Source: Pseudidiomarina marina
Lineage (GTDB): Bacteria > Pseudomonadota > Gammaproteobacteria > Enterobacterales > Alteromonadaceae
Assembly: GCF_003987045.1 (NCBI RefSeq)
Contig: NZ_PIPZ01000001.1
Span: 372,001-436,000 of the forward strand
Length of the DNA: 64,000 nucleotides
Direction: 5' to 3'
Of this stretch, positions 1 through 64,000 are shown piece by piece. The notes beneath the pieces are model-generated. The model was not told the origin of the DNA and did not search any database. It saw nothing but the letters and a program-made list of their open reading frames with translations. Each line of letters starts with the position of its first letter. The first letter of the stretch is position 1. Made by a program: the position numbers and the translations under genes.

Positions 1-998
1 TTTCTATGGTCATTAATGAAAGTTTAGTCGCTCGGACATTTGCGTCTTATACCAGCCAGTTAATTTCTTTTGAAGCGCAGTGGCTTATCCCTTTGTTGGC
101 GGTGGGTTTGCTGGTCTTTGCGTTTTTTATCAATATTTTGAGTAATCAGTTTATTCAAACGTTCTCGTTTTTTATGGCCTTTGTTAAGACTTTAGGGTTG
201 GTCATTTTAGCGGCTGGTGGTTTGTGGGCCTCAGGCATTCAGTTTGAATCGATATCGGCTATTCCAGAAGAAGCTACGGGTGGCGGTATTTTAGCGGGGA
301 TTGCTTTAAGCATACTTGCGTACAAAGGGTTTACAACAATAACCAATAGTGGCGGTGAAATTGTTGAGCCTAAGAGAAATGTCGGGCGTGCCATTATTAT
401 TTCGCTGATTATCTGCGCGTTAATATACGTTCTGGTCACTCTGGCGGTTGGCTCGAGCCTGTCCATAGATGAGATTGTGAAAGCGAAAGACTACGCGCTT
501 GCTGAAGCAGCCAGACCCGTCTATGGCGAGACCGGACTATGGGTGACGGTCGCTTTTGCAATTGTAGCAACGGTATCAGGAGTGATTGCCAGCGCGTTTG
601 CCGTTTCAAGAATGTTAGCCATGTTGACCAATATGAAGCTTGTTCCACACAGTCATTTTGGCATGCCAGGTTCCATTCAGAAGCATACGCTGGTTTACAC
701 CATTGTTATGGCTATGATCTTAGCGGCATTCTTCGATTTGAGTCGAATTGCGTCACTGGGCGCTATTTTTTATATCGTGATGGACATTGCGATCCACTGG
801 GGCGTATTACGGCATCTAAGGCAAAAGGTGAATGCCAATATTTACATACTTGTCAGCGCAATCACGCTAGACGTCATCGTTTTAGTCGCTTTTATATGGG
901 TGAAATGGACGAGCGATCCGCTGGTGATTTGGGCGTCTCTTATCGGTATGGCATTGATTGCCGCTGGTGAGATTTTGTTTTTACGTAAAAAGCGTTAA
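1..998 (+). CDS. Amino-acid permease, APC superfamily (5' end outside window)
   Basis: Inner-membrane transporter of the amino acid-polyamine-organocation type. About 330 residues are visible, with repeated hydrophobic segments, a Gly-rich segment IALSILAYKGFTTITNSGGE and, straight after it, a charged loop IVEPKRNVGRAI. That loop (E-x-x-x-P-x-R-x-x-x-x-A) is the usual cytoplasmic loop of APC transporters. The frame stays open upstream of the first ATG at 6, so the N-terminal helices lie before the window. Substrate cannot be told. A hairpin terminator follows at 1004-1024. Confidence 0.8.
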   Translation, partial: SMVINESLVARTFASYTSQLISFEAQWLIPLLAVGLLVFAFFINILSNQFIQTFSFFMAFVKTLGLVILAAGGLWASGIQFESISAIPEEATGGGILAGIALSILAYKGFTTITNSGGEIVEPKRNVGRAIIISLIICALIYVLVTLAVGSSLSIDEIVKAKDYALAEAARPVYGETGLWVTVAFAIVATVSGVIASAFAVSRMLAMLTNMKLVPHSHFGMPGSIQKHTLVYTIVMAMILAAFFDLSRIASLGAIFYIVMDIAIHWGVLRHLRQKVNANIYILVSAITLDVIVLVAFIWVKWTSDPLVIWASLIGMALIAAGEILFLRKKR

Positions 999-1003
999 GA
1001 AAA

Positions 1004-1024
1004 AGAGCGCTATGCGCTCTTTTT
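1004..1024. terminator. Bidirectional rho-independent terminator
   Basis: AGAGCGC (1004-1010), loop TAT, GCGCTCT (1014-1020), followed by TTTT and preceded by AAAA. It sits between the converging permease and glutaredoxin-MauE genes, so it can serve both. Confidence 0.85.
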
Positions 1025-1771
1025 CTAGTTCATTGTAAAAAACATCCAGACAGCCATAGCGACCATCATGAGGTTTTCAGTGAGCGAAATGAAGCCTAAC
1101 GGCACATTACTGGAGCCACCGACACAGGCACATTTTAGCTCGCGTTTGTCGACATAAACGGCTTTAAACACCGATATAGAGCCTACGATGCCGATGAATA
1201 ATGCGACGGGTATGGATATGACATGGGCGAATTCGGCTGCCATTAACAGACCCGCCAAGCCTTCGGCATAGGGATAAATACGGCCATAAGGCACCCATTT
1301 TTTGGCGAGAAGATCGTAATTGAGAAACATAGTAGAGAATTTCTCTACGTCCTGGAGTTTGAGCAAGGCCAGAACCACCATAGAGAAACTGATGAACCAC
1401 TCGATGGTTTGTACGGTAAATACGCGACCAAAAGACAACCACGACGTGGCTACAGAGAGGAGTGCCGTCATAATAAATAATGCAATAACGGGCCGGTAAC
1501 TGGTTGCGTCAGGGTCAGGAAGAGGCTTTCCAAGAAAGGCTCGAACCTCCTCGTACCCACCGATACGTTTATCACCAATAAACACTTGTGGAGTGGTATC
1601 GACGTCGTGCTTTTTCTTGAATTTGTCGGTTTCTTCTCGGCTTTCCAACAGGTTGTCGTCCACATCGTAACCGTTGGCTTTAAGTAAGTGCCTGGTTTTT
1701 AAACCAAAAGGGCATTGGTGGTCAGGTGTCGACATTCTGTAAAGCGTGGCTTTTTTAGTTGATTGACTCAT
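1025..1771 (-). CDS. Glutaredoxin-MauE/DoxX fusion membrane protein
   Basis: 248 residues. The first ~80 form a glutaredoxin-like domain with a CPFG active-site motif and TTPQVFIGDKRIGG (cis-Pro and GSH-binding loop). The rest is a four-helix MauE/DoxX-like membrane domain ending in a CACVGG motif resembling the Cys pair of MauE proteins. ATG at 1771 is chosen because AAGGAA lies ten bases upstream; the frame is open further upstream without a good start. Likely moves electrons or thiols across the inner membrane, perhaps for oxidative or metal stress; that role is inference from fold and context. Confidence 0.75.
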   Translation of the reverse strand: MSQSTKKATLYRMSTPDHQCPFGLKTRHLLKANGYDVDDNLLESREETDKFKKKHDVDTTPQVFIGDKRIGGYEEVRAFLGKPLPDPDATSYRPVIALFIMTALLSVATSWLSFGRVFTVQTIEWFISFSMVVLALLKLQDVEKFSTMFLNYDLLAKKWVPYGRIYPYAEGLAGLLMAAEFAHVISIPVALFIGIVGSISVFKAVYVDKRELKCACVGGSSNVPLGFISLTENLMMVAMAVWMFFTMN

Positions 1772-1891
1772 AGCCAAGTTCCTTACGTAAAAGTTATGTA
1801 TTCGTGTATGCATTATAGTCGGCAAAAGATTAAAAGCATCAATAATCAGAAAAGGGTAAAAATTCATTAAAAATGAAAAATTATTTTTATT

Positions 1892-2602
1892 TTGAAAAAA
1901 GTGGACAACTTTTTTTATAGCTTTTCTAGTCATCTTGAAGAGCTTACTTTTGTAAGTTCAGAGCCCGTTAATTATGAAGCCGGGCAGTTTATGCAGTTTC
2001 GTATTCCACACTTAAACGAAATATTGTCACGACATTACTCTGTTGCTACGCGGCCTCACCCGACTCGATTTGTGTTTAACATAAGGCAGCTGCCATCGCC
2101 AAGCGAAGGGGTACCGCCGGGGGTGGGATCAAATTACTTATGTAATTTAGAAGCTGGCGCTCGTGTCGATGCCGTTGAGCCATTTGGAGACTTCCAACTG
2201 GCAAAGCAAAACTCTCATACACAAGTCTTCATCGGGGGCGGCGCGGGTATTGCACCGTTGAGAGCGTTAATACAAAGTGAATTAGCAGCAGGCTCTCCTC
2301 GTCGCTGTATCTTTTTTTACGGCGCACGATATGAAAAAGAGCTCTGTTATAGGGATGAGTTCGAAAGAGATGAGCGGTTAAATTATATACCGGTACTTTC
2401 AGAGGTTGCTAAATCAGATGAGTGGGCCGGGCACACTGGCTTTGTGCACGAAACCGCAATGAAATGGTTGGCAGATGAAAACAAAAACACATTGGACGTT
2501 TACGTGTGTGGTCCTCCACCAATGCTGAAAGCAACGTTAAAGTCTCTTGCTGACTTTGGCGTTCCGCGAGAACAAGTAAGGTTCGATGACTTTGGTATTT
2601 AG
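1892..2602 (+). CDS. Ferredoxin-NADP reductase-type FAD/NAD(P)H oxidoreductase
   Basis: 236 residues, a single flavin-reductase module with no [2Fe-2S] domain. FAD-binding RHYSVATRP lies near residue 50, the NAD(P)-binding GGGAGIAPLRAL in the middle, and CGPPPMLKA near the C terminus, as in the FNR/phthalate dioxygenase reductase group. Starts with TTG at 1892 or GTG at 1901; an ATG at 1873 is in another frame and encodes only 15 residues. Divergent from the glutaredoxin-MauE gene across 120 bases, so the two may share regulation. The electron acceptor is unknown. Confidence 0.75.
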   Translation: MKKVDNFFYSFSSHLEELTFVSSEPVNYEAGQFMQFRIPHLNEILSRHYSVATRPHPTRFVFNIRQLPSPSEGVPPGVGSNYLCNLEAGARVDAVEPFGDFQLAKQNSHTQVFIGGGAGIAPLRALIQSELAAGSPRRCIFFYGARYEKELCYRDEFERDERLNYIPVLSEVAKSDEWAGHTGFVHETAMKWLADENKNTLDVYVCGPPPMLKATLKSLADFGVPREQVRFDDFGI

Positions 2603-2762
2603 AGCTTGAAAGCGCCTGAGTTAGCAATAAATCTGCGTGGTGATGTAGAAGTCGTATCACCATCTGGGTTGACTACCTCGTTATGGGTACTTCCTTTAAT
2701 TGATTGATCTTTATCAGCCAAAAGAGATACAATGCAAGCATGTTTTTATAGTGAACCTTCGC

Positions 2763-3092
2763 ATGTATCGTTTAATCATTGCCCTACTGCTATTAGCAGT
2801 AACAACAATGTCATTTTCACAAACTATCAGTACGGAAAAGGCATGTATGCACGATCCTACTGAGCAAGTTTGCGATCTTGCAGATTGCGAAGTGTCACAT
2901 TCTCTTACCGATAACTGTTGCTCTGATTCAATGATGCGTCATTGTTACAGCCCGTCAATTACTGTCGTTTATTCTGAGCAATCCACCGTTCCGCCTAGTG
3001 AGAAGCTGGTTTTTAACGCTTCCTCATTCTTAGATACGAATATTAAAGAAAAGCACTCTCTCTCGCTATTTCGGCCCCCAATCTACTCTTAA
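2763..3092 (+). CDS. Small secreted cysteine-rich protein before cus operon
   Basis: 109 residues from the ATG at 2763, which gives a clean signal peptide (MYRLIIALLLLAVTTMSFSQ). The frame is open from a TTG at 2700, which would bury the signal. The mature part has seven Cys plus His and Met residues (for example CCSDSMMRHC), then ends RPPIYS. I do not recognise a named family. Its position just upstream of a copper RND operon and its soft-metal side chains suggest periplasmic metal binding, which is inference. Similar small proteins flank the other RND operons at 9298 and 16286. Confidence 0.6.
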   Translation: MYRLIIALLLLAVTTMSFSQTISTEKACMHDPTEQVCDLADCEVSHSLTDNCCSDSMMRHCYSPSITVVYSEQSTVPPSEKLVFNASSFLDTNIKEKHSLSLFRPPIYS

Positions 3093-3262
3093 AAAGTACT
3101 AAATTTCTCGCTCCTGGCGCGTTTATCGTCCAGGTAAAAGCACAGCTATAAGCTTTGGTTCGGTCATTGTCGTTACGACGTCGTTCGTCGTCCTCGTTAC
3201 GGTCCGACTCATAACTTGGTCTGTGTTTAATTTAAAAAATCACAGTTTTTGAGAGTAACAAT
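3093..3262. promoter_or_regulatory. Intergenic region before cusC, repeat-rich
   Basis: 170 bases without a gene. Positions 3161-3210 are dense in short CGTT/ACGAC repeats and dyads, including the palindrome ACGACGTCGT. This could be an operator or an RNA hairpin in the cus leader; no regulator gene for this operon is visible in the window. Confidence 0.35.
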
Positions 3263-4552
3263 ATGAAACTTTTAAGAAGAATGGCTTATTTAAGTGTTCT
3301 GACTGTAGTGGTGCCAAATTTTGCAAATGCGCAAGAGCCGCCTTTGAATTTGCAAGACGCAGTGAGTATCGCTGTACAAGAAGACCCTTGGCTAACAGCA
3401 AGTAAGCAAACCCAAGAGGCATTCGCGAGTGAAGCGATAGCCTCTTCCAGTTTGCCTGACCCTACAATATCATTCACGGCTGCCAGTTTCCCTGTTGACA
3501 GTTTTAGTTCAAGACAGGAAGGGATGGCCCAGTTAGTCGTCGGTGTTTCACAAGCATTTCCCAGAGGAGACACTTTATCGTTGTCTCGTAAGCAGAAAAA
3601 CCAATTAGCTCAAAAACAACCGTTTTTGAGAGCGGATCGCATTGCTAAAGTCAAAACAACGGTCACTAAGTTGTGGTTGGATGTCTTTTTCTCTCAGCAA
3701 AGTATCCGCTTGATTGAATCGGATAGAGCGCTTTTTGAACAGTTAGTGTCAACCGCTAAGGCGAGTTATACCAGTACCGAGGGAAAAGCACGGCAGCAAG
3801 ATGTTATTAGAGCCCAACTTGAGCTTACACGCCTGGATGATAGGTTGACGTCACTGCGACAAAAAGAGGAGCAACTTCAAAGCGAATTGTCGGAATGGAT
3901 AGGTGTTATAGCGAAATCAAGGTTACCGGATGACCTTCCGAGTCTTACGCTGAAGAAGACATTGCTATCACCTTCGACAATACCGAATCAAGCCTTGTAC
4001 GAATTGATAAAAGAACACCCGGTTTTGCAAGCGACCGATCAAGACATTTTGGCGTCGGAGACGTCTGTCGAGCTCGCTCAGCAAGGTTATAAACCGCAAT
4101 GGTCAGCCAATCTGAAATATGGCCATAGAAACGACGATCCAAGCGGCAATGACCGTGCCGACTTGCTGTCAGTCGGGGTTACGTTCGATGTCCCTTTATT
4201 TACTGACAACAAACAGGATAAGCAGGTACGCTCAGCAAAGTTTAAAACGGAAGCAAAAAAAACTGAGAAGTTATTGGTTGCCAGGCAGTTAATAGCCAAT
4301 TTACGCAGTACGTTTTTACAACTGAACCGTTTGAATGAACGTGCTGCCCTATATCACGAAGAGCTACTTCCACAAATGTCCGCCCAGTCTGAAGCCGCAT
4401 TGACTGCCTACAACAATGATGATGGCGACTTTGCCGAGGCGGTACGGTCACAGATTGCGGAAATCGACGCAAAAATTGATGCATTAGCAATCGCCATCAA
4501 CCGCCAAAAATTGATTGCCGAAGCAAACTACTTATTACTTTCAGGAGTGTAA
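3263..4552 (+). CDS. TolC-family outer membrane efflux protein (CusC-like)
   Basis: 429 residues with an N-terminal signal peptide ending near ANAQE, then two long alpha-helical OEP repeats typical of TolC/CusC channels. It forms the outer-membrane exit duct for the RND pump encoded downstream. The stop codon is one base from the ATG of the adaptor gene (4554), giving the order cusC-cusB-cusA. Assignment to copper/silver comes from the pump's metal site, not from this protein. Confidence 0.85.
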   Translation: MKLLRRMAYLSVLTVVVPNFANAQEPPLNLQDAVSIAVQEDPWLTASKQTQEAFASEAIASSSLPDPTISFTAASFPVDSFSSRQEGMAQLVVGVSQAFPRGDTLSLSRKQKNQLAQKQPFLRADRIAKVKTTVTKLWLDVFFSQQSIRLIESDRALFEQLVSTAKASYTSTEGKARQQDVIRAQLELTRLDDRLTSLRQKEEQLQSELSEWIGVIAKSRLPDDLPSLTLKKTLLSPSTIPNQALYELIKEHPVLQATDQDILASETSVELAQQGYKPQWSANLKYGHRNDDPSGNDRADLLSVGVTFDVPLFTDNKQDKQVRSAKFKTEAKKTEKLLVARQLIANLRSTFLQLNRLNERAALYHEELLPQMSAQSEAALTAYNNDDGDFAEAVRSQIAEIDAKIDALAIAINRQKLIAEANYLLLSGV

Positions 4553-4553
4553 A

Positions 4554-6080
4554 ATGAAAACAGTCACCAAATCTCTTATAAGTTTAGCTGTAGGCTTTGC
4601 AGTTGGCGCTGGCGCTATTGGCTATGTAATGCAATCGACTGAAGTGTCTGATCGTTCATCGGGCAATGCAGAAAAAGAGCCGTTATATTGGGTGGCTCCG
4701 ATGGATCCTAATTATCGTCGAGACAAACCAGGAAAGTCTCCAATGGGGATGGACCTTATTCCTTACTATGGCGATGATGCAGAAGAGAGTTCACCTGGTA
4801 CGGTGAGAATTGATCCCGACGTTATTAATAACCTTGGGGTTACAACTGCAACCGTCACGTCCTCGAGACTCAACCTAGATATCGAAACAGTTGGCTATGT
4901 TCAGTTTGATGAGGACCGAGTATTAACAGTAAGTCCTCGTGTTGAAGGCTGGATTGAGAAGCTTTTCGTAAAAGCGGTTGGTAACTCGGTTAAAGCCGGC
5001 GAGCCTTTATACAGTATTTACTCTCCTGAAATGGTTAATGCGCAAGAGGAGCTTGTATTGGCCTCGCAAAGAGGTAATCAGGTGCTAATTGATGCCGCTG
5101 AAGAACGCTTAAGAGCTCTGCAAGTCTCTGAATCTGAGATTAAGAAGTTAAAAGAAACTCGTAAAATTCAGAAAACAATCACGGTAAAAGCAAAGCAGTC
5201 CGGGGTATTGGATAGACTGACTGTGCGTGAAGGTGCGTTTGTAACGCCGAGTATGAATTTAATGACCATTGCTCAACTGGATAAAATTTGGGTTATTGCA
5301 GAAGTCTTTGAGCGGCAATTGAACCAGGTTGAGGTAGGCAATGACGTTCAAATGAACCTTGGGTATGCTCCAGGTAAAGAGTGGCAAGGAAAGGTTGATT
5401 ATGTCTATCCGTCACTTAACTCTAAAACTCGGACGGGACAAGTTCGAATTCACTTCGACAACCCGGATGGTTTTTTAAAACCGGGCATGTTTGCGAATCT
5501 TAACATTAAGGCTGGTTTAGGCGACAAAAACTTAATCATCCCTAAAGAAGCGCTTATCCGAATGGGTGATTCGAACCGAGTTGTCCTGGCACTGGGTGAT
5601 GGGAAATTTAAATCAGTTAATGTTGATGTTGGGCGGTTAGGGAGCTCGCGAGTTGAAATTTTATCGGGTCTCATGGCAGGTGATGACATCGTTACTTCAG
5701 CTCAGTTTTTGATTGATTCTGAGTCCAGTAAGTCCTCTGACTTTAAGCGCATGCAACATGACACGCATGTTGATAACGAGAGCCATGGCAGCATGTCAAG
5801 TGACACAGCAGCTCAAGCTGTCTGGGTTGAAGCAACCGTTAAAAATGTTATGCCTCAGCACTCGATGGTTACGCTGGAGCACGGTGAGATTTCTGAATGG
5901 GACTGGCCTGCAATGACGATGGACTTCGATGTTGCTTCGGATGTTGAACTTTCTCAGCTTAGCACGGGGTTATCCTTGCATGCGGAAATAACGCAAGTCG
6001 GGAAGCAACAGTACCAGCTCACATCGATTCATATTCCTGAGCAAAAACAAGTGACAGAGCAGGAGCATAACCATGATTAA
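4554..6080 (+). CDS. RND periplasmic adaptor, CusB-like, with CusF-like C-terminal domain
   Basis: 508 residues. Start ATG 4554 has AGGAG upstream; earlier in-frame codons lie inside the previous gene. Order: N-terminal membrane anchor, a heavy-metal-binding segment (YWVAPMDPNY...SPMGMDLIPYY, about residues 45-75), the barrel-sandwich/alpha-hairpin/beta-barrel membrane-fusion body, then a C-terminal domain around 410-490 with TLEHGEISEWDWPAMTMDF. That last motif has the Trp and Met residues of CusF, the periplasmic Cu(I)/Ag(I) chaperone. So the chaperone is fused to the adaptor. Overlaps the pump gene by 8 bases. Confidence 0.9.
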   Translation: MKTVTKSLISLAVGFAVGAGAIGYVMQSTEVSDRSSGNAEKEPLYWVAPMDPNYRRDKPGKSPMGMDLIPYYGDDAEESSPGTVRIDPDVINNLGVTTATVTSSRLNLDIETVGYVQFDEDRVLTVSPRVEGWIEKLFVKAVGNSVKAGEPLYSIYSPEMVNAQEELVLASQRGNQVLIDAAEERLRALQVSESEIKKLKETRKIQKTITVKAKQSGVLDRLTVREGAFVTPSMNLMTIAQLDKIWVIAEVFERQLNQVEVGNDVQMNLGYAPGKEWQGKVDYVYPSLNSKTRTGQVRIHFDNPDGFLKPGMFANLNIKAGLGDKNLIIPKEALIRMGDSNRVVLALGDGKFKSVNVDVGRLGSSRVEILSGLMAGDDIVTSAQFLIDSESSKSSDFKRMQHDTHVDNESHGSMSSDTAAQAVWVEATVKNVMPQHSMVTLEHGEISEWDWPAMTMDFDVASDVELSQLSTGLSLHAEITQVGKQQYQLTSIHIPEQKQVTEQEHNHD

Positions 6081-9000
6081 GTCAGTCATTCGATGGTCAG
6101 TGAGTAACCGTTTTTTCGTTCTTCTGGCGACATTAATCCTCGTGGGTGTTGGTGCTTTTGCGGTTAAGAATACGCCCGTAGACGCACTGCCGGACTTGTC
6201 GGATGTCCAGGTGATCATTAAAACCAGCTATCCGGGTCAAGCGCCGCAGGTGGTAGAAGATCAAGTAACCTATCCATTAACAACCGCTATGCTGTCTGTC
6301 CCCGGCGCTAAAACCGTCCGTGGATATTCGTTTTACAGCGACTCCTATGTGTATGTCATTTTTGACGAAGATACAGACGCTTACTGGGCGCGTTCGCGAG
6401 TACTGGAATATTTGTCTCAGGTTGCTCCGAAACTGCCTTCTAATGCAAGACCGCAATTAGGCCCTGATGCAACAGGGGTTGGTTGGGTGTATTTGTATGC
6501 CTTGGTTGATCGCACGGGTAACCACAATTTGAGTGAGTTACGCAGTATGCAGGATTGGTTTTTAAAGTATGAACTGCAAACGGTCGAGGGGGTTTCGGAA
6601 GTTGCCGCCCTCGGCGGGATGGTAAAGCAGTACCAGGTGAAAGTGGATCCGGAGAAGCTGCGCGCATTCAATATTCCTCTTGCTCACATACAAAATGCTA
6701 TCCAGCGAGGCAATCGGGAAGTGGGGGCGTCGGTGGTTGAAATGGCGGAAGCTGAGTATATGGTCCGGGCCTCAGGCTATATTGATAGTGTGTCAGACTT
6801 AGAGAGTATCCCGCTTGGCGTTGATGAAAATGGCACGCCATTATTGCTTAAAGACGTTGCTGATGTGGGTGTGGGCCCCCAAATGAGACGCGGTATCGCC
6901 GAACTCAACGGTGAGGGAGAAGCCGTGGGTGGTATTGTGGTAATGCGTTTCGGAGAAAATGCCCAAAAAACGATTGATGGCGTTAAACAAAAGTTGGAAG
7001 AATTAAAGTCTGGGCTACCAGAAGGTGTCGATATAGTCACTGTCTATGATCGTTCGGGGCTTATCTCGGATGCCGTGGAAAGTCTCTGGAAAAGTTTAAT
7101 AGAAGAACTCGCTATTGTCGCGTTTATCTGTGTGATATTTCTCTTCCATGTCCGCTCCTCGCTGGTTGCAGTTATCAGCTTGCCTTTGGGTATTTTAACC
7201 GCGTTTATTGTCATGTATTGGCAAGGAATTAACGCGAATATTATGTCACTTGGAGGGATCGCAATCGCTATTGGCGCTATGATCGATGGTGCCATCGTCA
7301 TGATTGAAAATATGCATAAGCATATGGAAAAAACGCCACTGACAGCAGAGAACCGCTGGCGGGTGGTTGCCGCCTCTGCTTCAGAGGTGGGCCCTGCTCT
7401 TTTCTTTAGCTTGCTCATTATTACCGTCAGCTTTATGCCGGTATTTACCTTAGAAGCCCAGGAAGGGCGGATGTTTTCTCCGCTTGCTTTCACGAAAACT
7501 TACGCAATGGCAGCCAGTGCAGCCTTAGCGATTACCGTTATCCCCGTGTTGATGGGATATTTTATCAGAGGAAAGGTAACACCTGAGGGGAAAAACCCGC
7601 TTAATCGGTTATTGATCGCCGGGTATAAACCGCTTTTAAAAGGCATTTTGAAATACCCCAAGACAGCAGTTGGCGGAGCGCTTGTTATCCTGGCCGTTGG
7701 TGTCTGGCCGATTGACAAAATTGGTAGTGAATTTATTCCAGATTTGGATGAGGGCGATTTGATGTATATGCCCACTACCTATCCCGGATTATCAATTGGT
7801 AAAGCAAGGGAGCTGTTGCAGCAAACCGACAAGCTCATAAAAACGGTACCGGAAGTGAAGACGGTTTTTGGCAAAATTGGTCGAGCGGATACCGCCACTG
7901 ATCCGGCACCCCTAACGATGATTGAAACCTTTATTCAACTGAAACCGAAAGATCAGTGGAGAGACGGTATGACCACTGAGAAGTTGAAAAAAGAACTGGA
8001 TGCGCTTGTAAAGTTTCCGGGGCTGACCAATGCGTGGGTTTACCCCATTAAAACTCGCATTGATATGTTATCGACAGGTATAAAAACGCCGGTAGGTATA
8101 AAAGTTGCCGGAGCTGATCTTAATGAAATTCAGAAGATCGGTCAGCAGCTTGAAACGATACTTGATGATGTCGATGGTACGGCTTCTGTTTATTCAGAGC
8201 GAGTGGCTGGTGGACGCTATGTCAAAGTCGACATAAAAAGAGAGCAGGCTGCACGTTATGGCTTGAACATTGAGGATGTTCAGCAGGTTGTTGCCACGGC
8301 TATTGGCGGAATGAATGTTTCAGAGACCATTGAAGGGCTTGAACGTTACCCAATAAACTTGCGCTACCCTCAAGATTACCGTGATTCGCCGGAAGAATTA
8401 AAGAAGCTACCTTTAGTTACGCCAAACGGGCAGCGTATTAGTTTGGCGGATGTGGCTGATGTCTACGTTGAACTTGGACCGCCGGCAATTAAAAGCGAAA
8501 ACGCAAGACTTAATGGCTGGACTTTTGTCGACATTGAGGGAGTTGATGTCGGCACTTATGTTGAAAAAGCAATGAAGGTTGTAGAACAAGAACTCGAGTT
8601 GCCAGCAGGGTATTCAGTTACCTGGTCCGGGCAGTACGAATATATGGAAAGGGCAAAGGAAAAACTGACTTACGTGATTCCGTTAACGCTCGCGATTATT
8701 ATCGTTCTTTTATATATGAACTTTCGAAACGCTACAGAAATCGCCATTATATTGGGAACTTTGCCTCTCGCATTGGTGGGGGCAATCTGGCTAATGTATC
8801 TTTTAGATTATAATTTCTCAGTTGCTGTAGCGGTTGGTTTTATAGCTCTAGCAGGTGTCACTGTAGAAATAGGAATACTAATGCTGACTTACCTAAACCA
8901 GTCCTATAATGAATATGAAAAAAGTCAGTTAGAGCATGGTAAAGCATTAACGAAAGAGGGTCTCTCTCTTGCCGTAATGGAAGGGGCAGGACTTCGTGTT

Positions 9001-9198
9001 CGCCCAGTCATGATGACGGCCGTTTCTACAATTGCTGGTTTATTGCCTATAATGTTTAGTACAGGGACTGGGGCTGAGGTGGTTAGTAGAATAGCGGCGC
9101 CAATGGTTGGAGGAATGATCAGCGCTGTTATCTTAACCTTGCTCGTATTACCTGCTGTTTACTATTTGTGGCGAAAGAAAGACGTTAAGGTTAGATGA
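6073..9198 (+). CDS. cusA: Cu(I)/Ag(I) efflux RND pump, CusA-type
   Basis: 1041 residues, full length for the HME-RND family. Transmembrane helix IV carries GAMIDGAIVMIEN, as in CusA-type pumps. Aligning to E. coli CusA from memory, the three-methionine metal site (M573, M623, M672) is matched by M566 (LMYMP), M616 (LTMIE) and M665 (RIDMLSTG), with the same 50- and 49-residue spacing. This makes monovalent copper or silver the likely substrate. It pumps from periplasm through the CusC-like channel. ATG 6073 overlaps the end of the adaptor gene. No cusRS two-component genes are seen nearby. Confidence 0.93.
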   Translation: MIKSVIRWSVSNRFFVLLATLILVGVGAFAVKNTPVDALPDLSDVQVIIKTSYPGQAPQVVEDQVTYPLTTAMLSVPGAKTVRGYSFYSDSYVYVIFDEDTDAYWARSRVLEYLSQVAPKLPSNARPQLGPDATGVGWVYLYALVDRTGNHNLSELRSMQDWFLKYELQTVEGVSEVAALGGMVKQYQVKVDPEKLRAFNIPLAHIQNAIQRGNREVGASVVEMAEAEYMVRASGYIDSVSDLESIPLGVDENGTPLLLKDVADVGVGPQMRRGIAELNGEGEAVGGIVVMRFGENAQKTIDGVKQKLEELKSGLPEGVDIVTVYDRSGLISDAVESLWKSLIEELAIVAFICVIFLFHVRSSLVAVISLPLGILTAFIVMYWQGINANIMSLGGIAIAIGAMIDGAIVMIENMHKHMEKTPLTAENRWRVVAASASEVGPALFFSLLIITVSFMPVFTLEAQEGRMFSPLAFTKTYAMAASAALAITVIPVLMGYFIRGKVTPEGKNPLNRLLIAGYKPLLKGILKYPKTAVGGALVILAVGVWPIDKIGSEFIPDLDEGDLMYMPTTYPGLSIGKARELLQQTDKLIKTVPEVKTVFGKIGRADTATDPAPLTMIETFIQLKPKDQWRDGMTTEKLKKELDALVKFPGLTNAWVYPIKTRIDMLSTGIKTPVGIKVAGADLNEIQKIGQQLETILDDVDGTASVYSERVAGGRYVKVDIKREQAARYGLNIEDVQQVVATAIGGMNVSETIEGLERYPINLRYPQDYRDSPEELKKLPLVTPNGQRISLADVADVYVELGPPAIKSENARLNGWTFVDIEGVDVGTYVEKAMKVVEQELELPAGYSVTWSGQYEYMERAKEKLTYVIPLTLAIIIVLLYMNFRNATEIAIILGTLPLALVGAIWLMYLLDYNFSVAVAVGFIALAGVTVEIGILMLTYLNQSYNEYEKSQLEHGKALTKEGLSLAVMEGAGLRVRPVMMTAVSTIAGLLPIMFSTGTGAEVVSRIAAPMVGGMISAVILTLLVLPAVYYLWRKKDVKVR

Positions 9199-9219
9199 TA
9201 CCTTACTCTGTAAATATCA

Positions 9220-9255
9220 CCTGCGCATCTTTGATCTCGATCAATGATGTGCAGG
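9220..9255. promoter_or_regulatory. 36-bp near-perfect palindrome downstream of cusA
   Basis: Left arm 9220-9236 and right arm 9239-9255 pair over 17 positions with one mismatch and one G-T pair, around a 2-base centre. The core is TTGATC-TC-GATCAA. There is no T-run, so a simple terminator is unlikely; it could be an operator for the gene at 9298 or a stabilising mRNA hairpin for cusA. Confidence 0.55.
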
Positions 9256-9297
9256 GGGTAGTATGCTAATTTATAGCATGGCAATAGGAGCGCACAT

Positions 9298-9666
9298 ATG
9301 TTTCAAGCAAAATTTTTAGTTGTGCTTATGTTAGGAATAGTGATACAGCTATCCTTCCCAGCCGCTCCTCCTTATAACAATGCTTCCAATGTACAGCACG
9401 AAAAAAGTGTTAGCCATATGGATGTTAGCAACGAAAGCAAAGATAACTTTCATTGCGATGAAAGTGAGCAATCTATCATTGACGACTGTTATTGCTGCGT
9501 AGCTGATAAATGCTCTATGGATGAAGAGTGTAACTCTGCGAACTCACCTCTAGTATTTATTCAATTCGACACCTTGATAAACTCTCCTAGCAACTTGCCA
9601 CATCCCTTGTCTTATAAAGCTGATGTGAAGCAAATACTCTTCGATATTTACTACCCTCCGAAATAG
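9298..9666 (+). CDS. Small secreted Cys/acid-rich protein after cus operon
   Basis: 122 residues, ATG 9298 preceded by AGGAG at 9286-9290. Hydrophobic signal segment at residues 5-23, then a polar part with six Cys (HCDES, DCYCCVADKCSMDEEC) and His/Met residues, and a proline-ending tail YYPPK. Not a family I can name. Layout resembles the protein at 2763: signal, Cys-rich centre, PP-containing tail. Periplasmic copper binding is inference from composition and position. Confidence 0.6.
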   Translation: MFQAKFLVVLMLGIVIQLSFPAAPPYNNASNVQHEKSVSHMDVSNESKDNFHCDESEQSIIDDCYCCVADKCSMDEECNSANSPLVFIQFDTLINSPSNLPHPLSYKADVKQILFDIYYPPK

Positions 9667-9739
9667 CACTACTAAATTACAACTCTAGATTTTCTCGAAA
9701 TTTAAGTAACTAGACTAAACACAGTCCATAAGCTATATG

Positions 9740-9775
9740 TTTTAGGGCTTTTAGGGCTTTTAGGGCTTTTAGGGG
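9740..9775 (+). repeat. Tandem 9-bp repeat (TTTTAGGGC, four units)
   Basis: Units at 9740-9748, 9749-9757, 9758-9766 are identical; the fourth, 9767-9775, ends GGGG instead of GGGC. The last unit runs into the G-rich ribosome-binding site of the gene starting at 9781, so a change in copy number would alter its upstream spacing. Confidence 0.85.
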
Positions 9776-9780
9776 GGTAT

Positions 9781-10119
9781 ATGAACCTATCTAAAATTAC
9801 CGCTATTTTTGATCAACTTCGACAAGACTCAGTGGATGAGGCTCTCATCGGCCGTGGCATTAGCGGCTTTACGCTGTTTCCTGTGCGAGGACGGGGTTAC
9901 TACTTCGATAGCTATAACGATGATCACTTAGTTGATCACGTACAGCTTGAAGTTTATGTGAACAGTGATGATGCGCGTGATGTTGCCCTCTTGGTAGTTG
10001 AAGCGGCCCATACTGGGGTATCTAACGAGGGATTAGTTTCTATCTCGCCAATCGATGAATTGTTCTGGGTTCACGATAAACGAGCAGCCACTAATAAAGA
10101 GCTTTCGTTACAAAGTTAA
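9781..10119 (+). CDS. PII-like signalling protein
   Basis: 112 residues with the PII-like ferredoxin fold pattern: an acidic first strand/helix, a variable T-loop-like region (RGRGYYFDSYNDD), a second strand LEVYVNSDD, helix ALLVVEAAHTG, and the closing GLVSISPIDELFWVH. That closing part matches the BC-loop and C-terminal strand of PII-family proteins (GDGxxxVxPVxxxxxIR). Unlike GlnB there is no glutamine-signalling tyrosine that I can place, so a metal or nucleotide role is more likely. G-run at 9772-9777 acts as its ribosome-binding site. Confidence 0.65.
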   Translation: MNLSKITAIFDQLRQDSVDEALIGRGISGFTLFPVRGRGYYFDSYNDDHLVDHVQLEVYVNSDDARDVALLVVEAAHTGVSNEGLVSISPIDELFWVHDKRAATNKELSLQS

Positions 10120-10176
10120 CACCGAGCAAATGTTGCCTGAAACGTATTGGTAGTTTTAATTAACAGGACAGTATTG

Positions 10177-10548
10177 ATGTCAAATAACGATCATAGAGCA
10201 GGAGTGCGGGAAATTAACTTAGTCAATCGCACATTAAAGCTAAACACTGAGAGTGTGAAAAAAGTTCGCGAAGCGATTAACGAAATCGATCGCTTGGTTG
10301 GTCTCGATAGCGTTGCCTATGACTCTGAGCATAACTTGTTATTGGTAGCTTATGATGCCTCTAAAGTGGATCTCAATGTTATAGAGGAAAAGCTCAGGAA
10401 GTTTGGTGTTGAAATAAATAGTGGGTGGTGGACTCATCTGAAAGAAGAGTACTACAAGTTTATTGACCAAAATATTAAAGATAATTCGGAACATACACCG
10501 TGGAGTTGTCACAGAAGTCCGCCAGTTAACAAAAGCAAACGAAAGTAA
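10177..10548 (+). CDS. Small HMA-like cytosolic protein
   Basis: 123 residues from ATG 10177, with AGGAC upstream; an in-frame TTG at 10147 is less likely. The pattern LNTESVKKVREAINEIDRL, then VAYDSEHNLLLVAYDASKVDLNVIEEKLRKFG is the beta-alpha-beta-beta-alpha layout of heavy-metal-associated (HMA) domains, but the CxxC metal pair is absent. C-terminal tail has one Cys and a His (PWSCHRSPP). May be a degenerate or non-canonical metal chaperone; function unproven. Confidence 0.5.
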   Translation: MSNNDHRAGVREINLVNRTLKLNTESVKKVREAINEIDRLVGLDSVAYDSEHNLLLVAYDASKVDLNVIEEKLRKFGVEINSGWWTHLKEEYYKFIDQNIKDNSEHTPWSCHRSPPVNKSKRK

Positions 10549-10575
10549 CGATTAATTATAGGTAACGAGTAAAAA

Positions 10576-11034
10576 ATGCAAATAGAAACAATCAAAGATG
10601 TGCTGAGTTGGACCGTTGATTTCCACAAAAACCTGAAGGAGTGTGTTACTCACTGCTCTAAACAAAACCAAGATGAACGAGCTCGGATGATTCTAAACTA
10701 CGTGTCGGGTCATGAGGCTAGCTTAGAGCGAATGGTCGAAGGTTTTTTGAGTACAGCAAACCGAAATGCATTAGACACTTGGTGTTATGACTATATTGGG
10801 AAACATCCCATCGTTGAGCATGGACACTGTGATTCGCCTTTTAAAGAGTTAGATACTGATCACATTATGGAGAACATTGTAAACCATCATGAGCAAGTCA
10901 TTGAGTTGTATGAACACCTATATTCCCGTGTTGATATAGACAGCGCAAAAGAGCTGTTAGAAACAGTAAAAAACGTTGAAGAAAATGAAATTAAACGAAT
11001 GGTGCACACTGCGAATCGATTTTCGGATATGTAG
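10576..11034 (+). CDS. Four-helix (ferritin-like) protein of unknown function
   Basis: 152 residues, almost entirely helical by eye, with spaced acidic and His residues (DFHKNLKECVTHCS, SGHEASLERM, VEHGHCDSP, NHHEQVIELYEH) suggesting a ferritin/rubrerythrin-like bundle that could bind metal. Start ATG 10576, 27 bases after the previous gene, so likely one transcript with the PII-like and HMA-like genes. No named family recognised. Confidence 0.5.
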   Translation: MQIETIKDVLSWTVDFHKNLKECVTHCSKQNQDERARMILNYVSGHEASLERMVEGFLSTANRNALDTWCYDYIGKHPIVEHGHCDSPFKELDTDHIMENIVNHHEQVIELYEHLYSRVDIDSAKELLETVKNVEENEIKRMVHTANRFSDM

Positions 11035-11088
11035 TGAGTGACGGTTTTATCGTTGGTACTTTACGGGAAATAGCTTGTAACTATCCTA

Positions 11089-11460
11089 TTGAAATTAGCT
11101 GGCAAAGACGCGGAGTCGGTTTACCGGGCGCTGTTAAAAATATTTAAGCAGATGCCGGCAGAATACCGGAAATCGCTCACCTGGGATCGCGGTATGGAAC
11201 TGGCTAAGCATGCTGATCTAACAAAAGAAATTGGTATACCCGTTTACTTTTGCGACCCCCAATCACCATGGCAACGAGGCACAAACGAAAATACTAATAG
11301 TTTGGTTCGGCAATACTTCCCAAGAAAAACTGATTTATCTGTTCATTCACAGGAAGTTCTTAACAACGTAGCGACCCAATTAAACGAGAGACCGAGAAAA
11401 ACATTGAGCTTTATGACACCGTCACACATGATTGATAAGGGTGTTGCGTTGATGACTTGA
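11089..11460 (+). pseudogene. IS30-family transposase, C-terminal fragment
   Basis: About 123 residues of the DDE/rve catalytic end: TWDRGMELAKH (second Asp), FCDPQSPWQRGTNENTNSLVRQYFPR (with catalytic Glu), and LNERPRKTLSFMTP. The N-terminal half with the HTH and first Asp is missing, so it is a non-functional remnant that begins abruptly after the four-helix gene. Confidence 0.85.
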
Positions 11461-12366
11461 ATCTACATCAGCCTTCTTCGCGAAAGAAATAAAGTAAAGT
11501 TTGAATTCATCAAGGTCGAATCTGGCAACTATCCAATCAGGGCTCTGTGTCGGGTTATGAAGGTCAGCAAGTCGGCTTACTATGACTGGTGCAAGCGCCC
11601 GGGCAAGCTGATTGGCGCTCAAGAGCTGCAGCTTCGCCGCCGGATCAAGGAACTGTTCAAAGCGAGCAGATCCAGCTTGGGCAGCCGGAAAATGATGAAG
11701 GCACTTCGCGCGGAAGGCTTTGAAATTGGCCGATACCGGGTTCGCCGGCTTATGGATCAAATAGGCTTGAAGGTGACGCAGCGCGTGGCTTACAAAGTAA
11801 CCACCAAGCGCAAACACAGCGACAGCGTAGCGGGCAATTTGCTGAATCAGAATTTCAACCCAGTGGGCCCGAATCAGATCTGGGCGGGCGATGTGACCTA
11901 CTGCCGCACCGGCGAAGGCTGGATGTATCTGGTGGTTGTGATGGACCTGTATTCGCGGCGCATCGTGGGCTGGGCAATTGATAAAACGATGACCACCAGT
12001 TTGGTGCTGCGGGCTCTGATTACGGCTTACAACCTGCGCAGGCCGAGCAAGGGGCTGGTGTTCCATAGCGACCGCGGGTCGCAGTACACCAGCAAGCGGT
12101 ACCGGAAGCAGCTTCAGCGTTTTGGTATGCGAGCGAGTATGGGCGACGTTGGCGCCTGCTGGGACAACGCAGTTGTTGAACGATTTTTTGGCAGCCTGAA
12201 ACATGATTGGCTCTTTAAAGTGTCACAACCGACACGTGAACATATGAAAAGGGATGTGGCCGCTTACATCCGTTACTACCACCTGGAGCGACTACATTCG
12301 GCCAACGGCGGCAGGTCGCCAGTTAACCATGAATTATTGTTTAAAAATGTGTCCGGATTTAGTTGA
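11461..12366 (+). pseudogene. IS3-family transposase OrfB, orfA missing
   Basis: The frame runs from 11461, straight after the IS30 fragment's stop, through ATG 11557 to 12366. It begins in OrfB sequence (SLLRERNKVKFEFIKVESGN) with no orfA or start codon in front. HTH_21 region then rve domain with VTYCRTGEGWMYL (first D just before), FHSDRGSQYTS, and DNAVVERFFGSLKHD. All three catalytic acids are present, but the missing orfA makes the element incomplete. GC-richer than its neighbours. Confidence 0.85.
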
Positions 12367-12479
12367 CCAGTACATCCAATGGATTAAAGTGGTGCTGAAA
12401 AGAAGTAAATGTATGCAGTCATGAGGCTATACGCACGCATATACGGAATTTGGCACATACCTCGAGAGGATTAGTTGTT
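12367..12479 (+). promoter_or_regulatory. Leader between IS3 remnant and copper ATPase
   Basis: About 110 bases with no gene. Contains the presumed IS3 right end and the ATPase ribosome-binding site GAGAGGA (12464-12470). No MerR-type long-spacer promoter could be fixed by eye. Confidence 0.3.
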
Positions 12480-14813
12480 ATGAGGCAGAATCAATCAGAA
12501 CATCCACACCACGTGGATCCGTCGCACACAGATGCGCCGCTCTCAGATCCCGTGTGCGGCATGCGAGTTACAGAGAATTCATCCCATCACATGGAGCATG
12601 AGGGTAAGTCTTTCTATTTTTGCAGCACCAAGTGTTTGGGTAGATTCCGTGATGACCCGGAAAAGTACCTCGATCCCACCAAGTCGGAGGAACATACAAC
12701 GCCGCATGAGCCCGGCACGACGTACACTTGCCCTATGCATCCGGAGATCCTGCAAGATCACCCGGGAACCTGTCCAAAGTGTGGCATGGCTCTTGAGCCA
12801 TTGATGCCCAGTCTGGATGATGATAACAATCCAGAGTTGAAAGATTTTTCACGCAGGTTCTGGTGGACGCTGCCGTTTACTGTCATCGTGACAATACATG
12901 CTATGTTCGGCCCGCAGCTTGGCTGGTTCAGCATGAGCGTGCAAACATGGATCGAACTCGTTCTTTCAATACCGGTAGTGTTGTGGGCAGGGCAGCCATT
13001 TTTTGTACGGGGCTGGCAATCAGTAGTGAACCGCAGCCCGAACATGTGGACGCTGATAGGCCTTGGTACTGGAGCGGCGTTTATCTATAGCACTATCGCG
13101 ACGATAGCACCGGGCATATTCCCTGAAACTTTCATGTCGATGGGCCGCGTTTCAGTCTATTTTGAAGCAGCAGTTGTCATTATTTCGCTGACATTGTTGG
13201 GTCAGATGCTTGAGTTGAGGGCACGCTCGAAAACATCAGCTGCCATCAAGTCCTTGCTCGGTCTGGCGCCTAAGACAGCACGGCGGATCAACAAGGATGG
13301 CACTGAGGAAGATGTGCCTTTGAATCACGTACATGAAGGTGATCGCTTGCGCGTTCGCCCTGGTGAAAAAGTCCCGGTTGACGGCACGGTAGAGGAAGGT
13401 AATAGCTCATTGGATGAGTCGATGTTGACCGGAGAGCCACTCCCCGTAAGCAAGCGGCCCGGAGACAAGGTGATTGGCGCGACGATGAATACTTCAGGCG
13501 CTCTTGTGATTCGGGCAGAGAAAGTGGGTTCTGCCACAGTGCTCTCTCAGATTGTGCAGCTCGTAGCGCAGGCGCAGCGTTCGCGCGCTCCCATGCAGCG
13601 CATGGCTGACTTGGTTGCCGGTTACTTCGTTATGGCTGTAGTGGTCATCGCCATAACAACTCTGTTCGTTTGGGGATTCTTCGGTCCGCAACCGAGCTGG
13701 GTGTACGGTTTGATAAATGCTGTTGCGGTGCTGATTATCGCTTGCCCGTGTGCGTTGGGGCTGGCCACACCCATGTCCATCATGGTGGCAACCGGCAAAG
13801 CCGCTACGCAAGGCGTGCTGTTTCGCGATGCCGCCGCGATTGAGAACTTCCGCAAAGTCGATACTCTGATTGTTGATAAAACCGGCACATTGACTGAAGG
13901 ACGTCCGGCTTTTGAACAAGCAATTCCGGCAGGTGACATAACTGCCGATGAAGTACTACGTCTTGCAGCGAGCCTCGATCAAGGCAGTGAACATCCACTT
14001 GCCGACGCTATTGTGAACGCGGCGCGCGAGCGCGGCCTCACACTCAGTGCAGTCGACGATTTTGAATCAGGTAGCGGCATCGGCGTTCGTGGCCAAGTCG
14101 ATAGTAAGTCGCTGGTCCTGGGCAATACAGCTCTGATGCAGCAAGACGGGATTGATGTTACCCACCTGACAAACATCGCCGACTCATTGCGCGAAAAAGG
14201 TGCGAGTGTCATGTATCTCGCCTCGGATGGCCAACTTGCAGGCCTGTTGGCTGTCTCCGACCCGATCAAACAGAGCACGCTGGAAGCAGTGCGAGATCTC
14301 CAGCAAGCGGGGATTCGTATCATCATGGCAACCGGCGATGGTATTGCAACGGCTAACGCTGTTGCCAAGGAATTGGGAATCGACGAAGTGCACGGCGAAG
14401 TCAAACCTGCTGACAAGCTTGACCTCGTCACACAGCTTCAAGCTGAAGGTTGTATTGTAGCTATGGCTGGGGACGGGATTAACGATGCCCCGGCTCTCGC
14501 AAAGGCTAACGTAGGTATCGCCATGGGGACGGGTACAGACGTTGCCATGAACAGCGCTCAGGTAACCCTGGTCAAAGGCGACTTGCGTGGAATCTCCAAC
14601 GCACGGCACCTTTCCGATAGTACCGTCGCTAATATGAAGCAAAATCTGGGTTTCGCGTTTATCTACAATGCGCTTGGCGTCCCGATCGCAGCCGGTGTGT
14701 TGTATCCCCTCACGGGTATTCTGCTCTCACCCATGTTCGCCGCACTCGCAATGAGTCTCAGCTCGGCATCGGTGGTTTTCAACGCTCTCCGGCTTCGTGG
14801 CTCACGCGATTGA
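12480..14813 (+). CDS. Copper-translocating P1B-type ATPase with YHS and heavy-metal-binding N terminus
   Basis: 777 residues from ATG 12480 (GAGAGGA ribosome-binding site); an in-frame TTG at 12450 is rejected. N terminus: His-rich stretch, YHS domain (DPVCGMRV...[12 protein letters not shown]), then a heavy-metal-binding motif [20 protein letters not shown]. Core: [10 protein letters not shown] in the metal-binding helix (about residue 422), phosphorylation motif DKTGTLTEG (about 465), hinge GDGINDAPA (about 664). Exports Cu(I) from the cytoplasm. Base composition is higher in GC than the flanking cus and czc operons, suggesting separate acquisition. Confidence 0.93.
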
Positions 14814-14848
14814 ATGGGGCGATAACCCACGGAATGATGCTCTGATAA

Positions 14849-14886
14849 CACAAGCTGCTGAAGAACAGATGTTTCAGCAGCTTGTG
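14849..14886 (+). terminator. 14-bp perfect hairpin after copper ATPase
   Basis: Arms CACAAGCTGCTGAA (14849-14862) and its exact complement (14873-14886) around a 10-base loop, 36 bases after the ATPase stop. No T-run follows, so it is a probable but not classical terminator. Confidence 0.55.
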
Positions 14887-14909
14887 CCCCCTCATCCACC
14901 ATCCGTTGA

Positions 14910-14989
14910 TTAACGAGGCCTTAATCGATGCTGTTTCACCAGCGTATAGAATACCGGGATGACAATGAGTGTGAGGATAGTGGAAGAAA
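14910..14989 (-). pseudogene. C-terminal stump of a CzcA/CusA-type RND pump
   Basis: On the minus strand the sequence reads SSTILTLIVIPVFYTLV followed by KQHRLRPR and a stop at 14910-14912. This is the conserved last transmembrane helix of HME-RND pumps (compare SSTLLTLVVLPALYYLV at the end of the complete pump at 18817). It is cut exactly at the left end of the IS3 element at 14990, so the rest of the pump has been lost. Confidence 0.8.
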
Positions 14990-15030
14990 TGTAAATACCC
15001 CATTTCTAACACAGTCATCTCGTAGAGTAT

Positions 15031-15840
15031 TTATGCCGCATTTCGGTACTCAAATGGCGTCATGTCATTGAGTGAATCGTGCGGTCGTTCGTTGTTGTAT
15101 AGCTCAATCCAATCTTCGGTTATTTGCTTCACTTCGTTCAGGTTGTTGAAGATGTAGCAATCGAGTACATCATCACGATAAGTTCGGTTAAATCGTTCAA
15201 TGTAGGCGTTTTGATATGGGCAACCAGGTTTAATGTAATCAATCATAATGTCATGTGCTTTTGCCCAATTTACAAACACTTCCGAGGTGAATTCGCTGCC
15301 ATTATCAACCCGAATTTTCTCAGGGTAACCATGCCACTCAGCAAGTTGGTCAAGATAGCGTATGACGCGCAACGACGGCATGCTGGTCGCAATATCGATA
15401 CCTAAAACTTCGCGATTAAAGTCATCAATGACATTAAATGTGCGAAACCTGACTTTGTTGTGCAAGCTGTCACTCATAAAGTCCATTGACCAGGACTTAC
15501 CCAATGCATTCGGTGCAGCCAATGGCTCTGGGTTGCGGTTGGGTAATCGCTTTTTGCCTTTGCGTCGCAGGTTCAGTTTTAGCTCAGTATAAACGCGATA
15601 AACACGCTTGTGGTTCCATCGATGGCCTAGCTTTCGAGGCGTTTAAAGCACTTCGGGAACCCCCCACCGATGGTGCTTGTCGATTAAAGCATTCAAGGCA
15701 TCAATGATTTCGTCATCATCGGTCAATTTTGGCTCGTAATAGTAAGCAGTACGGCTAATGCCAACTACATCACAGCACTTTACAACGCTCGCGTTATACT
15801 GCACCTGCAACTCGCGTGCCCAGGTTTCCCGTTCTGCCAC
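15031..15840 (-). pseudogene. IS3-family transposase OrfB with internal stop
   Basis: 269 codons in one frame: N-terminal HTH_21 part (VVGISRTAYYYEP), then after a TAA at 15643-15645 the rve domain with WSMDFMSDSL (first D), RVDNGSEFTSE (second D) and YIERFNRTYRDDVLD (catalytic Glu). Between RWG and RKLGHRWNH eight codons (VPEVL-stop-TP) do not fit the family. The +1 reading there (PKCFKRL) does, so one base gained in the G-run and one lost about 20 bases later would explain it. The inserted stop should abolish OrfB unless it is bypassed. Confidence 0.85.
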
Positions 15841-15845
15841 AGGTG

Positions 15846-16106
15846 CTAGAGCTTTTTTATTATGTCTTCTTGCATTTGTGACTTGAGGCTCAGCACAGCA
15901 TACATCTGCTTAAGCCGGCGGTTTTCTTCTTCCAGTTCTTTTAAGCGGCGCACATCAGACGCTTCCATACCACCGTATTTTTCGCGCCATTTGTAAAACG
16001 TTGAATTACCGATGCCGTACTTACGGCAAATATCTTTCACCGGCATCCCGGCTTCGGCTTCTTTTAAAATCGCCACAATTTGGCTTTCAGTCATGCGTTT
16101 GCTCAT
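15846..16106 (-). CDS. IS3-family transposase OrfA
   Basis: 86 residues: helix-turn-helix (MSKRMTESQIVAILKEAEAG, then VKDICRKYGIGNSTFYKWREKYGG) followed by a leucine-zipper coiled coil (RRLKELEEENRRLKQMYAVLSL). This is the usual IS3 OrfA, which binds the IS ends. It is intact and followed by orfB; an OrfAB fusion would need the usual -1 frameshift near their junction. Confidence 0.9.
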   Translation of the reverse strand: MSKRMTESQIVAILKEAEAGMPVKDICRKYGIGNSTFYKWREKYGGMEASDVRRLKELEEENRRLKQMYAVLSLKSQMQEDIIKKL

Positions 16107-16285
16107 CGTAAACCCCTTTGCTTTAGTTTAAAAGAAATTCTACGAGCGAGCTGTATTATTTTACGGGGTAGTTACACCATTTACACAAAATCTTTTACAG
16201 TCTCTTTATAAACTTCTCTAAAGAATGCAATCCTTAGTTAACTGACAACTGGTCTTTTGGAAAATTATTTGATAAAGTGCCCACC

Positions 16286-16609
16286 ATGAAATTATCTTGG
16301 TTGCTTATCACCGTCGTATTGATACACAGTTTTTTTACCTGTGCGTCGGCGGTTGGGCACGTGGAAGACACCAATCATCAAAGTGTGGATATTGTCTTTG
16401 ACGCAGACCATGCTGCCGAACATCAACAGACCAACGACGCGCAAGCGGACATCGATCACGAGCATCAATTTCACGCCCATATAAGCTGTATTACTGGCTA
16501 CGGAGTGTTTGTTTCCGTAACACCAGTCATCGTGGCTTCTAATTCAAAATCTTCAACATTTGGTCAAAGCCTGACTAATCAACCACCGGTCCCTCCACCA
16601 AACGTGTAA
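16286..16609 (+). CDS. Small secreted His-rich protein before czc operon
   Basis: 107 residues from ATG 16286 (in-frame GTG at 16277 also possible). Signal peptide LSWLLITVVLIHSFFTCASA, then a stretch dense in His and acids (DADHAAEHQQ, DIDHEHQFHAH), two Cys, and a proline-rich end PPVPPPNV. Lies 45 bases upstream of the czcC-like gene and is likely co-transcribed. His richness fits Zn/Co/Ni binding in the periplasm; that is inference. Confidence 0.65.
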   Translation: MKLSWLLITVVLIHSFFTCASAVGHVEDTNHQSVDIVFDADHAAEHQQTNDAQADIDHEHQFHAHISCITGYGVFVSVTPVIVASNSKSSTFGQSLTNQPPVPPPNV

Positions 16610-16654
16610 CCGTTAACTTTAATTTCTAAATCTTTAAGTTAATGGAGAAGCTAC

Positions 16655-17902
16655 ATGAAGTACTTAAGCTTTGTGGCAGCCTTATGTCTTGGCGTTCTAT
16701 TGTCAGAGGCACATGCTGCTACAACCGAGTTAACGCTGGAAGAGGCGTTACAGAAAACGTTAAAAAACAACCCTGAATTACTTGAATACGATTACAAAAT
16801 ACGTGCTGCCGCCGCGATGGTTGAACAGGCTGAGTTTTCACCCAACCCGACCTTGTCAGCGGAAGTTGAAAACTTAGCGGGCTCTGGTGAGTTTGGGGGG
16901 ATCAGTAACGCCCAGTTGACGGTGTCTTTTTCTCAGCTTATTGAGCTAGGGGATAAAAGGCAGTTGCGAGTGGATGCTGCCACGGCGAATGAAAAAGCCC
17001 AGCAAGCGGAATATGAGTACCGCCGAGTTGAAGTGTTAGCTGAAGCGACACAACGTTTCTATGAAGTTTTGAAGTTACAGCAATTGGCGCTCATCAGTGC
17101 TCGCCAGTTAGAGCGAACTGAACGCCTACTCACCATAGCGAAAGAACGGGTATCAGCCGGAGCGGTGCCGAAATCTGAGGTTATCCGCATTCAGCTAGAA
17201 TTAGAGCGCCAATACGCCTTTTCTGATGAGTTAAAGGGTAAGCTCAAGCAGCAGAAAGTCGAGTTGGCGTCAATGTGGGCAGGCGACATCGATTTTGACT
17301 TGGTCTCAGGACGTTTTGCATTCCCGTTGGCGTTACCTGCAAGGGGGGAAGTGCTCACGGCCGTTAATCGGGCTCCGGAATACTTGCGGTTGCTAGACTC
17401 TGAGCAGCTTTTGCAAGCTCAAGCGAATGCGTTAAAGGCAGATTCTGTTGCGGATGTGACTGTTGGTATCGGTGCCCGTTATGACAACCAATTAAATGAT
17501 GCCGGTTTTACCGTTCAGGCCTCAATGCCATTGCAGTTAAGCAATCCTAATGTGGGCCGTATTAAGCAACGCCGTATATTGTATCAATCGAACCTCGCAC
17601 AACAGAAGCAGGTCCGACAACAACTGAAATCTATGGCGCTTTCTTTAGTGCATAGCTTACATACTCACCAAGACTACCTGCAAAAGGTGACACAGCGCCT
17701 ACTGCCATTATCTGAACAGCTATTGGAACAAACTCGACAGGGTTACGCGCGAGGTACGCATTCCTTGCTTCAGGTGCTAGATGCCCAGACAGAGCTCGCC
17801 AAACTTGAGTATGAAAAATTATCCCGAGCGCATGCGATCTACAGTGACATGATCCAACTTGAGCGCATGACAGGACAGCCATTTTTAGGAGTACAACCAT
17901 GA
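16655..17902 (+). CDS. TolC-family outer membrane factor (CzcC-like)
   Basis: 415 residues with signal peptide (to about residue 22, SEAHAA) and two OEP repeats. Start ATG 16655 with GGAG at 16643. Its stop overlaps the ATG of the adaptor gene (ATGA at 17899-17902), so the two are translationally coupled. Forms the exit channel of the divalent-cation RND system. Confidence 0.87.
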   Translation: MKYLSFVAALCLGVLLSEAHAATTELTLEEALQKTLKNNPELLEYDYKIRAAAAMVEQAEFSPNPTLSAEVENLAGSGEFGGISNAQLTVSFSQLIELGDKRQLRVDAATANEKAQQAEYEYRRVEVLAEATQRFYEVLKLQQLALISARQLERTERLLTIAKERVSAGAVPKSEVIRIQLELERQYAFSDELKGKLKQQKVELASMWAGDIDFDLVSGRFAFPLALPARGEVLTAVNRAPEYLRLLDSEQLLQAQANALKADSVADVTVGIGARYDNQLNDAGFTVQASMPLQLSNPNVGRIKQRRILYQSNLAQQKQVRQQLKSMALSLVHSLHTHQDYLQKVTQRLLPLSEQLLEQTRQGYARGTHSLLQVLDAQTELAKLEYEKLSRAHAIYSDMIQLERMTGQPFLGVQP

Positions 17903-18804
17903 AACTTAAGCAGTCAGTGATTGCGATAATCAGTGTCGCTGTTTTTTCAATGTCTGCAGTTGCCTCGCAAGAGCAACATTCAGAACACGAAGCACCTCAT
18001 ACAAACTTGAGCGATGTGGCCATAAAAAATGCTGAAATAACCATAGCCAAAGCTGGGTCGCAGGAGATTAACGTAAAGCAAACGATGTTTGGTGTTATTG
18101 CACCCAATAACAATAACATCGTGCATGTCGGCGCCAAGTATAAAGGTCTTGTCACTTCGCTACCGGTGAATATCGGTGATGTGGTGAAATCAGGGCAAAC
18201 GCTTGCGGTGGTTGAGAATGTTACTACCGGCACGGCGTTTGCGGTGAAAAGTCCAATTAACGGCGAAATCACCGAGCGATATACCAATATCGGCGAAGTG
18301 GTAGAGCAAAAGCCGTTATTTGAAATCTTGGATTCTTCATCGGTTTGGGTGGAGCTCTCAGCGTTTCCGGAAGACATTGAGTCTCTGCGAGAGAATCAAA
18401 CGGCCTTCGTTTACGACCTGCATAATCACAAGACCGTTGAGGGTGTTGTGTCTTATATATCCCCTAAAATGAGCGGCGGACATATCGCTCGGGCGCGTGT
18501 GCAGTTGCCGAATGAGTCAGGCCATTGGCGGCCAGGCATGCACGTCAAAGCTGACGCGGTTACCGACATTTTTACCGCAAGCTTAGCAGTCGATAACGAC
18601 GCGATTCAGCGCTTAGAAGATAAACCGGTGGTGTTTGTTCAGGAAGGTAACCGTTTTGAAGCCCGTAGCCTTAAGTTAGGCCGGACGGATGGCGAATTTA
18701 CCGAGGTTTTATCAGGTTTAGAAGGCGGCGAACGTTATGTCGTTGAGAATAGCTATTTGATCAAAGCTGACATTCTCAAACAAGGTGCTGGCCACAGCCA
18801 CTAG
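17899..18804 (+). CDS. RND periplasmic adaptor (CzcB-like)
   Basis: 301 residues, shorter than CzcB proteins with extra metal-binding ends. Signal peptide, then a His-rich stretch (EQHSEHEAPH), barrel-sandwich halves (VKSGQTLAVVENV, FAVKSPINGEITERY) and beta-barrel domain (GHWRPGMHVKADA). Lacks a long alpha-hairpin. Ends GAGHSH. Couples the CzcA-type pump to the CzcC-like channel. Confidence 0.87.
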   Translation: MKLKQSVIAIISVAVFSMSAVASQEQHSEHEAPHTNLSDVAIKNAEITIAKAGSQEINVKQTMFGVIAPNNNNIVHVGAKYKGLVTSLPVNIGDVVKSGQTLAVVENVTTGTAFAVKSPINGEITERYTNIGEVVEQKPLFEILDSSSVWVELSAFPEDIESLRENQTAFVYDLHNHKTVEGVVSYISPKMSGGHIARARVQLPNESGHWRPGMHVKADAVTDIFTASLAVDNDAIQRLEDKPVVFVQEGNRFEARSLKLGRTDGEFTEVLSGLEGGERYVVENSYLIKADILKQGAGHSH

Positions 18805-18816
18805 GGAGATTCAACA

Positions 18817-21800
18817 ATGATAGATGCACTCATTCGCTTTACGGTTGAGCGTCGGTGGCTGGTGCTCGCAGCAACCCTTTTAGTTGCTGCCGCTGGTATC
18901 TACAGTACGCTAAAGCTGCCTATAGACGCCGTGCCCGATATTACCAATGTTCAGGTACAGATAAATTCAGAAGCGCCAGGCTATTCACCTTTAGAAACGG
19001 AACAACGAATTTCGTATCCGGTAGAAACAGCGATGGCGGGCTTACCCAAACTGGACTATACGCGCTCGATCTCACGGTATGGACTGTCGCAGGTGACCGT
19101 AGTATTCGAAGAAGGTACCGATATTTATTGGGCTAGACAGCAAATCAGTGAGCGATTACAAAAGGTCAGAGGTGAAGTACCACAAGGCATAGAGCCTACT
19201 ATGGGACCTATTGCGTCTGGTCTGGGGGAGATCGTGAATTACGTGGTGCGTGCTGAAGAGGGGGCGACTAACGCCAATGGCAAGCCTTATACGCCAGAGC
19301 AGTTACGTACCATTCAAGACTGGATCATTAAACCACAGCTGGTCAAAGTGCCGGGCGTGACGGAAATTAATAGCGTTGGTGGTTACGAAAAACAATACCA
19401 GGTAGCACCAATCCCGGGCCGCATGCTGGCTTACAAAGTGACTATGCAGGACTTGTTCAAAGCGTTAGAGCTGAACAACAGGAATGCGGGGGCTGGTTAC
19501 ATTGAGAAAAATGGTGAACAGTGGCTTGTGCGCTCGCCCGGTCAGCTCAAAACGCTTGACGAGATTCGAAATGTGGTCATAACCAAGCGTGATGATGCGC
19601 CAGTGCGCGTCAGCGATGTTGCTGAGGTCAAACTGGGAGAGCAATTACGCACTGGTGCGGCAACCTCGGGCGAGAGCGAAGTGGTATTAGGCACCGCCAT
19701 GATGTTGATTGGTGAGAACAGTCGTATTGTTGCCCAGAATGTTGCAGATAAAATTGACGAAGTGCAACGAAGCTTACCCGACGGAGTGTTGATTGAAACG
19801 GTGTATAACCGTACTTCTCTCGTTGATAAAACCATTGCAACGGTCGAGAAAAACTTGTTTGAAGGGGCGGTACTGGTCATTGTTGTGCTGTTTATACTAC
19901 TCGGGAATGTCCGGGCAGCGCTAATTACCGCCTGTGTCATTCCGTTAAGTATGCTATTTGCTGTTAGCGGTATGGTTGCCAACAAAGTGTCCGGTAACCT
20001 GATGAGCTTGGGGGCAATTGACTTTGGCATTATTGTCGATGGTGCGGTTATTGTGGTTGAAAACGCGTTGCGACGGCTTGGAAATGCACAGCAACGCTTA
20101 GGCAGGGTACTGACTACTAAAGAGCGTTTAATTGAAGTCACTCATGGTACTCGTGAGGTATTTAACCCTGCGGTATTTGGGGTGCTTATTATTATGCTGG
20201 TGTACTTGCCGATATTCGCCCTAAGTGGGGTCGAAGGAAAGATGTTCCACCCGATGGCTTTCACAGTGGTAGCGGCATTGCTAGGGGCGCTTATTTTCTC
20301 GGTGACTTTTGTACCCGCGGCTATTGCAATATTTGTGCGTGGCAACATTCAGCACGGTGAAAACCGCATCATGCGGGCGGCGCGCAAAGTGTATCAGCCG
20401 GTTTTACGGCAGACACTGAAGCTTCCGGTTGTCATTATTTTGATTGGCTTTGGCCTATTTGCGGTGTCCATGTTTCAGGCCAGTCGCATGGGAACTGAGT
20501 TCTTACCTCAACTGGATGAAGGCGATATTGCAATGCATGCGCTGCGTATTCCGGGGACAGGATTGCAACAATCCATCGACATGCAAAAAGACGTAGAGTC
20601 TGTGGTCTCGGAGTTTGATGAAGTAAAATTGGTGTTCTCGAAAATTGGTACCCCGGATGTTGCGACTGACCCGATGCCACCGAGCGTCGCGGATACTTTT
20701 ATTATTTTGAAGGAGCGCAAGGACTGGCCAAACCCAGAGAAACCCAAAGAGCAATTGGTTGCGGAAATACGAACCGCTGTGCAAGAGCTGCCCGGTAATA
20801 AGTACGAGTTCACGCAGCCCATTGAAATGCGTTTTAACGAACTTATCGCTGGGGTGAGAGCCGATTTGGGGGTTCGTATCTATGGTGACGACTTGCAGAC
20901 ATTAAAGCAGCTCGGCGATTCAGCTGCATCCGTCATCCGAAAAGTTGATGGTGCCGCCGATGTTCGCGTCGAACAAATGACGGGCTTATCAACGCTTTCT
21001 GTCCATCCTAAACGTGATCATTTGGCCCTGCTTGGCTTAACGGTGGCGGACGTACAAAGCGCAATACAAGCCGCAGTTGGCGGTGTTCAGGCTGGAATTA
21101 TTTACGAAGGTGATAAGCGGTTTAAGCTTATGGTGCGTCTGAATGACGATTGGCGCGATAGCATTGAACAGCTGAAGTCGCTGCCGGTGGATGTTTCTGC
21201 GGATAACCCGGAGCTGCAGTACGTGCCGTTAGGCGAGATAGCTGAGTTGAGCTTAAAAAGCGGACCAAACCAAATTAACCGTGAGAGTGGCAAGCGCAAT
21301 GTCATCGTGAGTGCAAATGTCGAAGATCGGGATTTAGGGTCGTTTGTTGCCGATGTGCAAGACGCGATAAACGCTGAGGTTAACTTGCCGGCCGGTTACT
21401 GGGTCAATTATGGCGGAACTTTTGAACAGCTGCAGTCAGCGTCGCAGCGGCTCAGTCTGGTTGTTCCGTTGGCATTATTACTGATTATCGGTTTGCTATA
21501 CAGTGCCTTTAACTCGATCAGTAGCGCCTTAGTGATCTTCACTGGTGTGCCGCTGGCGCTAACCGGTGGCATATTCGCTCTGGCACTGCGTGACATGCCG
21601 TTATCCATTTCAGCTGCGGTTGGCTTCATTGCGCTATCCGGTGTGGCTGTCTTAAACGGCGTGGTGATGCTGACGTTTATACGGCAACTATTACGTGACG
21701 GGCTCCCCCTGAGAGATGCGGTGTTTGAAGGTGCACAACAGCGGTTACGTCCGGTACTAATGACGGCGCTGGTAGCGAGCCTGGGCTTTGTTCCGATGGC

Positions 21801-21936
21801 GTTTAATAGCGGTGTGGGTGCCGAAGTGCAGCGGCCGTTAGCGACAGTGGTTATTGGCGGTATTGTATCGTCAACATTGCTGACGTTGGTGGTGCTTCCA
21901 GCGCTTTATTATTTAGTGCAGCGTTTTAAAGAATAG
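18817..21936 (+). CDS. czcA: Divalent-cation efflux RND pump (CzcA family)
   Basis: 1039 residues, full-length HME-RND. Transmembrane helix IV has DFGIIVDGAVIVVEN, the D-x-x-x-x-D...E proton-relay pattern of CzcA/CnrA pumps. At the positions where CusA has its three methionines this protein has IAMHALR, PSVADTF and IEMRFNE, so the Cu/Ag site is not conserved. Zn, Co or Cd is the likely substrate. Ribosome-binding site AGGGAGA at 18803-18809. Confidence 0.9.
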   Translation: MIDALIRFTVERRWLVLAATLLVAAAGIYSTLKLPIDAVPDITNVQVQINSEAPGYSPLETEQRISYPVETAMAGLPKLDYTRSISRYGLSQVTVVFEEGTDIYWARQQISERLQKVRGEVPQGIEPTMGPIASGLGEIVNYVVRAEEGATNANGKPYTPEQLRTIQDWIIKPQLVKVPGVTEINSVGGYEKQYQVAPIPGRMLAYKVTMQDLFKALELNNRNAGAGYIEKNGEQWLVRSPGQLKTLDEIRNVVITKRDDAPVRVSDVAEVKLGEQLRTGAATSGESEVVLGTAMMLIGENSRIVAQNVADKIDEVQRSLPDGVLIETVYNRTSLVDKTIATVEKNLFEGAVLVIVVLFILLGNVRAALITACVIPLSMLFAVSGMVANKVSGNLMSLGAIDFGIIVDGAVIVVENALRRLGNAQQRLGRVLTTKERLIEVTHGTREVFNPAVFGVLIIMLVYLPIFALSGVEGKMFHPMAFTVVAALLGALIFSVTFVPAAIAIFVRGNIQHGENRIMRAARKVYQPVLRQTLKLPVVIILIGFGLFAVSMFQASRMGTEFLPQLDEGDIAMHALRIPGTGLQQSIDMQKDVESVVSEFDEVKLVFSKIGTPDVATDPMPPSVADTFIILKERKDWPNPEKPKEQLVAEIRTAVQELPGNKYEFTQPIEMRFNELIAGVRADLGVRIYGDDLQTLKQLGDSAASVIRKVDGAADVRVEQMTGLSTLSVHPKRDHLALLGLTVADVQSAIQAAVGGVQAGIIYEGDKRFKLMVRLNDDWRDSIEQLKSLPVDVSADNPELQYVPLGEIAELSLKSGPNQINRESGKRNVIVSANVEDRDLGSFVADVQDAINAEVNLPAGYWVNYGGTFEQLQSASQRLSLVVPLALLLIIGLLYSAFNSISSALVIFTGVPLALTGGIFALALRDMPLSISAAVGFIALSGVAVLNGVVMLTFIRQLLRDGLPLRDAVFEGAQQRLRPVLMTALVASLGFVPMAFNSGVGAEVQRPLATVVIGGIVSSTLLTLVVLPALYYLVQRFKE

Positions 21937-21954
21937 AGAGTTAGGTCATTGAGC

Positions 21955-21992
21955 GCAGTTAGAGCCCGCTTTTATGAGCGAGCTTTAACTGC
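21955..21992 (+). terminator. Long hairpin after czcA
   Basis: GCAGTTAGAGC...GC (from 21955) pairs with GC...GCTTTAACTGC (to 21992) over about 16 positions with one mismatch; loop TTTATGA. No T-run. Likely ends or protects the czc transcript. Confidence 0.5.
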
Positions 21993-22150
21993 CTCAATCC
22001 ATGCGAAAGTCGCCCTGGTTTTGGATGACGGTAACGTCAGGTTGTAGGCCTGTGTTACTAAGCGTGTTACATCCGTTGCTCAGAAACGAAAAAGTGTTAA
22101 TCTTCAATCGTGTTACTTACCTTGTTACTAAATCTTCAGCTTTAGTTTTT
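21993..22150. other. Gene-free spacer between czc operon and ISL3 element
   Basis: About 160 bases containing several GTGTTAC/TTGTTAC repeats (around 22051-22130). No gene or clear site identified. Confidence 0.3.
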
Positions 22151-22208
22151 GGGTATACGGATTTAATGGTTGATGGGGCACCTTCACCCCATCAATCTGA
22201 TACCACCC

Positions 22209-23497
22209 TCAGATGGTTGATAGATCGACTCCGTAGTTGAGTTCCTCTGCGAAGTCCGGCAGTCCGTAACCGATGGTTTTCTTGTAGAAAGGAGAGACCT
22301 TCGCAGTCGGTGCCTTCTTCTTGTGCTTCGTGGTGTAGAGCATTCGTGCCCGCATCACCTCGAAGGAGTAACCGCGCCCTTCACGGTTCTTGTCCTTGGC
22401 CAGTCGGTTGATGGACTCCGTGTAAGCGTTGGTGACGGGCATGTCCGTCTCGAAGTAGGTCATGGTCTCTTCGCGCCAGTTTCCCACTGCCCTGACCAGA
22501 TCGCTCCAGACTTCCTTTTGGCCCTTCGGGATGGTGGCTATCCACTCGTCCAGGGCGGCTTCTGCCTGGAGCCGTGTGGTGGCGTCCCAGATGCCGTAGA
22601 AGCGCTCCTTGTGCTCGTAGGCGGCCAGCAGTTGCGGGAACGCGCCTGTCCAGGTCTCCATGATGAGGCGCTCCCGGTCTGAGACTTCGTGAGCGCGTTT
22701 CAGCAGGATTTACCGGTCTCCCTTGAGAGTCCGGCTCTGGGACGGTTTCAGCTCCTTTCTGAGGCCCTTGCGCACTCTCTCTAGGGCATCGTTGGCCATG
22801 CGCACCACATGGAACTTATCGACCACGATACGGGCCTGGGGCAGCACAGCCTTGACCGCTGCCCGGTAGGGGTTCCACATGTCCATGCTGACGATCTCGA
22901 CCTTCTGCCGGTCTTTCAGCTTCATCAGGTAGTTGGTCACCACGTCCTGGCGGCGGGTGGCCAGCAGGTCGAGCAGGGTTCGCTCCTCAATGTTGGTCAG
23001 AATGCAGCGGTAGCGCTTGTTCAGGTATAGCTCGTCAATGCCCAGGATGCGGGGCGTCTCGAAGCGGTGCCAGCGCCCCAGGAACTCGGCGCGGGCGTTG
23101 AAGATGTCGCGCACCGTCTTCTCGTCCAGGCCGGTCTGTGCCGCCACAAAGGTGTAGGGGTGGTTGAAGGATTCCTTCTCCACGTACTCATGCAGCCGCA
23201 GTGTCATACGGAATCCGTCCACCATCTCCGGTAGCTGGGGCCTGAATGTTGTCTTGCAGGCCCGGCAGGTGTATCGGCGGCGGACCACCCAGAGAGTGAC
23301 CCGCTTGCCGTGGATGGGCAGATCACGATAGGGAACGTCACGCTTGCCGAACCGTACGAACTCACCCTGCACGCCGCATTCCTCGCAGGCGATGGGATCG
23401 GGCACGTCCACCTGGAAGTGCATTTCGTCGTCGGTTGATTTGAGCCCAGTACTTGGTATTGCGGCAGGTGAAGGATGTTGTCGGGAAGTTCGGTCAT
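22209..23497 (-). pseudogene. ISL3-family transposase, frameshift plus nonsense
   Basis: N-terminal start MTELPDNILHLPQYQVLG at 23497 continues into a different frame (MHFQVDVPDPIACEECG, zinc-finger part) after an apparent one-base deletion near 23441-23447. A TAA at 22710-22712 then interrupts it (KGDR-stop-ILLKRAHEV). The DDE domain is otherwise readable: ILGIDELYLNKRY, VSMDMWNPYRAAV, VVDKFHVVRMAN, and TNAYTESINRLAK. Two independent lesions mean the element cannot move by itself. Confidence 0.88.
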
Positions 23498-23518
23498 GGT
23501 GTTGTATAGGCGTAGGTG

Positions 23519-24031
23519 TCAGTCAGATCCATCCGGCTCGGCATTGGTGTTTGCTTTTTTACCCAACAAGCTGCTGGAAACGAAAAGTAAGGCACCGAGG
23601 ACAATTGCAATATCAGCCAGGTTGAAGGCCGGCCAATGCCAGTCTCGCCAATAGAAATCAAAGGAATCCACAACATAGCCGCGAAAGACCCGGTCAATCA
23701 GGTTGCCCATGGCGCCACCGAGGATAAGACTGTAAGCGATGGCTTCTCCTTTATGACGATTTTCAAGGATCAGCTTGATCAGAAAAATCGAGACCACTAC
23801 CGCGATTCCGATAAAAAAGTAGCGCTGCCAGCCTCCACCATTCGCAAAAAGACTGAATGCGGCACCGGTGTTCCATAGGTGCACCCAGTTAAAGAACGGG
23901 GTCACCGAAACATACTCGCCATAGGCCATTGATTGCTGCACCAGCCACTTTACAGCCTGATCAGACGCTGCCAGCAGGCCCGATATGGACAATAGGGCAT
24001 ACGGCGAGAGCTTTTTGCCAATAATGAGCAT
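23519..24031 (-). CDS. lspA: Lipoprotein signal peptidase (signal peptidase II), element-borne copy
   Basis: 170 residues with four transmembrane segments and the aspartyl-protease motifs: WNTGAAFSL, GGAMGNLIDRVFRGYVVDSFDF (first catalytic Asp in the NLIDR region) and FNLADIAIVLG (second Asp). Cleaves the signal peptide of diacylglyceryl-modified prolipoproteins. It lies 3 bases downstream of the CDF gene, forming one operon. This is a mobile copy; the housekeeping lspA is expected elsewhere with ileS. Confidence 0.92.
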   Translation of the reverse strand: MLIIGKKLSPYALLSISGLLAASDQAVKWLVQQSMAYGEYVSVTPFFNWVHLWNTGAAFSLFANGGGWQRYFFIGIAVVVSIFLIKLILENRHKGEAIAYSLILGGAMGNLIDRVFRGYVVDSFDFYWRDWHWPAFNLADIAIVLGALLFVSSSLLGKKANTNAEPDGSD

Positions 24032-24034
24032 TAT

Positions 24035-24931
24035 TTAACCCTTCAACGCCAAAATGCGTCTGGCACCGTTAAGTACAATGCCCCCCGCGATGGTGCCGAT
24101 AATCAGATCCGGATAATTGGAACCGGTCCACGCGACCAGGGCGCCGGCGGTGATGACCCCCAGGTTGATCACCACGTCGTTGGCCGAGAATATCCAGCTT
24201 GCCTTCATGTGCGCCCCGCCTTCCCGATGTTTGGATATGAGCAGCAGACAACTGGTATTGGCAATCAATGCGACGAATGCGATAGCCATCATCACCAGCG
24301 ATTCAGGCTCACTACCGAATACAAAGCGTCTCACCACCTCTACGAGCACGCCCACAGCCAAGATCAGTTGCAGTACACCAGCAAGATGCGCGGCACGTAC
24401 CTGCATTTTCACGCTATGTCCAACCGCATAAAGGGCAAGCCCGTACACCGCCGCATCGGCAAAATTGTCCAGGGATTCTCCAATCAGGCCGGTGGACTGG
24501 GCGATCAGACCGGCAGTCATTTCCACCACGAACAGAAGTGCATTGATGCCGAGCAACCAGCGCAGGGTCCCGGATTCTTGCTTAGCAGAAGCTGCCGAAA
24601 ACTCGGCGGCCTTGATGGTCTCTGGATTTGCAGCGACGGTTTCCTGAAGCGAGGCGCCTAGCCCCAAGGTCTTTAGTTTCGAGGTGACGGGCTCGACCTC
24701 GCCGTCATGCACGACCTTCAGCCGGCGGTTCGACAAGTCGAAGGACAGCGCCCGAATCTCCTCAAAGCCGTTCAGGGCTAGGCGAATCATTCGTTCTTCT
24801 GATGGACAGTCCATCTTCGGCACGGCATAAACACTGACCCATCTCCCTGGCGCCTCGGAGGAGGCCTGTATATCGGTATCCGCTGCGGACGTTGCATCTC
24901 CGCCACAGGCGCCACCACAGGATTTGCTCAT
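24035..24931 (-). CDS. Cation diffusion facilitator metal exporter with N-terminal metal domain
   Basis: 298 residues from ATG 24931 (GGAG upstream); an in-frame codon at 24952 is rejected. N terminus has CGGACGGD and an HMA-like domain (VYAVPKMDCPSEERMIR...LDSNRRL-type layout). Then six transmembrane segments, with SLDNFADAAVYG in helix II (modified from the usual HxxxD) and SANDVVINLGV in helix V (usual HxxxD again as N/D). The CzcD-like cytosolic C-terminal domain is missing. Probably exports Zn, Cd or Pb under the MerR regulator next door. Confidence 0.82.
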   Translation of the reverse strand: MSKSCGGACGGDATSAADTDIQASSEAPGRWVSVYAVPKMDCPSEERMIRLALNGFEEIRALSFDLSNRRLKVVHDGEVEPVTSKLKTLGLGASLQETVAANPETIKAAEFSAASAKQESGTLRWLLGINALLFVVEMTAGLIAQSTGLIGESLDNFADAAVYGLALYAVGHSVKMQVRAAHLAGVLQLILAVGVLVEVVRRFVFGSEPESLVMMAIAFVALIANTSCLLLISKHREGGAHMKASWIFSANDVVINLGVITAGALVAWTGSNYPDLIIGTIAGGIVLNGARRILALKG

Positions 24932-24964
24932 GATACGACTCCACTTGAACAATGTTGTGGTACC

Positions 24965-24995
24965 ATTTTAAACTATAAAGCTACTATAAGGTCAA
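24965..24995 (-). promoter_or_regulatory. MerR-type promoter for CDF-lspA with 19-bp spacer
   Basis: On the minus strand: -35 TTGACC (24990-24995), 19-bp spacer (24971-24989) containing the imperfect dyad TATAGTAG-CTTTATAG, -10 TAAAAT (24965-24970). The overlong spacer with a centred dyad is the hallmark of MerR/ZntR/CadR-activated promoters. Confidence 0.8.
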
Positions 24996-25026
24996 TAGAG
25001 TAAAGAATCCGTTGGGGAGGAGGCTG

Positions 25027-25434
25027 ATGCGCATTGGTCAGTTGGCGCAGTTGGTAGGGGTCGAAACACAGACGATCCGCTTCTATGAACAGCAGGGCTT
25101 GTTGCCGCCGCCTGATCGGCAGGACAACGGTTACCGTGTCTATACCGAGAAGCATGGTGAGGGGCTGGCCTTCATCCGTCGCTGCAGAATCCTGGGCCTG
25201 TCACTGGCTGAGATTCACGAACTACAGAGCTATCAGGACGACCCTCATCAGCCTTGTACCGCCGTCAACGCCTTGCTCGATGATCACATCTCTCATGTGC
25301 GGTCGCAGATAACCGCTCTACAAGTGCTTGAGAAACAACTCGTTTCACTGAGAGCGAGTTGCAACGATGACCGGGAAGTTGAGGCGTGTGGGGTTCTTGC
25401 TGGAATTAGCGAAGGAAACATGCACCAGCAGTAG
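25027..25434 (+). CDS. MerR-family metal-responsive regulator (CadR/PbrR/ZntR type)
   Basis: 135 residues, ATG 25027 after GGAGGAGG. N-terminal winged helix (MRIGQLAQLVGVETQTIRFYEQQGLLPPPDR), long dimerisation helix, and C-terminal effector loop SCNDDREVEAC with a further Cys near residue 60 (RRCRILG) and 80 (QPCTAV). The Cys set resembles the Cd/Pb sensors. Divergent from the CDF-lspA operon and sits beside a 19-bp-spacer promoter it should control. Confidence 0.88.
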   Translation: MRIGQLAQLVGVETQTIRFYEQQGLLPPPDRQDNGYRVYTEKHGEGLAFIRRCRILGLSLAEIHELQSYQDDPHQPCTAVNALLDDHISHVRSQITALQVLEKQLVSLRASCNDDREVEACGVLAGISEGNMHQQ

Positions 25435-25463
25435 TGAAGCATCAACCAGATAATCCGATGAGA

Positions 25464-25752
25464 TGCCGGTCTGTCTCACTCTCATGCAAAGGTAAGATCA
25501 ACCATTTAATCCGCTTACCCATTATTGAGATGGTTTACAATCCAACTCGACGTCATACAAAAAATAACAGAGTGTCGCCAAACAACTTTAAGCGTGAATA
25601 TTTTAAACGGGTAGAAGGTGTCTGGAAAAATCAGGCCTTACCAATGGTCGGCGAGGCGCCGCAGTTAATAACGGATGAAGAATGACATCAGGAACGTACT
25701 TCTGAAGATATGAATCATCTTGAATCTGAAGTAAATTCAAATATAGATTAAC
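25464..25752 (+). pseudogene. IS3-family OrfB tail remnant and gene-free DNA
   Basis: From about 25521 to 25615 the plus strand encodes IEMVYNPTRRHTKNNRVSPNNF, the conserved end of IS3-family OrfB (compare IExFYNPKRRHxxNxxxSPxxFE). Nothing upstream of it is OrfB, so it is only a scar, truncated by the ISL3 element. The rest of the stretch holds no gene I can support. Confidence 0.6.
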
Positions 25753-25881
25753 TTATTCAGTAATTTGCTTTGATTTTTGACTTCTTGCTTTAATCCGCTT
25801 AATCCCCCAAATCCCCAGTGCATAAAAAGCAGCAATGCCGCCAATCAAAATAACAAGTGAGATGATTTGTACTATGCTCAT
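25753..25881 (-). CDS. 42-residue single-span membrane peptide
   Basis: MSIVQIISLVILIGGIAAFY (residues 1-20) then ALGIWGIKRIKARSQKSKQ; one transmembrane helix followed by a strongly basic tail. GGAGGT sits at correct spacing before ATG 25881. Unknown family. The Shine-Dalgarno match and the membrane-plus-basic-tail pattern support it as real; role unknown. Confidence 0.6.
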   Translation of the reverse strand: MSIVQIISLVILIGGIAAFYALGIWGIKRIKARSQKSKQITE

Positions 25882-26068
25882 AGCACCTCCAGCGGGTAGC
25901 AATTCATGATCTGATTATAGAGGCGTCATAATAATCGGCAACTATTTGGTTATTCAATTGACGCCGAAGCCTCGGATAATGGCACTGCAAATACGACATT
26001 GACCATATTTTTATGCGCAATAACTTAGCGTAAAGTTGAGCCTTAACTCACAAACAACAGGGAAGTCT

Positions 26069-26248
26069 ATGCTCATTTTGTCACGTAATATCGGGGAAGA
26101 AATTTGTATCGGCGACGATATCAAAGTGGTTGTTACAGCCGTTGATCGATATCAAGTAAAACTAGGCATTGTCGCGCCGCGCAACGTGACCGTTTTGCGT
26201 GAAGAAATTTATCAGAAAATCACTGCTGAAGTAGATACTGAAAAATAG
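26069..26248 (+). CDS. csrA: Accessory CsrA/RsmA RNA-binding regulator
   Basis: 59 residues, MLILSRNIGEEICIGDDIKV, then VTAVDRYQVKLGIVAPRNVTVLREEIYQKI. This has the CsrA strands, the RNA-contacting N-terminal LILSR and the later VLREEIY. Start at 26069 (GGGAAG upstream) matches canonical CsrA; an in-frame start at 26036 would add 11 unneeded residues. It lies alone on the island, away from alaS, so it is probably an extra copy that regulates island mRNAs. Confidence 0.85.
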   Translation: MLILSRNIGEEICIGDDIKVVVTAVDRYQVKLGIVAPRNVTVLREEIYQKITAEVDTEK

Positions 26249-26446
26249 GTTGATTAATAACCAATCGCCTAATTGATTCGGTTAGTAGATTAATTTAATT
26301 AATCTTAATACCTAAAATCGTTTAAAATTCCCAAAAAAAAGCATGCGAAAAGTTTAGACCCCACCAAAAACGCCTGTCTGTGCACTACCAAACTATTTGC
26401 ATACCTGAATAATTATCTCTGTATATAAGTTGTACGGAGATTGAAT
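26249..26446 (+). promoter_or_regulatory. Upstream region of the giant recombinase operon
   Basis: AT-rich, about 200 bases without a gene. It includes the TTAATTTAATTAATCTTAA dyad near 26290 and ends in GGAG (26436-26439) serving the gene at 26447. Confidence 0.35.
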
Positions 26447-27085
26447 GTGTTTAAAGCACCAGCACGATTATATAAAGCATCTGAATTAAAGAAGACAAGC
26501 GCAGCAAAAACGATTCTAGAACTTTTGCATGGTTTGGAGTTACAACTACCGCGACTTGACACTCTTAGCCAGCGATATCGCGAGTCGATAATTTACGCAA
26601 GTCCAGTCATTGTTCGGGAATTACCGAAGCCTGCGCATGCGGAAAATGAAAAGCGTGAGTTTACTCCGGCTCAGCTGGTAGCTGGATTCGTGACTTACAA
26701 GCTCATGTTGCAAACGAATGACTCGTACAACGTTGTTGCGATGTCAGATCGCGAGGCGAATGACGATTTCTTGTGCGCGCTTGCTTGGTCTGATTTATTT
26801 CGCTCGTTGATCTATTTCAAAACAGATGCGTTAGCGTTGCTATTTAAGCGTTTACAATCGTCTTGTCCTGGTGAAATACAACATGCGCTGTTCGCGGGAA
26901 AGTTGACGCAAGAGCGCTTTCTACAACATGTATCAATATCGAAACATACGCTGCAAGAACGATTAAAACTTCTAAATAAAAACCCAACCAAACCCTCCGC
27001 TTTGAATACATCTGACCAAGCTTCACAACAAAGCTTAGTACCCGAAATGCCGACGCTCGCGGAGCTGTTGGCGGGGGACGAATGA
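26447..27085 (+). CDS. 212-residue protein coupled to the giant recombinase-like protein
   Basis: Not recognised. GTG 26447 is chosen since GGAG lies seven bases upstream; TTG 26441 is possible but too close to that site. Mainly helical, basic N terminus (FKAPARLYKASELKKTSAAK), central region REFTPAQLVAGFVTYKLMLQ, and a C-terminal tail MPTLAELLAGDE. Its stop overlaps the next ATG (ATGA, 27082-27085), a sign that the two proteins act together. Could be a DNA-binding or accessory factor for recombination; no evidence for enzyme motifs. Confidence 0.6.
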   Translation: MFKAPARLYKASELKKTSAAKTILELLHGLELQLPRLDTLSQRYRESIIYASPVIVRELPKPAHAENEKREFTPAQLVAGFVTYKLMLQTNDSYNVVAMSDREANDDFLCALAWSDLFRSLIYFKTDALALLFKRLQSSCPGEIQHALFAGKLTQERFLQHVSISKHTLQERLKLLNKNPTKPSALNTSDQASQQSLVPEMPTLAELLAGDE

Positions 27086-30000
27086 TGGTTGAACAAAATC
27101 TTGCGGAACAACTTGCAAAGCTTTCAAATGACATGACGGCAGAACGTAGTAGAGGACGAAAGCCGCGCATTACAGAACATCAAATAGGGAGAGTTCTCAA
27201 GAAACTCGGTTTATTTTATCTAACGGATAGCAGCGCTAATTTAATCATCGCTTATCTTGCCCGCTTGCACTTTGATTTCAAAAACAAACTCGCGGCCAAA
27301 GTTGAAGAACATAATATCGCGTATCAGCATCTTGACTACTTTCTCACCAAACATGCATTGCTGTATCCAAAAAATCCGACTCAAAGCGACCTCAAGCGCA
27401 TCAGCAATGAGTTGAATAATAAACTCGATAAAAGTCCGCTTGCGGCAATGCTTGCAACCAAAAAAACCGTTCAAAACTGTGTTGATGAGAACTGGCGGCT
27501 TCTTCAGTACTACACCGCAGTTGCCTGTATTTCGCTCTTAGTTAGCCATATCAAATTTGTATCGGCAAAGAACGAGAATATTTTGATGCCGGCTATCGCT
27601 GCGGGGCTCAGGCGCGTGCGCTTATCTCAATCAAAGCTTCAGTATGGTTTGATGTTGGCAGATTTAGAGCTTGATGGCTCGCTCAAAGATTTTGTCGAGA
27701 ACTGGAAAGTTTTTAATTCAAAAGTGAATCAACGCGAAGGGGAACCGCAGTCTAAAAATATATCTGAAACTATTGCCTATCAACGTTCTGGTCCGCTTCA
27801 GAATTTGATTCAAAAATTTTGGGATAACGTTTCTAGTCAACCAAATTATGAGCGCACAACGGTTACCAACCGTCGTTCAAAAATGCGCTTCTCAACGTCA
27901 AATTCCCGTCCGTTTCGAATCAAACCGGCGGTAACTCGGCGTAAAGCAGACTTGCGCGATGGTGAAGAAGTAGCCGTAGAGCAAAAGTCAGATTTTGAAA
28001 TTCTAGAATCGGAAGCTAGACACACTCACGAATTCAAAACGAATAATTACGCCAGACAAAAACAAGCAACGGCCATACTCGCGCGTAATATCCGTGCGGA
28101 ACTTGGTATTCCGGCTATTCCAGAGCTTTTAACTGTTGGGCACATGAAGCTGCTGATTTCTGCGCTTGAGTTGCACAACGAAGATTCTAAATACTATCAA
28201 GTTGACGCCTGGATTTTCCTTATTATCTACTTTTCGCAAACGTACGAATTTTTACGGAAGGCTTATTTTGAAAAAAAATATAAAGTTGATGACTTACGGG
28301 CAACACTTACCGCTAGCGGCATGTTCTACAAGCTTGAGCGAAATTTATCAACCCACGCTCGAGTTGAAAAGGTGGGTTTGCTTGAAAGTCGTGAAAATGA
28401 ATTTTCGATTTCGCTTCCTAGCTCGTTGACTAACGAGCGCGTATTTCCAAAAAATGAAGATGATTTCCCCAGTGAAGCTGATATTAGCGCTCGGTTGCAG
28501 GATATCTGTGCTGCACAGCAAATTTCACGTGTATCGATAAACCAGCTGGCGTCCTGGCAGTTCTTATTTCTAAGTCGATTTTGGCCTGAACGCTGCTCAG
28601 TAGGCATCGTTGCTGGCTTTCAGCCTAGCGATTGGACGCCGCTATATTACTGTACGTTGGAAGTCTTTGAGGTGCAGCGTCGGCACGCCGCTTTCTGGTC
28701 AAAAATGTCATTTGAAACGGACCATTTGCACTTGGCTCATAACTTTGACGTTATATATCCAGTCGAATATGAAAAGAAGAGGTATGGCTCAACGCTGCGA
28801 CTAAAACTCGATAAAGTTGAAAAGATTATTGGGAATTTTCGAAATTATATTGAGCAGCTGAAGCAAAGTATCGACTCTGAATCCTCTGCGGTATCGCCAT
28901 CAATTGAAAAATTACAGCAGCATAGGCAAGAGTTGCATAACGCGTACACCGTTTATGTTTTGCTAATTGTAAAAATGCTGACCGGAATTCGGCCCGTGGA
29001 TGGCTATTTCTCATCGATTGCTGATTTTGATTTTGTGAATGACCGTGTCTACATCAACGATAAACAAAAACGTGAAGGCATGGCGAGAATTGTACCGATG
29101 TGTGCAACACTAAAACGCCAATTAGTTGAATATATTGCCTATCTTACTGTCGTTGCGAATGAAACAGTCGCTACCCCTGCATACCTTGCACCTACGGCCG
29201 AGGCCGCCTGTTTGAGCCAAGCTGAACCATTTCAGGTTTATAGAAACGGTAATCTGGAGCCGGTAACTCCCAGCTTTCTAGAGTCATACCTTAGTCATCT
29301 ATTTCCAGTACCCCTAAATTTTTCTCGCCATGTTTTGCGCACATGGTTTTATAAATATTCGTCGCTCAATTCAGTCATTGTTGATGATTTTATGGCGCAT
29401 GACTTGGAAGGCCAAATGAGCCAAGGCTTATATTCGGCGTATTGCGCGAATGACGAGGAGATGCTCCGTCGCGAGCTTGAGAGGTTTTCCATTGCGATGC
29501 TGCTAGTCGTGGTCGATAACCCGGTGAAACCGCATGGTTCTTTGGAAACAAACGAATTTACTTCTTTACCAAGCTTTATCGATCAGCGAAGCATATCTCA
29601 GTTTGAGAAAGCTACAGCTCGCATGCGACGTTTAAAGAAAAAAATTCAACGCGAAAAGCGGATAGAGAAGAGCGTGAAAGAATTTATATCTGATTCTTGC
29701 CCTGAGCTGCTGCGGGGGGAGGGAACCGATCAACAATTGAGTGTATGTGTGAATAAGGTGCGAGAATATATTGACTCAAAGTACCAAAAGGCAGAGCTAC
29801 ATATTGCGTCGTTTTATTTGATGAAGGTATGTGATCTAGTGAATGGCCGTTACGGTCGTTCAATCACCTTGCCTACGGTACCAGTCAAGCTAACGCGCGA
29901 GCCGGCAATGCGTGATCCATTGGCGTTAAATGTAGCCCAACGCGCGGCTATCGTGAACAAAATTTTGCAGAGTATTGAGTTTAACATTGATGAATTAAGT

Positions 30001-32973
30001 GATACCGAAATTCGCTGCTTGCTTGTATTGGTTACCGCAACGCAATCATCGCAAAACTCAAAACGCTGGCTACAAAAATTATTTACGCAGAGTTATGAAG
30101 GTTTGAAGCTGCACACATCAGTACTAAACAACGATCGCTTGATATGGCTACCTTTAGCAAGCAACGAAACATCCGTAGTAAACGACTTGAATCATGAATC
30201 TGGTGCGGTACACCTTGAATATATTTTTCTGAACGGATTACAAGTAGGGTTGGTTACTGAACTAATAGCGCGAAAATCTAAATCGATAAATGACAAGCTC
30301 AGTGATATACCTAAAATTCTTCAATCAAGCAAATTATTAGCGCGCCTGTCTCGACCTTTTCTTTCGTACGATGGAAGTTCGGTTGCGGTAGCAGCGTTAT
30401 TTAAGTTTGCAGTTGATGCTGTTGCGAGCGTATGTCGCGATTATTCGTTTGCTTTGCGCCATACGGCGAATTCGATGATCGAAACCTATTCGCTACCACA
30501 AGAAAATTTTGAGTATTCTATACAGCCAACGCTTAATGACGTGCTGACACCACCAAGCGTCGCTAAGTTGAGTTTTGAGGCGAAAAACGCGGATGAACCT
30601 CAAAGCGAGGGACGAGAAAAACGCAAACGCGTGAAGCAAGCGATTGGGTTGGATTCTTTAGACCTTTATCAAGCTCTCACCAGGCTATTCAGAGCTAACA
30701 GCAATTTGAGCAAGAACCAAGTCATTGTTGAACTTGAAAAATTAATAGAAAAGTATGCTGCAACAGATTCCGTTGTGTATTTGCTAAATTGGTTCATTTT
30801 TCATCTCAAGATTCGAAAAAACGGGGTAAGTTCCGTTAGACGTTATCATTCAGCTATCACATTGAATTGGCTTATGGCTACTGTTGTTATCGATGATCTG
30901 TCAGAACTATCAGGTGCGGACTTTCACGATTTATATCGCAACGCAATTGAGTTTACACAGAGTGAAACGCAAGATGATATCGAAAGCGATGTTGGTGCGG
31001 AAGACTCGCCTGGCGCTGCAAAGATAGAAGCAGGGCTATCAAAAGATGAGCGCGAACACGAAAAGAAACGCCATCTAAAGCGTCACGAAGAACAAATTGA
31101 GCGCGAAAAAAGCTTTAAGTCATATAACTACTTATGCGATACATTTGAGCGCCTGCACAAGTACCTCCAAAGCGAGTACCAATTGCCGCCTTTGGATGAG
31201 CCTATCCGGTCTACAATTTCACAACGAAAGGAGCATGTGCGTGCGGGGTATATACCTCACCAGCTCTATCAAGCTATTCTTGCGAAATTGCCGGTCACGC
31301 GTGGTTGCGACGATGATACAAAATTTGCACTGCAAATCATCACTATTCTGGCGTACCGAACGGGGATGCGGATTAATGAAATTTTAACCTTAACAATTAA
31401 AGATATTACAACGATAAAAGAGCGCTGGATACGCGTAAGAAATAACCCATTTGGACGATTAAAGTCTATCTCATCGCGTCGAGATGTTGCTGCTTTCTGC
31501 CTACTGACCAAGGACGAACTACGACTGTTCAATATGTGGGTAGAGCGACGTACCGCACGCTGTAAAAAACGTAATGAACTTCTTTTTTGTGACGCTGATT
31601 CGCCGAGAAAAGTTTGGCCAGACTGGCTTATAAAACAGTCAATTGTTGCTTGGATGCGGGCATTGAGTGGGCTCAAAAAATTGACATTTCAGCACTTTCG
31701 GCACACCGCATTAAGTAATCTTCAACTTCTTATCGAGAATGAGATTGAGCTGTTTTGCTGTTTGACTGGGCATGACGAAAAAAGTGCACATCAAATCATC
31801 AAGGGGACGCTAGGTGGTGTCGCGGTCAATATTGATCGTTACTATGCACTGGCTATGGTGGCCGGACATACCTCACCATCAGTAACATTCAAGAGTTACA
31901 TCCATTTTTCAGCACTAATACGTCATATAAAAATATCTGAAACGTACTGGCACTATACACGCGACGAAGTAAAAGCATTTACCACGTTATCGGACAAACA
32001 AATCGCGCAGATTTGCCTGCCAGATAAGAAGTCCGAAAGCTTAAACAGAAAGCGGCCGCGACGAAAATCAGATTATGTTGATGCGAAAACTTTACTTGAG
32101 TACCTAGCGAAAACTAATAAGACGTATATCCGCGAAATCACTCCTCGGCCCACAAAAGTCATTGAATTTGCGTCAGATACGTTACTCCTTAAACCGAGCG
32201 CGAGTGATGTGCATGATATTCTACAAGCCGTGGTGGACGGTAAATCAAATCGTGAAATTAGTCAGCTATATCAAGTTGACGAGAGCTTAATTGAGCGTTA
32301 TCGCGAGCAGGCGAGAATTTTGTTAAGAGAGCATACATTAATAAAAAATCGGCGGCTGATAAGCAAACAAGACGAAGCCAAAAATGTATATATGCCGTTG
32401 AAACCTTATACCAAAAAAGAACGAAATATAGCACGAAATATGATCAACCAAATGGTTAATACACCATCCGTTGAGAAGCAAAAACTAGTATTAGCCTTAG
32501 CTGACTATTTTATAAAAAACATTCACCCAGACGAGCCCGGTGCGCGTTTCAGAGATGAGGAAACTTTAAACTGGTTTGTCAGTAGCATGCAGCCATATGT
32601 TAGTTTAAAAAGCTGGTTTATTCGCTTGGCGACAAGAAAAAAAGACAAAGCAAATGCGTTAACGTTTCTAACATCGCTAGTGATAACGACGAAGCGACCA
32701 GTGGTTAAAATAAAGAAGCAGGGTAAGCCTGAGTTTTACTTGCGATTAAAGCATCCAGATCCGGATAAGCGGCAACAAAACGCGAAATTTCAATCGACGT
32801 CGTTACTTAAATACGTATTCGCGATGGTCGCAATTATGGTTCGTGCGGAATTACCAGACGACGTATTAGAGAAAGGGGACGATGCCGACATTAGCCAGTC
32901 TAAAAGTGATGGTGATGCCGGCATCAATGAGCTAAATAACACGAAGATACTCGAGTTGTCCGATCCGAGCTGA
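27082..32973 (+). CDS. 1963-residue protein with at least two tyrosine-recombinase-like domains
   Basis: Uninterrupted 1963-codon frame. First catalytic-like region, residues 620-790: LTGIRP (R637), a Lys-rich beta turn near 661, HVLR (H750/R753), MAHD (H773), LYSAYC (Y784 or Y787). Second, 1395-1610: YRTGMRINEI (R1430), Lys near 1461, FQHFRHT (R1540, but Q1537 where the HxxR His is usual), AGHTSPSVTFKSY (H1596, Y1606). A SAM-like segment (RRYHSAITLNW) precedes the second. An LRHT motif at 1125-1128 hints at a third, degenerate copy. A helix-turn-helix-like segment lies at 1715-1740. Overlaps the converging HD gene by 42 bases. No matching family is known to me. Confidence 0.8.
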   Translation: MMVEQNLAEQLAKLSNDMTAERSRGRKPRITEHQIGRVLKKLGLFYLTDSSANLIIAYLARLHFDFKNKLAAKVEEHNIAYQHLDYFLTKHALLYPKNPTQSDLKRISNELNNKLDKSPLAAMLATKKTVQNCVDENWRLLQYYTAVACISLLVSHIKFVSAKNENILMPAIAAGLRRVRLSQSKLQYGLMLADLELDGSLKDFVENWKVFNSKVNQREGEPQSKNISETIAYQRSGPLQNLIQKFWDNVSSQPNYERTTVTNRRSKMRFSTSNSRPFRIKPAVTRRKADLRDGEEVAVEQKSDFEILESEARHTHEFKTNNYARQKQATAILARNIRAELGIPAIPELLTVGHMKLLISALELHNEDSKYYQVDAWIFLIIYFSQTYEFLRKAYFEKKYKVDDLRATLTASGMFYKLERNLSTHARVEKVGLLESRENEFSISLPSSLTNERVFPKNEDDFPSEADISARLQDICAAQQISRVSINQLASWQFLFLSRFWPERCSVGIVAGFQPSDWTPLYYCTLEVFEVQRRHAAFWSKMSFETDHLHLAHNFDVIYPVEYEKKRYGSTLRLKLDKVEKIIGNFRNYIEQLKQSIDSESSAVSPSIEKLQQHRQELHNAYTVYVLLIVKMLTGIRPVDGYFSSIADFDFVNDRVYINDKQKREGMARIVPMCATLKRQLVEYIAYLTVVANETVATPAYLAPTAEAACLSQAEPFQVYRNGNLEPVTPSFLESYLSHLFPVPLNFSRHVLRTWFYKYSSLNSVIVDDFMAHDLEGQMSQGLYSAYCANDEEMLRRELERFSIAMLLVVVDNPVKPHGSLETNEFTSLPSFIDQRSISQFEKATARMRRLKKKIQREKRIEKSVKEFISDSCPELLRGEGTDQQLSVCVNKVREYIDSKYQKAELHIASFYLMKVCDLVNGRYGRSITLPTVPVKLTREPAMRDPLALNVAQRAAIVNKILQSIEFNIDELSDTEIRCLLVLVTATQSSQNSKRWLQKLFTQSYEGLKLHTSVLNNDRLIWLPLASNETSVVNDLNHESGAVHLEYIFLNGLQVGLVTELIARKSKSINDKLSDIPKILQSSKLLARLSRPFLSYDGSSVAVAALFKFAVDAVASVCRDYSFALRHTANSMIETYSLPQENFEYSIQPTLNDVLTPPSVAKLSFEAKNADEPQSEGREKRKRVKQAIGLDSLDLYQALTRLFRANSNLSKNQVIVELEKLIEKYAATDSVVYLLNWFIFHLKIRKNGVSSVRRYHSAITLNWLMATVVIDDLSELSGADFHDLYRNAIEFTQSETQDDIESDVGAEDSPGAAKIEAGLSKDEREHEKKRHLKRHEEQIEREKSFKSYNYLCDTFERLHKYLQSEYQLPPLDEPIRSTISQRKEHVRAGYIPHQLYQAILAKLPVTRGCDDDTKFALQIITILAYRTGMRINEILTLTIKDITTIKERWIRVRNNPFGRLKSISSRRDVAAFCLLTKDELRLFNMWVERRTARCKKRNELLFCDADSPRKVWPDWLIKQSIVAWMRALSGLKKLTFQHFRHTALSNLQLLIENEIELFCCLTGHDEKSAHQIIKGTLGGVAVNIDRYYALAMVAGHTSPSVTFKSYIHFSALIRHIKISETYWHYTRDEVKAFTTLSDKQIAQICLPDKKSESLNRKRPRRKSDYVDAKTLLEYLAKTNKTYIREITPRPTKVIEFASDTLLLKPSASDVHDILQAVVDGKSNREISQLYQVDESLIERYREQARILLREHTLIKNRRLISKQDEAKNVYMPLKPYTKKERNIARNMINQMVNTPSVEKQKLVLALADYFIKNIHPDEPGARFRDEETLNWFVSSMQPYVSLKSWFIRLATRKKDKANALTFLTSLVITTKRPVVKIKKQGKPEFYLRLKHPDPDKRQQNAKFQSTSLLKYVFAMVAIMVRAELPDDVLEKGDDADISQSKSDGDAGINELNNTKILELSDPS

Positions 32974-34002
32974 TTTTTGAGCGCATGAGTTAGCGTTAGA
33001 AAATGCCACGTTTTCATTACCAAATTCTGCGCTTAGTCGGTCCGCTGCTTGCACCGCATGAGCGATAGCGAATTTTGCCGGTTGACCATAGCGGGCACCT
33101 GGCGTTGCGCATGTCCAAATATGTCGGAGGGCTTCGGCATAACGATATTCTTCTTGCTCTAAAACGGCTAAAGACTCAGCGCAAATTTCCAGAGTTTGTG
33201 CGCTGTGGTTGGTTAAGCGACCATTCAGTGACATATACCCGTTGTCATCGTAACTACGAATCTTGCCAAGATCGTGGAAAAGCGCCCCAACGGTGGCGAG
33301 TTCCTTCTCCGTCGCAGACCGGTATAGTTCAATATTATTCACAATACATGCGACTTCAATTGAGTGCTCAAGCAAGCCACCTGGGTACGAATGATGATAT
33401 TTAGTACTTGCCGGTGCCGTAAGAAACTTTTTAGCAACCACTGGTTGCTCTAGCACCCGACAGACAAAGCGTTGCAACGAATCACTCTCAATATTCTCAG
33501 CGGTCTTGATAAGCTTTTCAAAAATAGCTTTGTTTGGGCACCAAATCCGCGGTAATGTTGCTAGCGTTTTTGTATTTTTGATGTCGTCTTGAGTAGCACG
33601 ACGAATATCATCAATAACTATCGTTCCGCGAACTAGCGGGTTGCTCGGGAGGTATAAATTAGCAAAACCTTTCCGAGGTTTGAAATATTCAACTTTCCCC
33701 GTAACGTAAAAGCATTCATTCACCGAATTGGCGTAGGGCGGTTGCCAGTTATGCGCTTTACGCTCTGGCCAAAGAATAGCGTCAATATCGCCGGTGTTGT
33801 CGCTTAGCCTCAGTAAAACGAAAGGCTCATTGTTTCTCGCTATTTTAATATTTACAGCCGTTAGTCGATAAACACCAGTGATATATTCAACGTGACAGGC
33901 ATCTTTTATGGTATGCAGTCGGTGGTGCACAAAACCATTTGCATTAGTCTGAATGCCAGTTCCGAAGTTCGATTTAGGGTAAAAATTTGGACTATCAAAC
34001 AT
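32932..34002 (-). CDS. OB-fold plus HD-domain protein (YhaM-like 3'-5' exoribonuclease family)
   Basis: 356 residues. Start ATG 34002, chosen since AGGAG lies 9 bases upstream; longer frame to 34071 overlaps the integrase. N-terminal OB-fold (YRLTAVNIKI, FVLLRLSDNTGDIDAILW, ECFYVTGKVEYF) then an HD phosphohydrolase domain with HHSYPGGLLEHSIEV and ALFHDLGKI. This is the layout of YhaM/CBF1 nucleases. One base separates it from the integrase stop, so both are on one transcript. Natural role on islands unproven; RNA or DNA trimming is plausible. Confidence 0.78.
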   Translation of the reverse strand: MFDSPNFYPKSNFGTGIQTNANGFVHHRLHTIKDACHVEYITGVYRLTAVNIKIARNNEPFVLLRLSDNTGDIDAILWPERKAHNWQPPYANSVNECFYVTGKVEYFKPRKGFANLYLPSNPLVRGTIVIDDIRRATQDDIKNTKTLATLPRIWCPNKAIFEKLIKTAENIESDSLQRFVCRVLEQPVVAKKFLTAPASTKYHHSYPGGLLEHSIEVACIVNNIELYRSATEKELATVGALFHDLGKIRSYDDNGYMSLNGRLTNHSAQTLEICAESLAVLEQEEYRYAEALRHIWTCATPGARYGQPAKFAIAHAVQAADRLSAEFGNENVAFSNANSCAQKSARIGQLEYLRVI

Positions 34003-34003
34003 A

Positions 34004-35191
34004 TTAGATCTCCTGTTCATCGTGTGAACTTGAAAGACTGTTTTTAATAACTTTGTCGAACAATGAACCATCTTTACGCGTTAAATTAGGCACATAGCGC
34101 GAATATATCTTGAAGAGCATCTGAGTGTTGGCATGGCCAAGTTGGCGCGCAATCCATTCTGCATTTTCGCCAGCAGCGAGCCAAAGCGATGCCGTTGTGT
34201 GGCGCGTCTGATAGGGCTTTCGTTTAGCCAAGCCAAGATACTCAAGGGTTGGATACCAAATACGCTTGGTGACGTTGCGATGGCACAGGTTGGAGCCTTC
34301 TGGTGAACAAAAGACGAATTTGCTTTTTCCGTATGTCATTCGCTTTTGCGCCATGAATGCGTCATAAACTATCTGGCTCATATCGATTTCACGAAATGAT
34401 CCGTCTGTTTTTGTTTCGACAATCTCATTGTCGACAATGGCTTGGCGCACGAGAACTTGTCGATTTTTTAAATCTACATGTTCCCAATACAAACCGTCTA
34501 TTTCGCCGGTTCTCATGCCTGTGAAAAAACGAACGGCGTAATAGTTTTGAAAGTCGGGCCGAACACCGTCTAGAAAGCGGCGTATTTCGTTTAAATTAAA
34601 TGGCTCGATATCTGAGCGTGGCACTTTCAGTGGCTTGATATTTAGCCAGGGGTTGCTGAATTCAAAACGCTCAGAGGCTTCGGTGATAATCATGCGCGCA
34701 TAGCTCATGATTTTGTTAATTCGATCGTTCCCGAGCTTTTTCCCGGTAGGCGTTGTCGTCGCAAGTAGCTTCGAGCGAAAATCCATGATTTTAGCTTTGC
34801 TAATTTCATTTAGCTTAAACTCACCTAGGTGCGGTAAAAGATAGGCATCGAGTGTATAGCGAATGTTCTTTTGATAACTTTTGCGCCATTCCCCCTCGCG
34901 CTCCCGAAACCAAAGTTCAGAAAAACTCTCGAACAGTGGTGTAACGGATTCATGAGCTGCAGCGCGTAGTTTGGCTACCTGAGAAAGCTTCTTACCGCGC
35001 GCGGAATTCGGGAAATATTCTTCGTACTTGAAAGTTCCAAGAGTTATCTCAGCTTCCATTCGCTCAATTAGTACTGACAACTTTCGACGATTGCCCGCAG
35101 TATCTTTAAATGCGGTGGTTTCGCGACAACGTTGGCCCTCGTAGCGGAAGTCAACAATAAGCTTGCCTGCTCGGCTATTAATTGATGCCAT
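34004..35191 (-). CDS. int: Tyrosine integrase of the island
   Basis: 395 residues. N-terminal arm-binding domain (INSRAGKLIVDFRYEGQRC), SAM-like core-binding domain (KSYQKNIRYTLDAYLLPHLG), catalytic domain with FFTGMRTGEIDGL (Arg), TKTDGSFREIDM (Lys), YQTRHTTASL (Arg, with Tyr where the HxxR His is usual), LGHANTQMLFKIYSRY (His and Tyr nucleophile). AAGGAG precedes ATG 35191. About 2.1 kb from tRNA-Val, whose 3' end faces it. The best candidate for integrating this island into the tRNA. Confidence 0.88.
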   Translation of the reverse strand: MASINSRAGKLIVDFRYEGQRCRETTAFKDTAGNRRKLSVLIERMEAEITLGTFKYEEYFPNSARGKKLSQVAKLRAAAHESVTPLFESFSELWFREREGEWRKSYQKNIRYTLDAYLLPHLGEFKLNEISKAKIMDFRSKLLATTTPTGKKLGNDRINKIMSYARMIITEASERFEFSNPWLNIKPLKVPRSDIEPFNLNEIRRFLDGVRPDFQNYYAVRFFTGMRTGEIDGLYWEHVDLKNRQVLVRQAIVDNEIVETKTDGSFREIDMSQIVYDAFMAQKRMTYGKSKFVFCSPEGSNLCHRNVTKRIWYPTLEYLGLAKRKPYQTRHTTASLWLAAGENAEWIARQLGHANTQMLFKIYSRYVPNLTRKDGSLFDKVIKNSLSSSHDEQEI

Positions 35192-35203
35192 TTGTACGTC
35201 TCC

Positions 35204-35413
35204 TTAGCCGATCGCCTTGTTACCCATAAACACCGAAGACATCATTTCTGCCTCGACCTTTTCCCAGATGTAGAGAATCTTGCGGCCACCAAATGGGCGG
35301 AAGTAATGAATGCCCTCTAGCAATACCGAATCTTTTAGGTAGTTACGGATAGTGCGTGGCTCATATTTAATGCGAGACGAGAGTTCGTCAGTTGTAAGAT
35401 AGGTTCGACTCAT
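35204..35413 (-). CDS. AlpA-like helix-turn-helix protein (excisionase/regulator)
   Basis: 69 residues: YLTTDELSSRIKYEPRTIRNYL is a MerR-type winged-helix start as in AlpA/Xis proteins, then GIHYFRPFGGRKILYIWEKVE (wing). AGGAGAT at the right distance before ATG 35413. Twelve bases upstream of int, so co-transcribed with int and the HD gene. Confidence 0.78.
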   Translation of the reverse strand: MSRTYLTTDELSSRIKYEPRTIRNYLKDSVLLEGIHYFRPFGGRKILYIWEKVEAEMMSSVFMGNKAIG

Positions 35414-35444
35414 AGTAATATCTCCTAGTTACGAATTTAATCTA

Positions 35445-35530
35445 TATAGGTGCGTCATGTACCTATACAGTCGCAATATACAGTAAAAAAATACTAATGC
35501 AACACGTTTGGTAACTAATTAGGTACCAAA
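35445..35530. promoter_or_regulatory. Two operators between alpA-like and Cro/CI-like genes
   Basis: Inverted repeats TATAGGT (35445-35451) / ACCTATA (35461-35467) and TTTGGTA (35507-35513) / TACCAAA (35524-35530). They lie in the divergent gap between 35413 and 35547, as expected for binding by the small Cro/CI-like protein. Confidence 0.6.
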
Positions 35531-35546
35531 TGTAACTGGAGAGTCT

Positions 35547-35747
35547 ATGATCGAGCTGCGACTTCATGTTGTGATGGCTGAGCGACGCATTAACATGACT
35601 GATTTAGAAAAGCTTTCGGGCGTAAATCGAAACACACTGCATCGGATGTATCACGGTAAAGCAGCGCGTGTTGATTTAGAGGTAATTGATAAGCTATGCC
35701 ACGCACTTAAATGCGAACCAGGTGATTTGTTCAATTACGAAAAGTAG
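35547..35747 (+). CDS. Cro/CI-like (XRE) regulator
   Basis: 66 residues with a single HTH: MTDLEKLSGVNRNTLHRMYHGKAARVDLEVIDKLCHALKCEPGDLF. Matches the YozG/Cro group of stand-alone HTH_26 regulators. TGGAGA precedes ATG 35547. Divergent from the alpA-int-HD operon; probably represses both directions. Confidence 0.85.
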   Translation: MIELRLHVVMAERRINMTDLEKLSGVNRNTLHRMYHGKAARVDLEVIDKLCHALKCEPGDLFNYEK

Positions 35748-35791
35748 GGCGTTAGTAACATTCGCTAGCCAAGCCAGCAGAGGGAACTATT

Positions 35792-35893
35792 ATGACGAAT
35801 ACACAGGCGACATTGATGCTCATTGCTCCGTTAATATTTATTGTTGGCGGGTTGGCAATATTTTATTGGCGGTACAAGAAGCAGGATAAATAA
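35792..35893 (+). CDS. 33-residue single-span membrane peptide
   Basis: MTNTQATLMLIAPLIFIVGG continuing LAIFYWRYKKQDK: one transmembrane helix and a basic tail. AGAGGGA precedes ATG 35792. Stop is two bases before ATG 35896 of the PIN gene, so the two are likely one operon. Resembles in pattern the 42-residue peptide at 25753 but not in sequence. Confidence 0.6.
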   Translation: MTNTQATLMLIAPLIFIVGGLAIFYWRYKKQDK

Positions 35894-35895
35894 AA

Positions 35896-37050
35896 ATGAA
35901 TGACGTTAAGGACGACTTTGAGTGCTTAATAGTTATAGACGCCAATAAGTACCTAGATCTTTACCGAAGAGATACGGGGCTACAAATTTTAAAGTACCTT
36001 AGTCGAGTCAGCGAGTACATATTTGTTACTTCTCAGCTAGTTAACGAAGTAAACAGAAATAAAGTAAAAGTTCTATCTGATTTCCTTGCGAATAAAATTA
36101 AGGCGGTCTCAATTGACAATGTGAAATTACCTGAGCATTTTGGCGATGGATTTTCTGGTGATAAATCGAGTTTGTCGGAGGAGCTTGGCGAGATCAAAAA
36201 TACGGTAGGCCGGAAAGCGCAGCAACTGAAGGACTATAGTAGAGAACTACTAGCGTTAACCACAAAATCCGAAGATGAAGTTTCAATATCCCTCTCTAGT
36301 ATATTCTCTCGCGCAGTTGAGGCAAACGATGATGAACTTGAACGTGCTCGGCTTAGAAAAGAGCTGGGAAATCCCCCTGGAAAGAAGGGGCCTTTGGGTG
36401 ATGAGTTACTTTGGGAACAACTTTTAACAAAATTGCGTGGCAAAACCAAACTATGGCTGATAACCAGTGATAGTGATTTTGCTACAAAACATGAAAAATC
36501 CTTGTTTCTAAATGCTTTTCTAATGCAAGAAATCAAAGCGTTACCAAATTCGCCGCAGATTTTCGTATTTGATGAAACATTAGGTGGTATTCGAGATTTT
36601 GCTGAGGTTAACGGTATTGATCTAGATATCGAGCTTTCACGTGAAGAAATAGATGAAATTAATTTAGAAGAGCAGCAACTTAATCTTTCCGATAGACTGC
36701 GAGATTACTTCCAATTATATGGTACGGGAATAGCTGGTTCTGTCGCTAACCAGTTAGCAGCCCTCGAGGCTAACCCTAGTTTTCAAAGCATGCTAGAGGC
36801 TCAAAAATATTGGAACAGTGATATTTTAAAGACAGCGGCACAGATGGCTAGTTTAGAGAGTAACCCTTCAATGAGGGCATTTCGCGAATCTAAAAGTGGC
36901 TTGGTCGGTCAAGCACAAAAATTTGCGGCAGAAATAAATAAGGCCGGCAACGGGATGTTGCGTAATGCAAAGGCTCGACAGAACAATGACTCCGAAGACA
37001 ATCAAGACAGTGATGACTCAGAGAGCTCAAGATCTGATTCAAAAGAATAA
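35896..37050 (+). CDS. PIN-like domain protein (DUF4935 type)
   Basis: 384 residues. PIN nuclease acids are placed at D15 (LIVIDANKYLDLY), D169/E170 (PLGDELLWEQLL) and D192/D194 (LWLITSDSDFATKHE), the DUF4935/PIN_8 pattern. A middle helical insert (80-150) and a C-terminal region with two AALE/ASLE-SNPS repeats follow, ending in a long Asp/Ser tail (from about 365). Likely an RNase used as toxin or in defence; that is inference. Last gene of the island. Confidence 0.65.
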   Translation: MNDVKDDFECLIVIDANKYLDLYRRDTGLQILKYLSRVSEYIFVTSQLVNEVNRNKVKVLSDFLANKIKAVSIDNVKLPEHFGDGFSGDKSSLSEELGEIKNTVGRKAQQLKDYSRELLALTTKSEDEVSISLSSIFSRAVEANDDELERARLRKELGNPPGKKGPLGDELLWEQLLTKLRGKTKLWLITSDSDFATKHEKSLFLNAFLMQEIKALPNSPQIFVFDETLGGIRDFAEVNGIDLDIELSREEIDEINLEEQQLNLSDRLRDYFQLYGTGIAGSVANQLAALEANPSFQSMLEAQKYWNSDILKTAAQMASLESNPSMRAFRESKSGLVGQAQKFAAEINKAGNGMLRNAKARQNNDSEDNQDSDDSESSRSDSKE

Positions 37051-37162
37051 GTAAATCATTCAAACTAGGTAGCTTTGAATAATTATTCACTTGTTACCAT
37101 CTAAACGATGTGTTTCAGAACTCAGGTTCTACACTTAATGCTTTTATATTAAAAATCGACCA

Positions 37163-37209
37163 TGGTCACCGTTTGGTCACCATTTGGTCACAAGCCCCAA
37201 TATGGTCAC
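37163..37209 (+). repeat. Four direct TGGTCAC repeats near tRNA-Val
   Basis: TGGTCAC at 37163, 37174, 37185 and 37203 (spacings 11, 11 and 18). The 11-base step is one helical turn. They lie between the last island gene and the tRNA, where an integrase would have arm-type sites. Confidence 0.75.
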
Positions 37210-37285
37210 AAAAACGCACAAAACATCAAGCCAACCAACACGGCTGCAAGTCAATAAATTCAAGGGATTTGGAACTTTAAGAAGA

Positions 37286-37362
37286 TGGTGCGTCCGAGTA
37301 GACTCGAACTACCGACCCCTACCATGTCAAGGTAGTGCTCTAACCAACTGAGCTACGGACGC
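37286..37362 (-). tRNA. valT: tRNA-Val (GAC)
   Basis: 77 nt cloverleaf on the minus strand: acceptor GCGUCCG pairing with CGGACGC, D-arm GCUC...GAGC, anticodon stem CUACC/GGUAG with loop UUGACAU (anticodon GAC), T-arm with GUUCGAGUC, and encoded CCA. The 3' end (37286) points to the island, the usual attachment site for tyrosine integrases. A second copy of the 3' end was not found in the window, so the far end of the island lies to the left of position 1 or is lost. Confidence 0.93.
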
Positions 37363-37419
37363 ACATTGTATTACTGACGTTCACGAATGCGAACGGGCGC
37401 TATATTAGTCATTCCAATG

Positions 37420-37450
37420 CGGCGGTGCAAGTGCTTTTTGCGCCGCCGCG
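37420..37450. terminator. 12-bp hairpin after AbgT gene
   Basis: GCGGCGGTGCAA (37420-37431) pairs with TTGCGCCGCCGC (37439-37450), loop GTGCTTT. It lies just past the AbgT stop on that gene's strand. Confidence 0.6.
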
Positions 37451-37478
37451 GTTCAATTGAATAACTTTCAACCAGCCG

Positions 37479-39035
37479 CTAGAACCCAAGCGGTATGCCG
37501 AAGCTGAAGAACGCCACGAGTAATGCCGTCCATACCACCATAAATGCCAGCGAATATGGCAACATCATCGCAATCATCTCGCCAAAGGTTAACTGTGGAT
37601 TATATTTGCGCATAAACGCAAGAATAATGCCGGCGTAACTCATCATTGGGGTAATGATATTCGTGGATGAATCAGCAACACGGAAGGCTGCGGCAACGAG
37701 GTCTGGCGTCATTTCGTTATTCACGAGATACAACATCGGAATAAAAATGGGGCCAAGCAACATCCACTTCGACGTTAAACCACCCACAAAAATGTTGATA
37801 ATGGCGGTCACAATGATAAAGCCAATCAGCAGTAGTACTGGGAAGCTTTGTAGGCCGAGGTTTGTCAGTAATGTCGCACCTAAATAGGTGATATATGCGC
37901 CTAAGCCACTGTGGCTCAGTACGCCTAAAAAGTTATAACAGAAAAACGTGAGTACCAGAATGTAGCCCATGGTATCCATTTGCTTGACCATGGCTTTTAC
38001 CACGTCTTGCATGGACTTAAAGCGACCGCTGGCAACACCAAATGCAACACCCACCGCTAAAAATACGAAGGTTATAAGCAGAATCACATTGTTTAAATAG
38101 GGGGTGACTGTTGCGCCTTGTTCATTTTCGTACGGCGCAAGGGGGCCAACAGCTAGGCCGTAAATAGCAATTAACGCCACCACCAGTGCAATGCCAGCAG
38201 CGCGTAAACCACGTTTCTCTTCTTTGGTAACGTTGAAATCGTCGAGCTTGAGCTCTTCTGGAATGGTGTACGGCTTTTGCTCAAGGCGCGGTTGCACAAA
38301 CTTAAGAGTGACCCATGCGCCAACACCACCGAGGATGAATGTTGAAGCCAAAATGAAATAGTAGTTCATGGTGGCTGGGGTTAAGGCCTCACCGCCTGCG
38401 TTGACGAATGGAATACCTTGCGCTTCGGCGAAAACTTTGGCGTTTACGCCGATAATCACGTCAATTGGTGTCGCTGGAATGAGGTTGGCGCTGAAGCCTG
38501 CTGATACGCCTGCAAAGGCCGCGGCCATGCCAATGAGCGGATTTTTGCCGAGGCCGGCGTATAAAAGGCCGGCGAGTGGAATTAGGATGAGATAACCGGC
38601 ATCGGTGGCAATGGAGCTCATAATACCGATGAAAACTAAAAATAGTGGCAGCCAGTTAAGCGGCAGTCCGCGTGAAACTTTTTTCAAGATGGCAGCGAAT
38701 AATCCGGAATGTTCAGCAACGCCAACGCCGAGCATGACAATTAAGATGACGCCAAGTACACCGCCGCCAAAGCCAAGCCAGTTTGCCAGTAGCGCATTGT
38801 CGAACAACCAAATCACGTTTTCTGTGGCCAGCATGTTCCGAATTTCGTACTCGATGGGTTGCCCGTCACCACCGTAGGTTGTGAAGGTTAGGCCACCGAT
38901 GGCCCAGGTAAGTAGAAGGGCACCAGCGAGAAAATAAATGAAAATGATAACGGGGTCTGGGATCCGTTTGCCGGCACGTTCAACAAACGCGATGAAGCCA
39001 CCGTTTTCGGAGGCTGGAGTTTGGTTGGATGACAC
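37479..39035 (-). CDS. AbgT-family transporter (p-aminobenzoyl-glutamate type)
   Basis: 518 residues, GTG start at 39035 with AGGAAG upstream. Opening GGFIAFVERAGKRIPDPVIIF and the later GLTSKWMLLGPIFIPM plus RVADSSTNIITPMMSY are characteristic of AbgT/YdaH/MtrF transporters. About 12 membrane segments. Family members take up p-aminobenzoyl-glutamate or export sulfonamides. First gene of the chromosomal side. Confidence 0.88.
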   Translation of the reverse strand: MSSNQTPASENGGFIAFVERAGKRIPDPVIIFIYFLAGALLLTWAIGGLTFTTYGGDGQPIEYEIRNMLATENVIWLFDNALLANWLGFGGGVLGVILIVMLGVGVAEHSGLFAAILKKVSRGLPLNWLPLFLVFIGIMSSIATDAGYLILIPLAGLLYAGLGKNPLIGMAAAFAGVSAGFSANLIPATPIDVIIGVNAKVFAEAQGIPFVNAGGEALTPATMNYYFILASTFILGGVGAWVTLKFVQPRLEQKPYTIPEELKLDDFNVTKEEKRGLRAAGIALVVALIAIYGLAVGPLAPYENEQGATVTPYLNNVILLITFVFLAVGVAFGVASGRFKSMQDVVKAMVKQMDTMGYILVLTFFCYNFLGVLSHSGLGAYITYLGATLLTNLGLQSFPVLLLIGFIIVTAIINIFVGGLTSKWMLLGPIFIPMLYLVNNEMTPDLVAAAFRVADSSTNIITPMMSYAGIILAFMRKYNPQLTFGEMIAMMLPYSLAFMVVWTALLVAFFSFGIPLGF

Positions 39036-39171
39036 GGGTACTTCCTAATTAATTGTTGGTTATTGGTTAGGGTTTGGCTGATGGTATTAAAGTTTGTTGG
39101 TGGTGTCGAGGGTTGGCGGCGACTTGGGCCGATTCGTAGCACTCGGCATTCCTTTGCCGAGTGGGTTTCGG

Positions 39172-40659
39172 TTAGCGCAGTTGGTGTTTGAGCACTTTCC
39201 CGTTCGCGTTGTGGGGGAGTTCATCCATGAAGGCATACACGCGCGGTCGTTTGTAGTCGGCGAGTCGCTCGGCAACGTGGGTGCGCAGTTCAGCTTCATC
39301 GATGGTTTCGCGAAGCACCACGCAGGCTTTCACGGTTTCACCCCATTCATCATGCGGTACCCCAATCACGGCCGCTTCAAGCACCGCGGGGTGGCTCGCT
39401 AAAGCATCTTCCACTTCACGTGGGTAGACGTTTACGCCGCCGCTAATGATGAGATCTTTAATGCGGTCTTTCACCCAGTAAAAGCCATCGGCGTCGCGTA
39501 CGCCAATGTCGCCGGTGCGAATCCAGCCATCGTCGGTAAATATCTCACGGGTTGCTTGTTCATTGTGCCAGTATTCGCGCATGACGCCTTCACCGCCAAT
39601 GTGAATTTCGCCGGCTTCGTCAATGTCGGCTATTTTACCGCTCGCATTGACCACACGTATTTCCGTGAACGCCGCGGCGCGCTGGCCGACGGAACCCGCT
39701 TTGTCGGTATGTTCGTTTGGTAGCAATAAACTGCCTGTTGGGCCCGCTTCGGTTAAGCCGTAAACGCAGTAGAACTGGTCGCTACGGAAGGTTTGCTGTA
39801 CCCGGCGTGCATGATCACCGGCAAGTGGGCCACCGCCGTAAATCCAATGGCTCATGCTGCTGAAATCAGCGTGGGCGATTTCAGGGTGCTGTGCGGTGAG
39901 CAAATACGCAACTGGCGCGCCAAAAAAGTGTGTGGTGCGCTCTTTTTGTACGAGTCCAAGTAGGAGATCGGGAGTGAAAGTTGGGGCAATCACATGAGTA
40001 CTGCCAACCAAGGTACCGCCAACCAACGACAGATTCAGGGGAGCAGAATGAGTAAATGGCATTAGCGACAACAAACGGCTTTGTGGACCGTAGTGCATTT
40101 CAGTGGCAAACATCATACCCACGAATAATAGGGCTTTGTGGTCGAACAACACACCTTTGGGGCGGCCGGTCGTGCCGGAGGTGTAAAGTAAGGTTGCTGA
40201 TTCGGTAATCGCTTGTTCGTTGAGTGTTTCGAACTGACGTCCGCTACTATTTTCTGTGGCGTGTGCTGGCATGTCGTTGATGACAAGGCTTGGTAACTTA
40301 CTTACGCCGCAGGCTTTGAGTGCTTGGTCGCTGGTTAAATCGCAAGTGATGACCAAACTGGCTTCAGCGTTCTCAAAAATATAGGCTAACTCGGTAGCGG
40401 TAAGTTTCACGTTAATAGGGGCAACGATGGCGCCCAGACGTTGTATGGCGAAATGCGCCACGATAAATGCGTAATTGTTCGGCAGCACGAGGCAAACGCG
40501 GTCGCCGGCTTTAATATTGTGATCGCAGGCGAGATGCTCGGCGAATTGGTTGACGTGTTGATCGAGTTGCTGCCAGGTGGCACGCAGGCTACCGTCGATA
40601 ACGGCTTCTTGGTTGGGGTACTTGCGCGCGTTGCGGGCGACGTATGCTGGGATGATCAT
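39172..40659 (-). CDS. Long- or medium-chain acyl-CoA synthetase (AMP-forming)
   Basis: 495 residues from ATG 40659 (AAGGAG upstream); a longer frame to 40809 has no support. ATP/AMP motif LLYTSGTTGRPKGV, then YGLTEAGPTGS, WIRTGDIGVRDADGF and the C-terminal catalytic Lys region GKVLKHQLR. Activates carboxylic acids to acyl-CoA via acyl-AMP. Works with the acyl-CoA dehydrogenase just upstream on the same strand. Confidence 0.88.
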   Translation of the reverse strand: MIIPAYVARNARKYPNQEAVIDGSLRATWQQLDQHVNQFAEHLACDHNIKAGDRVCLVLPNNYAFIVAHFAIQRLGAIVAPINVKLTATELAYIFENAEASLVITCDLTSDQALKACGVSKLPSLVINDMPAHATENSSGRQFETLNEQAITESATLLYTSGTTGRPKGVLFDHKALLFVGMMFATEMHYGPQSRLLSLMPFTHSAPLNLSLVGGTLVGSTHVIAPTFTPDLLLGLVQKERTTHFFGAPVAYLLTAQHPEIAHADFSSMSHWIYGGGPLAGDHARRVQQTFRSDQFYCVYGLTEAGPTGSLLLPNEHTDKAGSVGQRAAAFTEIRVVNASGKIADIDEAGEIHIGGEGVMREYWHNEQATREIFTDDGWIRTGDIGVRDADGFYWVKDRIKDLIISGGVNVYPREVEDALASHPAVLEAAVIGVPHDEWGETVKACVVLRETIDEAELRTHVAERLADYKRPRVYAFMDELPHNANGKVLKHQLR

Positions 40660-40699
40660 GTTGGGCTCCTTGTTTTTATTTTTTTCAGTCGGCGATAAC

Positions 40700-40732
40700 G
40701 GCGCTTTGCGCCACCCGGCGTATAACGCCGGG
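40700..40732. repeat. Double hairpin resembling REP-type element
   Basis: GGCGC-TTT-GCGCC (40700-40712) then CCCGGCG-TATAA-CGCCGGG (40714-40732), directly after the acyl-CoA dehydrogenase stop. Similar GC hairpins are common as extragenic repeats; copies elsewhere in the genome cannot be checked here. Confidence 0.55.
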
Positions 40733-42391
40733 CTACAGTGTTCTACTGAGAATGGCGCGGTGGTCGAGGCCGGTTGGTAAGCAGCCGTAGTTGGCGCTGG
40801 TGTGGGCACTCAAGCGAGCCGCGCAAAAGGCATCGGCAATGTAGGCAGGGGCGTGCTGCAGCAATAATGCTCCCTGCAGCGCAAGCGCCATATGGTCGGC
40901 GAAATAGCGCGCTTGATACTGCCATTGGTCTTTTGGCGTGTTACTAAAATCTGCTTTTAGTTTGGTAACAAAGGCATCAAAGCGTTTATCGGTGCCAGCC
41001 GCACGGTGAAGCTCGTTAAAATAGGCCTCTAACACGTCAGGTTCTTTCTGAATCGCACGTAAGATATCGAGGCACTGGACGTTGCCGCTACCTTCCCAAA
41101 TGGCGTTTACAGGTGATTCTCGGAACAATCGTGGCATGATGGTGTTTTCCATCACGCCCATACCGCCAATGGCTTCCATGGCCTCATAGGCGTGGTTTGG
41201 TGTGCGTTTACAAATCCAATACTTGCCAATTGGTGTGGCGATACGCGCTAATAATCGTTCGTGCTCATTGTCTTGTTGGTCCATAGCACGTGCCATGCGC
41301 ATGGTTAAGGTCATTGCCGCTTCGCTTTCGAGGGCAAGATCGGCCAACACGTTTTGCATTAACGGCTGATCAACCAGTGTTGCGCCAAAGGCGCTGCGAT
41401 GCCGAGCATGGTGAACCGCTTGCACAGTCGCTTGACGCATACCTGATGATGAACCAATCATGCAGTCATAGCGTGTCATCGCGACCATTTCAATGATGGT
41501 ACGCACACCACGGCCTTCTTCGCCAACCATCCAGGCAAAAGCACCACGTAGCTCGCATTCGCTCGAGGCATTTGCGACGTTGCCCATTTTGTTTTTCAAT
41601 TGCTGAATGTGTAGGGCGTTTTTGCTGCCATCGGGACGCCAACGCGGTAATAGAAAGCACGACAGCCCTTTATCGGTTTGCGCCAGTACTAAAAAGGCAT
41701 CGCACATTGGTGCTGATACAAACCACTTATGACCGACAAGCTCGTACGCTTGCCCAGAGCCTTCTGCACCGATGGCATATGCTTTCGTGGTGTTGCTTCG
41801 TACGTCCGAACCACCTTGCTTTTCAGTCATGGCCATGCCAATGGTCATACCGTGTTTCATGGTGTCGGGAACATTACGTCCGTCATAGTCAGGCGCCATA
41901 ATCTTCGGGCCAAATTTTGCTAACAGGTCGGGTTGGTGTTGCAATGCCGGAATAGCAGCAAATGTCATGGTAATCGGGCAACCATGGGCGGCCTCGACTT
42001 GCGTGTGAAGATAATATTTTGCGGCACGCGCAACATGAGCGCCGGGCTTTGGATTCGCCCAAGGGCTCGCATGTAAGCCTTCGCTGATCGCAATATCCAT
42101 AAGCTGATGATAGCTTGGGTGAAATTCGATTTGATCGATGCGATGTCCGAAACGGTCATGAGTAACCAATTGCGGTTTGTTGGCATTCGCAGCGAAGCCC
42201 AGAGCGATACGCTCGGGTAAACCGCATTCGGCGCCGAAGCGCAGCAATTCTTGTTCGGCCCATGCAGCTCCCTCACGCTTCACCGCTTCTTGCAAGGCTT
42301 GGTCTTCAGCGAAGAGGTTGTAGTCTTCTAATGCCTGTGGTTGGTTCTCAACGGTGTGAGTTTGCGCCAGAAATCGGTCGGTTGTGTTCAT
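40733..42391 (-). CDS. Acyl-CoA dehydrogenase, AidB/isovaleryl-like
   Basis: 552 residues from ATG 42391 (AAGGAA upstream), longer than the usual 380 as in AidB-type enzymes. Contains GMAMTEKQGGSDVRSN (substrate/FAD region), GHKWFVSAPMCDAFLVLA, MTRYDCMIGSSSGMR and AIGGMGVMENTIMPRLFRE, the C-terminal FAD-contact motif. Oxidises acyl-CoA, or is a stress-related AidB relative. In operon with the acyl-CoA synthetase and TetR. Confidence 0.88.
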   Translation of the reverse strand: MNTTDRFLAQTHTVENQPQALEDYNLFAEDQALQEAVKREGAAWAEQELLRFGAECGLPERIALGFAANANKPQLVTHDRFGHRIDQIEFHPSYHQLMDIAISEGLHASPWANPKPGAHVARAAKYYLHTQVEAAHGCPITMTFAAIPALQHQPDLLAKFGPKIMAPDYDGRNVPDTMKHGMTIGMAMTEKQGGSDVRSNTTKAYAIGAEGSGQAYELVGHKWFVSAPMCDAFLVLAQTDKGLSCFLLPRWRPDGSKNALHIQQLKNKMGNVANASSECELRGAFAWMVGEEGRGVRTIIEMVAMTRYDCMIGSSSGMRQATVQAVHHARHRSAFGATLVDQPLMQNVLADLALESEAAMTLTMRMARAMDQQDNEHERLLARIATPIGKYWICKRTPNHAYEAMEAIGGMGVMENTIMPRLFRESPVNAIWEGSGNVQCLDILRAIQKEPDVLEAYFNELHRAAGTDKRFDAFVTKLKADFSNTPKDQWQYQARYFADHMALALQGALLLQHAPAYIADAFCAARLSAHTSANYGCLPTGLDHRAILSRTL

Positions 42392-42407
42392 GGTTATGAT
42401 TCCTTTG

Positions 42408-43055
42408 TTAGCCTTTCGTATCGCTATCGGTATAGCTGCTGGCGGTGATAGCTTGTAAGCAAAAGCGCACGCTGTTGGTAATGGCTTGGTTTGGATCAAA
42501 TTCGCTTTTGTGAGCAAGTGGGCCGATTAACGCTTCGGCAATAGCGCCAACCAACGCGCGACTACTGAGTGCACTGTCTTGTGGTGGGAGTGTTTTATCC
42601 CGTATGCCTTGTTGAATTGCTTGTGCGAATAATCCCGCATAGCGTTCACGGTAACGCAAACGAGCGGCAACCACGGCAGGCTCAACCGGCTCGGCAATTA
42701 GTGCCCATGCAGTGACTGGTGCGCGCAGTGCCCGTTTGGCAAAGGTAGTTAACGCATCGGCAATGCGATCGGCGGCGGGGAGCCCATCTGCAGAGGTCTC
42801 TGGTGCTTCAAGGTGTTGTTGCACTTGTGCGATTTCAATTTCGGTTGCGTGCTCAAAAACCGCTGTGCATAAGTCTTCTTTAGATGGGAAATAACGATAT
42901 AACGTGCCGGTAGCGACCGAACAGCGTTGGGCGAGGGTAGCCATTTGCAAGCCGCCAAAACCGACTTCATTAAGCAATGCTAAAGCATTTGTCAGAATAT
43001 TCGTGCGAGTGGCTTGCTTGCGCTCGCGCACTCGCGATGTTTCTCGATAGGCCAT
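42408..43055 (-). CDS. TetR-family transcriptional regulator
   Basis: 215 residues. N-terminal HTH: ILTNALALLNEVGFGGLQMATLAQRCSVATGTLYRYFPSKEDL. C-terminal ligand-binding part is TetR_C-like. Lies 16 bases upstream of the acyl-CoA dehydrogenase, probably repressing the acyl-CoA operon in response to an acyl-CoA or fatty acid. Confidence 0.88.
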   Translation of the reverse strand: MAYRETSRVRERKQATRTNILTNALALLNEVGFGGLQMATLAQRCSVATGTLYRYFPSKEDLCTAVFEHATEIEIAQVQQHLEAPETSADGLPAADRIADALTTFAKRALRAPVTAWALIAEPVEPAVVAARLRYRERYAGLFAQAIQQGIRDKTLPPQDSALSSRALVGAIAEALIGPLAHKSEFDPNQAITNSVRFCLQAITASSYTDSDTKG

Positions 43056-43113
43056 ATGCTTCTTGGTTTGTTGTCGTGTACACCAAGAAGTGAATCATGA
43101 TTCAGTTTTTAGA

Positions 43114-44151
43114 TCAATGATTAAATTTCACCCAGATACGGCGATAGCCACCACGCGGCGGTTGTGCGCGTTCGAATGGTTGCTCACCGAGTTGAATGGT
43201 TTCAAATTTATTGAGCAAACTGCGTGTGAACAAACCAAGCTCAAGTTGCGCTAATGGTTTGCCTGGGCATACATGAACGCCCGCACCGTAGAGCAGATTC
43301 AAGTGAGGGTCGCGATCCCATTTAAATTGGTGGGGTTCGACAAACACCTTTGGGTCGTTGTTTGCTGCGCGCCAATCGATGGTCACCGTGGTATCCGCTT
43401 CATACGACATATCACCGAACTTAACAGAGCAGGTGGTGCGACGGCGATTGGTCAACAACGGCGCATCAAGCCGTAGTATTTCATTAATAGCATGATCAAT
43501 GTGCATTGGTGCTTCGCGCAATTGCTTTTGTACAACCTGATTTTGTGCAAGAAATCCGACAATTGAACCAATGGCAGCGGCAATGGTGCCGAGTTCGCCG
43601 ACCGTCCAATTGCGCACAATGCTGACTAAATAGTCATCACTTACAGGGGTACCATTTAAGCGCAACCGTGTGAGCTGTGCGGTAATAGAGTCCGGGTCAC
43701 CTTCGCCACGCCGAGCGCGATCAAATTGTTCGATAACGATATCGCTAAATTCATCAGCCAAGCGCCGCAGAGTAGGGCGGTCTTGCGCCAAGGTCGCTGC
43801 ATTTTGCGCGTCGATCCATTCAGTCAAACGTTGCTCCAATGCCACGGGCCATCCCATAAATGCACACTGCGCTCGCAGTGCAAATGGATGACCAAGCGTC
43901 GCCATTACTTCCACGTCATCATACGCATCAAGATTAACGAGAAGTTCGTCAATCACCACTTGCAATTTAGGCTGAAATTGGGTGAGTACAACGTCGCTAA
44001 AGAATGGTTCAATAAGAGCGCGGTAAGCCAGGTGCTCAGCACCATCCATACCATTTGGCACGTTTAAATGAGAGGAAACCTTATTACTAAATTGCTCAGG
44101 CGCATGAAGCGCAGCGAGTACATCATGATGACGGGTTAATACAGCGCTCAT
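43114..44151 (-). CDS. Cytochrome P450, short
   Basis: 345 residues from ATG 44151 (GGAGGTG before it; a GTG at 44163 would add four). Has EILR (ExxR), RRTTCSV, and the heme-binding loop YGAGVHVCPGKPLAQLEL with the Cys ligand. The usual N-terminal 40-60 residues before the B helix are missing, and the I-helix AIGSIVGFL lacks the acid/Thr pair (A-G-x-D-T) used in oxygen activation. May be a non-monooxygenase P450 or a truncated gene. Confidence 0.83.
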   Translation of the reverse strand: MSAVLTRHHDVLAALHAPEQFSNKVSSHLNVPNGMDGAEHLAYRALIEPFFSDVVLTQFQPKLQVVIDELLVNLDAYDDVEVMATLGHPFALRAQCAFMGWPVALEQRLTEWIDAQNAATLAQDRPTLRRLADEFSDIVIEQFDRARRGEGDPDSITAQLTRLRLNGTPVSDDYLVSIVRNWTVGELGTIAAAIGSIVGFLAQNQVVQKQLREAPMHIDHAINEILRLDAPLLTNRRRTTCSVKFGDMSYEADTTVTIDWRAANNDPKVFVEPHQFKWDRDPHLNLLYGAGVHVCPGKPLAQLELGLFTRSLLNKFETIQLGEQPFERAQPPRGGYRRIWVKFNH

Positions 44152-44262
44152 GATCACCTCCACAACTGAAATGTATGTAAGTGTCAGTATATGAAACTAG
44201 CTGGTGAATTCTTTGCGTTTGGTCAAACCAATTACCCAAAATTGAAAACCAATTAAAAACCA

Positions 44263-44496
44263 TTAGTGCAATGGACGGCCTAATTGGTTTTGCGCGATTA
44301 ATCGCACCACGTACGAAAGCTTAAACAAACCGGCCAATAATATTTGTAAGAAATGTAATACGGCAATCACCATCAATGGAAACTGCGCTTCTAATCCCCA
44401 AGCTAAATAGGCGACTACTAAGAATAAGATTAAGAAAATCACCATGGCCAAGTTAGCGCCCTTGAGTAATTTATGACCGGAACTTTGCTGATTCAT
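44263..44496 (-). CDS. Small three-helix membrane protein, NsrR-linked
   Basis: 77 residues from ATG 44496. Hydrophobic helices (LAMVIFLILFLVVAYLAWGL, MVIAVLHFLQILLAGLF) with a basic C terminus. Family unknown. Its start region overlaps an NsrR-like site, so it may be derepressed by nitric oxide. Confidence 0.6.
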   Translation of the reverse strand: MNQQSSGHKLLKGANLAMVIFLILFLVVAYLAWGLEAQFPLMVIAVLHFLQILLAGLFKLSYVVRLIAQNQLGRPLH

Positions 44497-44497
44497 A

Positions 44498-44547
44498 AAA
44501 TACATCTCCAATACATGTTTATATAAAACGCATTATGAATGCATGTT
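44498..44547. promoter_or_regulatory. NsrR-like half-sites between divergent genes
   Basis: Compared with AAGATGYATTT (either strand): AAATACATCTC (44498-44508, 10 of 11 to the inverse), CAATACATGTT (44509-44519, 9 of 11) and GAATGCATGTT (44537-44547, 9 of 11). The first covers the ribosome-binding site of the membrane-protein gene. Confidence 0.6.
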
Positions 44548-44608
44548 TGATGGAGATCAAGGTTTGCTATACTATAATGCTTCGAAAATGTACCTTTTTG
44601 GACAATCT

Positions 44609-45058
44609 ATGCAGCTGAAAAAATATACAGACTATGGCTTGCGCATTTTGATGTATTTGGCGAGCTTTGAAGCAGATGAAAACTGCGCCGAGCCGAAGCT
44701 AGCCACAATTCGTGAAATCTGTGACACCTTTGGTCTGTCAGCCAACCATGTGAATAAAGTGGTACATCATTTGGGGCGATTAGAACTCATTGAAACGCGT
44801 CGAGGTAAGAACGGTGGATTTTTACTGGCGAAAAAACCGGAAGATATCTCACTTGCGTTTGTGATTCGCCAGCTTGAAGGCGATGAAAAATGGATTGAGT
44901 GTGAAAATCCATACTGTGTGGCGCTACCAGCGTGCGAACTGAAGGGTATTGTCGCACGTGGTAAAGAGTTGTTTTATGACTACCTAAGCCAGTATTCGCT
45001 TAAGAGTTTAATGGTGAAGGCGCCGCAGCTGCGACAGATTTTTTCAACAGCGTCGTAA
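44609..45058 (+). CDS. nsrR: Rrf2-family regulator, NsrR-like
   Basis: 149 residues from ATG 44609 (MQLKKYTDYGLRILMYLASF matches NsrR N termini); an upstream in-frame ATG at 44543 is rejected. Winged helix, then the Fe-S loop with ECENPYCVALPACELKG, giving C-x5-C-x5-C as in NsrR. Senses nitric oxide. Its end overlaps the converging VWA gene by 59 bases. Confidence 0.88.
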   Translation: MQLKKYTDYGLRILMYLASFEADENCAEPKLATIREICDTFGLSANHVNKVVHHLGRLELIETRRGKNGGFLLAKKPEDISLAFVIRQLEGDEKWIECENPYCVALPACELKGIVARGKELFYDYLSQYSLKSLMVKAPQLRQIFSTAS

Positions 45059-46211
45059 TGGCAGCGCTAATGCCGTCGAGAGTCAACGGATACATGCGTT
45101 GGCTCATCAACTGCTGCATTAAATCAATCGATTGATAGTAGCGCCAGTGACTGGTTGGCTGCGGGTTCAACCATACCGCATCGGTAAAATGGTTTAGTAG
45201 GCGTTGCATCCATACCGCGCCTGGCTCTTCATTCCAATGTTCGACGCTACCGCCGGGGTAGGCAATTTCATATGGCCCCATGGTGGCATCGCCGACAAAT
45301 ATCAGCTTGTAATCACGGCCATAGCGATTAATCAGCTCTAGCAGCGGTAGCTTTTCGTCGTAACGCCGATTATTGTCCTTCCAAACGTGCTCGTACACGC
45401 AATTGTGAAAATAGAAAAACTCGAGATGCTTGAATTCGTTGCGAGCGGCGGCGAATAATTGTTCGCACTCGTAAATGTAGTCATCCATTGAGCCACCGAC
45501 ATCAAATAGCAACAAGACTTTCACGGCGTTATGACGTTCTGGTTGCCATTGCAGATCGAGTAATCCGCCTTTTTGCGATGTAGCACGAATGGTGCCGTTT
45601 AAATCCAGCTCTTCGGCGGCGCCGGTGCGTGCAAACTTTCGTAGTTTGCGTAGCGCCAATTGCAGGTTTCGATTCGCTAACTCGGCGTCACCATCGAGAT
45701 CACGAAACTCACGTTTATCCCATACCTTCACGGCACGTCGTGCGTTGCTACCATCTTGGCCAATACGAATGCCTTCAGGATGATAACCGTAGGCGCCAAA
45801 CGGCGAGGTGCCGCCTGTACCAATCCATTTATTGCCACCAGCGTGTCGCTTTTGTTGTTCAGCGAGGCGCTCGCGGAAGGTTTTCAGCAGCTCATCAAGG
45901 CCGCCGAGTGATTGCAGTTTCGCTTTATCTTCGTCACTCAACTGCCGTTGCAGACTGCGCTCAAGCCAATCGGCGGGAATAGCTGCGGCTAAGTCCACCT
46001 GTTCAACGCCTTCAAAGTATTCAGCAAACGCCCGATCAAAACGATCGTACTGGCTTTCGTCTTTCACCAACACTAATCGGGCGAGGGTGTAAAAGTCATC
46101 CACGCTACCAAATACGACACCGCGCTCCAGCGCACCGAGCAAGTCTAAAAGCTCGGTGAGGCTGGTTTTGAGGCCGTGCTTACGCAGGCATAAGAAAAAC
46201 TCAATGAGCAT
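45000..46211 (-). CDS. VWA (CoxE-like) domain protein
   Basis: 403 residues. N-terminal helical CoxE-like part, then a von Willebrand A domain with LLLFDVGGSMDDY (MIDAS-like D-x-G-x-S) and IFVGDATMGPYE. Partner of the MoxR ATPase three bases upstream in the same operon. MoxR/VWA pairs act as chaperones inserting cofactors or metals into enzymes. Confidence 0.85.
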   Translation of the reverse strand: MLIEFFLCLRKHGLKTSLTELLDLLGALERGVVFGSVDDFYTLARLVLVKDESQYDRFDRAFAEYFEGVEQVDLAAAIPADWLERSLQRQLSDEDKAKLQSLGGLDELLKTFRERLAEQQKRHAGGNKWIGTGGTSPFGAYGYHPEGIRIGQDGSNARRAVKVWDKREFRDLDGDAELANRNLQLALRKLRKFARTGAAEELDLNGTIRATSQKGGLLDLQWQPERHNAVKVLLLFDVGGSMDDYIYECEQLFAAARNEFKHLEFFYFHNCVYEHVWKDNNRRYDEKLPLLELINRYGRDYKLIFVGDATMGPYEIAYPGGSVEHWNEEPGAVWMQRLLNHFTDAVWLNPQPTSHWRYYQSIDLMQQLMSQRMYPLTLDGISAAITTLLKKSVAAAAPSPLNS

Positions 46212-46214
46212 AAA

Positions 46215-47051
46215 TTAGGATGACTGACGGCGTGCCATAAACGCTAATTTTTCAACCAGCTGCACGTCTTGTTCGTTTTTCAGCAACGCACCAAACATCG
46301 GCATTAAGCCATTGCTCTTGGTAAGCTCCGCCGGTTTGATGTCTTCGGCCAACAACAGCTTCAACCAATCGATCAGCTCCGACGTTGACGGTTTCTTTTT
46401 CAAGCTTGGCACTTGGCGTAAATCAAAGAACACTTCGAGTGCGGTGCTAAGCAAGTCTTTGCGAATATCAGGGTAGTGCACCTGCACAATTTGCGCCAAA
46501 GTGTCGGCATCCGGAAACTTGATGTAGTGAAAGAAGCAACGGCGCAAAAACGCGTCCGGTAGTTCTTTCTCATTATTTGAGGTGATGATGACAATCGGGC
46601 GATGTTCGGCGCGTACTTGCTCGCCAGTCTCGTACACGTGAAATTCCATCTGATCGAGCTCGTGCAAGAGGTCATTCGGAAATTCGATGTCCGCCTTATC
46701 AATCTCATCGATGAGCAGTACGGGGCGTTCAGCCGCAGTAAAGGCTTGCCATAATTTGCCTGGCTTTATGTAGTTGGCAATGTCATGCACTTTATCGCTA
46801 CCGAGCTGGCTATCACGCAACCGCGATACGGCGTCGTACTCGTACAAGCCTTGTTGCGCTTTGGTTGTCGATTTAATTTGCCAACGAATCAGCGGCACCC
46901 CCAAACTGGCGGCGAGTTCTTCCGCCAGCCGGGTTTTACCAGTACCGGGTTCACCTTTGAGTAGCAGTGGCTTTTCGAGGGTTACTGCCGCATTGACCGC
47001 AAGGCCGAGGTCATCGGCCACGATATAGCTGTCGGTACTTTTAAAACTCAT
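46215..47051 (-). CDS. MoxR-family AAA+ ATPase
   Basis: 278 residues. Walker A GEPGTGKT, Walker B LLIDEIDKAD, sensor 1 IVITSNNEKELPDAFLRRC (also arginine finger region). Works with the VWA protein. Its ATG shares a base with the stop of the gene before it (TAATG). Confidence 0.88.
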   Translation of the reverse strand: MSFKSTDSYIVADDLGLAVNAAVTLEKPLLLKGEPGTGKTRLAEELAASLGVPLIRWQIKSTTKAQQGLYEYDAVSRLRDSQLGSDKVHDIANYIKPGKLWQAFTAAERPVLLIDEIDKADIEFPNDLLHELDQMEFHVYETGEQVRAEHRPIVIITSNNEKELPDAFLRRCFFHYIKFPDADTLAQIVQVHYPDIRKDLLSTALEVFFDLRQVPSLKKKPSTSELIDWLKLLLAEDIKPAELTKSNGLMPMFGALLKNEQDVQLVEKLAFMARRQSS

Positions 47052-47479
47052 TATTTGTACGCTCGGCCAGCTTCAACTAACTTGTTTGATGAATCGAGGT
47101 ATTTAGCGCCGTTTTTCTTCACTTTATCCAGTTCCATACGCTCAGAACCCAAATGCACTTCCTCTAATACTTCTTTCATTTCATCCACTTCATGGTCAAT
47201 ACGCTCAAGCGCGCGCTCAAGGGTATACGTCAATTGATGAATTTCTGCCATTTTCTGCGGCGTTAATTCGCCTTGCAGTTCAGCGTTCAAAAGCTTGTTG
47301 TACTCACGCAAGTTATTTAGCGCCTGAACAAGATTTTCCGAAGGCTTGCCTTTGTAATGATCAGGGCGCTCTTGTTCTTCATGTTTGTGATCTTTTTTAC
47401 CATCGTCATGAGCCATGACAGGTGCTGCTGCAAACGCAAAGGAAAGCGCAATGGCGCTTGCAATTGATAAAAGTTTCAT
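47051..47479 (-). CDS. Periplasmic DUF6746-like protein
   Basis: 142 residues. Signal peptide (to about APVMA, residue 23), then a His/Asp/Lys-rich segment HDDGKKDHKHEEQERPDHYK and a helical domain (LVQALNNLREYNKLLNAEL, IHQLTYTLERALERIDHEV). Assigned to DUF6746 by memory and so uncertain. First gene of the operon with moxR and VWA; a Fur-like site lies 30 bases upstream. Confidence 0.55.
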   Translation of the reverse strand: MKLLSIASAIALSFAFAAAPVMAHDDGKKDHKHEEQERPDHYKGKPSENLVQALNNLREYNKLLNAELQGELTPQKMAEIHQLTYTLERALERIDHEVDEMKEVLEEVHLGSERMELDKVKKNGAKYLDSSNKLVEAGRAYK

Positions 47480-47508
47480 AGGTGCTCCTTGTAAGCGAAA
47501 TTCAGTTC

Positions 47509-47527
47509 GTTAATGAGAATCGTTATC
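47509..47527 (-). promoter_or_regulatory. Fur-box-like site
   Basis: GATAACGATTCTCATTAAC (minus strand) matches the 19-bp Fur consensus at 15 of 19 positions. It lies 30 bases before the DUF6746-like gene. Confidence 0.55.
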
Positions 47528-47584
47528 AACAAATTACCATTTTTTGTCGGTGTCGCCAACTGTTTATACCCGCTTATTCTCGAA

Positions 47585-48652
47585 TTAGGCGCCGGGCGTA
47601 AACTCGCAGTCAGTAAATAATTGTTGCCAAAATTCAACGTGGTTACGGGTTTCTGCAACCAGTTGATCATCAAGTGCGGCGATATGCCGCAGGTAGTTAT
47701 TCCACTTAACCAGGGTGGGTTGTGTTTGCAATAATTCTGGTTCTGCATAAAGTGCATCTAAATACGCTTCAAGTTGCTGAGCTTGCCGCACCAGCGCACT
47801 AATGTGTTGTTGTACTGGGCCGCTAAAGCGTGCAATAAAAACCTGTCGTAAAACGCGCGCGCGTTCCGGTACACCTTTGCTTAAACAGCCCGCTTCCGCG
47901 CTTATGTTAATCACTAAGGGGTTGAGCTGTTGTAGGTATTGTTGGTTATCGAATAACGCTCGCCATAATTGGCTTAAGTAGGCGCTTTTCGCCAATGCTT
48001 CAAGGGCTTGTTCGAGCTGATTTTCTGCTGGCAATTCAGCGTCGTTATTTAGCGTGTTTAAAATGATATTGAAGGCTTGAAAAAGTGGCGCGAGCTGTGC
48101 GCCTTCAACTTCAGGTAATGCTCTGTCTGCCTTACGCAAAACATTGCGCAGGCTATCATCTGAAACAATCGCCTGCATACGCAATTGCGGCATCGTGGCT
48201 TGCTTTGCTTGTGCCTGTTGGCGTACACGCTGTGCAAGTTCGGGCTCGCTGGTTTCTAATTGTTCGGCACAGTCGTACAACGCATCTAACAACTCGCGAT
48301 CGTGATAATAACGCATTACACCACTGGTTAATCGGCCGAGTGAGCTGTTACGTTCGGCTATGAGCGAACCGGCGCGACAGGTATCCAATCGCATTGAGTC
48401 TAACAATGATAATTGCAGACGCGGAATCGTCACACGCAGTTCGCGGGCAGCGGGAATCTGTTCTGGTGTTTGTGGCTGATAGGGCATTGCTTCGCGCGAC
48501 AACGTATTGGCAACCCGCTGCTGGTAATCATGCAGTTGCATTAGACCGCTTGGCGCAGGGCTGCAGGCGGTTGCCGCTAGCAATAGGATAACCGCCGCAC
48601 CCACCCGTCTAGCGTAGCCAATAAGTTGTTTTAGCGTTACAATCTGTGTCAT
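47585..48652 (-). CDS. DUF3080 lipoprotein
   Basis: 355 residues. Signal peptide with lipobox LAATAC (Cys near residue 30), so an outer- or inner-membrane lipoprotein. The rest is alpha-helical with repeated Gln/Leu heptads and four further Cys. Resembles DUF3080 proteins of Alteromonadales; function unknown. Divergent from ribE with 24 bases between. Confidence 0.7.
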   Translation of the reverse strand: MTQIVTLKQLIGYARRVGAAVILLLAATACSPAPSGLMQLHDYQQRVANTLSREAMPYQPQTPEQIPAARELRVTIPRLQLSLLDSMRLDTCRAGSLIAERNSSLGRLTSGVMRYYHDRELLDALYDCAEQLETSEPELAQRVRQQAQAKQATMPQLRMQAIVSDDSLRNVLRKADRALPEVEGAQLAPLFQAFNIILNTLNNDAELPAENQLEQALEALAKSAYLSQLWRALFDNQQYLQQLNPLVINISAEAGCLSKGVPERARVLRQVFIARFSGPVQQHISALVRQAQQLEAYLDALYAEPELLQTQPTLVKWNNYLRHIAALDDQLVAETRNHVEFWQQLFTDCEFTPGA

Positions 48653-48676
48653 TCATAAAGCCTTTAAAGAGACATC

Positions 48677-49282
48677 ATGTTTACTGGAATTGTACAAACT
48701 CAGGCGACGGTTGCCCAGTTACACGATCGCGACAACTTTCGCCAACTCACTGTCGAAGTTTCACCAGAGTTTCTGCATAACGTAGCGCTAGGCGCAAGTA
48801 TTGCGATTAACGGTTGTTGTTTAACCGTAGTGGCATTTACTGAAACCACTGTGAGTTTTGACATTATTGATGAAACCTTACGGTTAACTAACATTGGCAG
48901 ATTAGCGGTGGGTGATAAAGTCAATTTTGAGCGCTCATTAAAAGTTGGCGATGAAATGGGTGGTCATTATGTATCGGGTCATATTCATTGCACCGGCGCC
49001 ATTGTGAAACGTGAGCGCAGCACCGATAATCTGGCATTGTGGATTGAGTTTCCTGAATCGTTCAAGGCCTATGTATTGGCGAAAGGCTTTATTAGTGTCA
49101 ACGGTGCAAGTTTAACGGTCGGGCAAGTCGAAAGTAACCGTTTTAGCTTACATTTGATTCCAGAAACACTGCGTTTAACCAATTTGGAACATGCTGACAT
49201 CGTCAATCTTGAATTCGATCAGCAAACCATGACCATTGTTGAAACCGTTGAACGAGTGTTAAATCAACGCGGCGTTATGTAA
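48677..49282 (+). CDS. ribE: Riboflavin synthase alpha chain
   Basis: 201 residues. MFTGIVQTQATVAQL start, duplicated beta-barrel domains with GCCLTVV near residue 50 and the second-domain equivalent GASLTVG, and GHIHCTG in the active site. Dismutates two 6,7-dimethyl-8-ribityllumazine to riboflavin. Monocistronic or with the following gene. Confidence 0.95.
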   Translation: MFTGIVQTQATVAQLHDRDNFRQLTVEVSPEFLHNVALGASIAINGCCLTVVAFTETTVSFDIIDETLRLTNIGRLAVGDKVNFERSLKVGDEMGGHYVSGHIHCTGAIVKRERSTDNLALWIEFPESFKAYVLAKGFISVNGASLTVGQVESNRFSLHLIPETLRLTNLEHADIVNLEFDQQTMTIVETVERVLNQRGVM

Positions 49283-49296
49283 CGAGGTAGAACGGT

Positions 49297-49833
49297 GTGG
49301 AAAACAACGAACATATTATTAAGTTGCAGTTACGCACCGTCGAACAACTGTTCAACTCGTTTGATCCATCGCCGTTTGTTGGACGCGATCTAGATCCTGC
49401 TGCCGAGGAGTTCATCTTAGGATGGGCGCAAGAACATCCCCGTCATGGTTCATTTAAGCTACAAATTACAGTGACCGAAGTTGCCGATATTGAACGCGCT
49501 CAATCGCGAGTTAGTGACGCGGTACGAAGTTACTTTACTGCAAGTGTCGCGCGTTCAGGTCAAGAGTTCAGCCGCCTGATGCGCCGCGGACGATTCAGTT
49601 TACTGGTCGGTGTTATCTTCTTGATTATCTGCTTTGGCGCAAGTGATGCGCTTCAGCACTATTTTCCACACTCGAAGCCATTGGATTTTGTATCTGAAGG
49701 ACTTCTCATCGTGTGTTGGGTCGCGATGTGGCAGCCGTTACAAATATTTTTGTACGAATGGTGGCCGCTCTTTCGCCACAAACAATTACTTCAGCGGTTA
49801 GCTGCTATGCGTGTTGAAGTGGTTCAACGTTAA
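49297..49833 (+). CDS. Hypothetical two-span membrane protein
   Basis: 178 residues, GTG start 49297 with GAGGT upstream. Soluble N-terminal part (VEQLFNSFDPSPFVGRDLDPAAE), helices at about 102-120 and 130-150, C-terminal basic tail. Unknown family. The DPSPF region resembles small conserved proteins near ribE but I cannot name it. Overlaps the CPXCG gene end by 4 bases. Confidence 0.6.
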   Translation: MENNEHIIKLQLRTVEQLFNSFDPSPFVGRDLDPAAEEFILGWAQEHPRHGSFKLQITVTEVADIERAQSRVSDAVRSYFTASVARSGQEFSRLMRRGRFSLLVGVIFLIICFGASDALQHYFPHSKPLDFVSEGLLIVCWVAMWQPLQIFLYEWWPLFRHKQLLQRLAAMRVEVVQR

Positions 49834-50039
49834 TAGAAATTCTCGTCGTCGCTGGCGACGCGGACAAATATTTTGTCGTTAACTTCGTCGAGTTTCACTA
49901 ACAAGTGAATGTCGGCGCCGCAGGCGCGGCATTCATCTTGATAATCTTGATCGCCCGCTGAGGCGTCAATACTCACGTGAACGTGATGCCCGCAGTAGGG
50001 GCAGCGTAAGCCGGCGTCATACAGTTTGTCGGCGTTCAT
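49830..50039 (-). CDS. CPXCG motif zinc-ribbon protein
   Basis: 69 residues from ATG 50039 (GGAGGT). Two CPYCG / CRACG knuckles (LRCPYCGHHVHV, DECRACGADIHL) form a zinc ribbon as in the CPXCG-motif cysteine-rich family. Function unknown. Confidence 0.8.
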   Translation of the reverse strand: MNADKLYDAGLRCPYCGHHVHVSIDASAGDQDYQDECRACGADIHLLVKLDEVNDKIFVRVASDDENFY

Positions 50040-50149
50040 GAATACCTCCAAGTGCTATTCAGTAACTACCTTTGAGTATGGCTTAGAATTGAAATTTTGC
50101 TTGGAAGTTCACTCGAATTTAACCCAATTTGGCGTAGGCAAAACCTAAC

Positions 50150-51067
50150 TTATTGAATTCCAAATAATAGTGCGATGCCACCTACAGCAATAAGTGCACC
50201 GACAATGCTGCGCGCTGATAATGGCTGGCCTCGCAGCCACTGAATAGGAATGAGCCATAGTGGCGCGGTGGCAAGCAAGGTTTGTGCCAGGCCTGGGTTG
50301 ATGTAGGCAATCGCGGTCTGCTGCAGCCAAATGGCTAAGAAGGTGCCCATGACAATTGCCACGAGCAGCCATGGAATAGAAGTATGGCGCAGCGCTGAGC
50401 GGGTGGATTGAATCAAGCTGGGTTTGAGTAGCAGTAAAGCAATGGTCAACGCGAAAGTGCCGGCGAGCAATCGCAGCAACGCCGCATTTAACGGACTCAT
50501 TTCAAATTCTTGTAAGGCATGAAACGACATGACGAGGCCCAAGGCCTGACAGAGTGCGGCACCGACACCTGCGGCAATGCCACTCATATTCAGTTGCACG
50601 CGCTCGGCACTTTTCGGCTTCTCGCTGATGACCACAAAAATACCGCTAATAATCACCAAAGCAGCAACCACTTCGAACCAGCGCATACCTTGTGCCAACA
50701 GTATCCATGCAAGCAATGCGGCAAATGGTGGCGCAAGATATTCAAGTAGCATGGTGTGCCAAGGGCCCAAGCGTCGCAAAGCAGCGAAATACAGGGTATC
50801 ACCTAGAGTTATACCGATAACGCCGCTCGCAAGTAGCAGGTAAGTCGCGAGGTTACCTTCAATCGCTAATAACTGACCGGTAAACCAACCAGCCAGCACC
50901 AATAGTGGACAAGCGACGATGCCTTTCACCAGATTCAGTTGGGCAGCCGACAAATAACTGCCAGCTTGGCTATATAAAAGGGTCGCCAGCGCCCAAAATA
51001 ACGCAGCGGTTAATGCGGCCAGAGGGCCAATGATTGTGGCGGTTAGGGTTTCCATGGCGGGCATCAT
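50150..51067 (-). CDS. EamA/DMT-family transporter
   Basis: 305 residues with ten membrane segments in two EamA repeats (ALLWALATLLYSQAG... and LLATAPLWLIPIQWLRG). Metabolite exporter of unknown substrate. Start at 51067, or the later ATG at 51055; no strong ribosome-binding site. Confidence 0.85.
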   Translation of the reverse strand: MMPAMETLTATIIGPLAALTAALFWALATLLYSQAGSYLSAAQLNLVKGIVACPLLVLAGWFTGQLLAIEGNLATYLLLASGVIGITLGDTLYFAALRRLGPWHTMLLEYLAPPFAALLAWILLAQGMRWFEVVAALVIISGIFVVISEKPKSAERVQLNMSGIAAGVGAALCQALGLVMSFHALQEFEMSPLNAALLRLLAGTFALTIALLLLKPSLIQSTRSALRHTSIPWLLVAIVMGTFLAIWLQQTAIAYINPGLAQTLLATAPLWLIPIQWLRGQPLSARSIVGALIAVGGIALLFGIQ

Positions 51068-51141
51068 ACGCTATAGTGTGGCCTTTCAAAATAACAAGTG
51101 ACACTTGGTAGGTGCCACCACTGTAAAAAGGACAGAAAATA

Positions 51142-53058
51142 ATGCCTGTAGTAACGCTCCCCGACGGAAGTAAACGTTCATTCGACAAGCCTGTTTCTAT
51201 TCTCGACGTTGCCCAAGATATTGGCCCTGGTTTAGCCAAAGCGACTGTGGCCGGGCGTATAAATGGTGAATTAGCTGATGCTTGTGACTTAATTACCGAT
51301 GACGCGACCGTTCAGATCATTACGCCAAAAGACGACGATGGTATTCATATTATTCGTCACAGCTGTGCGCATTTGCTAGGCCATGCCCTGAAGCAAATGT
51401 TCCCAGATGCAAAAATGGCGATTGGTCCGGTTATCGATAACGGTTTTTATTATGACGTCGATATGGAGCACACGTTAACTGCAGATGATTTGCAAGCGCT
51501 CGAAAAGCGTATGCTTGAGCTGGCAAAAACTGAATACGACGTGGTGAAAAAGAAGGTGAGCTGGGCCGAAGCCCGTGAAACGTTCGTGAGCCGCCATGAG
51601 CCGTATAAAATTGAAATTTTAGATGATGATATTAGTCGCGATGATCGTCCGGGTTTGTATCATCACGAAGAATACGTCGACATGTGTCGTGGTCCGCACG
51701 TACCCAATATGCGTTTTTGCCAACACTTCAAAATTATGAAGGTGGCAGGTGCCTACTGGCGTGGTAAATCTGACAACAAAATGTTGCAGCGTATTTATGG
51801 CACCGCGTGGGCTGATAAGAAGCAATTGAAAGCGTATTTGCAGCGCTTAGAAGAAGCGGAAAAACGCGACCACCGTAAAATTGGTAAAACCCAAGACTTG
51901 TTCCATTGGCAAGAAGAAGCACCAGGTATGGTGTTCTGGCATAACAATGGTTGGACAGTGTTCCTTGAGCTTGAGCGTTTTATTCGTGAAAAGTTACGCG
52001 AGTATCAGTATCAGGAAGTAAAAGGTCCGTTGATGATGGACCGCGTGTTGTGGGAGCGTTCTGGCCACTGGGAGAAGTTCTCAGAGCTGATGTTTACCAC
52101 CGCATCAGAAAACCGTGAATATGCGATTAAACCGATGAACTGCCCAGGTCACGTGCAGATTTTCAATCAAGGGCTAAAATCTTACCGTGATTTGCCACTG
52201 CGTATGGCTGAGTTCGGTTCGTGTCACCGGAATGAGCCATCAGGCGCATTGCACGGCTTGATGCGTGTACGTGGTTTTACCCAAGATGATGCGCATATTT
52301 TCTGTACCGATGCACAAGTGCAAGAAGAAGTGAGTGGCTGTATTAAGATGGTGTACGAAACCTATAAAACGTTTGGTTTCGACAACATCGTGGTCAAGCT
52401 ATCAACGCGTCCAGAAAAGCGCTTGGGCGACGACGCCACTTGGGATCACGCCGAACAAGCGTTAGCCGATGCCCTGAAGAGTAACGGCATTGAGTTTGAG
52501 TACTTGCCGGGTGAGGGCGCGTTCTATGGTCCGAAAATTGAATTTACCCTGCATGACTGTCTAGGTCGTGCTTGGCAGTGCGGTACTGTGCAACTCGACT
52601 TCGCGTTACCAGGTCGATTAGGCGCGACTTATGTGGGCGAAGATAACGAGCGTCACACACCGGTGATGATTCACCGTGCCATTTTGGGCTCACTTGAGCG
52701 CTTTATGGGAATTATCATTGAAGAATATGCGGGATATTTCCCGACTTGGTTGGCACCAACGCAGGTTGTGGTGATGAATATTACCGATAATCAGCGCGAT
52801 TATGCCATCAAAACAGTAAAAGAATTGAATAAACTTGGATTTAGAGCCATTGCTGACTTGAGAAATGAGAAAATAGGCTTTAAAATCCGCGAGCACACTC
52901 TAAAACGTGTTCCATACTTATTGGTTGTCGGCGATAAAGAAGTCGAAAACCAGGCGGTTGCGGTGCGTACTCGTCGTGGTGAAGACCATGGTGTTAAAGG
53001 GCTACAGCAGTTTATTGCTGAGCTCAGCGACGAAGTAAACAGCCGCAAAATTAGTTAA
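51142..53058 (+). CDS. thrS: Threonyl-tRNA synthetase
   Basis: 638 residues, full length. TGS domain at the start, editing domain with [12 protein letters not shown], then class II core with MNCPGH (motif 1/Zn Cys), [22 protein letters not shown] (motif 2) and a C-terminal anticodon-binding domain. First gene of the thrS-infC-rpmI-rplT operon. Confidence 0.97.
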
Positions 53059-53077
53059 TTGACTGGAGGAATGACCC

Positions 53078-53620
53078 ATTAAAGGCGGAAAAAGAACTCA
53101 GAAAGCTGGTGACAAAAATCGGATCAACGAAGAAATTCGCGTCAATGAAGTACGACTCATTGGTGTTGAAGGTGAACAGATTGGCGTCGTAGGTATTCAA
53201 GAAGCTCTTACTGCAGCCGAAGAGGCTGGTGTTGATCTGGTGGAAATTAGCCCAAATGCGGAGCCACCAGTTTGTCGTCTGATGGATTATGGTAAGTTCC
53301 TCTACGAGAAAGCTAAGAACGCGAAAGAGCAAAAGAAAAACCAGAAACAGATCCAGGTGAAGGAAGTTAAATTCCGTCCTGGAACTGACGAGGGCGATTA
53401 TCAGGTAAAACTGCGCAACCTGACTCGCTTTCTGGAGGGAGGTGACAAAACGAAAGTCACTATCCGTTTCCGTGGCCGGGAAATGGCACATCAAGAGTTG
53501 GGTATCGAACTGCTAGAGCGCATTAAGAATGACCTAGCCGAAATTTCAACTTGCGAATCGTTCCCAAGACGTGCTGAGGGTCGCCAGATGATTATGGTTC
53601 TGGCCCCTGCTAAGAAGTAA
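53078..53620 (+). CDS. infC: Translation initiation factor IF-3 (AUU start)
   Basis: 180 residues from ATT 53078: (I/M)[19 protein letters not shown] matches IF-3. GGAGG at 53065-53069 lies ten bases upstream. The start is AUU, as in E. coli infC, which lets IF-3 repress its own translation. The only ATG in frame is at 53240, which would lose the N-terminal domain. [15 protein letters not shown]-type motif ([12 protein letters not shown]) marks the linker. Confidence 0.95.
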
Positions 53621-53713
53621 CTGTGGTACACAAGTAGGGCGGTTTTTTACTTGAACAAGTAAGAACCAAACTCACCCTGTTACACTTTTAATTAACAATG
53701 CGGAGTAATTTTC

Positions 53714-53911
53714 ATGCCGAAAATGAAATCCAAGAAAGGCGCATCGAAGCGCTTTAAGAAAACCGCTTCAGGCGGCTTCAAATGTAAACAGTCTCATTTG
53801 CGTCACATCCTGACCAAAAAGAGCTCAAAGCGGAAGCGTCACCTACGTGCGAAGAGCATGGTGCACGAGTCTGATGTTGGCTTAGTTCAGCGTATGTTAC
53901 CATTCGCGTAA
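53714..53911 (+). CDS. rpmI: 50S ribosomal protein L35
   Basis: 65 residues: [20 protein letters not shown], then [18 protein letters not shown]. 93 bases after infC; the gap is the probable L20 autoregulatory leader. Confidence 0.97.
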
Positions 53912-53927
53912 GGGAAGGAGATAGCAA

Positions 53928-54281
53928 ATGGCACGAGTAAAACGTGGTGTGATCGCGCGTGCGCGTCACAAGAAAGTCCTGAAGCAGGCGAAAGGTTATT
54001 ATGGTGCTCGTTCACGCGTTTATCGCGTAGCGAAGCAAGCTGTTATCAAAGCAGGTCAGTACGCATACCGCGACCGCCGTGCGAAGAAACGTCAATTCCG
54101 TCAATTGTGGATTGTTCGTATCAACGCTGCAGCGCGTCAAAACGGTTTGTCATACAGCCGCTTTATCAATGGCTTGAAAAAAGCATCTGTAGAAATCGAT
54201 CGTAAAATCCTTGCTGACATCGCAGTTCACGACCAAAACGGTTTTGCTGCCTTGGTAGAGAAAGCGAAAGGCTCTCTGTAA
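53928..54281 (+). CDS. rplT: 50S ribosomal protein L20
   Basis: 117 residues: [40 protein letters not shown]. Binds 23S rRNA and represses the infC-rpmI-rplT mRNA in relatives. A terminator follows. Confidence 0.97.
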
Positions 54282-54300
54282 GCAGGTTGAAAAGTTGAAA

Positions 54301-54327
54301 AAGGGAGCGTAACTGCTCCCTTTTTTT
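54301..54327 (+). terminator. Rho-independent terminator after rplT
   Basis: AAGGGAGC (54301-54308), loop GTAACT, GCTCCCTT (54315-54322), then T-run. Separates rplT from pheS and could act as an attenuator for pheST, but no Phe-rich leader peptide was found. Confidence 0.88.
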
Positions 54328-54397
54328 GTGCTTTTTCGGTATCATTGAGCACTTTATTTAGTTTTGAAAAATCATCGTGAAACCGCACGGGTCATAA

Positions 54398-55390
<993 letters not shown>

Positions 55391-55406
55391 TTAGCCGGGT
55401 AAGCAG

Positions 55407-57794
55407 ATGAAATTTAGTGAACAGTGGTTACGTACCTGGGTGAATCCTGCGCTAGATAGCGTGGCGTTATCTGAACAGTTAAGTATGGCCGGCCTTGAAG
55501 TGGACGGCATTGAGCCAGTGGCAGAAGTGTTCTCCGGCGTGGTTGTAGGCGAAGTTGTGAAATGCTGGCAGCATCCAGATGCCGATAAGCTGCAAGTGAC
55601 GGAAGTAAACGTTGGCGCTGATGAGTTGGCGACAATTGTTTGCGGTGCACCAAACTGCCGTCAGGGCCTGAAAGTTGCTGTAGCAACCGTTGGCGCTGTA
55701 TTACCAGGTGATTTCAAAATTAAGAAGGCGAAACTGCGCGGTCAGCCGTCACACGGTATGTTGTGCTCGAGCTCAGAGTTAGGGCTGAGCGACGATCATG
55801 ACGGTATTATTGAATTGCCGCTCGATGCACCGATAGGCATGGATTATCGCGAGTATTTAGAGCTCAACGATGTGGTTTTGGACGTTGATTTAACGCCAAA
55901 CCGTGCCGATTGTTTAGGTTTACGTGGTATTGCGCGTGAAGTTGGCGTATTGAATCGTCTAGAAGTCACTGAGCCAGAAATTAAAGCTGTTCCGGCGGCT
56001 CATGACGAGGAGCGTGCGGTAGTACTTGATGCACCAGCGGCATGTCCGCGTTATTTAGGCCGTGTGGTTCGTAACGTTAATGTCAGTGCGAGCTCACCGT
56101 TGTGGTTGCAAGAACGCTTGCGTCGCAGCGGTGTTCGTAGCATTGACCCTGTGGTTGATATTACCAACTATGTGCTACTCGAGTTGGGTCACCCAATGCA
56201 TGCCTTCGATAACGATAAGTTAGCAGGCGCTGTGCATGTGCGTATGGCGAAGCCAGAAGAAAAACTGACGTTACTTGATGGTAACGAAGTGACCTTGCAA
56301 AACGATGTATTAGTCATTGCCGATGAGCAAAAACCACTCGCGATGGCCGGTATTTTCGGCGGCGAAGGCAGCGGTGTGACTGAAAACACCACAAACGTGT
56401 TTTTAGAGAGTGCGTTCTTTAGCCCCGATGCGATTGCTGGTCGCGCCCGTCGTTTCGGTTTGCATACGGACGCTTCGCATCGCTATGAGCGTGGTGTTGA
56501 CCCAGAACTGCAACGTACCGCGATGGAACGTGCAACGGCACTATTACTCGAGATTTGTGGCGGCGAAGCTGGCCCAATTGTTGAGGCCGTCAGTGTTGCG
56601 CATTTACCTGAAGCGGCGCATGTCACCTTGCATGCAGAGCGTTTAGAGCGTGTGCTTGGTATTCGCATTGCCACCGAAGAAGTCACTGAAATTCTGCAGC
56701 GTCTCGGGTTCGTGGTTATCACCACCGATTCTGGTTGGAATGTGACAGTACCAACATTCCGATTCGATATCAGTATTGAAGAAGATTTGATTGAAGAAGT
56801 AGCCCGTATCTATGGTTATCACCGCATTCAAGCGGCGGCGCCAGCGGCGCAATTGCGAATGATTCCACGCCAAGAAGCCCAGTTAAGCGCAGGCGGTATG
56901 AAGCGCACGTTGATTGATCGTGGTTATCAAGAAGCGATTACCTACAGCTTCGTTGACCCAAAACATCAAGCCATGTTATTTGATGAAACCGCCGCTTTAA
57001 CGTTGCCATTCCCAATTTCGGTTGAGATGTCGTCGATGCGCGTTAGCTTATGGCCGGGTTTGATTGGGGCTGTGGCACACAACCAAAAACGCCAACAACA
57101 AAGCTTAGCGTTCTGTGAAACCGGATTGCGCTTCTTGCCTGATGAGAAAGCCGAGAATGGCGTTGTACAACAGCCCATGGTCGCCGGCATCCGTGCGGGT
57201 AAAGCCTATCCAGAACATTGGAGTGACGGTGAACGTGCAGTCGATTTTTACGACATCAAAGGCGATGTTGAGGCACTGCTCGCGTTAACTGGCGCTGCGC
57301 ATGCGTTTCGTTTTGTTGCCGATCAACACCCAGCGTTGCACCCAGGCCAATCGGCTGCGATTTTCCGTGGCGAGAAACGTGTTGGTTATGTGGGCGCGGT
57401 GCACCCGCAGTTTGAGAAGAAGCTCGGCTTAAATGGTCGTACCTTCGTGTTTGAACTAGAACTCGATGCGATTGCTAAGCGCACAGTGCCGCAAGCACAG
57501 CCGATTTCGAAATACCCATCGATTCGTCGTGATTTAGCCATTGTGGTAAAAGATTCAATTGCAGCGGGTGAAATTTTCGCAGCAATTGAAAATATTGGCG
57601 TAAATCATTTAGTTGACCTAAACTTATTCGATGTATATCAAGGGGCTGGGGTAGCTGAAGGGCATCGCAGTTTAGCACTGTCGTTGACATTGCAGCATCC
57701 TGAGCGCACTCTTGAAGACAATGAAATCAATACAGCCGTGAAAGCGGTTGTTGAGATGCTAACATCTGAATTCGGGGCAACCCTAAGGGAGTAA
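55407..57794 (+). CDS. pheT: Phenylalanyl-tRNA synthetase beta subunit
   Basis: 795 residues: tRNA-binding domain ([20 protein letters not shown]), B3/4 editing domain, B5 ([18 protein letters not shown]), and a C-terminal FDX-ACB domain ([14 protein letters not shown]). Seventeen bases after pheS. Confidence 0.97.
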
Positions 57795-57797
57795 GCT

Positions 57798-58088
57798 ATG
57801 GCGCTGACCAAAGCAGAAATGGCCGAGCATTTGTTTGAAAAATTTGGTTTAAACAAACGTGATGCTAAAGACCTGGTCGAGAACTTCTTTGAGGAAATTA
57901 GACGAGCGTTGGAAAGTGGGGAAGAGGTGAAATTATCAGGTTTTGGTAATTTCGAGCTACGCACTAAAAATCAACGACCGGGACGGAACCCGAAAACCGG
58001 TGAAGATATTCCTATTTCTGCACGACGGGTGGTGACATTCCGTCCTGGTCAGAAGCTAAAACAACGCGTTAGTACTGCCAAAAAGTAA
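57798..58088 (+). CDS. ihfA: Integration host factor subunit alpha
   Basis: 96 residues: [46 protein letters not shown] (DNA-binding arm with Pro), [10 protein letters not shown]. Three bases after pheT. A terminator follows. Confidence 0.96.
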
Positions 58089-58115
58089 ATGTACTCGCGT
58101 CATGAAACACGACAT

Positions 58116-58146
58116 AAAAAAGGCCGCTATTGAAGCGGCCTTTTTG
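58116..58146 (+). terminator. Rho-independent terminator after ihfA
   Basis: AGGCCGCT (58121-58128), loop, AGCGGCCT (58134-58141), with A-run before and T-run after. It faces the anti-sigma gene end, so bidirectional. Confidence 0.88.
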
Positions 58147-58158
58147 TATCTGCTTGTT

Positions 58159-58830
58159 TTATTTAAAAAACAGACTACTAAACGGATTCAATAATCGACT
58201 TAAACCTGTTGTGAAATGCAACGGCCCATCAAGCGCCGCAATGGTCAAACAGTCGTGATCTTGGGTTGCCGGTGAATGCTTGTGATGCTCATCAAGTAAC
58301 ATGAAGTCACCATCACGATACTCATTATGCTCATCATTAAACACACCATTCACCACTAAGGTTGCTTCGTTGCCTTTGTGGGTATGCTCTGGCAAGGAAG
58401 CATGCTCACCCATGTAAATGAAGTTAAGCATCTCTTCGCCACCCACGCGTACTGGTGCGCGCCAAAGTTTACCTGGTAAGCGGCTCCACTCGCCAATGCG
58501 GTGCGAGTTGCGTGCTAACGTCGGCGGCAGTGCAAAGCGTTGTCCCTCGAGATAGAGACTGTCGTTTGCAGCCGGCGCGGCAGAGCCCGCAGGCGATTGT
58601 GAATTGAAAATTGCCTGTAACATGGCTTGCTCATCGAACCCGTGAACAATACTAGCCGTTTCCGTTTCACCAAATAACTTCGTGGCCATATGTTGCTCAA
58701 TATCTTGCACATGAGCTTGGCACTTCGGACACATATCCACGTGGGTTCCAACCATCATCAACATGGCAGGGCTGAGTTCGCCAGCGGCATAAAGCACTAA
58801 GTGCTGTTCTGAAGGGTGGAATTTAATCAT
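58159..58830 (-). CDS. chrR: ChrR-family anti-sigma factor with cupin domain
   Basis: 223 residues. N-terminal zinc anti-sigma domain with H30-x3-C34-x2-C37 (GTHVDMCPKC) and H5; C-terminal cupin with PEHTHKG and DEHHKHSPAT metal sites. Holds the ECF sigma inactive until singlet oxygen or a related signal. Overlaps the sigma gene end by 8 bases. Confidence 0.88.
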   Translation of the reverse strand: MIKFHPSEQHLVLYAAGELSPAMLMMVGTHVDMCPKCQAHVQDIEQHMATKLFGETETASIVHGFDEQAMLQAIFNSQSPAGSAAPAANDSLYLEGQRFALPPTLARNSHRIGEWSRLPGKLWRAPVRVGGEEMLNFIYMGEHASLPEHTHKGNEATLVVNGVFNDEHNEYRDGDFMLLDEHHKHSPATQDHDCLTIAALDGPLHFTTGLSRLLNPFSSLFFK

Positions 58831-59404
58831 CGTGCTGTATCAACTCTTTCAATTTCTGTAATGCTAAACGGGTGCGTGATTTAACCGTACCCAACGGAAT
58901 TTCAAGGGCGTCGGCAACTTCTTGCTGCGACTTGCCTTCGATGTAAATAAGTTCAATCACGGTCCGTTGTGCTTTCGGTAATTGCTCACAATACACAGCC
59001 AACTGCTGCATAAGTAAATCATTATCGAGTGCGTAATCATCATCGAGTGAGTCGTTTGTTTCGGCTAATACCGGCCACAAATCGTCCGCACTCAAATCAT
59101 TTTGGCGATACTTATTTTTACGTAACAAATCAAAACGAATGTTACGCGCAATGGTAAATATCCAAGTAGCGGCTGAGCCTCGGTCAGGTTTGAACAAGTG
59201 GGCTTTGTGCCAAACATTGGTCATGGTTTCCTGAACCAAGTCCATGGCGGTTTGCTCGTTACCAAATTGGCGGGTAGCGTAGGCCTGCAAACGCGGCGCA
59301 AAATAACGAAATAATTCGCTAAATGCAGCTCGTGATTGTTCAGCAGCTATCTTCGCAAGTAATTCGGCAGCGTGCTCGGGATTATCCGGCTGCGCAGAAG
59401 ACAT
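58823..59404 (-). CDS. ECF sigma factor, RpoE-ChrR (ECF11) type
   Basis: 193 residues from ATG 59404 (GGAAC before it). Region 2 (RAAFSELFRYFAPRLQAYATRQ, then VQETMTNVWHKAHLF) and region 4 (IELIYIEGKSQQEVADALEI, GTVKSRTRLALQKL). Pairs with ChrR; known relatives respond to singlet oxygen and control photolyase and lipid genes, as found downstream here. An ECF-like promoter sits in front of it. Confidence 0.9.
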   Translation of the reverse strand: MSSAQPDNPEHAAELLAKIAAEQSRAAFSELFRYFAPRLQAYATRQFGNEQTAMDLVQETMTNVWHKAHLFKPDRGSAATWIFTIARNIRFDLLRKNKYRQNDLSADDLWPVLAETNDSLDDDYALDNDLLMQQLAVYCEQLPKAQRTVIELIYIEGKSQQEVADALEIPLGTVKSRTRLALQKLKELIQHDD

Positions 59405-59483
59405 AGTGTTCCGTTTAGTTATTCTATGAGTTGCTGTCTGCATAGTAGTTTATACCCACCAGGATATTCAACATATTGTCTGA

Positions 59484-59513
59484 GTTTTACGCAGTTATTT
59501 TGCGACTGGATCA
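59484..59513 (-). promoter_or_regulatory. ECF11-like promoter for sigma-chrR
   Basis: Minus strand: TGATCC (59508-59513), 18-base spacer ending GCG, TAAAAC (59484-59489). TGATCC is the -35 of RpoE/ChrR-type ECF sigmas, so autoregulation is likely. Confidence 0.65.
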
Positions 59514-59529
59514 CAATCGTGTTCAAAAT

Positions 59530-60153
59530 TTATCCTGCGGCTTGTTGTTCGTTGTCTTGCTTACTCTCGATGACCAGATCACGTAAAAAGGTCAATGCCG
59601 CATCAGCGGTCGGCGCTTGCAGCAATTCTTGTTTGGTTTGCGCGCTTACTGGCACTAACTCGAGCCAACGTAAGCACACCCAATCAGCCCGTTGCAGTTG
59701 CTCGTTGTTATACGCTACGGCCAACTCAGGATAGGTATTGTAAATTTCCACGAGTTGCTCAGCTAAAAATTTATCGGCCGCGCTCAAAGCCTGGGATGGC
59801 CATGCGCTGACATCATCGGTATGACCAACACGAAGGCCATCGTCTTGAACCTGGATATCCGCAATTCTAAATAAATATTGGCCAGCTACCGTAATTCCGA
59901 GTAACCCGTCGGGCAGTTGTTCAAAATCGATAATGGTTGCGGCAGTGCCAATCGGATGAATGTGCGTATTCAAATCGCGATCACCATTTTCATTTAACAT
60001 GCACATTCCAATGGGGCGGCATGACGTGCCGTTACAGGCTTCTTTGACCATCCGAATGTAACGAGGCTCAAAAATGCGCAATCGCATGGTACCGCCAGGT
60101 AACACGTGCCCCGACAACGGAAATAAAGGCATTGTTTGTTGCGCTTGAGTCAT
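59530..60153 (-). CDS. Lon N-terminal-domain (substrate-binding) protein
   Basis: 207 residues: PLFPLSGHVLPGGTMRLRIFEPRYIRMV is the start of the LON_substr_bdg fold. No ATPase or protease domain. Conserved in ECF-photolyase clusters of Alteromonadales. Upstream of it on the same strand is a second ECF-like promoter. Confidence 0.85.
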   Translation of the reverse strand: MTQAQQTMPLFPLSGHVLPGGTMRLRIFEPRYIRMVKEACNGTSCRPIGMCMLNENGDRDLNTHIHPIGTAATIIDFEQLPDGLLGITVAGQYLFRIADIQVQDDGLRVGHTDDVSAWPSQALSAADKFLAEQLVEIYNTYPELAVAYNNEQLQRADWVCLRWLELVPVSAQTKQELLQAPTADAALTFLRDLVIESKQDNEQQAAG

Positions 60154-60183
60154 TATTGCTAACCTCTTAGATGACAGTTAACG

Positions 60184-60213
60184 CAATTACGCACGATTTT
60201 TTGTTTTGGATTA
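60184..60213 (-). promoter_or_regulatory. ECF11-like promoter for Lon-domain gene
   Basis: Minus strand: TAATCC (60208-60213), 18-base spacer ending GCG, TAATTG (60184-60189). Same layout as the sigma-gene promoter. Confidence 0.55.
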
Positions 60214-60290
60214 ATTCGGGTGAACTTTTGTAGCTATTTTTCGTAATTTTCGTCAGGCTAGAATGAAAGTCACAACCAAGGAGTGTCACG

Positions 60291-61226
60291 GTGACAATAA
60301 AAGTTGGTATCAGTGCCTGCTTATTGGGCGACCAAGTGCGATTTGATGGTGGCCATAAGCGATCTGATTTTTGTGCTAACGAGCTACAGCGGCATGTTGA
60401 GTTCGTTAAGTTATGTCCGGAAGTTGGTATTGGCATGCCAGTGCCGCGTCCTACCATTCGTTTAGAGCAACACGACCACGGAGTGCGTGCGGTTGTTCCG
60501 AAAACAGGTGAGGATGTTACCGAAAAACTGAGTCACTTTGCGGATAAAGCGCAACCGCATTTAAAACAGCTCAGTGGCTATGTTCTGTGTGCCAAATCGC
60601 CAAGTTGTGGCATGGAGCGGGTGAAGCTTTATGATCCGGACACGGGCTATGCGCGCAAAGAAGCGGAAGGTATTTTCGTGAAACGCCTACGCGAATTACA
60701 TCCCGCATTACCGTTGGAAGAAGACGGCCGATTAAACGATGCGCCATTGCGTGAGAATTTTGTCATGCGCGTGTTTGTTTATCATGCGTGGCAACAATTA
60801 CCACAGCCGCTGCGCAAAGCTGATTTGCTGAATTTCCACACCGAATTGAAGTTATTGTTACTGGCGCACAACCAAGCGGAGTATCGTCGCTTAGGCCGAT
60901 TAGTGGCTGATCAACAAAATATCGATGCGAGTTTTGCGAAGCAGTATATTGAAGCCATTATGACGGCGTTAGGTAAGCCGGCGACACGCGCCAATCACAC
61001 CAACGTATTGCAGCATATTCAGGGCTATTTCGGTCAATACCTCAGCAAAGAACAAAAGGCTGAGCTCAGTGCCTTGATTATGGATTATCACGACGGCGTG
61101 CAGCCACTATTAGCGCCGCTGACGTTGTTACGTCATTATCTGCGTGAATATCCGAATGACTATTTGCAGGGACAGCGGTATTTAAATCCGTACCCAGCAG
61201 ATTTAAAGTTGAGGTACGCGTTGTGA
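60291..61226 (+). CDS. DUF523 + DUF1722 protein (YbgA-like)
   Basis: 311 residues, GTG 60291 with AAGGAG. DUF523 half with KVGISACLLGDQVRFDGGHK, LCPEVGIGMPVPR and KSPSCGMERVK (conserved Cys). DUF1722 half near VFVYHAWQQ, FHTELKLLLLAHN. Stands in front of photolyase in many bacteria. Start of an operon running to the window end. A weak TGAACT-17-TAATTT element at 60221 may be its ECF promoter. Confidence 0.85.
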   Translation: MTIKVGISACLLGDQVRFDGGHKRSDFCANELQRHVEFVKLCPEVGIGMPVPRPTIRLEQHDHGVRAVVPKTGEDVTEKLSHFADKAQPHLKQLSGYVLCAKSPSCGMERVKLYDPDTGYARKEAEGIFVKRLRELHPALPLEEDGRLNDAPLRENFVMRVFVYHAWQQLPQPLRKADLLNFHTELKLLLLAHNQAEYRRLGRLVADQQNIDASFAKQYIEAIMTALGKPATRANHTNVLQHIQGYFGQYLSKEQKAELSALIMDYHDGVQPLLAPLTLLRHYLREYPNDYLQGQRYLNPYPADLKLRYAL

Positions 61227-62629
61227 GTTACGCTGGGGTGTGGTTTCGTGGCGATGTACGCTTAGCTGCCAACCCAGCGGTGGCGGCAGCAAGTAAGGTT
61301 AATGGCGCCGAACGTGCCGTTCCTGCGCTGTTACTGTTGAGCCCAGAACAAATGCGTGAGCATGATTGGGCGCCGATAAAGTGGGATTTATTGCGTCAAC
61401 ACTTACAGGAGTTTGTGAAGGATGCGGCGGAACATGGTATTGCCTTGTCGATCGAGGTGATTGATTCGTGGGCGAAAGCGGCAAAAGCGGTCAAGCGTTT
61501 TGCCCAAGAACATGAGCTGACTGAACTACATTTTAATGCCGAATATCCTGTGCATGAGCAGCGCCGTGATCGAGCGGTGAAAGCTGTGTTAGAAGACCAT
61601 AACGTGGCCGTGCACCAACACCACGGTAGCTTGGTGGTGCCGCCAATTATTACCACGCAAGCAGGGAGCATGTATCAGAAATTCACGCCATTTGCGAAAG
61701 CGTGGCGAGAGTACCTGACGGATAAAGGGCTTCCACCTCTAACTACCTTACCAAAGCGCCAGTCTGTTCCGGTGGCAGCCATTCCGGAAATCGATTATCC
61801 GCAGCGCGATTCGAGCGCCTGGGAAGTTGGCGAGACCGCCGCTCGCGAAGCGTTGCATCGTTATCTCGACGAGAACGTTGATAGTTATGCCGCTGAGCGC
61901 GACATGCCAGGCTTAGATACAACCTCGAGACTGTCGCCGTATTGGGAGCTTGGTATTTTATCGCCATGGCAAGCGATTCATTTGCTGGCACAACAAAGCC
62001 CGAACTTTCCCGCTGGGTTAGACAAGGGCGCTGATACTTGGTTAAACGAGCTGATATGGCGCGAGTTTTATTTGCACTTAATGCAGCATGTGCCACGCTT
62101 AAGTTATGGCAAGGCGTTTTTGAAGCATACCGCTGCCATGCAATGGCGCAATAATGAAGCCGAATTTGATGCGTGGTGTCGCGGTGAAACAGGGTATCCG
62201 ATTGTTGATGCTGGTATGCGTCAACTCGCTTCTGAAGGTTGGATGCATAATCGCGTACGCATGATAGTGGCGCATTTTTTAGTGAAAGACCTCATGATAG
62301 ATTGGCGCTGGGGTGAACGATTTTTTATGCAACATCTCATCGATGGCAGTTTTGCTGCGAACAATGGTGGCTGGCAGTGGAGTGCTTCAACAGGTACAGA
62401 TGCAGCGCCTTACTTTCGGGTATTTAATCCAACCTTACAAAGCGAAAAAGTTGATCCCGACGGTAGCTATATTCGTAAATGGGTCAAACAATTAAACGAT
62501 TGTCCGGCCAAACAAATCCATGCGCCGGCTGCATGGTTAAAACAACGTGGTCGAGATGATTATCCGGCTCCTATTGTGAATCACAAACAAGCAAGGGAGC
62601 GTTTTCTATCAGCTTTTAAGGCTTTATGA
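61223..62629 (+). CDS. phrB: Deoxyribodipyrimidine photolyase (class I CPD)
   Basis: 468 residues, GTG start overlapping the previous stop (GTGA). N-terminal alpha/beta antenna domain (WFRGDVRLAANPAVAAASK), then FAD-binding domain with TSRLSPYWELGILSP, WLNELIWREFYLHLM and TDAAPYFRVFNPTLQSEK. Uses blue light to split cyclobutane pyrimidine dimers. Confidence 0.94.
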   Translation: MSYAGVWFRGDVRLAANPAVAAASKVNGAERAVPALLLLSPEQMREHDWAPIKWDLLRQHLQEFVKDAAEHGIALSIEVIDSWAKAAKAVKRFAQEHELTELHFNAEYPVHEQRRDRAVKAVLEDHNVAVHQHHGSLVVPPIITTQAGSMYQKFTPFAKAWREYLTDKGLPPLTTLPKRQSVPVAAIPEIDYPQRDSSAWEVGETAAREALHRYLDENVDSYAAERDMPGLDTTSRLSPYWELGILSPWQAIHLLAQQSPNFPAGLDKGADTWLNELIWREFYLHLMQHVPRLSYGKAFLKHTAAMQWRNNEAEFDAWCRGETGYPIVDAGMRQLASEGWMHNRVRMIVAHFLVKDLMIDWRWGERFFMQHLIDGSFAANNGGWQWSASTGTDAAPYFRVFNPTLQSEKVDPDGSYIRKWVKQLNDCPAKQIHAPAAWLKQRGRDDYPAPIVNHKQARERFLSAFKAL

Positions 62630-62650
62630 ACACGGAACAACGGGGGAATC

Positions 62651-63088
62651 ATGACTAGTGTGGCAGATATCGTTGAACAGCTTGAACGGCTTTATGACGA
62701 CTTAAATGAAGATAGTATTGCTGCACTTGATACGTTGTATTGCAACGACGTGACCTTTGTCGACCCAATTCATCATGTGCAGGGTTTAGATAACCTTAAA
62801 ACCTACTTCCGTAACACCATCAAGGGCATCGAATACTGCCACTTTGCTTTTGCGGAGCGAGCAAGGCAGGGCGATGACGTGTTTGTGAGTTGGCAGATGC
62901 GCTTGAAGCATCCTAAGTTAGCTCAAGGGCGCGAGATTGTCGTTCCTGGTACCAGTCATTTGAAACTTGAGAACGATAAAATTTTATCGCAAACCGACTA
63001 TTACGACGCCGGCGCGATGTTGTATGAACACATTCCAGTGATTGGCTATGTGATTGATAAGATTAAAACGCGGGTGAAATCATCATGA
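62651..63088 (+). CDS. SnoaL/NTF2-like protein
   Basis: 145 residues of the NTF2 fold: LYDDLNEDSIAALDTLYCND, FVDPIHHVQGLDNLKTYF, FVSWQMRLKHPK, GTSHLKLENDKI. Function unknown but always in this stress cluster. Its stop overlaps the SDR gene start (ATGA). Confidence 0.8.
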   Translation: MTSVADIVEQLERLYDDLNEDSIAALDTLYCNDVTFVDPIHHVQGLDNLKTYFRNTIKGIEYCHFAFAERARQGDDVFVSWQMRLKHPKLAQGREIVVPGTSHLKLENDKILSQTDYYDAGAMLYEHIPVIGYVIDKIKTRVKSS

Positions 63089-63801
63089 ATATTTTGATCA
63101 CAGGTGCTACCTCAGGCATCGGCAAACAAGTGGCCATGGATTACGCTAGCGAAGGACATACCGTTATTGCCTGCGGCCGAAACACCGACGTACTGGCTGA
63201 ATTAGAGCAACGTTTCCCAAACAATATTGCGGCGCAACGCTTAGATGTAAGCGATGCCGATCAAACTCAGCAAGCACTTGCTGTTTATACCGACGTTGAC
63301 TTGGTCATTCTGTCTGCCGGGGTATGTGAATATGTTGATATTGACCGCTTCGAGGCAGCGATGTTCGAGCGTGTGTTTGAAGTCAACGTGTTTGGCATGA
63401 TGCGTTGTGTTGAGGCGTTGTTGCCGAATTTGAAAGCCGGTAGCAAGTTAGTGTTCGTTGGCAGTACGGCGCGTCTACTGCCATTTACTCGTGCTGAAGC
63501 CTATGGTGGTTCAAAGGCCGCCATTCAATACATTGCGCGCAGCTTGCAAGTCGATCTCGAACCGAAAGGCATTCAAGTGCTTACCGTATCGCCTGGCTTT
63601 GTTGAAACGCCAATGACTGATGCTAATGATTTCGAGATGCCGATGCGCGTGTCAGTTGAATTTGCCTCTGATCGAATCCGTAAAGGAATTCGTAAAGGAA
63701 CCACGGATATAACCTTTCCAACGGTGTTTGGTTGGTTTTTGAAATTAATGTCGCGCTTACCGCAATCTTGGCAGGTGGCGTTGTCTAAGCGAATGGCTTA
63801 A
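63085..63801 (+). CDS. Short-chain dehydrogenase/reductase
   Basis: 238 residues: GATSGIGKQVA (NADP-binding), NILIT start, VNVFGMMRCVEALLP, catalytic S (VFVGSTARLL), Y-x-x-x-K in AEAYGGSKAA. Part of the photoresponse cluster; substrate unknown. Confidence 0.9.
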   Translation: MNILITGATSGIGKQVAMDYASEGHTVIACGRNTDVLAELEQRFPNNIAAQRLDVSDADQTQQALAVYTDVDLVILSAGVCEYVDIDRFEAAMFERVFEVNVFGMMRCVEALLPNLKAGSKLVFVGSTARLLPFTRAEAYGGSKAAIQYIARSLQVDLEPKGIQVLTVSPGFVETPMTDANDFEMPMRVSVEFASDRIRKGIRKGTTDITFPTVFGWFLKLMSRLPQSWQVALSKRMA

Positions 63802-63853
63802 CCAGAAACCAGCGAGAACGCCCAACGACGTTTTCTCACGGAGAAGTAGTTGC

Positions 63854-64000
63854 ATGAAGATTGCCATTATCGGCTCAGGTATTGCGGGCCTCACCTCGGC
63901 CTATTTGTTGCACAAGCAACATGATGTTCAAGTATTTGAAAAAAATGATTATATTGGTGGGCACACCCATACGGTATCGGTCAACGTTCATGGCGAAAAT
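63854..64000 (+). CDS. FAD/NAD(P)-binding oxidoreductase, start (cut by window)
   Basis: 49 residues visible: KIAIIGSGIAGLTSAYLL (dinucleotide-binding), YIGGHTHTVSV. GGAGAAG precedes ATG 63854. Matches the amine-oxidase-like flavoprotein that goes with DUF1365 and CFA synthase in ECF-ChrR clusters. Remainder is outside the window. Confidence 0.85.
   Translation, partial: MKIAIIGSGIAGLTSAYLLHKQHDVQVFEKNDYIGGHTHTVSVNVHGEN

Follow-up and report, generated by a model that had tools for sequence, protein, structure and literature searches.

A giant protein of Pseudidiomarina marina is a natural fusion of two tyrosine recombinases, one of which seems to keep its invariant tyrosine in a separate domain

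Fusion of two recombinase genes

The window, a stretch of 64,000 nucleotides from Pseudidiomarina marina, contains a giant gene (27082..32973, forward strand) that is a natural fusion, in one frame, of two recombinase genes, YR1 and YR2, which elsewhere are mostly adjacent. YR2 is, as read from its residues, a complete tyrosine recombinase (YR), and YR1 seems, from conservation across the family, to have lost the cutting tyrosine at its usual place and to have kept an invariant one in the preceding domain. The presence of an invariant tyrosine in a separate domain hints at an active site common to two domains. The original prediction had placed here an open frame of 1963 residues whose single chain bears two distinct YR catalytic regions, and both points were confirmed: the frame encodes 1963 amino acids without stops, domain c of YR2 matches the Pfam family Phage_integrase (PF00589, E 1.8e-12), and domain b of YR1 matches the domain c profile in hhalign (P 6.9e-7). 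The ten residues that it had named (R637, H750, R753, H773, Y784, Y787, R1430, R1540, H1596, and Y1606) are present at the numbers given. A search of its own genome returned the giant protein as the single match, with no second copy.

All parts of the gene lie on the forward strand. The N-terminal extension of YR1 (residues 1-340, 27082..28101) is missing from short YR1 forms of approximately 460-480 amino acids, which consist of domains a and b only, while in a few loci domain a is carried by an ORF of its own. Domain a (residues 345-545, 28114..28716) is degenerate and YR-like, with weak profile similarity and without strong conservation of any Arg, Lys, or His. It is followed by domain b (residues 560-815, 28759..29526), a YR catalytic domain with R637, K661, R669, N746, R749, and H773, and with an unconserved residue at the tyrosine place, position 784. 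The fusion junction lies at approximately residues 820-850 (29539..29631); in 73 of 100 loci this is where one gene ends and the other begins, with or without overlap. In YR2, the N-terminal part, c' (residues 850-1225, 29629..30756), has no strongly conserved residue, and domain c (residues 1395-1640, 31264..32001) carries R1430, K1461, R1467, Q1537 at the His-II place, R1540, H1596, and Y1606.

Among the 100 homologous loci, YR1 and YR2 form a single fused ORF in 24 and adjacent genes in 73, with no neighboring YR2 in the remaining 3; it is because of these adjacent genes that the giant protein is read as a gene fusion. The two genes overlap in 60 of the 73 split loci, with start-to-end offsets from -243 to +14 bp. 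Two genes are thus the rule in most relatives, as would be expected if the fusion were an artefact of assembly or annotation, but the chance of this is negligible, and the explanation was rejected because the fused frame recurs: the 24 frames, of which 21 measure 1712-1963 amino acids, are spread over many genomes and fall into at least two clades. Purifying selection acts on such frames, as shown by three pairs of fused relatives of the window protein (dN/dS 0.13-0.15), which bears out the expectation that so long a frame implies selection. The fused rows do not form one clade in an AU test of 30 rows, 12 fused and 18 split (p-AU 2.5e-4), with rows picked after inspection of the tree, under a simpler model, and without distinction between repeated fusion and later splitting.

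The giant gene is preceded by a small partner gene (26441..27085, forward strand; 214 amino acids if translated from the first TTG, the real start being uncertain), the end of which overlaps the giant gene start by 4 bp (ATGA). Relatives of this small protein (profile A3) are encoded upstream of YR1 elsewhere too, in a number of loci. That the partner travels with the giant gene holds only loosely: by position alone, an ORF of 100-330 amino acids lies directly upstream in 55 of 68 split non-redundant loci and in 6 of 23 fused ones. An ORF directly downstream, again by position alone, is found in 8 of the 23 fused (250-305 amino acids) and 2 of the 68 split loci, and 9 of the 23 fused loci have neither. 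A profile built from six of the downstream ORFs did not match the upstream partners (P 0.83).

Conserved residues of YR1

Residue conservation in YR1 was determined on 91 non-redundant sequences, obtained from 100 ORFs after removal of four in which domain b is short (L157, L180, L183, and L201) and five near-copies (L051, L052, L167, L196, and L204). A second, partial YR1 ORF of L071 was left out, and L193, which duplicates the L051 contig (identical in 37 of the 41 200-mers sampled), was left unscanned. Only six columns are fully invariant: Y523 (89/89), R637, K661, R669, and R749 (91/91 each), and H773 (90/90). Together these make up the complete YR catalytic set, with the tyrosine 114 residues N-terminal of Arg-I. 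This invariance pattern, like the fusion and the synteny, is observed. The tyrosine, Y523 (28648..28650, forward strand), is the proposed nucleophile; it is backed by a domain a profile match in 83 of the 89 sequences and by the MAFFT alignment only in 6, and the profile match is missing from the same ORF in 8 of 91. The next-best conserved columns of domain a are P446 (0.92) and L350 (0.75).

The canonical nucleophile place of domain b, position 784 (29431..29433, forward strand), is occupied by Y in 24, F in 22, and H in 13 of 88 sequences, the rest having other residues; 64 thus have no tyrosine there, and no tyrosine occurs within 6 residues in 48 or within 10 residues in 36. Domain b therefore has Arg-I, Lys, Arg-II, and His-III in order, and a family-wide tyrosine C-terminal of His-III is absent. 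With regard to the recombinase-order residues predicted for this region, R637 and H773 stand, and the proposed H750-x-x-R753 motif does not, given that H750 is found in 70 of 91 and R753 in 52 of 91 sequences: the second catalytic Arg is R749, with N746 at the His-II place. Homologues lacking the Arg, His, and Tyr positions had been named as the finding that would speak against a recombinase, and for this region that finding was made in part: the Arg, Lys, Arg, and His are invariant and the tyrosine of 784 is not, with Y523 conserved instead.

Given that the window protein has Y784, its domain b could be complete alone, and L054 and L055 also have this tyrosine. That both halves are here ordinary, self-sufficient recombinases, with b using Y784 and the tyrosine lost elsewhere by lineage decay, is nonetheless quite improbable: position 784 is free to vary (Y, F, H, T, and others), unlike the remainder of the pocket, which is constant, and L056, although of the same fused clade, has Phe.

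Domain similarity and YR2

YR2 is the only YR region of the window protein with a Pfam match. Its domain c has the R-K-H/x-R-H-Y set in order, with R1430 and K1461 conserved in 86/86, R1540 in 85/85, H1596 in 84/85, and Y1606 in 85/85 sequences; the His-II place (n = 85) holds H in 64, Y in 17, K in 2, Q in 1, and R in 1, and is Gln in the window. The YR2 profile matched XerA in the PDB (E 7.7e-4).

For YR1, the window protein has no Pfam match, and no family above its cut-off covers the region in the Pfam and NCBIfam scans; Phage_integrase matches in this region were obtained for 4 of 10 homologues, at E 2.2e-4 to 0.065, below the family cut-off. Domain b matches the conventional integrase profile in hhalign (P 7.1e-7; b against its own reverse, 0.026). 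The similarity of domain a is weak, with P 0.0016 to b, 0.0072 to c, and 0.034 to the integrase, against 0.25-0.43 for reversed controls; it also scores 0.01 against c', itself not established as a YR (P 0.02 to c and 0.26 to b, a very weak similarity). In the hhalign register, Y523 is aligned to position 784 of b and to Y1606 of c. When the tyrosine columns were masked on both sides, the register of a and b was kept and that of a and c was lost at the C-terminal end. PDB profile searches with domain a and with the whole of YR1 returned no recombinase, and AlphaFold2 models of residues 300-850 and 836-1684, from 4-row alignments, had pLDDT values of 38.0 and 40.5, too low for a fold to be read from them.

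Role of YR1

An alternative is that YR1 is a catalytically dead architectural subunit, whose pocket residues grip the DNA backbone of the core site and whose Y523 is structural, so that only YR2 cuts. Its role would then be like the DNA-binding role proposed for Tfp of the strand-biased circularizing integrative elements (SEs), and a catalysis-poor YR-fold partner is known from SEs and GInts (PMC10214605). The absence of a tyrosine at 784 in most of the family and the completeness of domain c in nearly all members would both fit. Nonetheless, this is unlikely: the invariance of Arg, Lys, Arg, and His in 90-91 sequences goes, in our judgement, beyond what DNA binding needs, and the sole further invariant residue besides R669 is a tyrosine at the YR register.

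The reading proposed here is that a single active site is split over tandem domains, a providing the nucleophile only and b the phosphate-binding pocket only; it is tentative, with chances somewhat below even. YR1 would consist of two YR domains in tandem whose catalytic residues complement each other: b keeps the pocket (R637, K661, R749, and H773, Asn occupying the His-II place), and a keeps Y523 alone. Domain a would insert Y523 into the pocket of b, within one chain or between chains. Comparable donation of a tyrosine occurs between identical subunits in Flp. The normal working form of a tyrosine recombinase is a set of four like subunits, each of which has a pocket and, in most cases, a tyrosine of its own. 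With nucleophile and pocket in separate domains of one chain, trans-cleavage would be built in, and with Y523 placed in the pocket of b the fused chain would have two working sites, a composite one (a and b) and an ordinary one (c). The chances are about even that the giant protein is such a fusion of a widespread module, with the catalytic residues of the YR1 tandem divided, YR2 complete, and two working sites in each chain. Both sites may excise or integrate the island, the small partner helping. The composite site, catalysis, and the role of each half in movement are what we infer.

If the split site is real, the fusion of YR1 to a complete YR2 would give one chain with two unequal active sites and, should c' be a fourth YR fold, perhaps a pre-assembled half or whole synaptic tetramer. 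Conservation of tyrosine and pocket in different domains over a long radiation would then amount to a natural, fixed trans-cleavage, and the enforcement of half-of-sites control would be directly testable by mutation of Y523 and K661.

Comparison with known systems

Domains b and c share with the Xer/integrase YRs (PF00589) the ordered Box I Arg, beta-hairpin Lys, Arg-II, and His, and c also the Tyr; in contrast to these, the giant protein has two catalytic regions, and the invariant Tyr of YR1 precedes Arg-I, in another domain. The Gamma-Mobile-Trio (GmtX, GmtY, and GmtZ) is a trio with recombinases found in Gammaproteobacteria. SEs (IntA, Tfp, IntB, and Srap) likewise combine several YR genes, overlapping one another, with a small partner in one operon, and their Tfp has a YR fold with few catalytic residues, but they have three YR genes where the module has one or two. 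The protein had not been recognized at first as a member of either group, and by the tests run it belongs to neither. Nothing exceeded the cut-off of the NCBIfam GmtY model (NF040693; 441 positions, 340 bits), the window genome included, the one weak match being YR2 of L072 (E 0.0037), and identity with the Gamma-Mobile-Trio was rejected. So was identity with SEs: when the four SE proteins of pAQU1, assigned by gene order beside blaGMA-1, were compared with the domain profiles, the single clear match was that of IntA to c, of a generic YR kind (P 2.1e-6), with weak values for Tfp to c (P 0.0038) and IntA to b (P 0.0059). An alignment of six Tfp sequences, three of them partial, has an invariant Tyr near the end of the YR-like part.

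GInts (ginABCD) combine several recombinases with one small protein, all reported to be needed for movement (PMC5385486); they have three separate integrase genes and ginD, against one or two recombinase genes per scanned locus of the module, a distinction drawn from gene counts. Tn554 (TnpA, TnpB, and TnpC) and RIT elements likewise bring two or three tyrosine recombinases together, Tn554 also with a small protein, but in separate genes. Gene number and order in the window differ from those of Tn554, and an RHRY motif is described for TnpA and TnpB (PMC10214605).

Distribution and genomic context

The module is widespread: 12 of 369 genomes sampled across the window's class carry it, as do 44 of 395 across its family, the window genome counted. 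Sixteen genomes are represented by a short match only (G356, G526, G713, G764, G767, G795, G823, G947, G994, G1011, G1079, G377, G1196, G1321, G1364, and G1413). The first scan of genome contigs gave no loci and the second three, and phage records and viral contigs yielded no relatives, with short and few patterns for the latter. The module occurs on plasmids (14 records with a match, 6 of them examined) and, where examined, on genomic islands.

In the window, the giant gene is followed by a convergent OB-fold/HD-domain gene (32932..34071, reverse strand), a conventional Arm-DNA-binding tyrosine integrase (34004..35191, reverse strand), and tRNA-Val(gac) (37286..37362, reverse strand), the likely insertion site of the island. 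An att-like segment (37246..37335) comprises the 3' part of the tRNA-Val and 40 bp. In G468 a second copy, 96.7% identical, is present at a distance of approximately 37 kb. A search of the window and of the approximately 60 kb to its left in its own genome recovered no such copy.

This arrangement raises the alternative that the conventional integrase moves the island at tRNA-Val and that the module rides along as passive cargo, which is somewhat unlikely. The integrase is closer than the module to the tRNA in the window, and L056 has the same gene order at the same tRNA. Of 100 fetched stretches, 32 contain the integrase, 21 the HD gene, and 18 both, but 68 have no such integrase within their limited flanks. 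A tRNA scan of 24 loci found a tRNA gene in 5; the module is itself the gene set adjoining the tRNA in L053, L066, and L067, and in L060 a tRNA-Met lies approximately 630 bp before the fused gene. A location at island ends is seen at some loci only. In G544, where a stretch of approximately 51 kb lies between 157-bp repeats containing tRNA-Val, the stretch holds, as the window does, a conventional integrase that could be the island mover, but this integrase is approximately 5.6 kb from one end, whereas the module lies approximately 240 bp inside the other.

Catalytic residues of the giant protein

The frame at 27082-32973 (+) runs uninterrupted for 1963 residues, and every residue listed in the original prediction for its two recombinase-like regions is present. 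PF00589 of Pfam matches the second region alone (residues 1412-1547, E 1.8e-12), and the integrase families of PHROGs match the same part; a PADLOC scan gave no match for the protein. It consists of YR1, with domain a (residues 345-545) and domain b (560-815) behind an N-terminal extension, and YR2, with c' (850-1225) and domain c (1395-1640).

For the homologues, 91 sequences were kept after four short and five near-identical ones had been dropped, and invariance was judged on YR1 columns filled in at least 70 rows. The fully invariant columns are Y523 (89/89, without L025 and L030, loci where this stretch is missing), R637, K661, R669 and R749 (91/91 each) and H773 (90/90), and there are no others. 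The His-II place of domain b is occupied by N746 (88/91). Domain c is complete, with Y1606 in 85/85 and H1596 in 84/85 sequences, and carries Gln at the His-II place in the window protein.

Position 784 is taken as the nucleophile place of domain b because of the profile alignment of this domain with domain c and with the conventional Arm-type integrase (34004-35191 (-)); the alignment with domain c sets it one column away from Y1606 and does not pair K661 with K1461. The window protein has a tyrosine at 784, which could serve as its nucleophile. Across 88 sequences this position is Y in 24, F in 22, H in 13 and other residues elsewhere, and tyrosine is absent within 6 residues of it in 48 and within 10 in 36. 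One explanation would be that YR1 is a dead subunit that grips DNA. The invariant set of five pocket positions and one tyrosine is the pattern of an enzyme, and that all of these are invariant favors a composite active site, in which domain a would supply the nucleophile and domain b the pocket, in cis or in trans. Tyrosines are passed between subunits in Flp, the known precedent, and delivery in trans would fit L030, where domain a stands on its own ORF apart from b and c, unless this split is a frameshift.

Relationship of domain a to tyrosine recombinases

Y523 is the most conserved column of domain a, the next best scoring 0.92 and 0.75. Its alignment is supported by a domain a profile hit in 83/89 sequences and was placed by MAFFT only in 6/89 (L021, L188, L190, L191, L192, and L210). 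Comparison of domain a by hhalign gave P values of 0.0016 with b, 0.0072 with c, 0.034 with the conventional integrase, and 0.01 with c', against 0.25-0.43 for the control with four reversed profiles; for b, a reversed control went as low as 0.026. An earlier comparison with fewer sequences was weaker (P 0.01-0.04). Relaxed alignments cover domain a and bring Y523 onto 784 of b and onto Y1606 of c. When the tyrosine columns were masked on both sides, the register with b was unchanged (P 0.005), while that with c did not hold at the C-terminal end. Searching directly with domain a found no recombinase, apart from one member, L002, which weakly matched (E 0.17) the end of the archaeal phage integrase family PF16795. 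From these profile comparisons, domain a is likely, rather than established, to be homologous to tyrosine recombinase domains.

Fused and separate recombinases

In a scan of 100 loci with domain profiles, both recombinases share one ORF in 24, of 1712-1963 aa in 21 and of 1151, 1278, and 1403 aa in the remaining three. YR1 and YR2 are same-strand neighbors in 73 loci, offset by -243 to +14 bp and overlapping in 60 of these; a neighboring YR2 was not found in three. A quickly built tree of domains b and c with 86 rows, several of its branches long, needs three changes for the fused state: one for L031, one for the clade of four that includes the window (support 100), and one for another clade, of 18 (support 92). 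A single clade of fused rows was rejected by the AU test (p 2.5e-4; 30 rows, group named after the tree was seen). The fused rows are not one clade, and this value fits repeated fusion or later splitting alike. Three fused pairs of homologues have dN/dS values of 0.13-0.15.

In L030, domain a lies on 6707-8272 and b with c on 8230-12066, overlapping by 43 bp; either the protein is divided at another point here, or a frameshift has occurred. In L071, a second, shorter YR1 (6565-7689, 374 aa) without the Box I Arg stands just before the intact one, as if a duplicate in decay. One genome carries two modules (L169 and L170, G411:C4), approximately 38 kb apart and in opposite orientation.

Distribution and comparison with known systems

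By tblastn, 14 plasmid records have a match, and all six that were read carry two genes, not one: YR1 of 738-767 aa (790 aa from the first start for the ORF of the Aeromonas record, which is unannotated and was read from its ORFs) and, after it, YR2 of 995-1128 aa. A small gene precedes YR1-YR2 in 5/6 of these records (the annotation of L007 lists none). The two fused clades differ in their partner: the ORF is upstream in the window's clade and downstream, with 250-305 aa, in eight members of the 18-clade. Six of these eight downstream ORFs were compared with the upstream partners and showed no relation to them. The "plasmid" record L003 (NZ_AP026896.1) has 4.9 Mb and 18 annotated features, and is probably a mislabelled chromosome.

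Whole-genome matches number 12/369 for the class, 44/395 for the family, 23/398 for the phylum, and 31/394 for the order, in sets that overlap and count the window's own genome, where the giant protein matches only itself. The genomes are taken to be Pseudomonadota; one of them, G1352, which belongs to the order of the window, has a contig in common with Aeromonas bivalvium. No relative was found in phage records or in viral contigs.

Among known systems, the Gamma-Mobile-Trio (PMC12715929) was rejected, the NCBIfam GmtY model giving no match above its cut-off and one weak match, to YR2 of L072 (E 0.0037). The strand-biased circularizing integrative element was also rejected, as none of its four proteins from pAQU1 (IntA, Tfp, IntB, and Srap, identified from gene order) showed a specific relation to the module. 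Tfp is described in PMC10214605 as being without the RHRY motif. In our alignment of six Tfp sequences, three of them partial (L130:14495-16336 and L230-L234), one Tyr and one Arg before it are nevertheless invariant in 6/6, a pattern that may parallel domain a. GInts (PMC5385486) were set apart by description; RIT and TnpA are treated in PMC8138268. A literature search, mostly outside subscription papers, found nothing on fused or tandem tyrosine recombinases.

Genomic setting

The module in the window adjoins a convergent OB/HD gene and the Arm-type integrase. Within limited flanks, the former occurs in at least 21/100 loci, the latter in at least 32/100, and both in at least 18. L056 has the same gene order and tRNA-Val(gac) as the window, and is one of 5/24 scanned loci with a tRNA gene (also L053, L060, L066, and L067).

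In G544, two 157-bp repeats, 98% identical and containing tRNA-Val(tac), lie 51 kb apart, with the module approximately 240 bp inside one of them. The flank past the right repeat matches 4/4 relatives read, two only from approximately 185 bp on, and that before the left repeat matches 0/4, one being too short there to tell. The stretch between the repeats includes the conventional integrase too, and either this or the module may move it.

Inspection of 16655-25434 of the window by eye shows metal-resistance cargo, made up of genes for RND efflux and a cation transporter and of an lspA-like gene, with a MerR regulator (Pfam hit) at 25012 and two ORFs, apparently transposase pieces, amid it at 22209-23423. 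G468, from another species of the genus, has much of this metal-resistance cargo in common at approximately 92-99% DNA identity in the part read (its locus L147 against 561-15848 and 22137-25520 of the window), beside the same tRNA-Val. A search of this genome with the giant protein found nothing, and the att-like segment occurs there a second time, as a 90-bp copy approximately 37 kb away from the tRNA-Val. Between the integrase and tRNA-Val, the window has a PIN-like domain gene (35896-37050), whose 3' end adjoins the tRNA in G468 as well.
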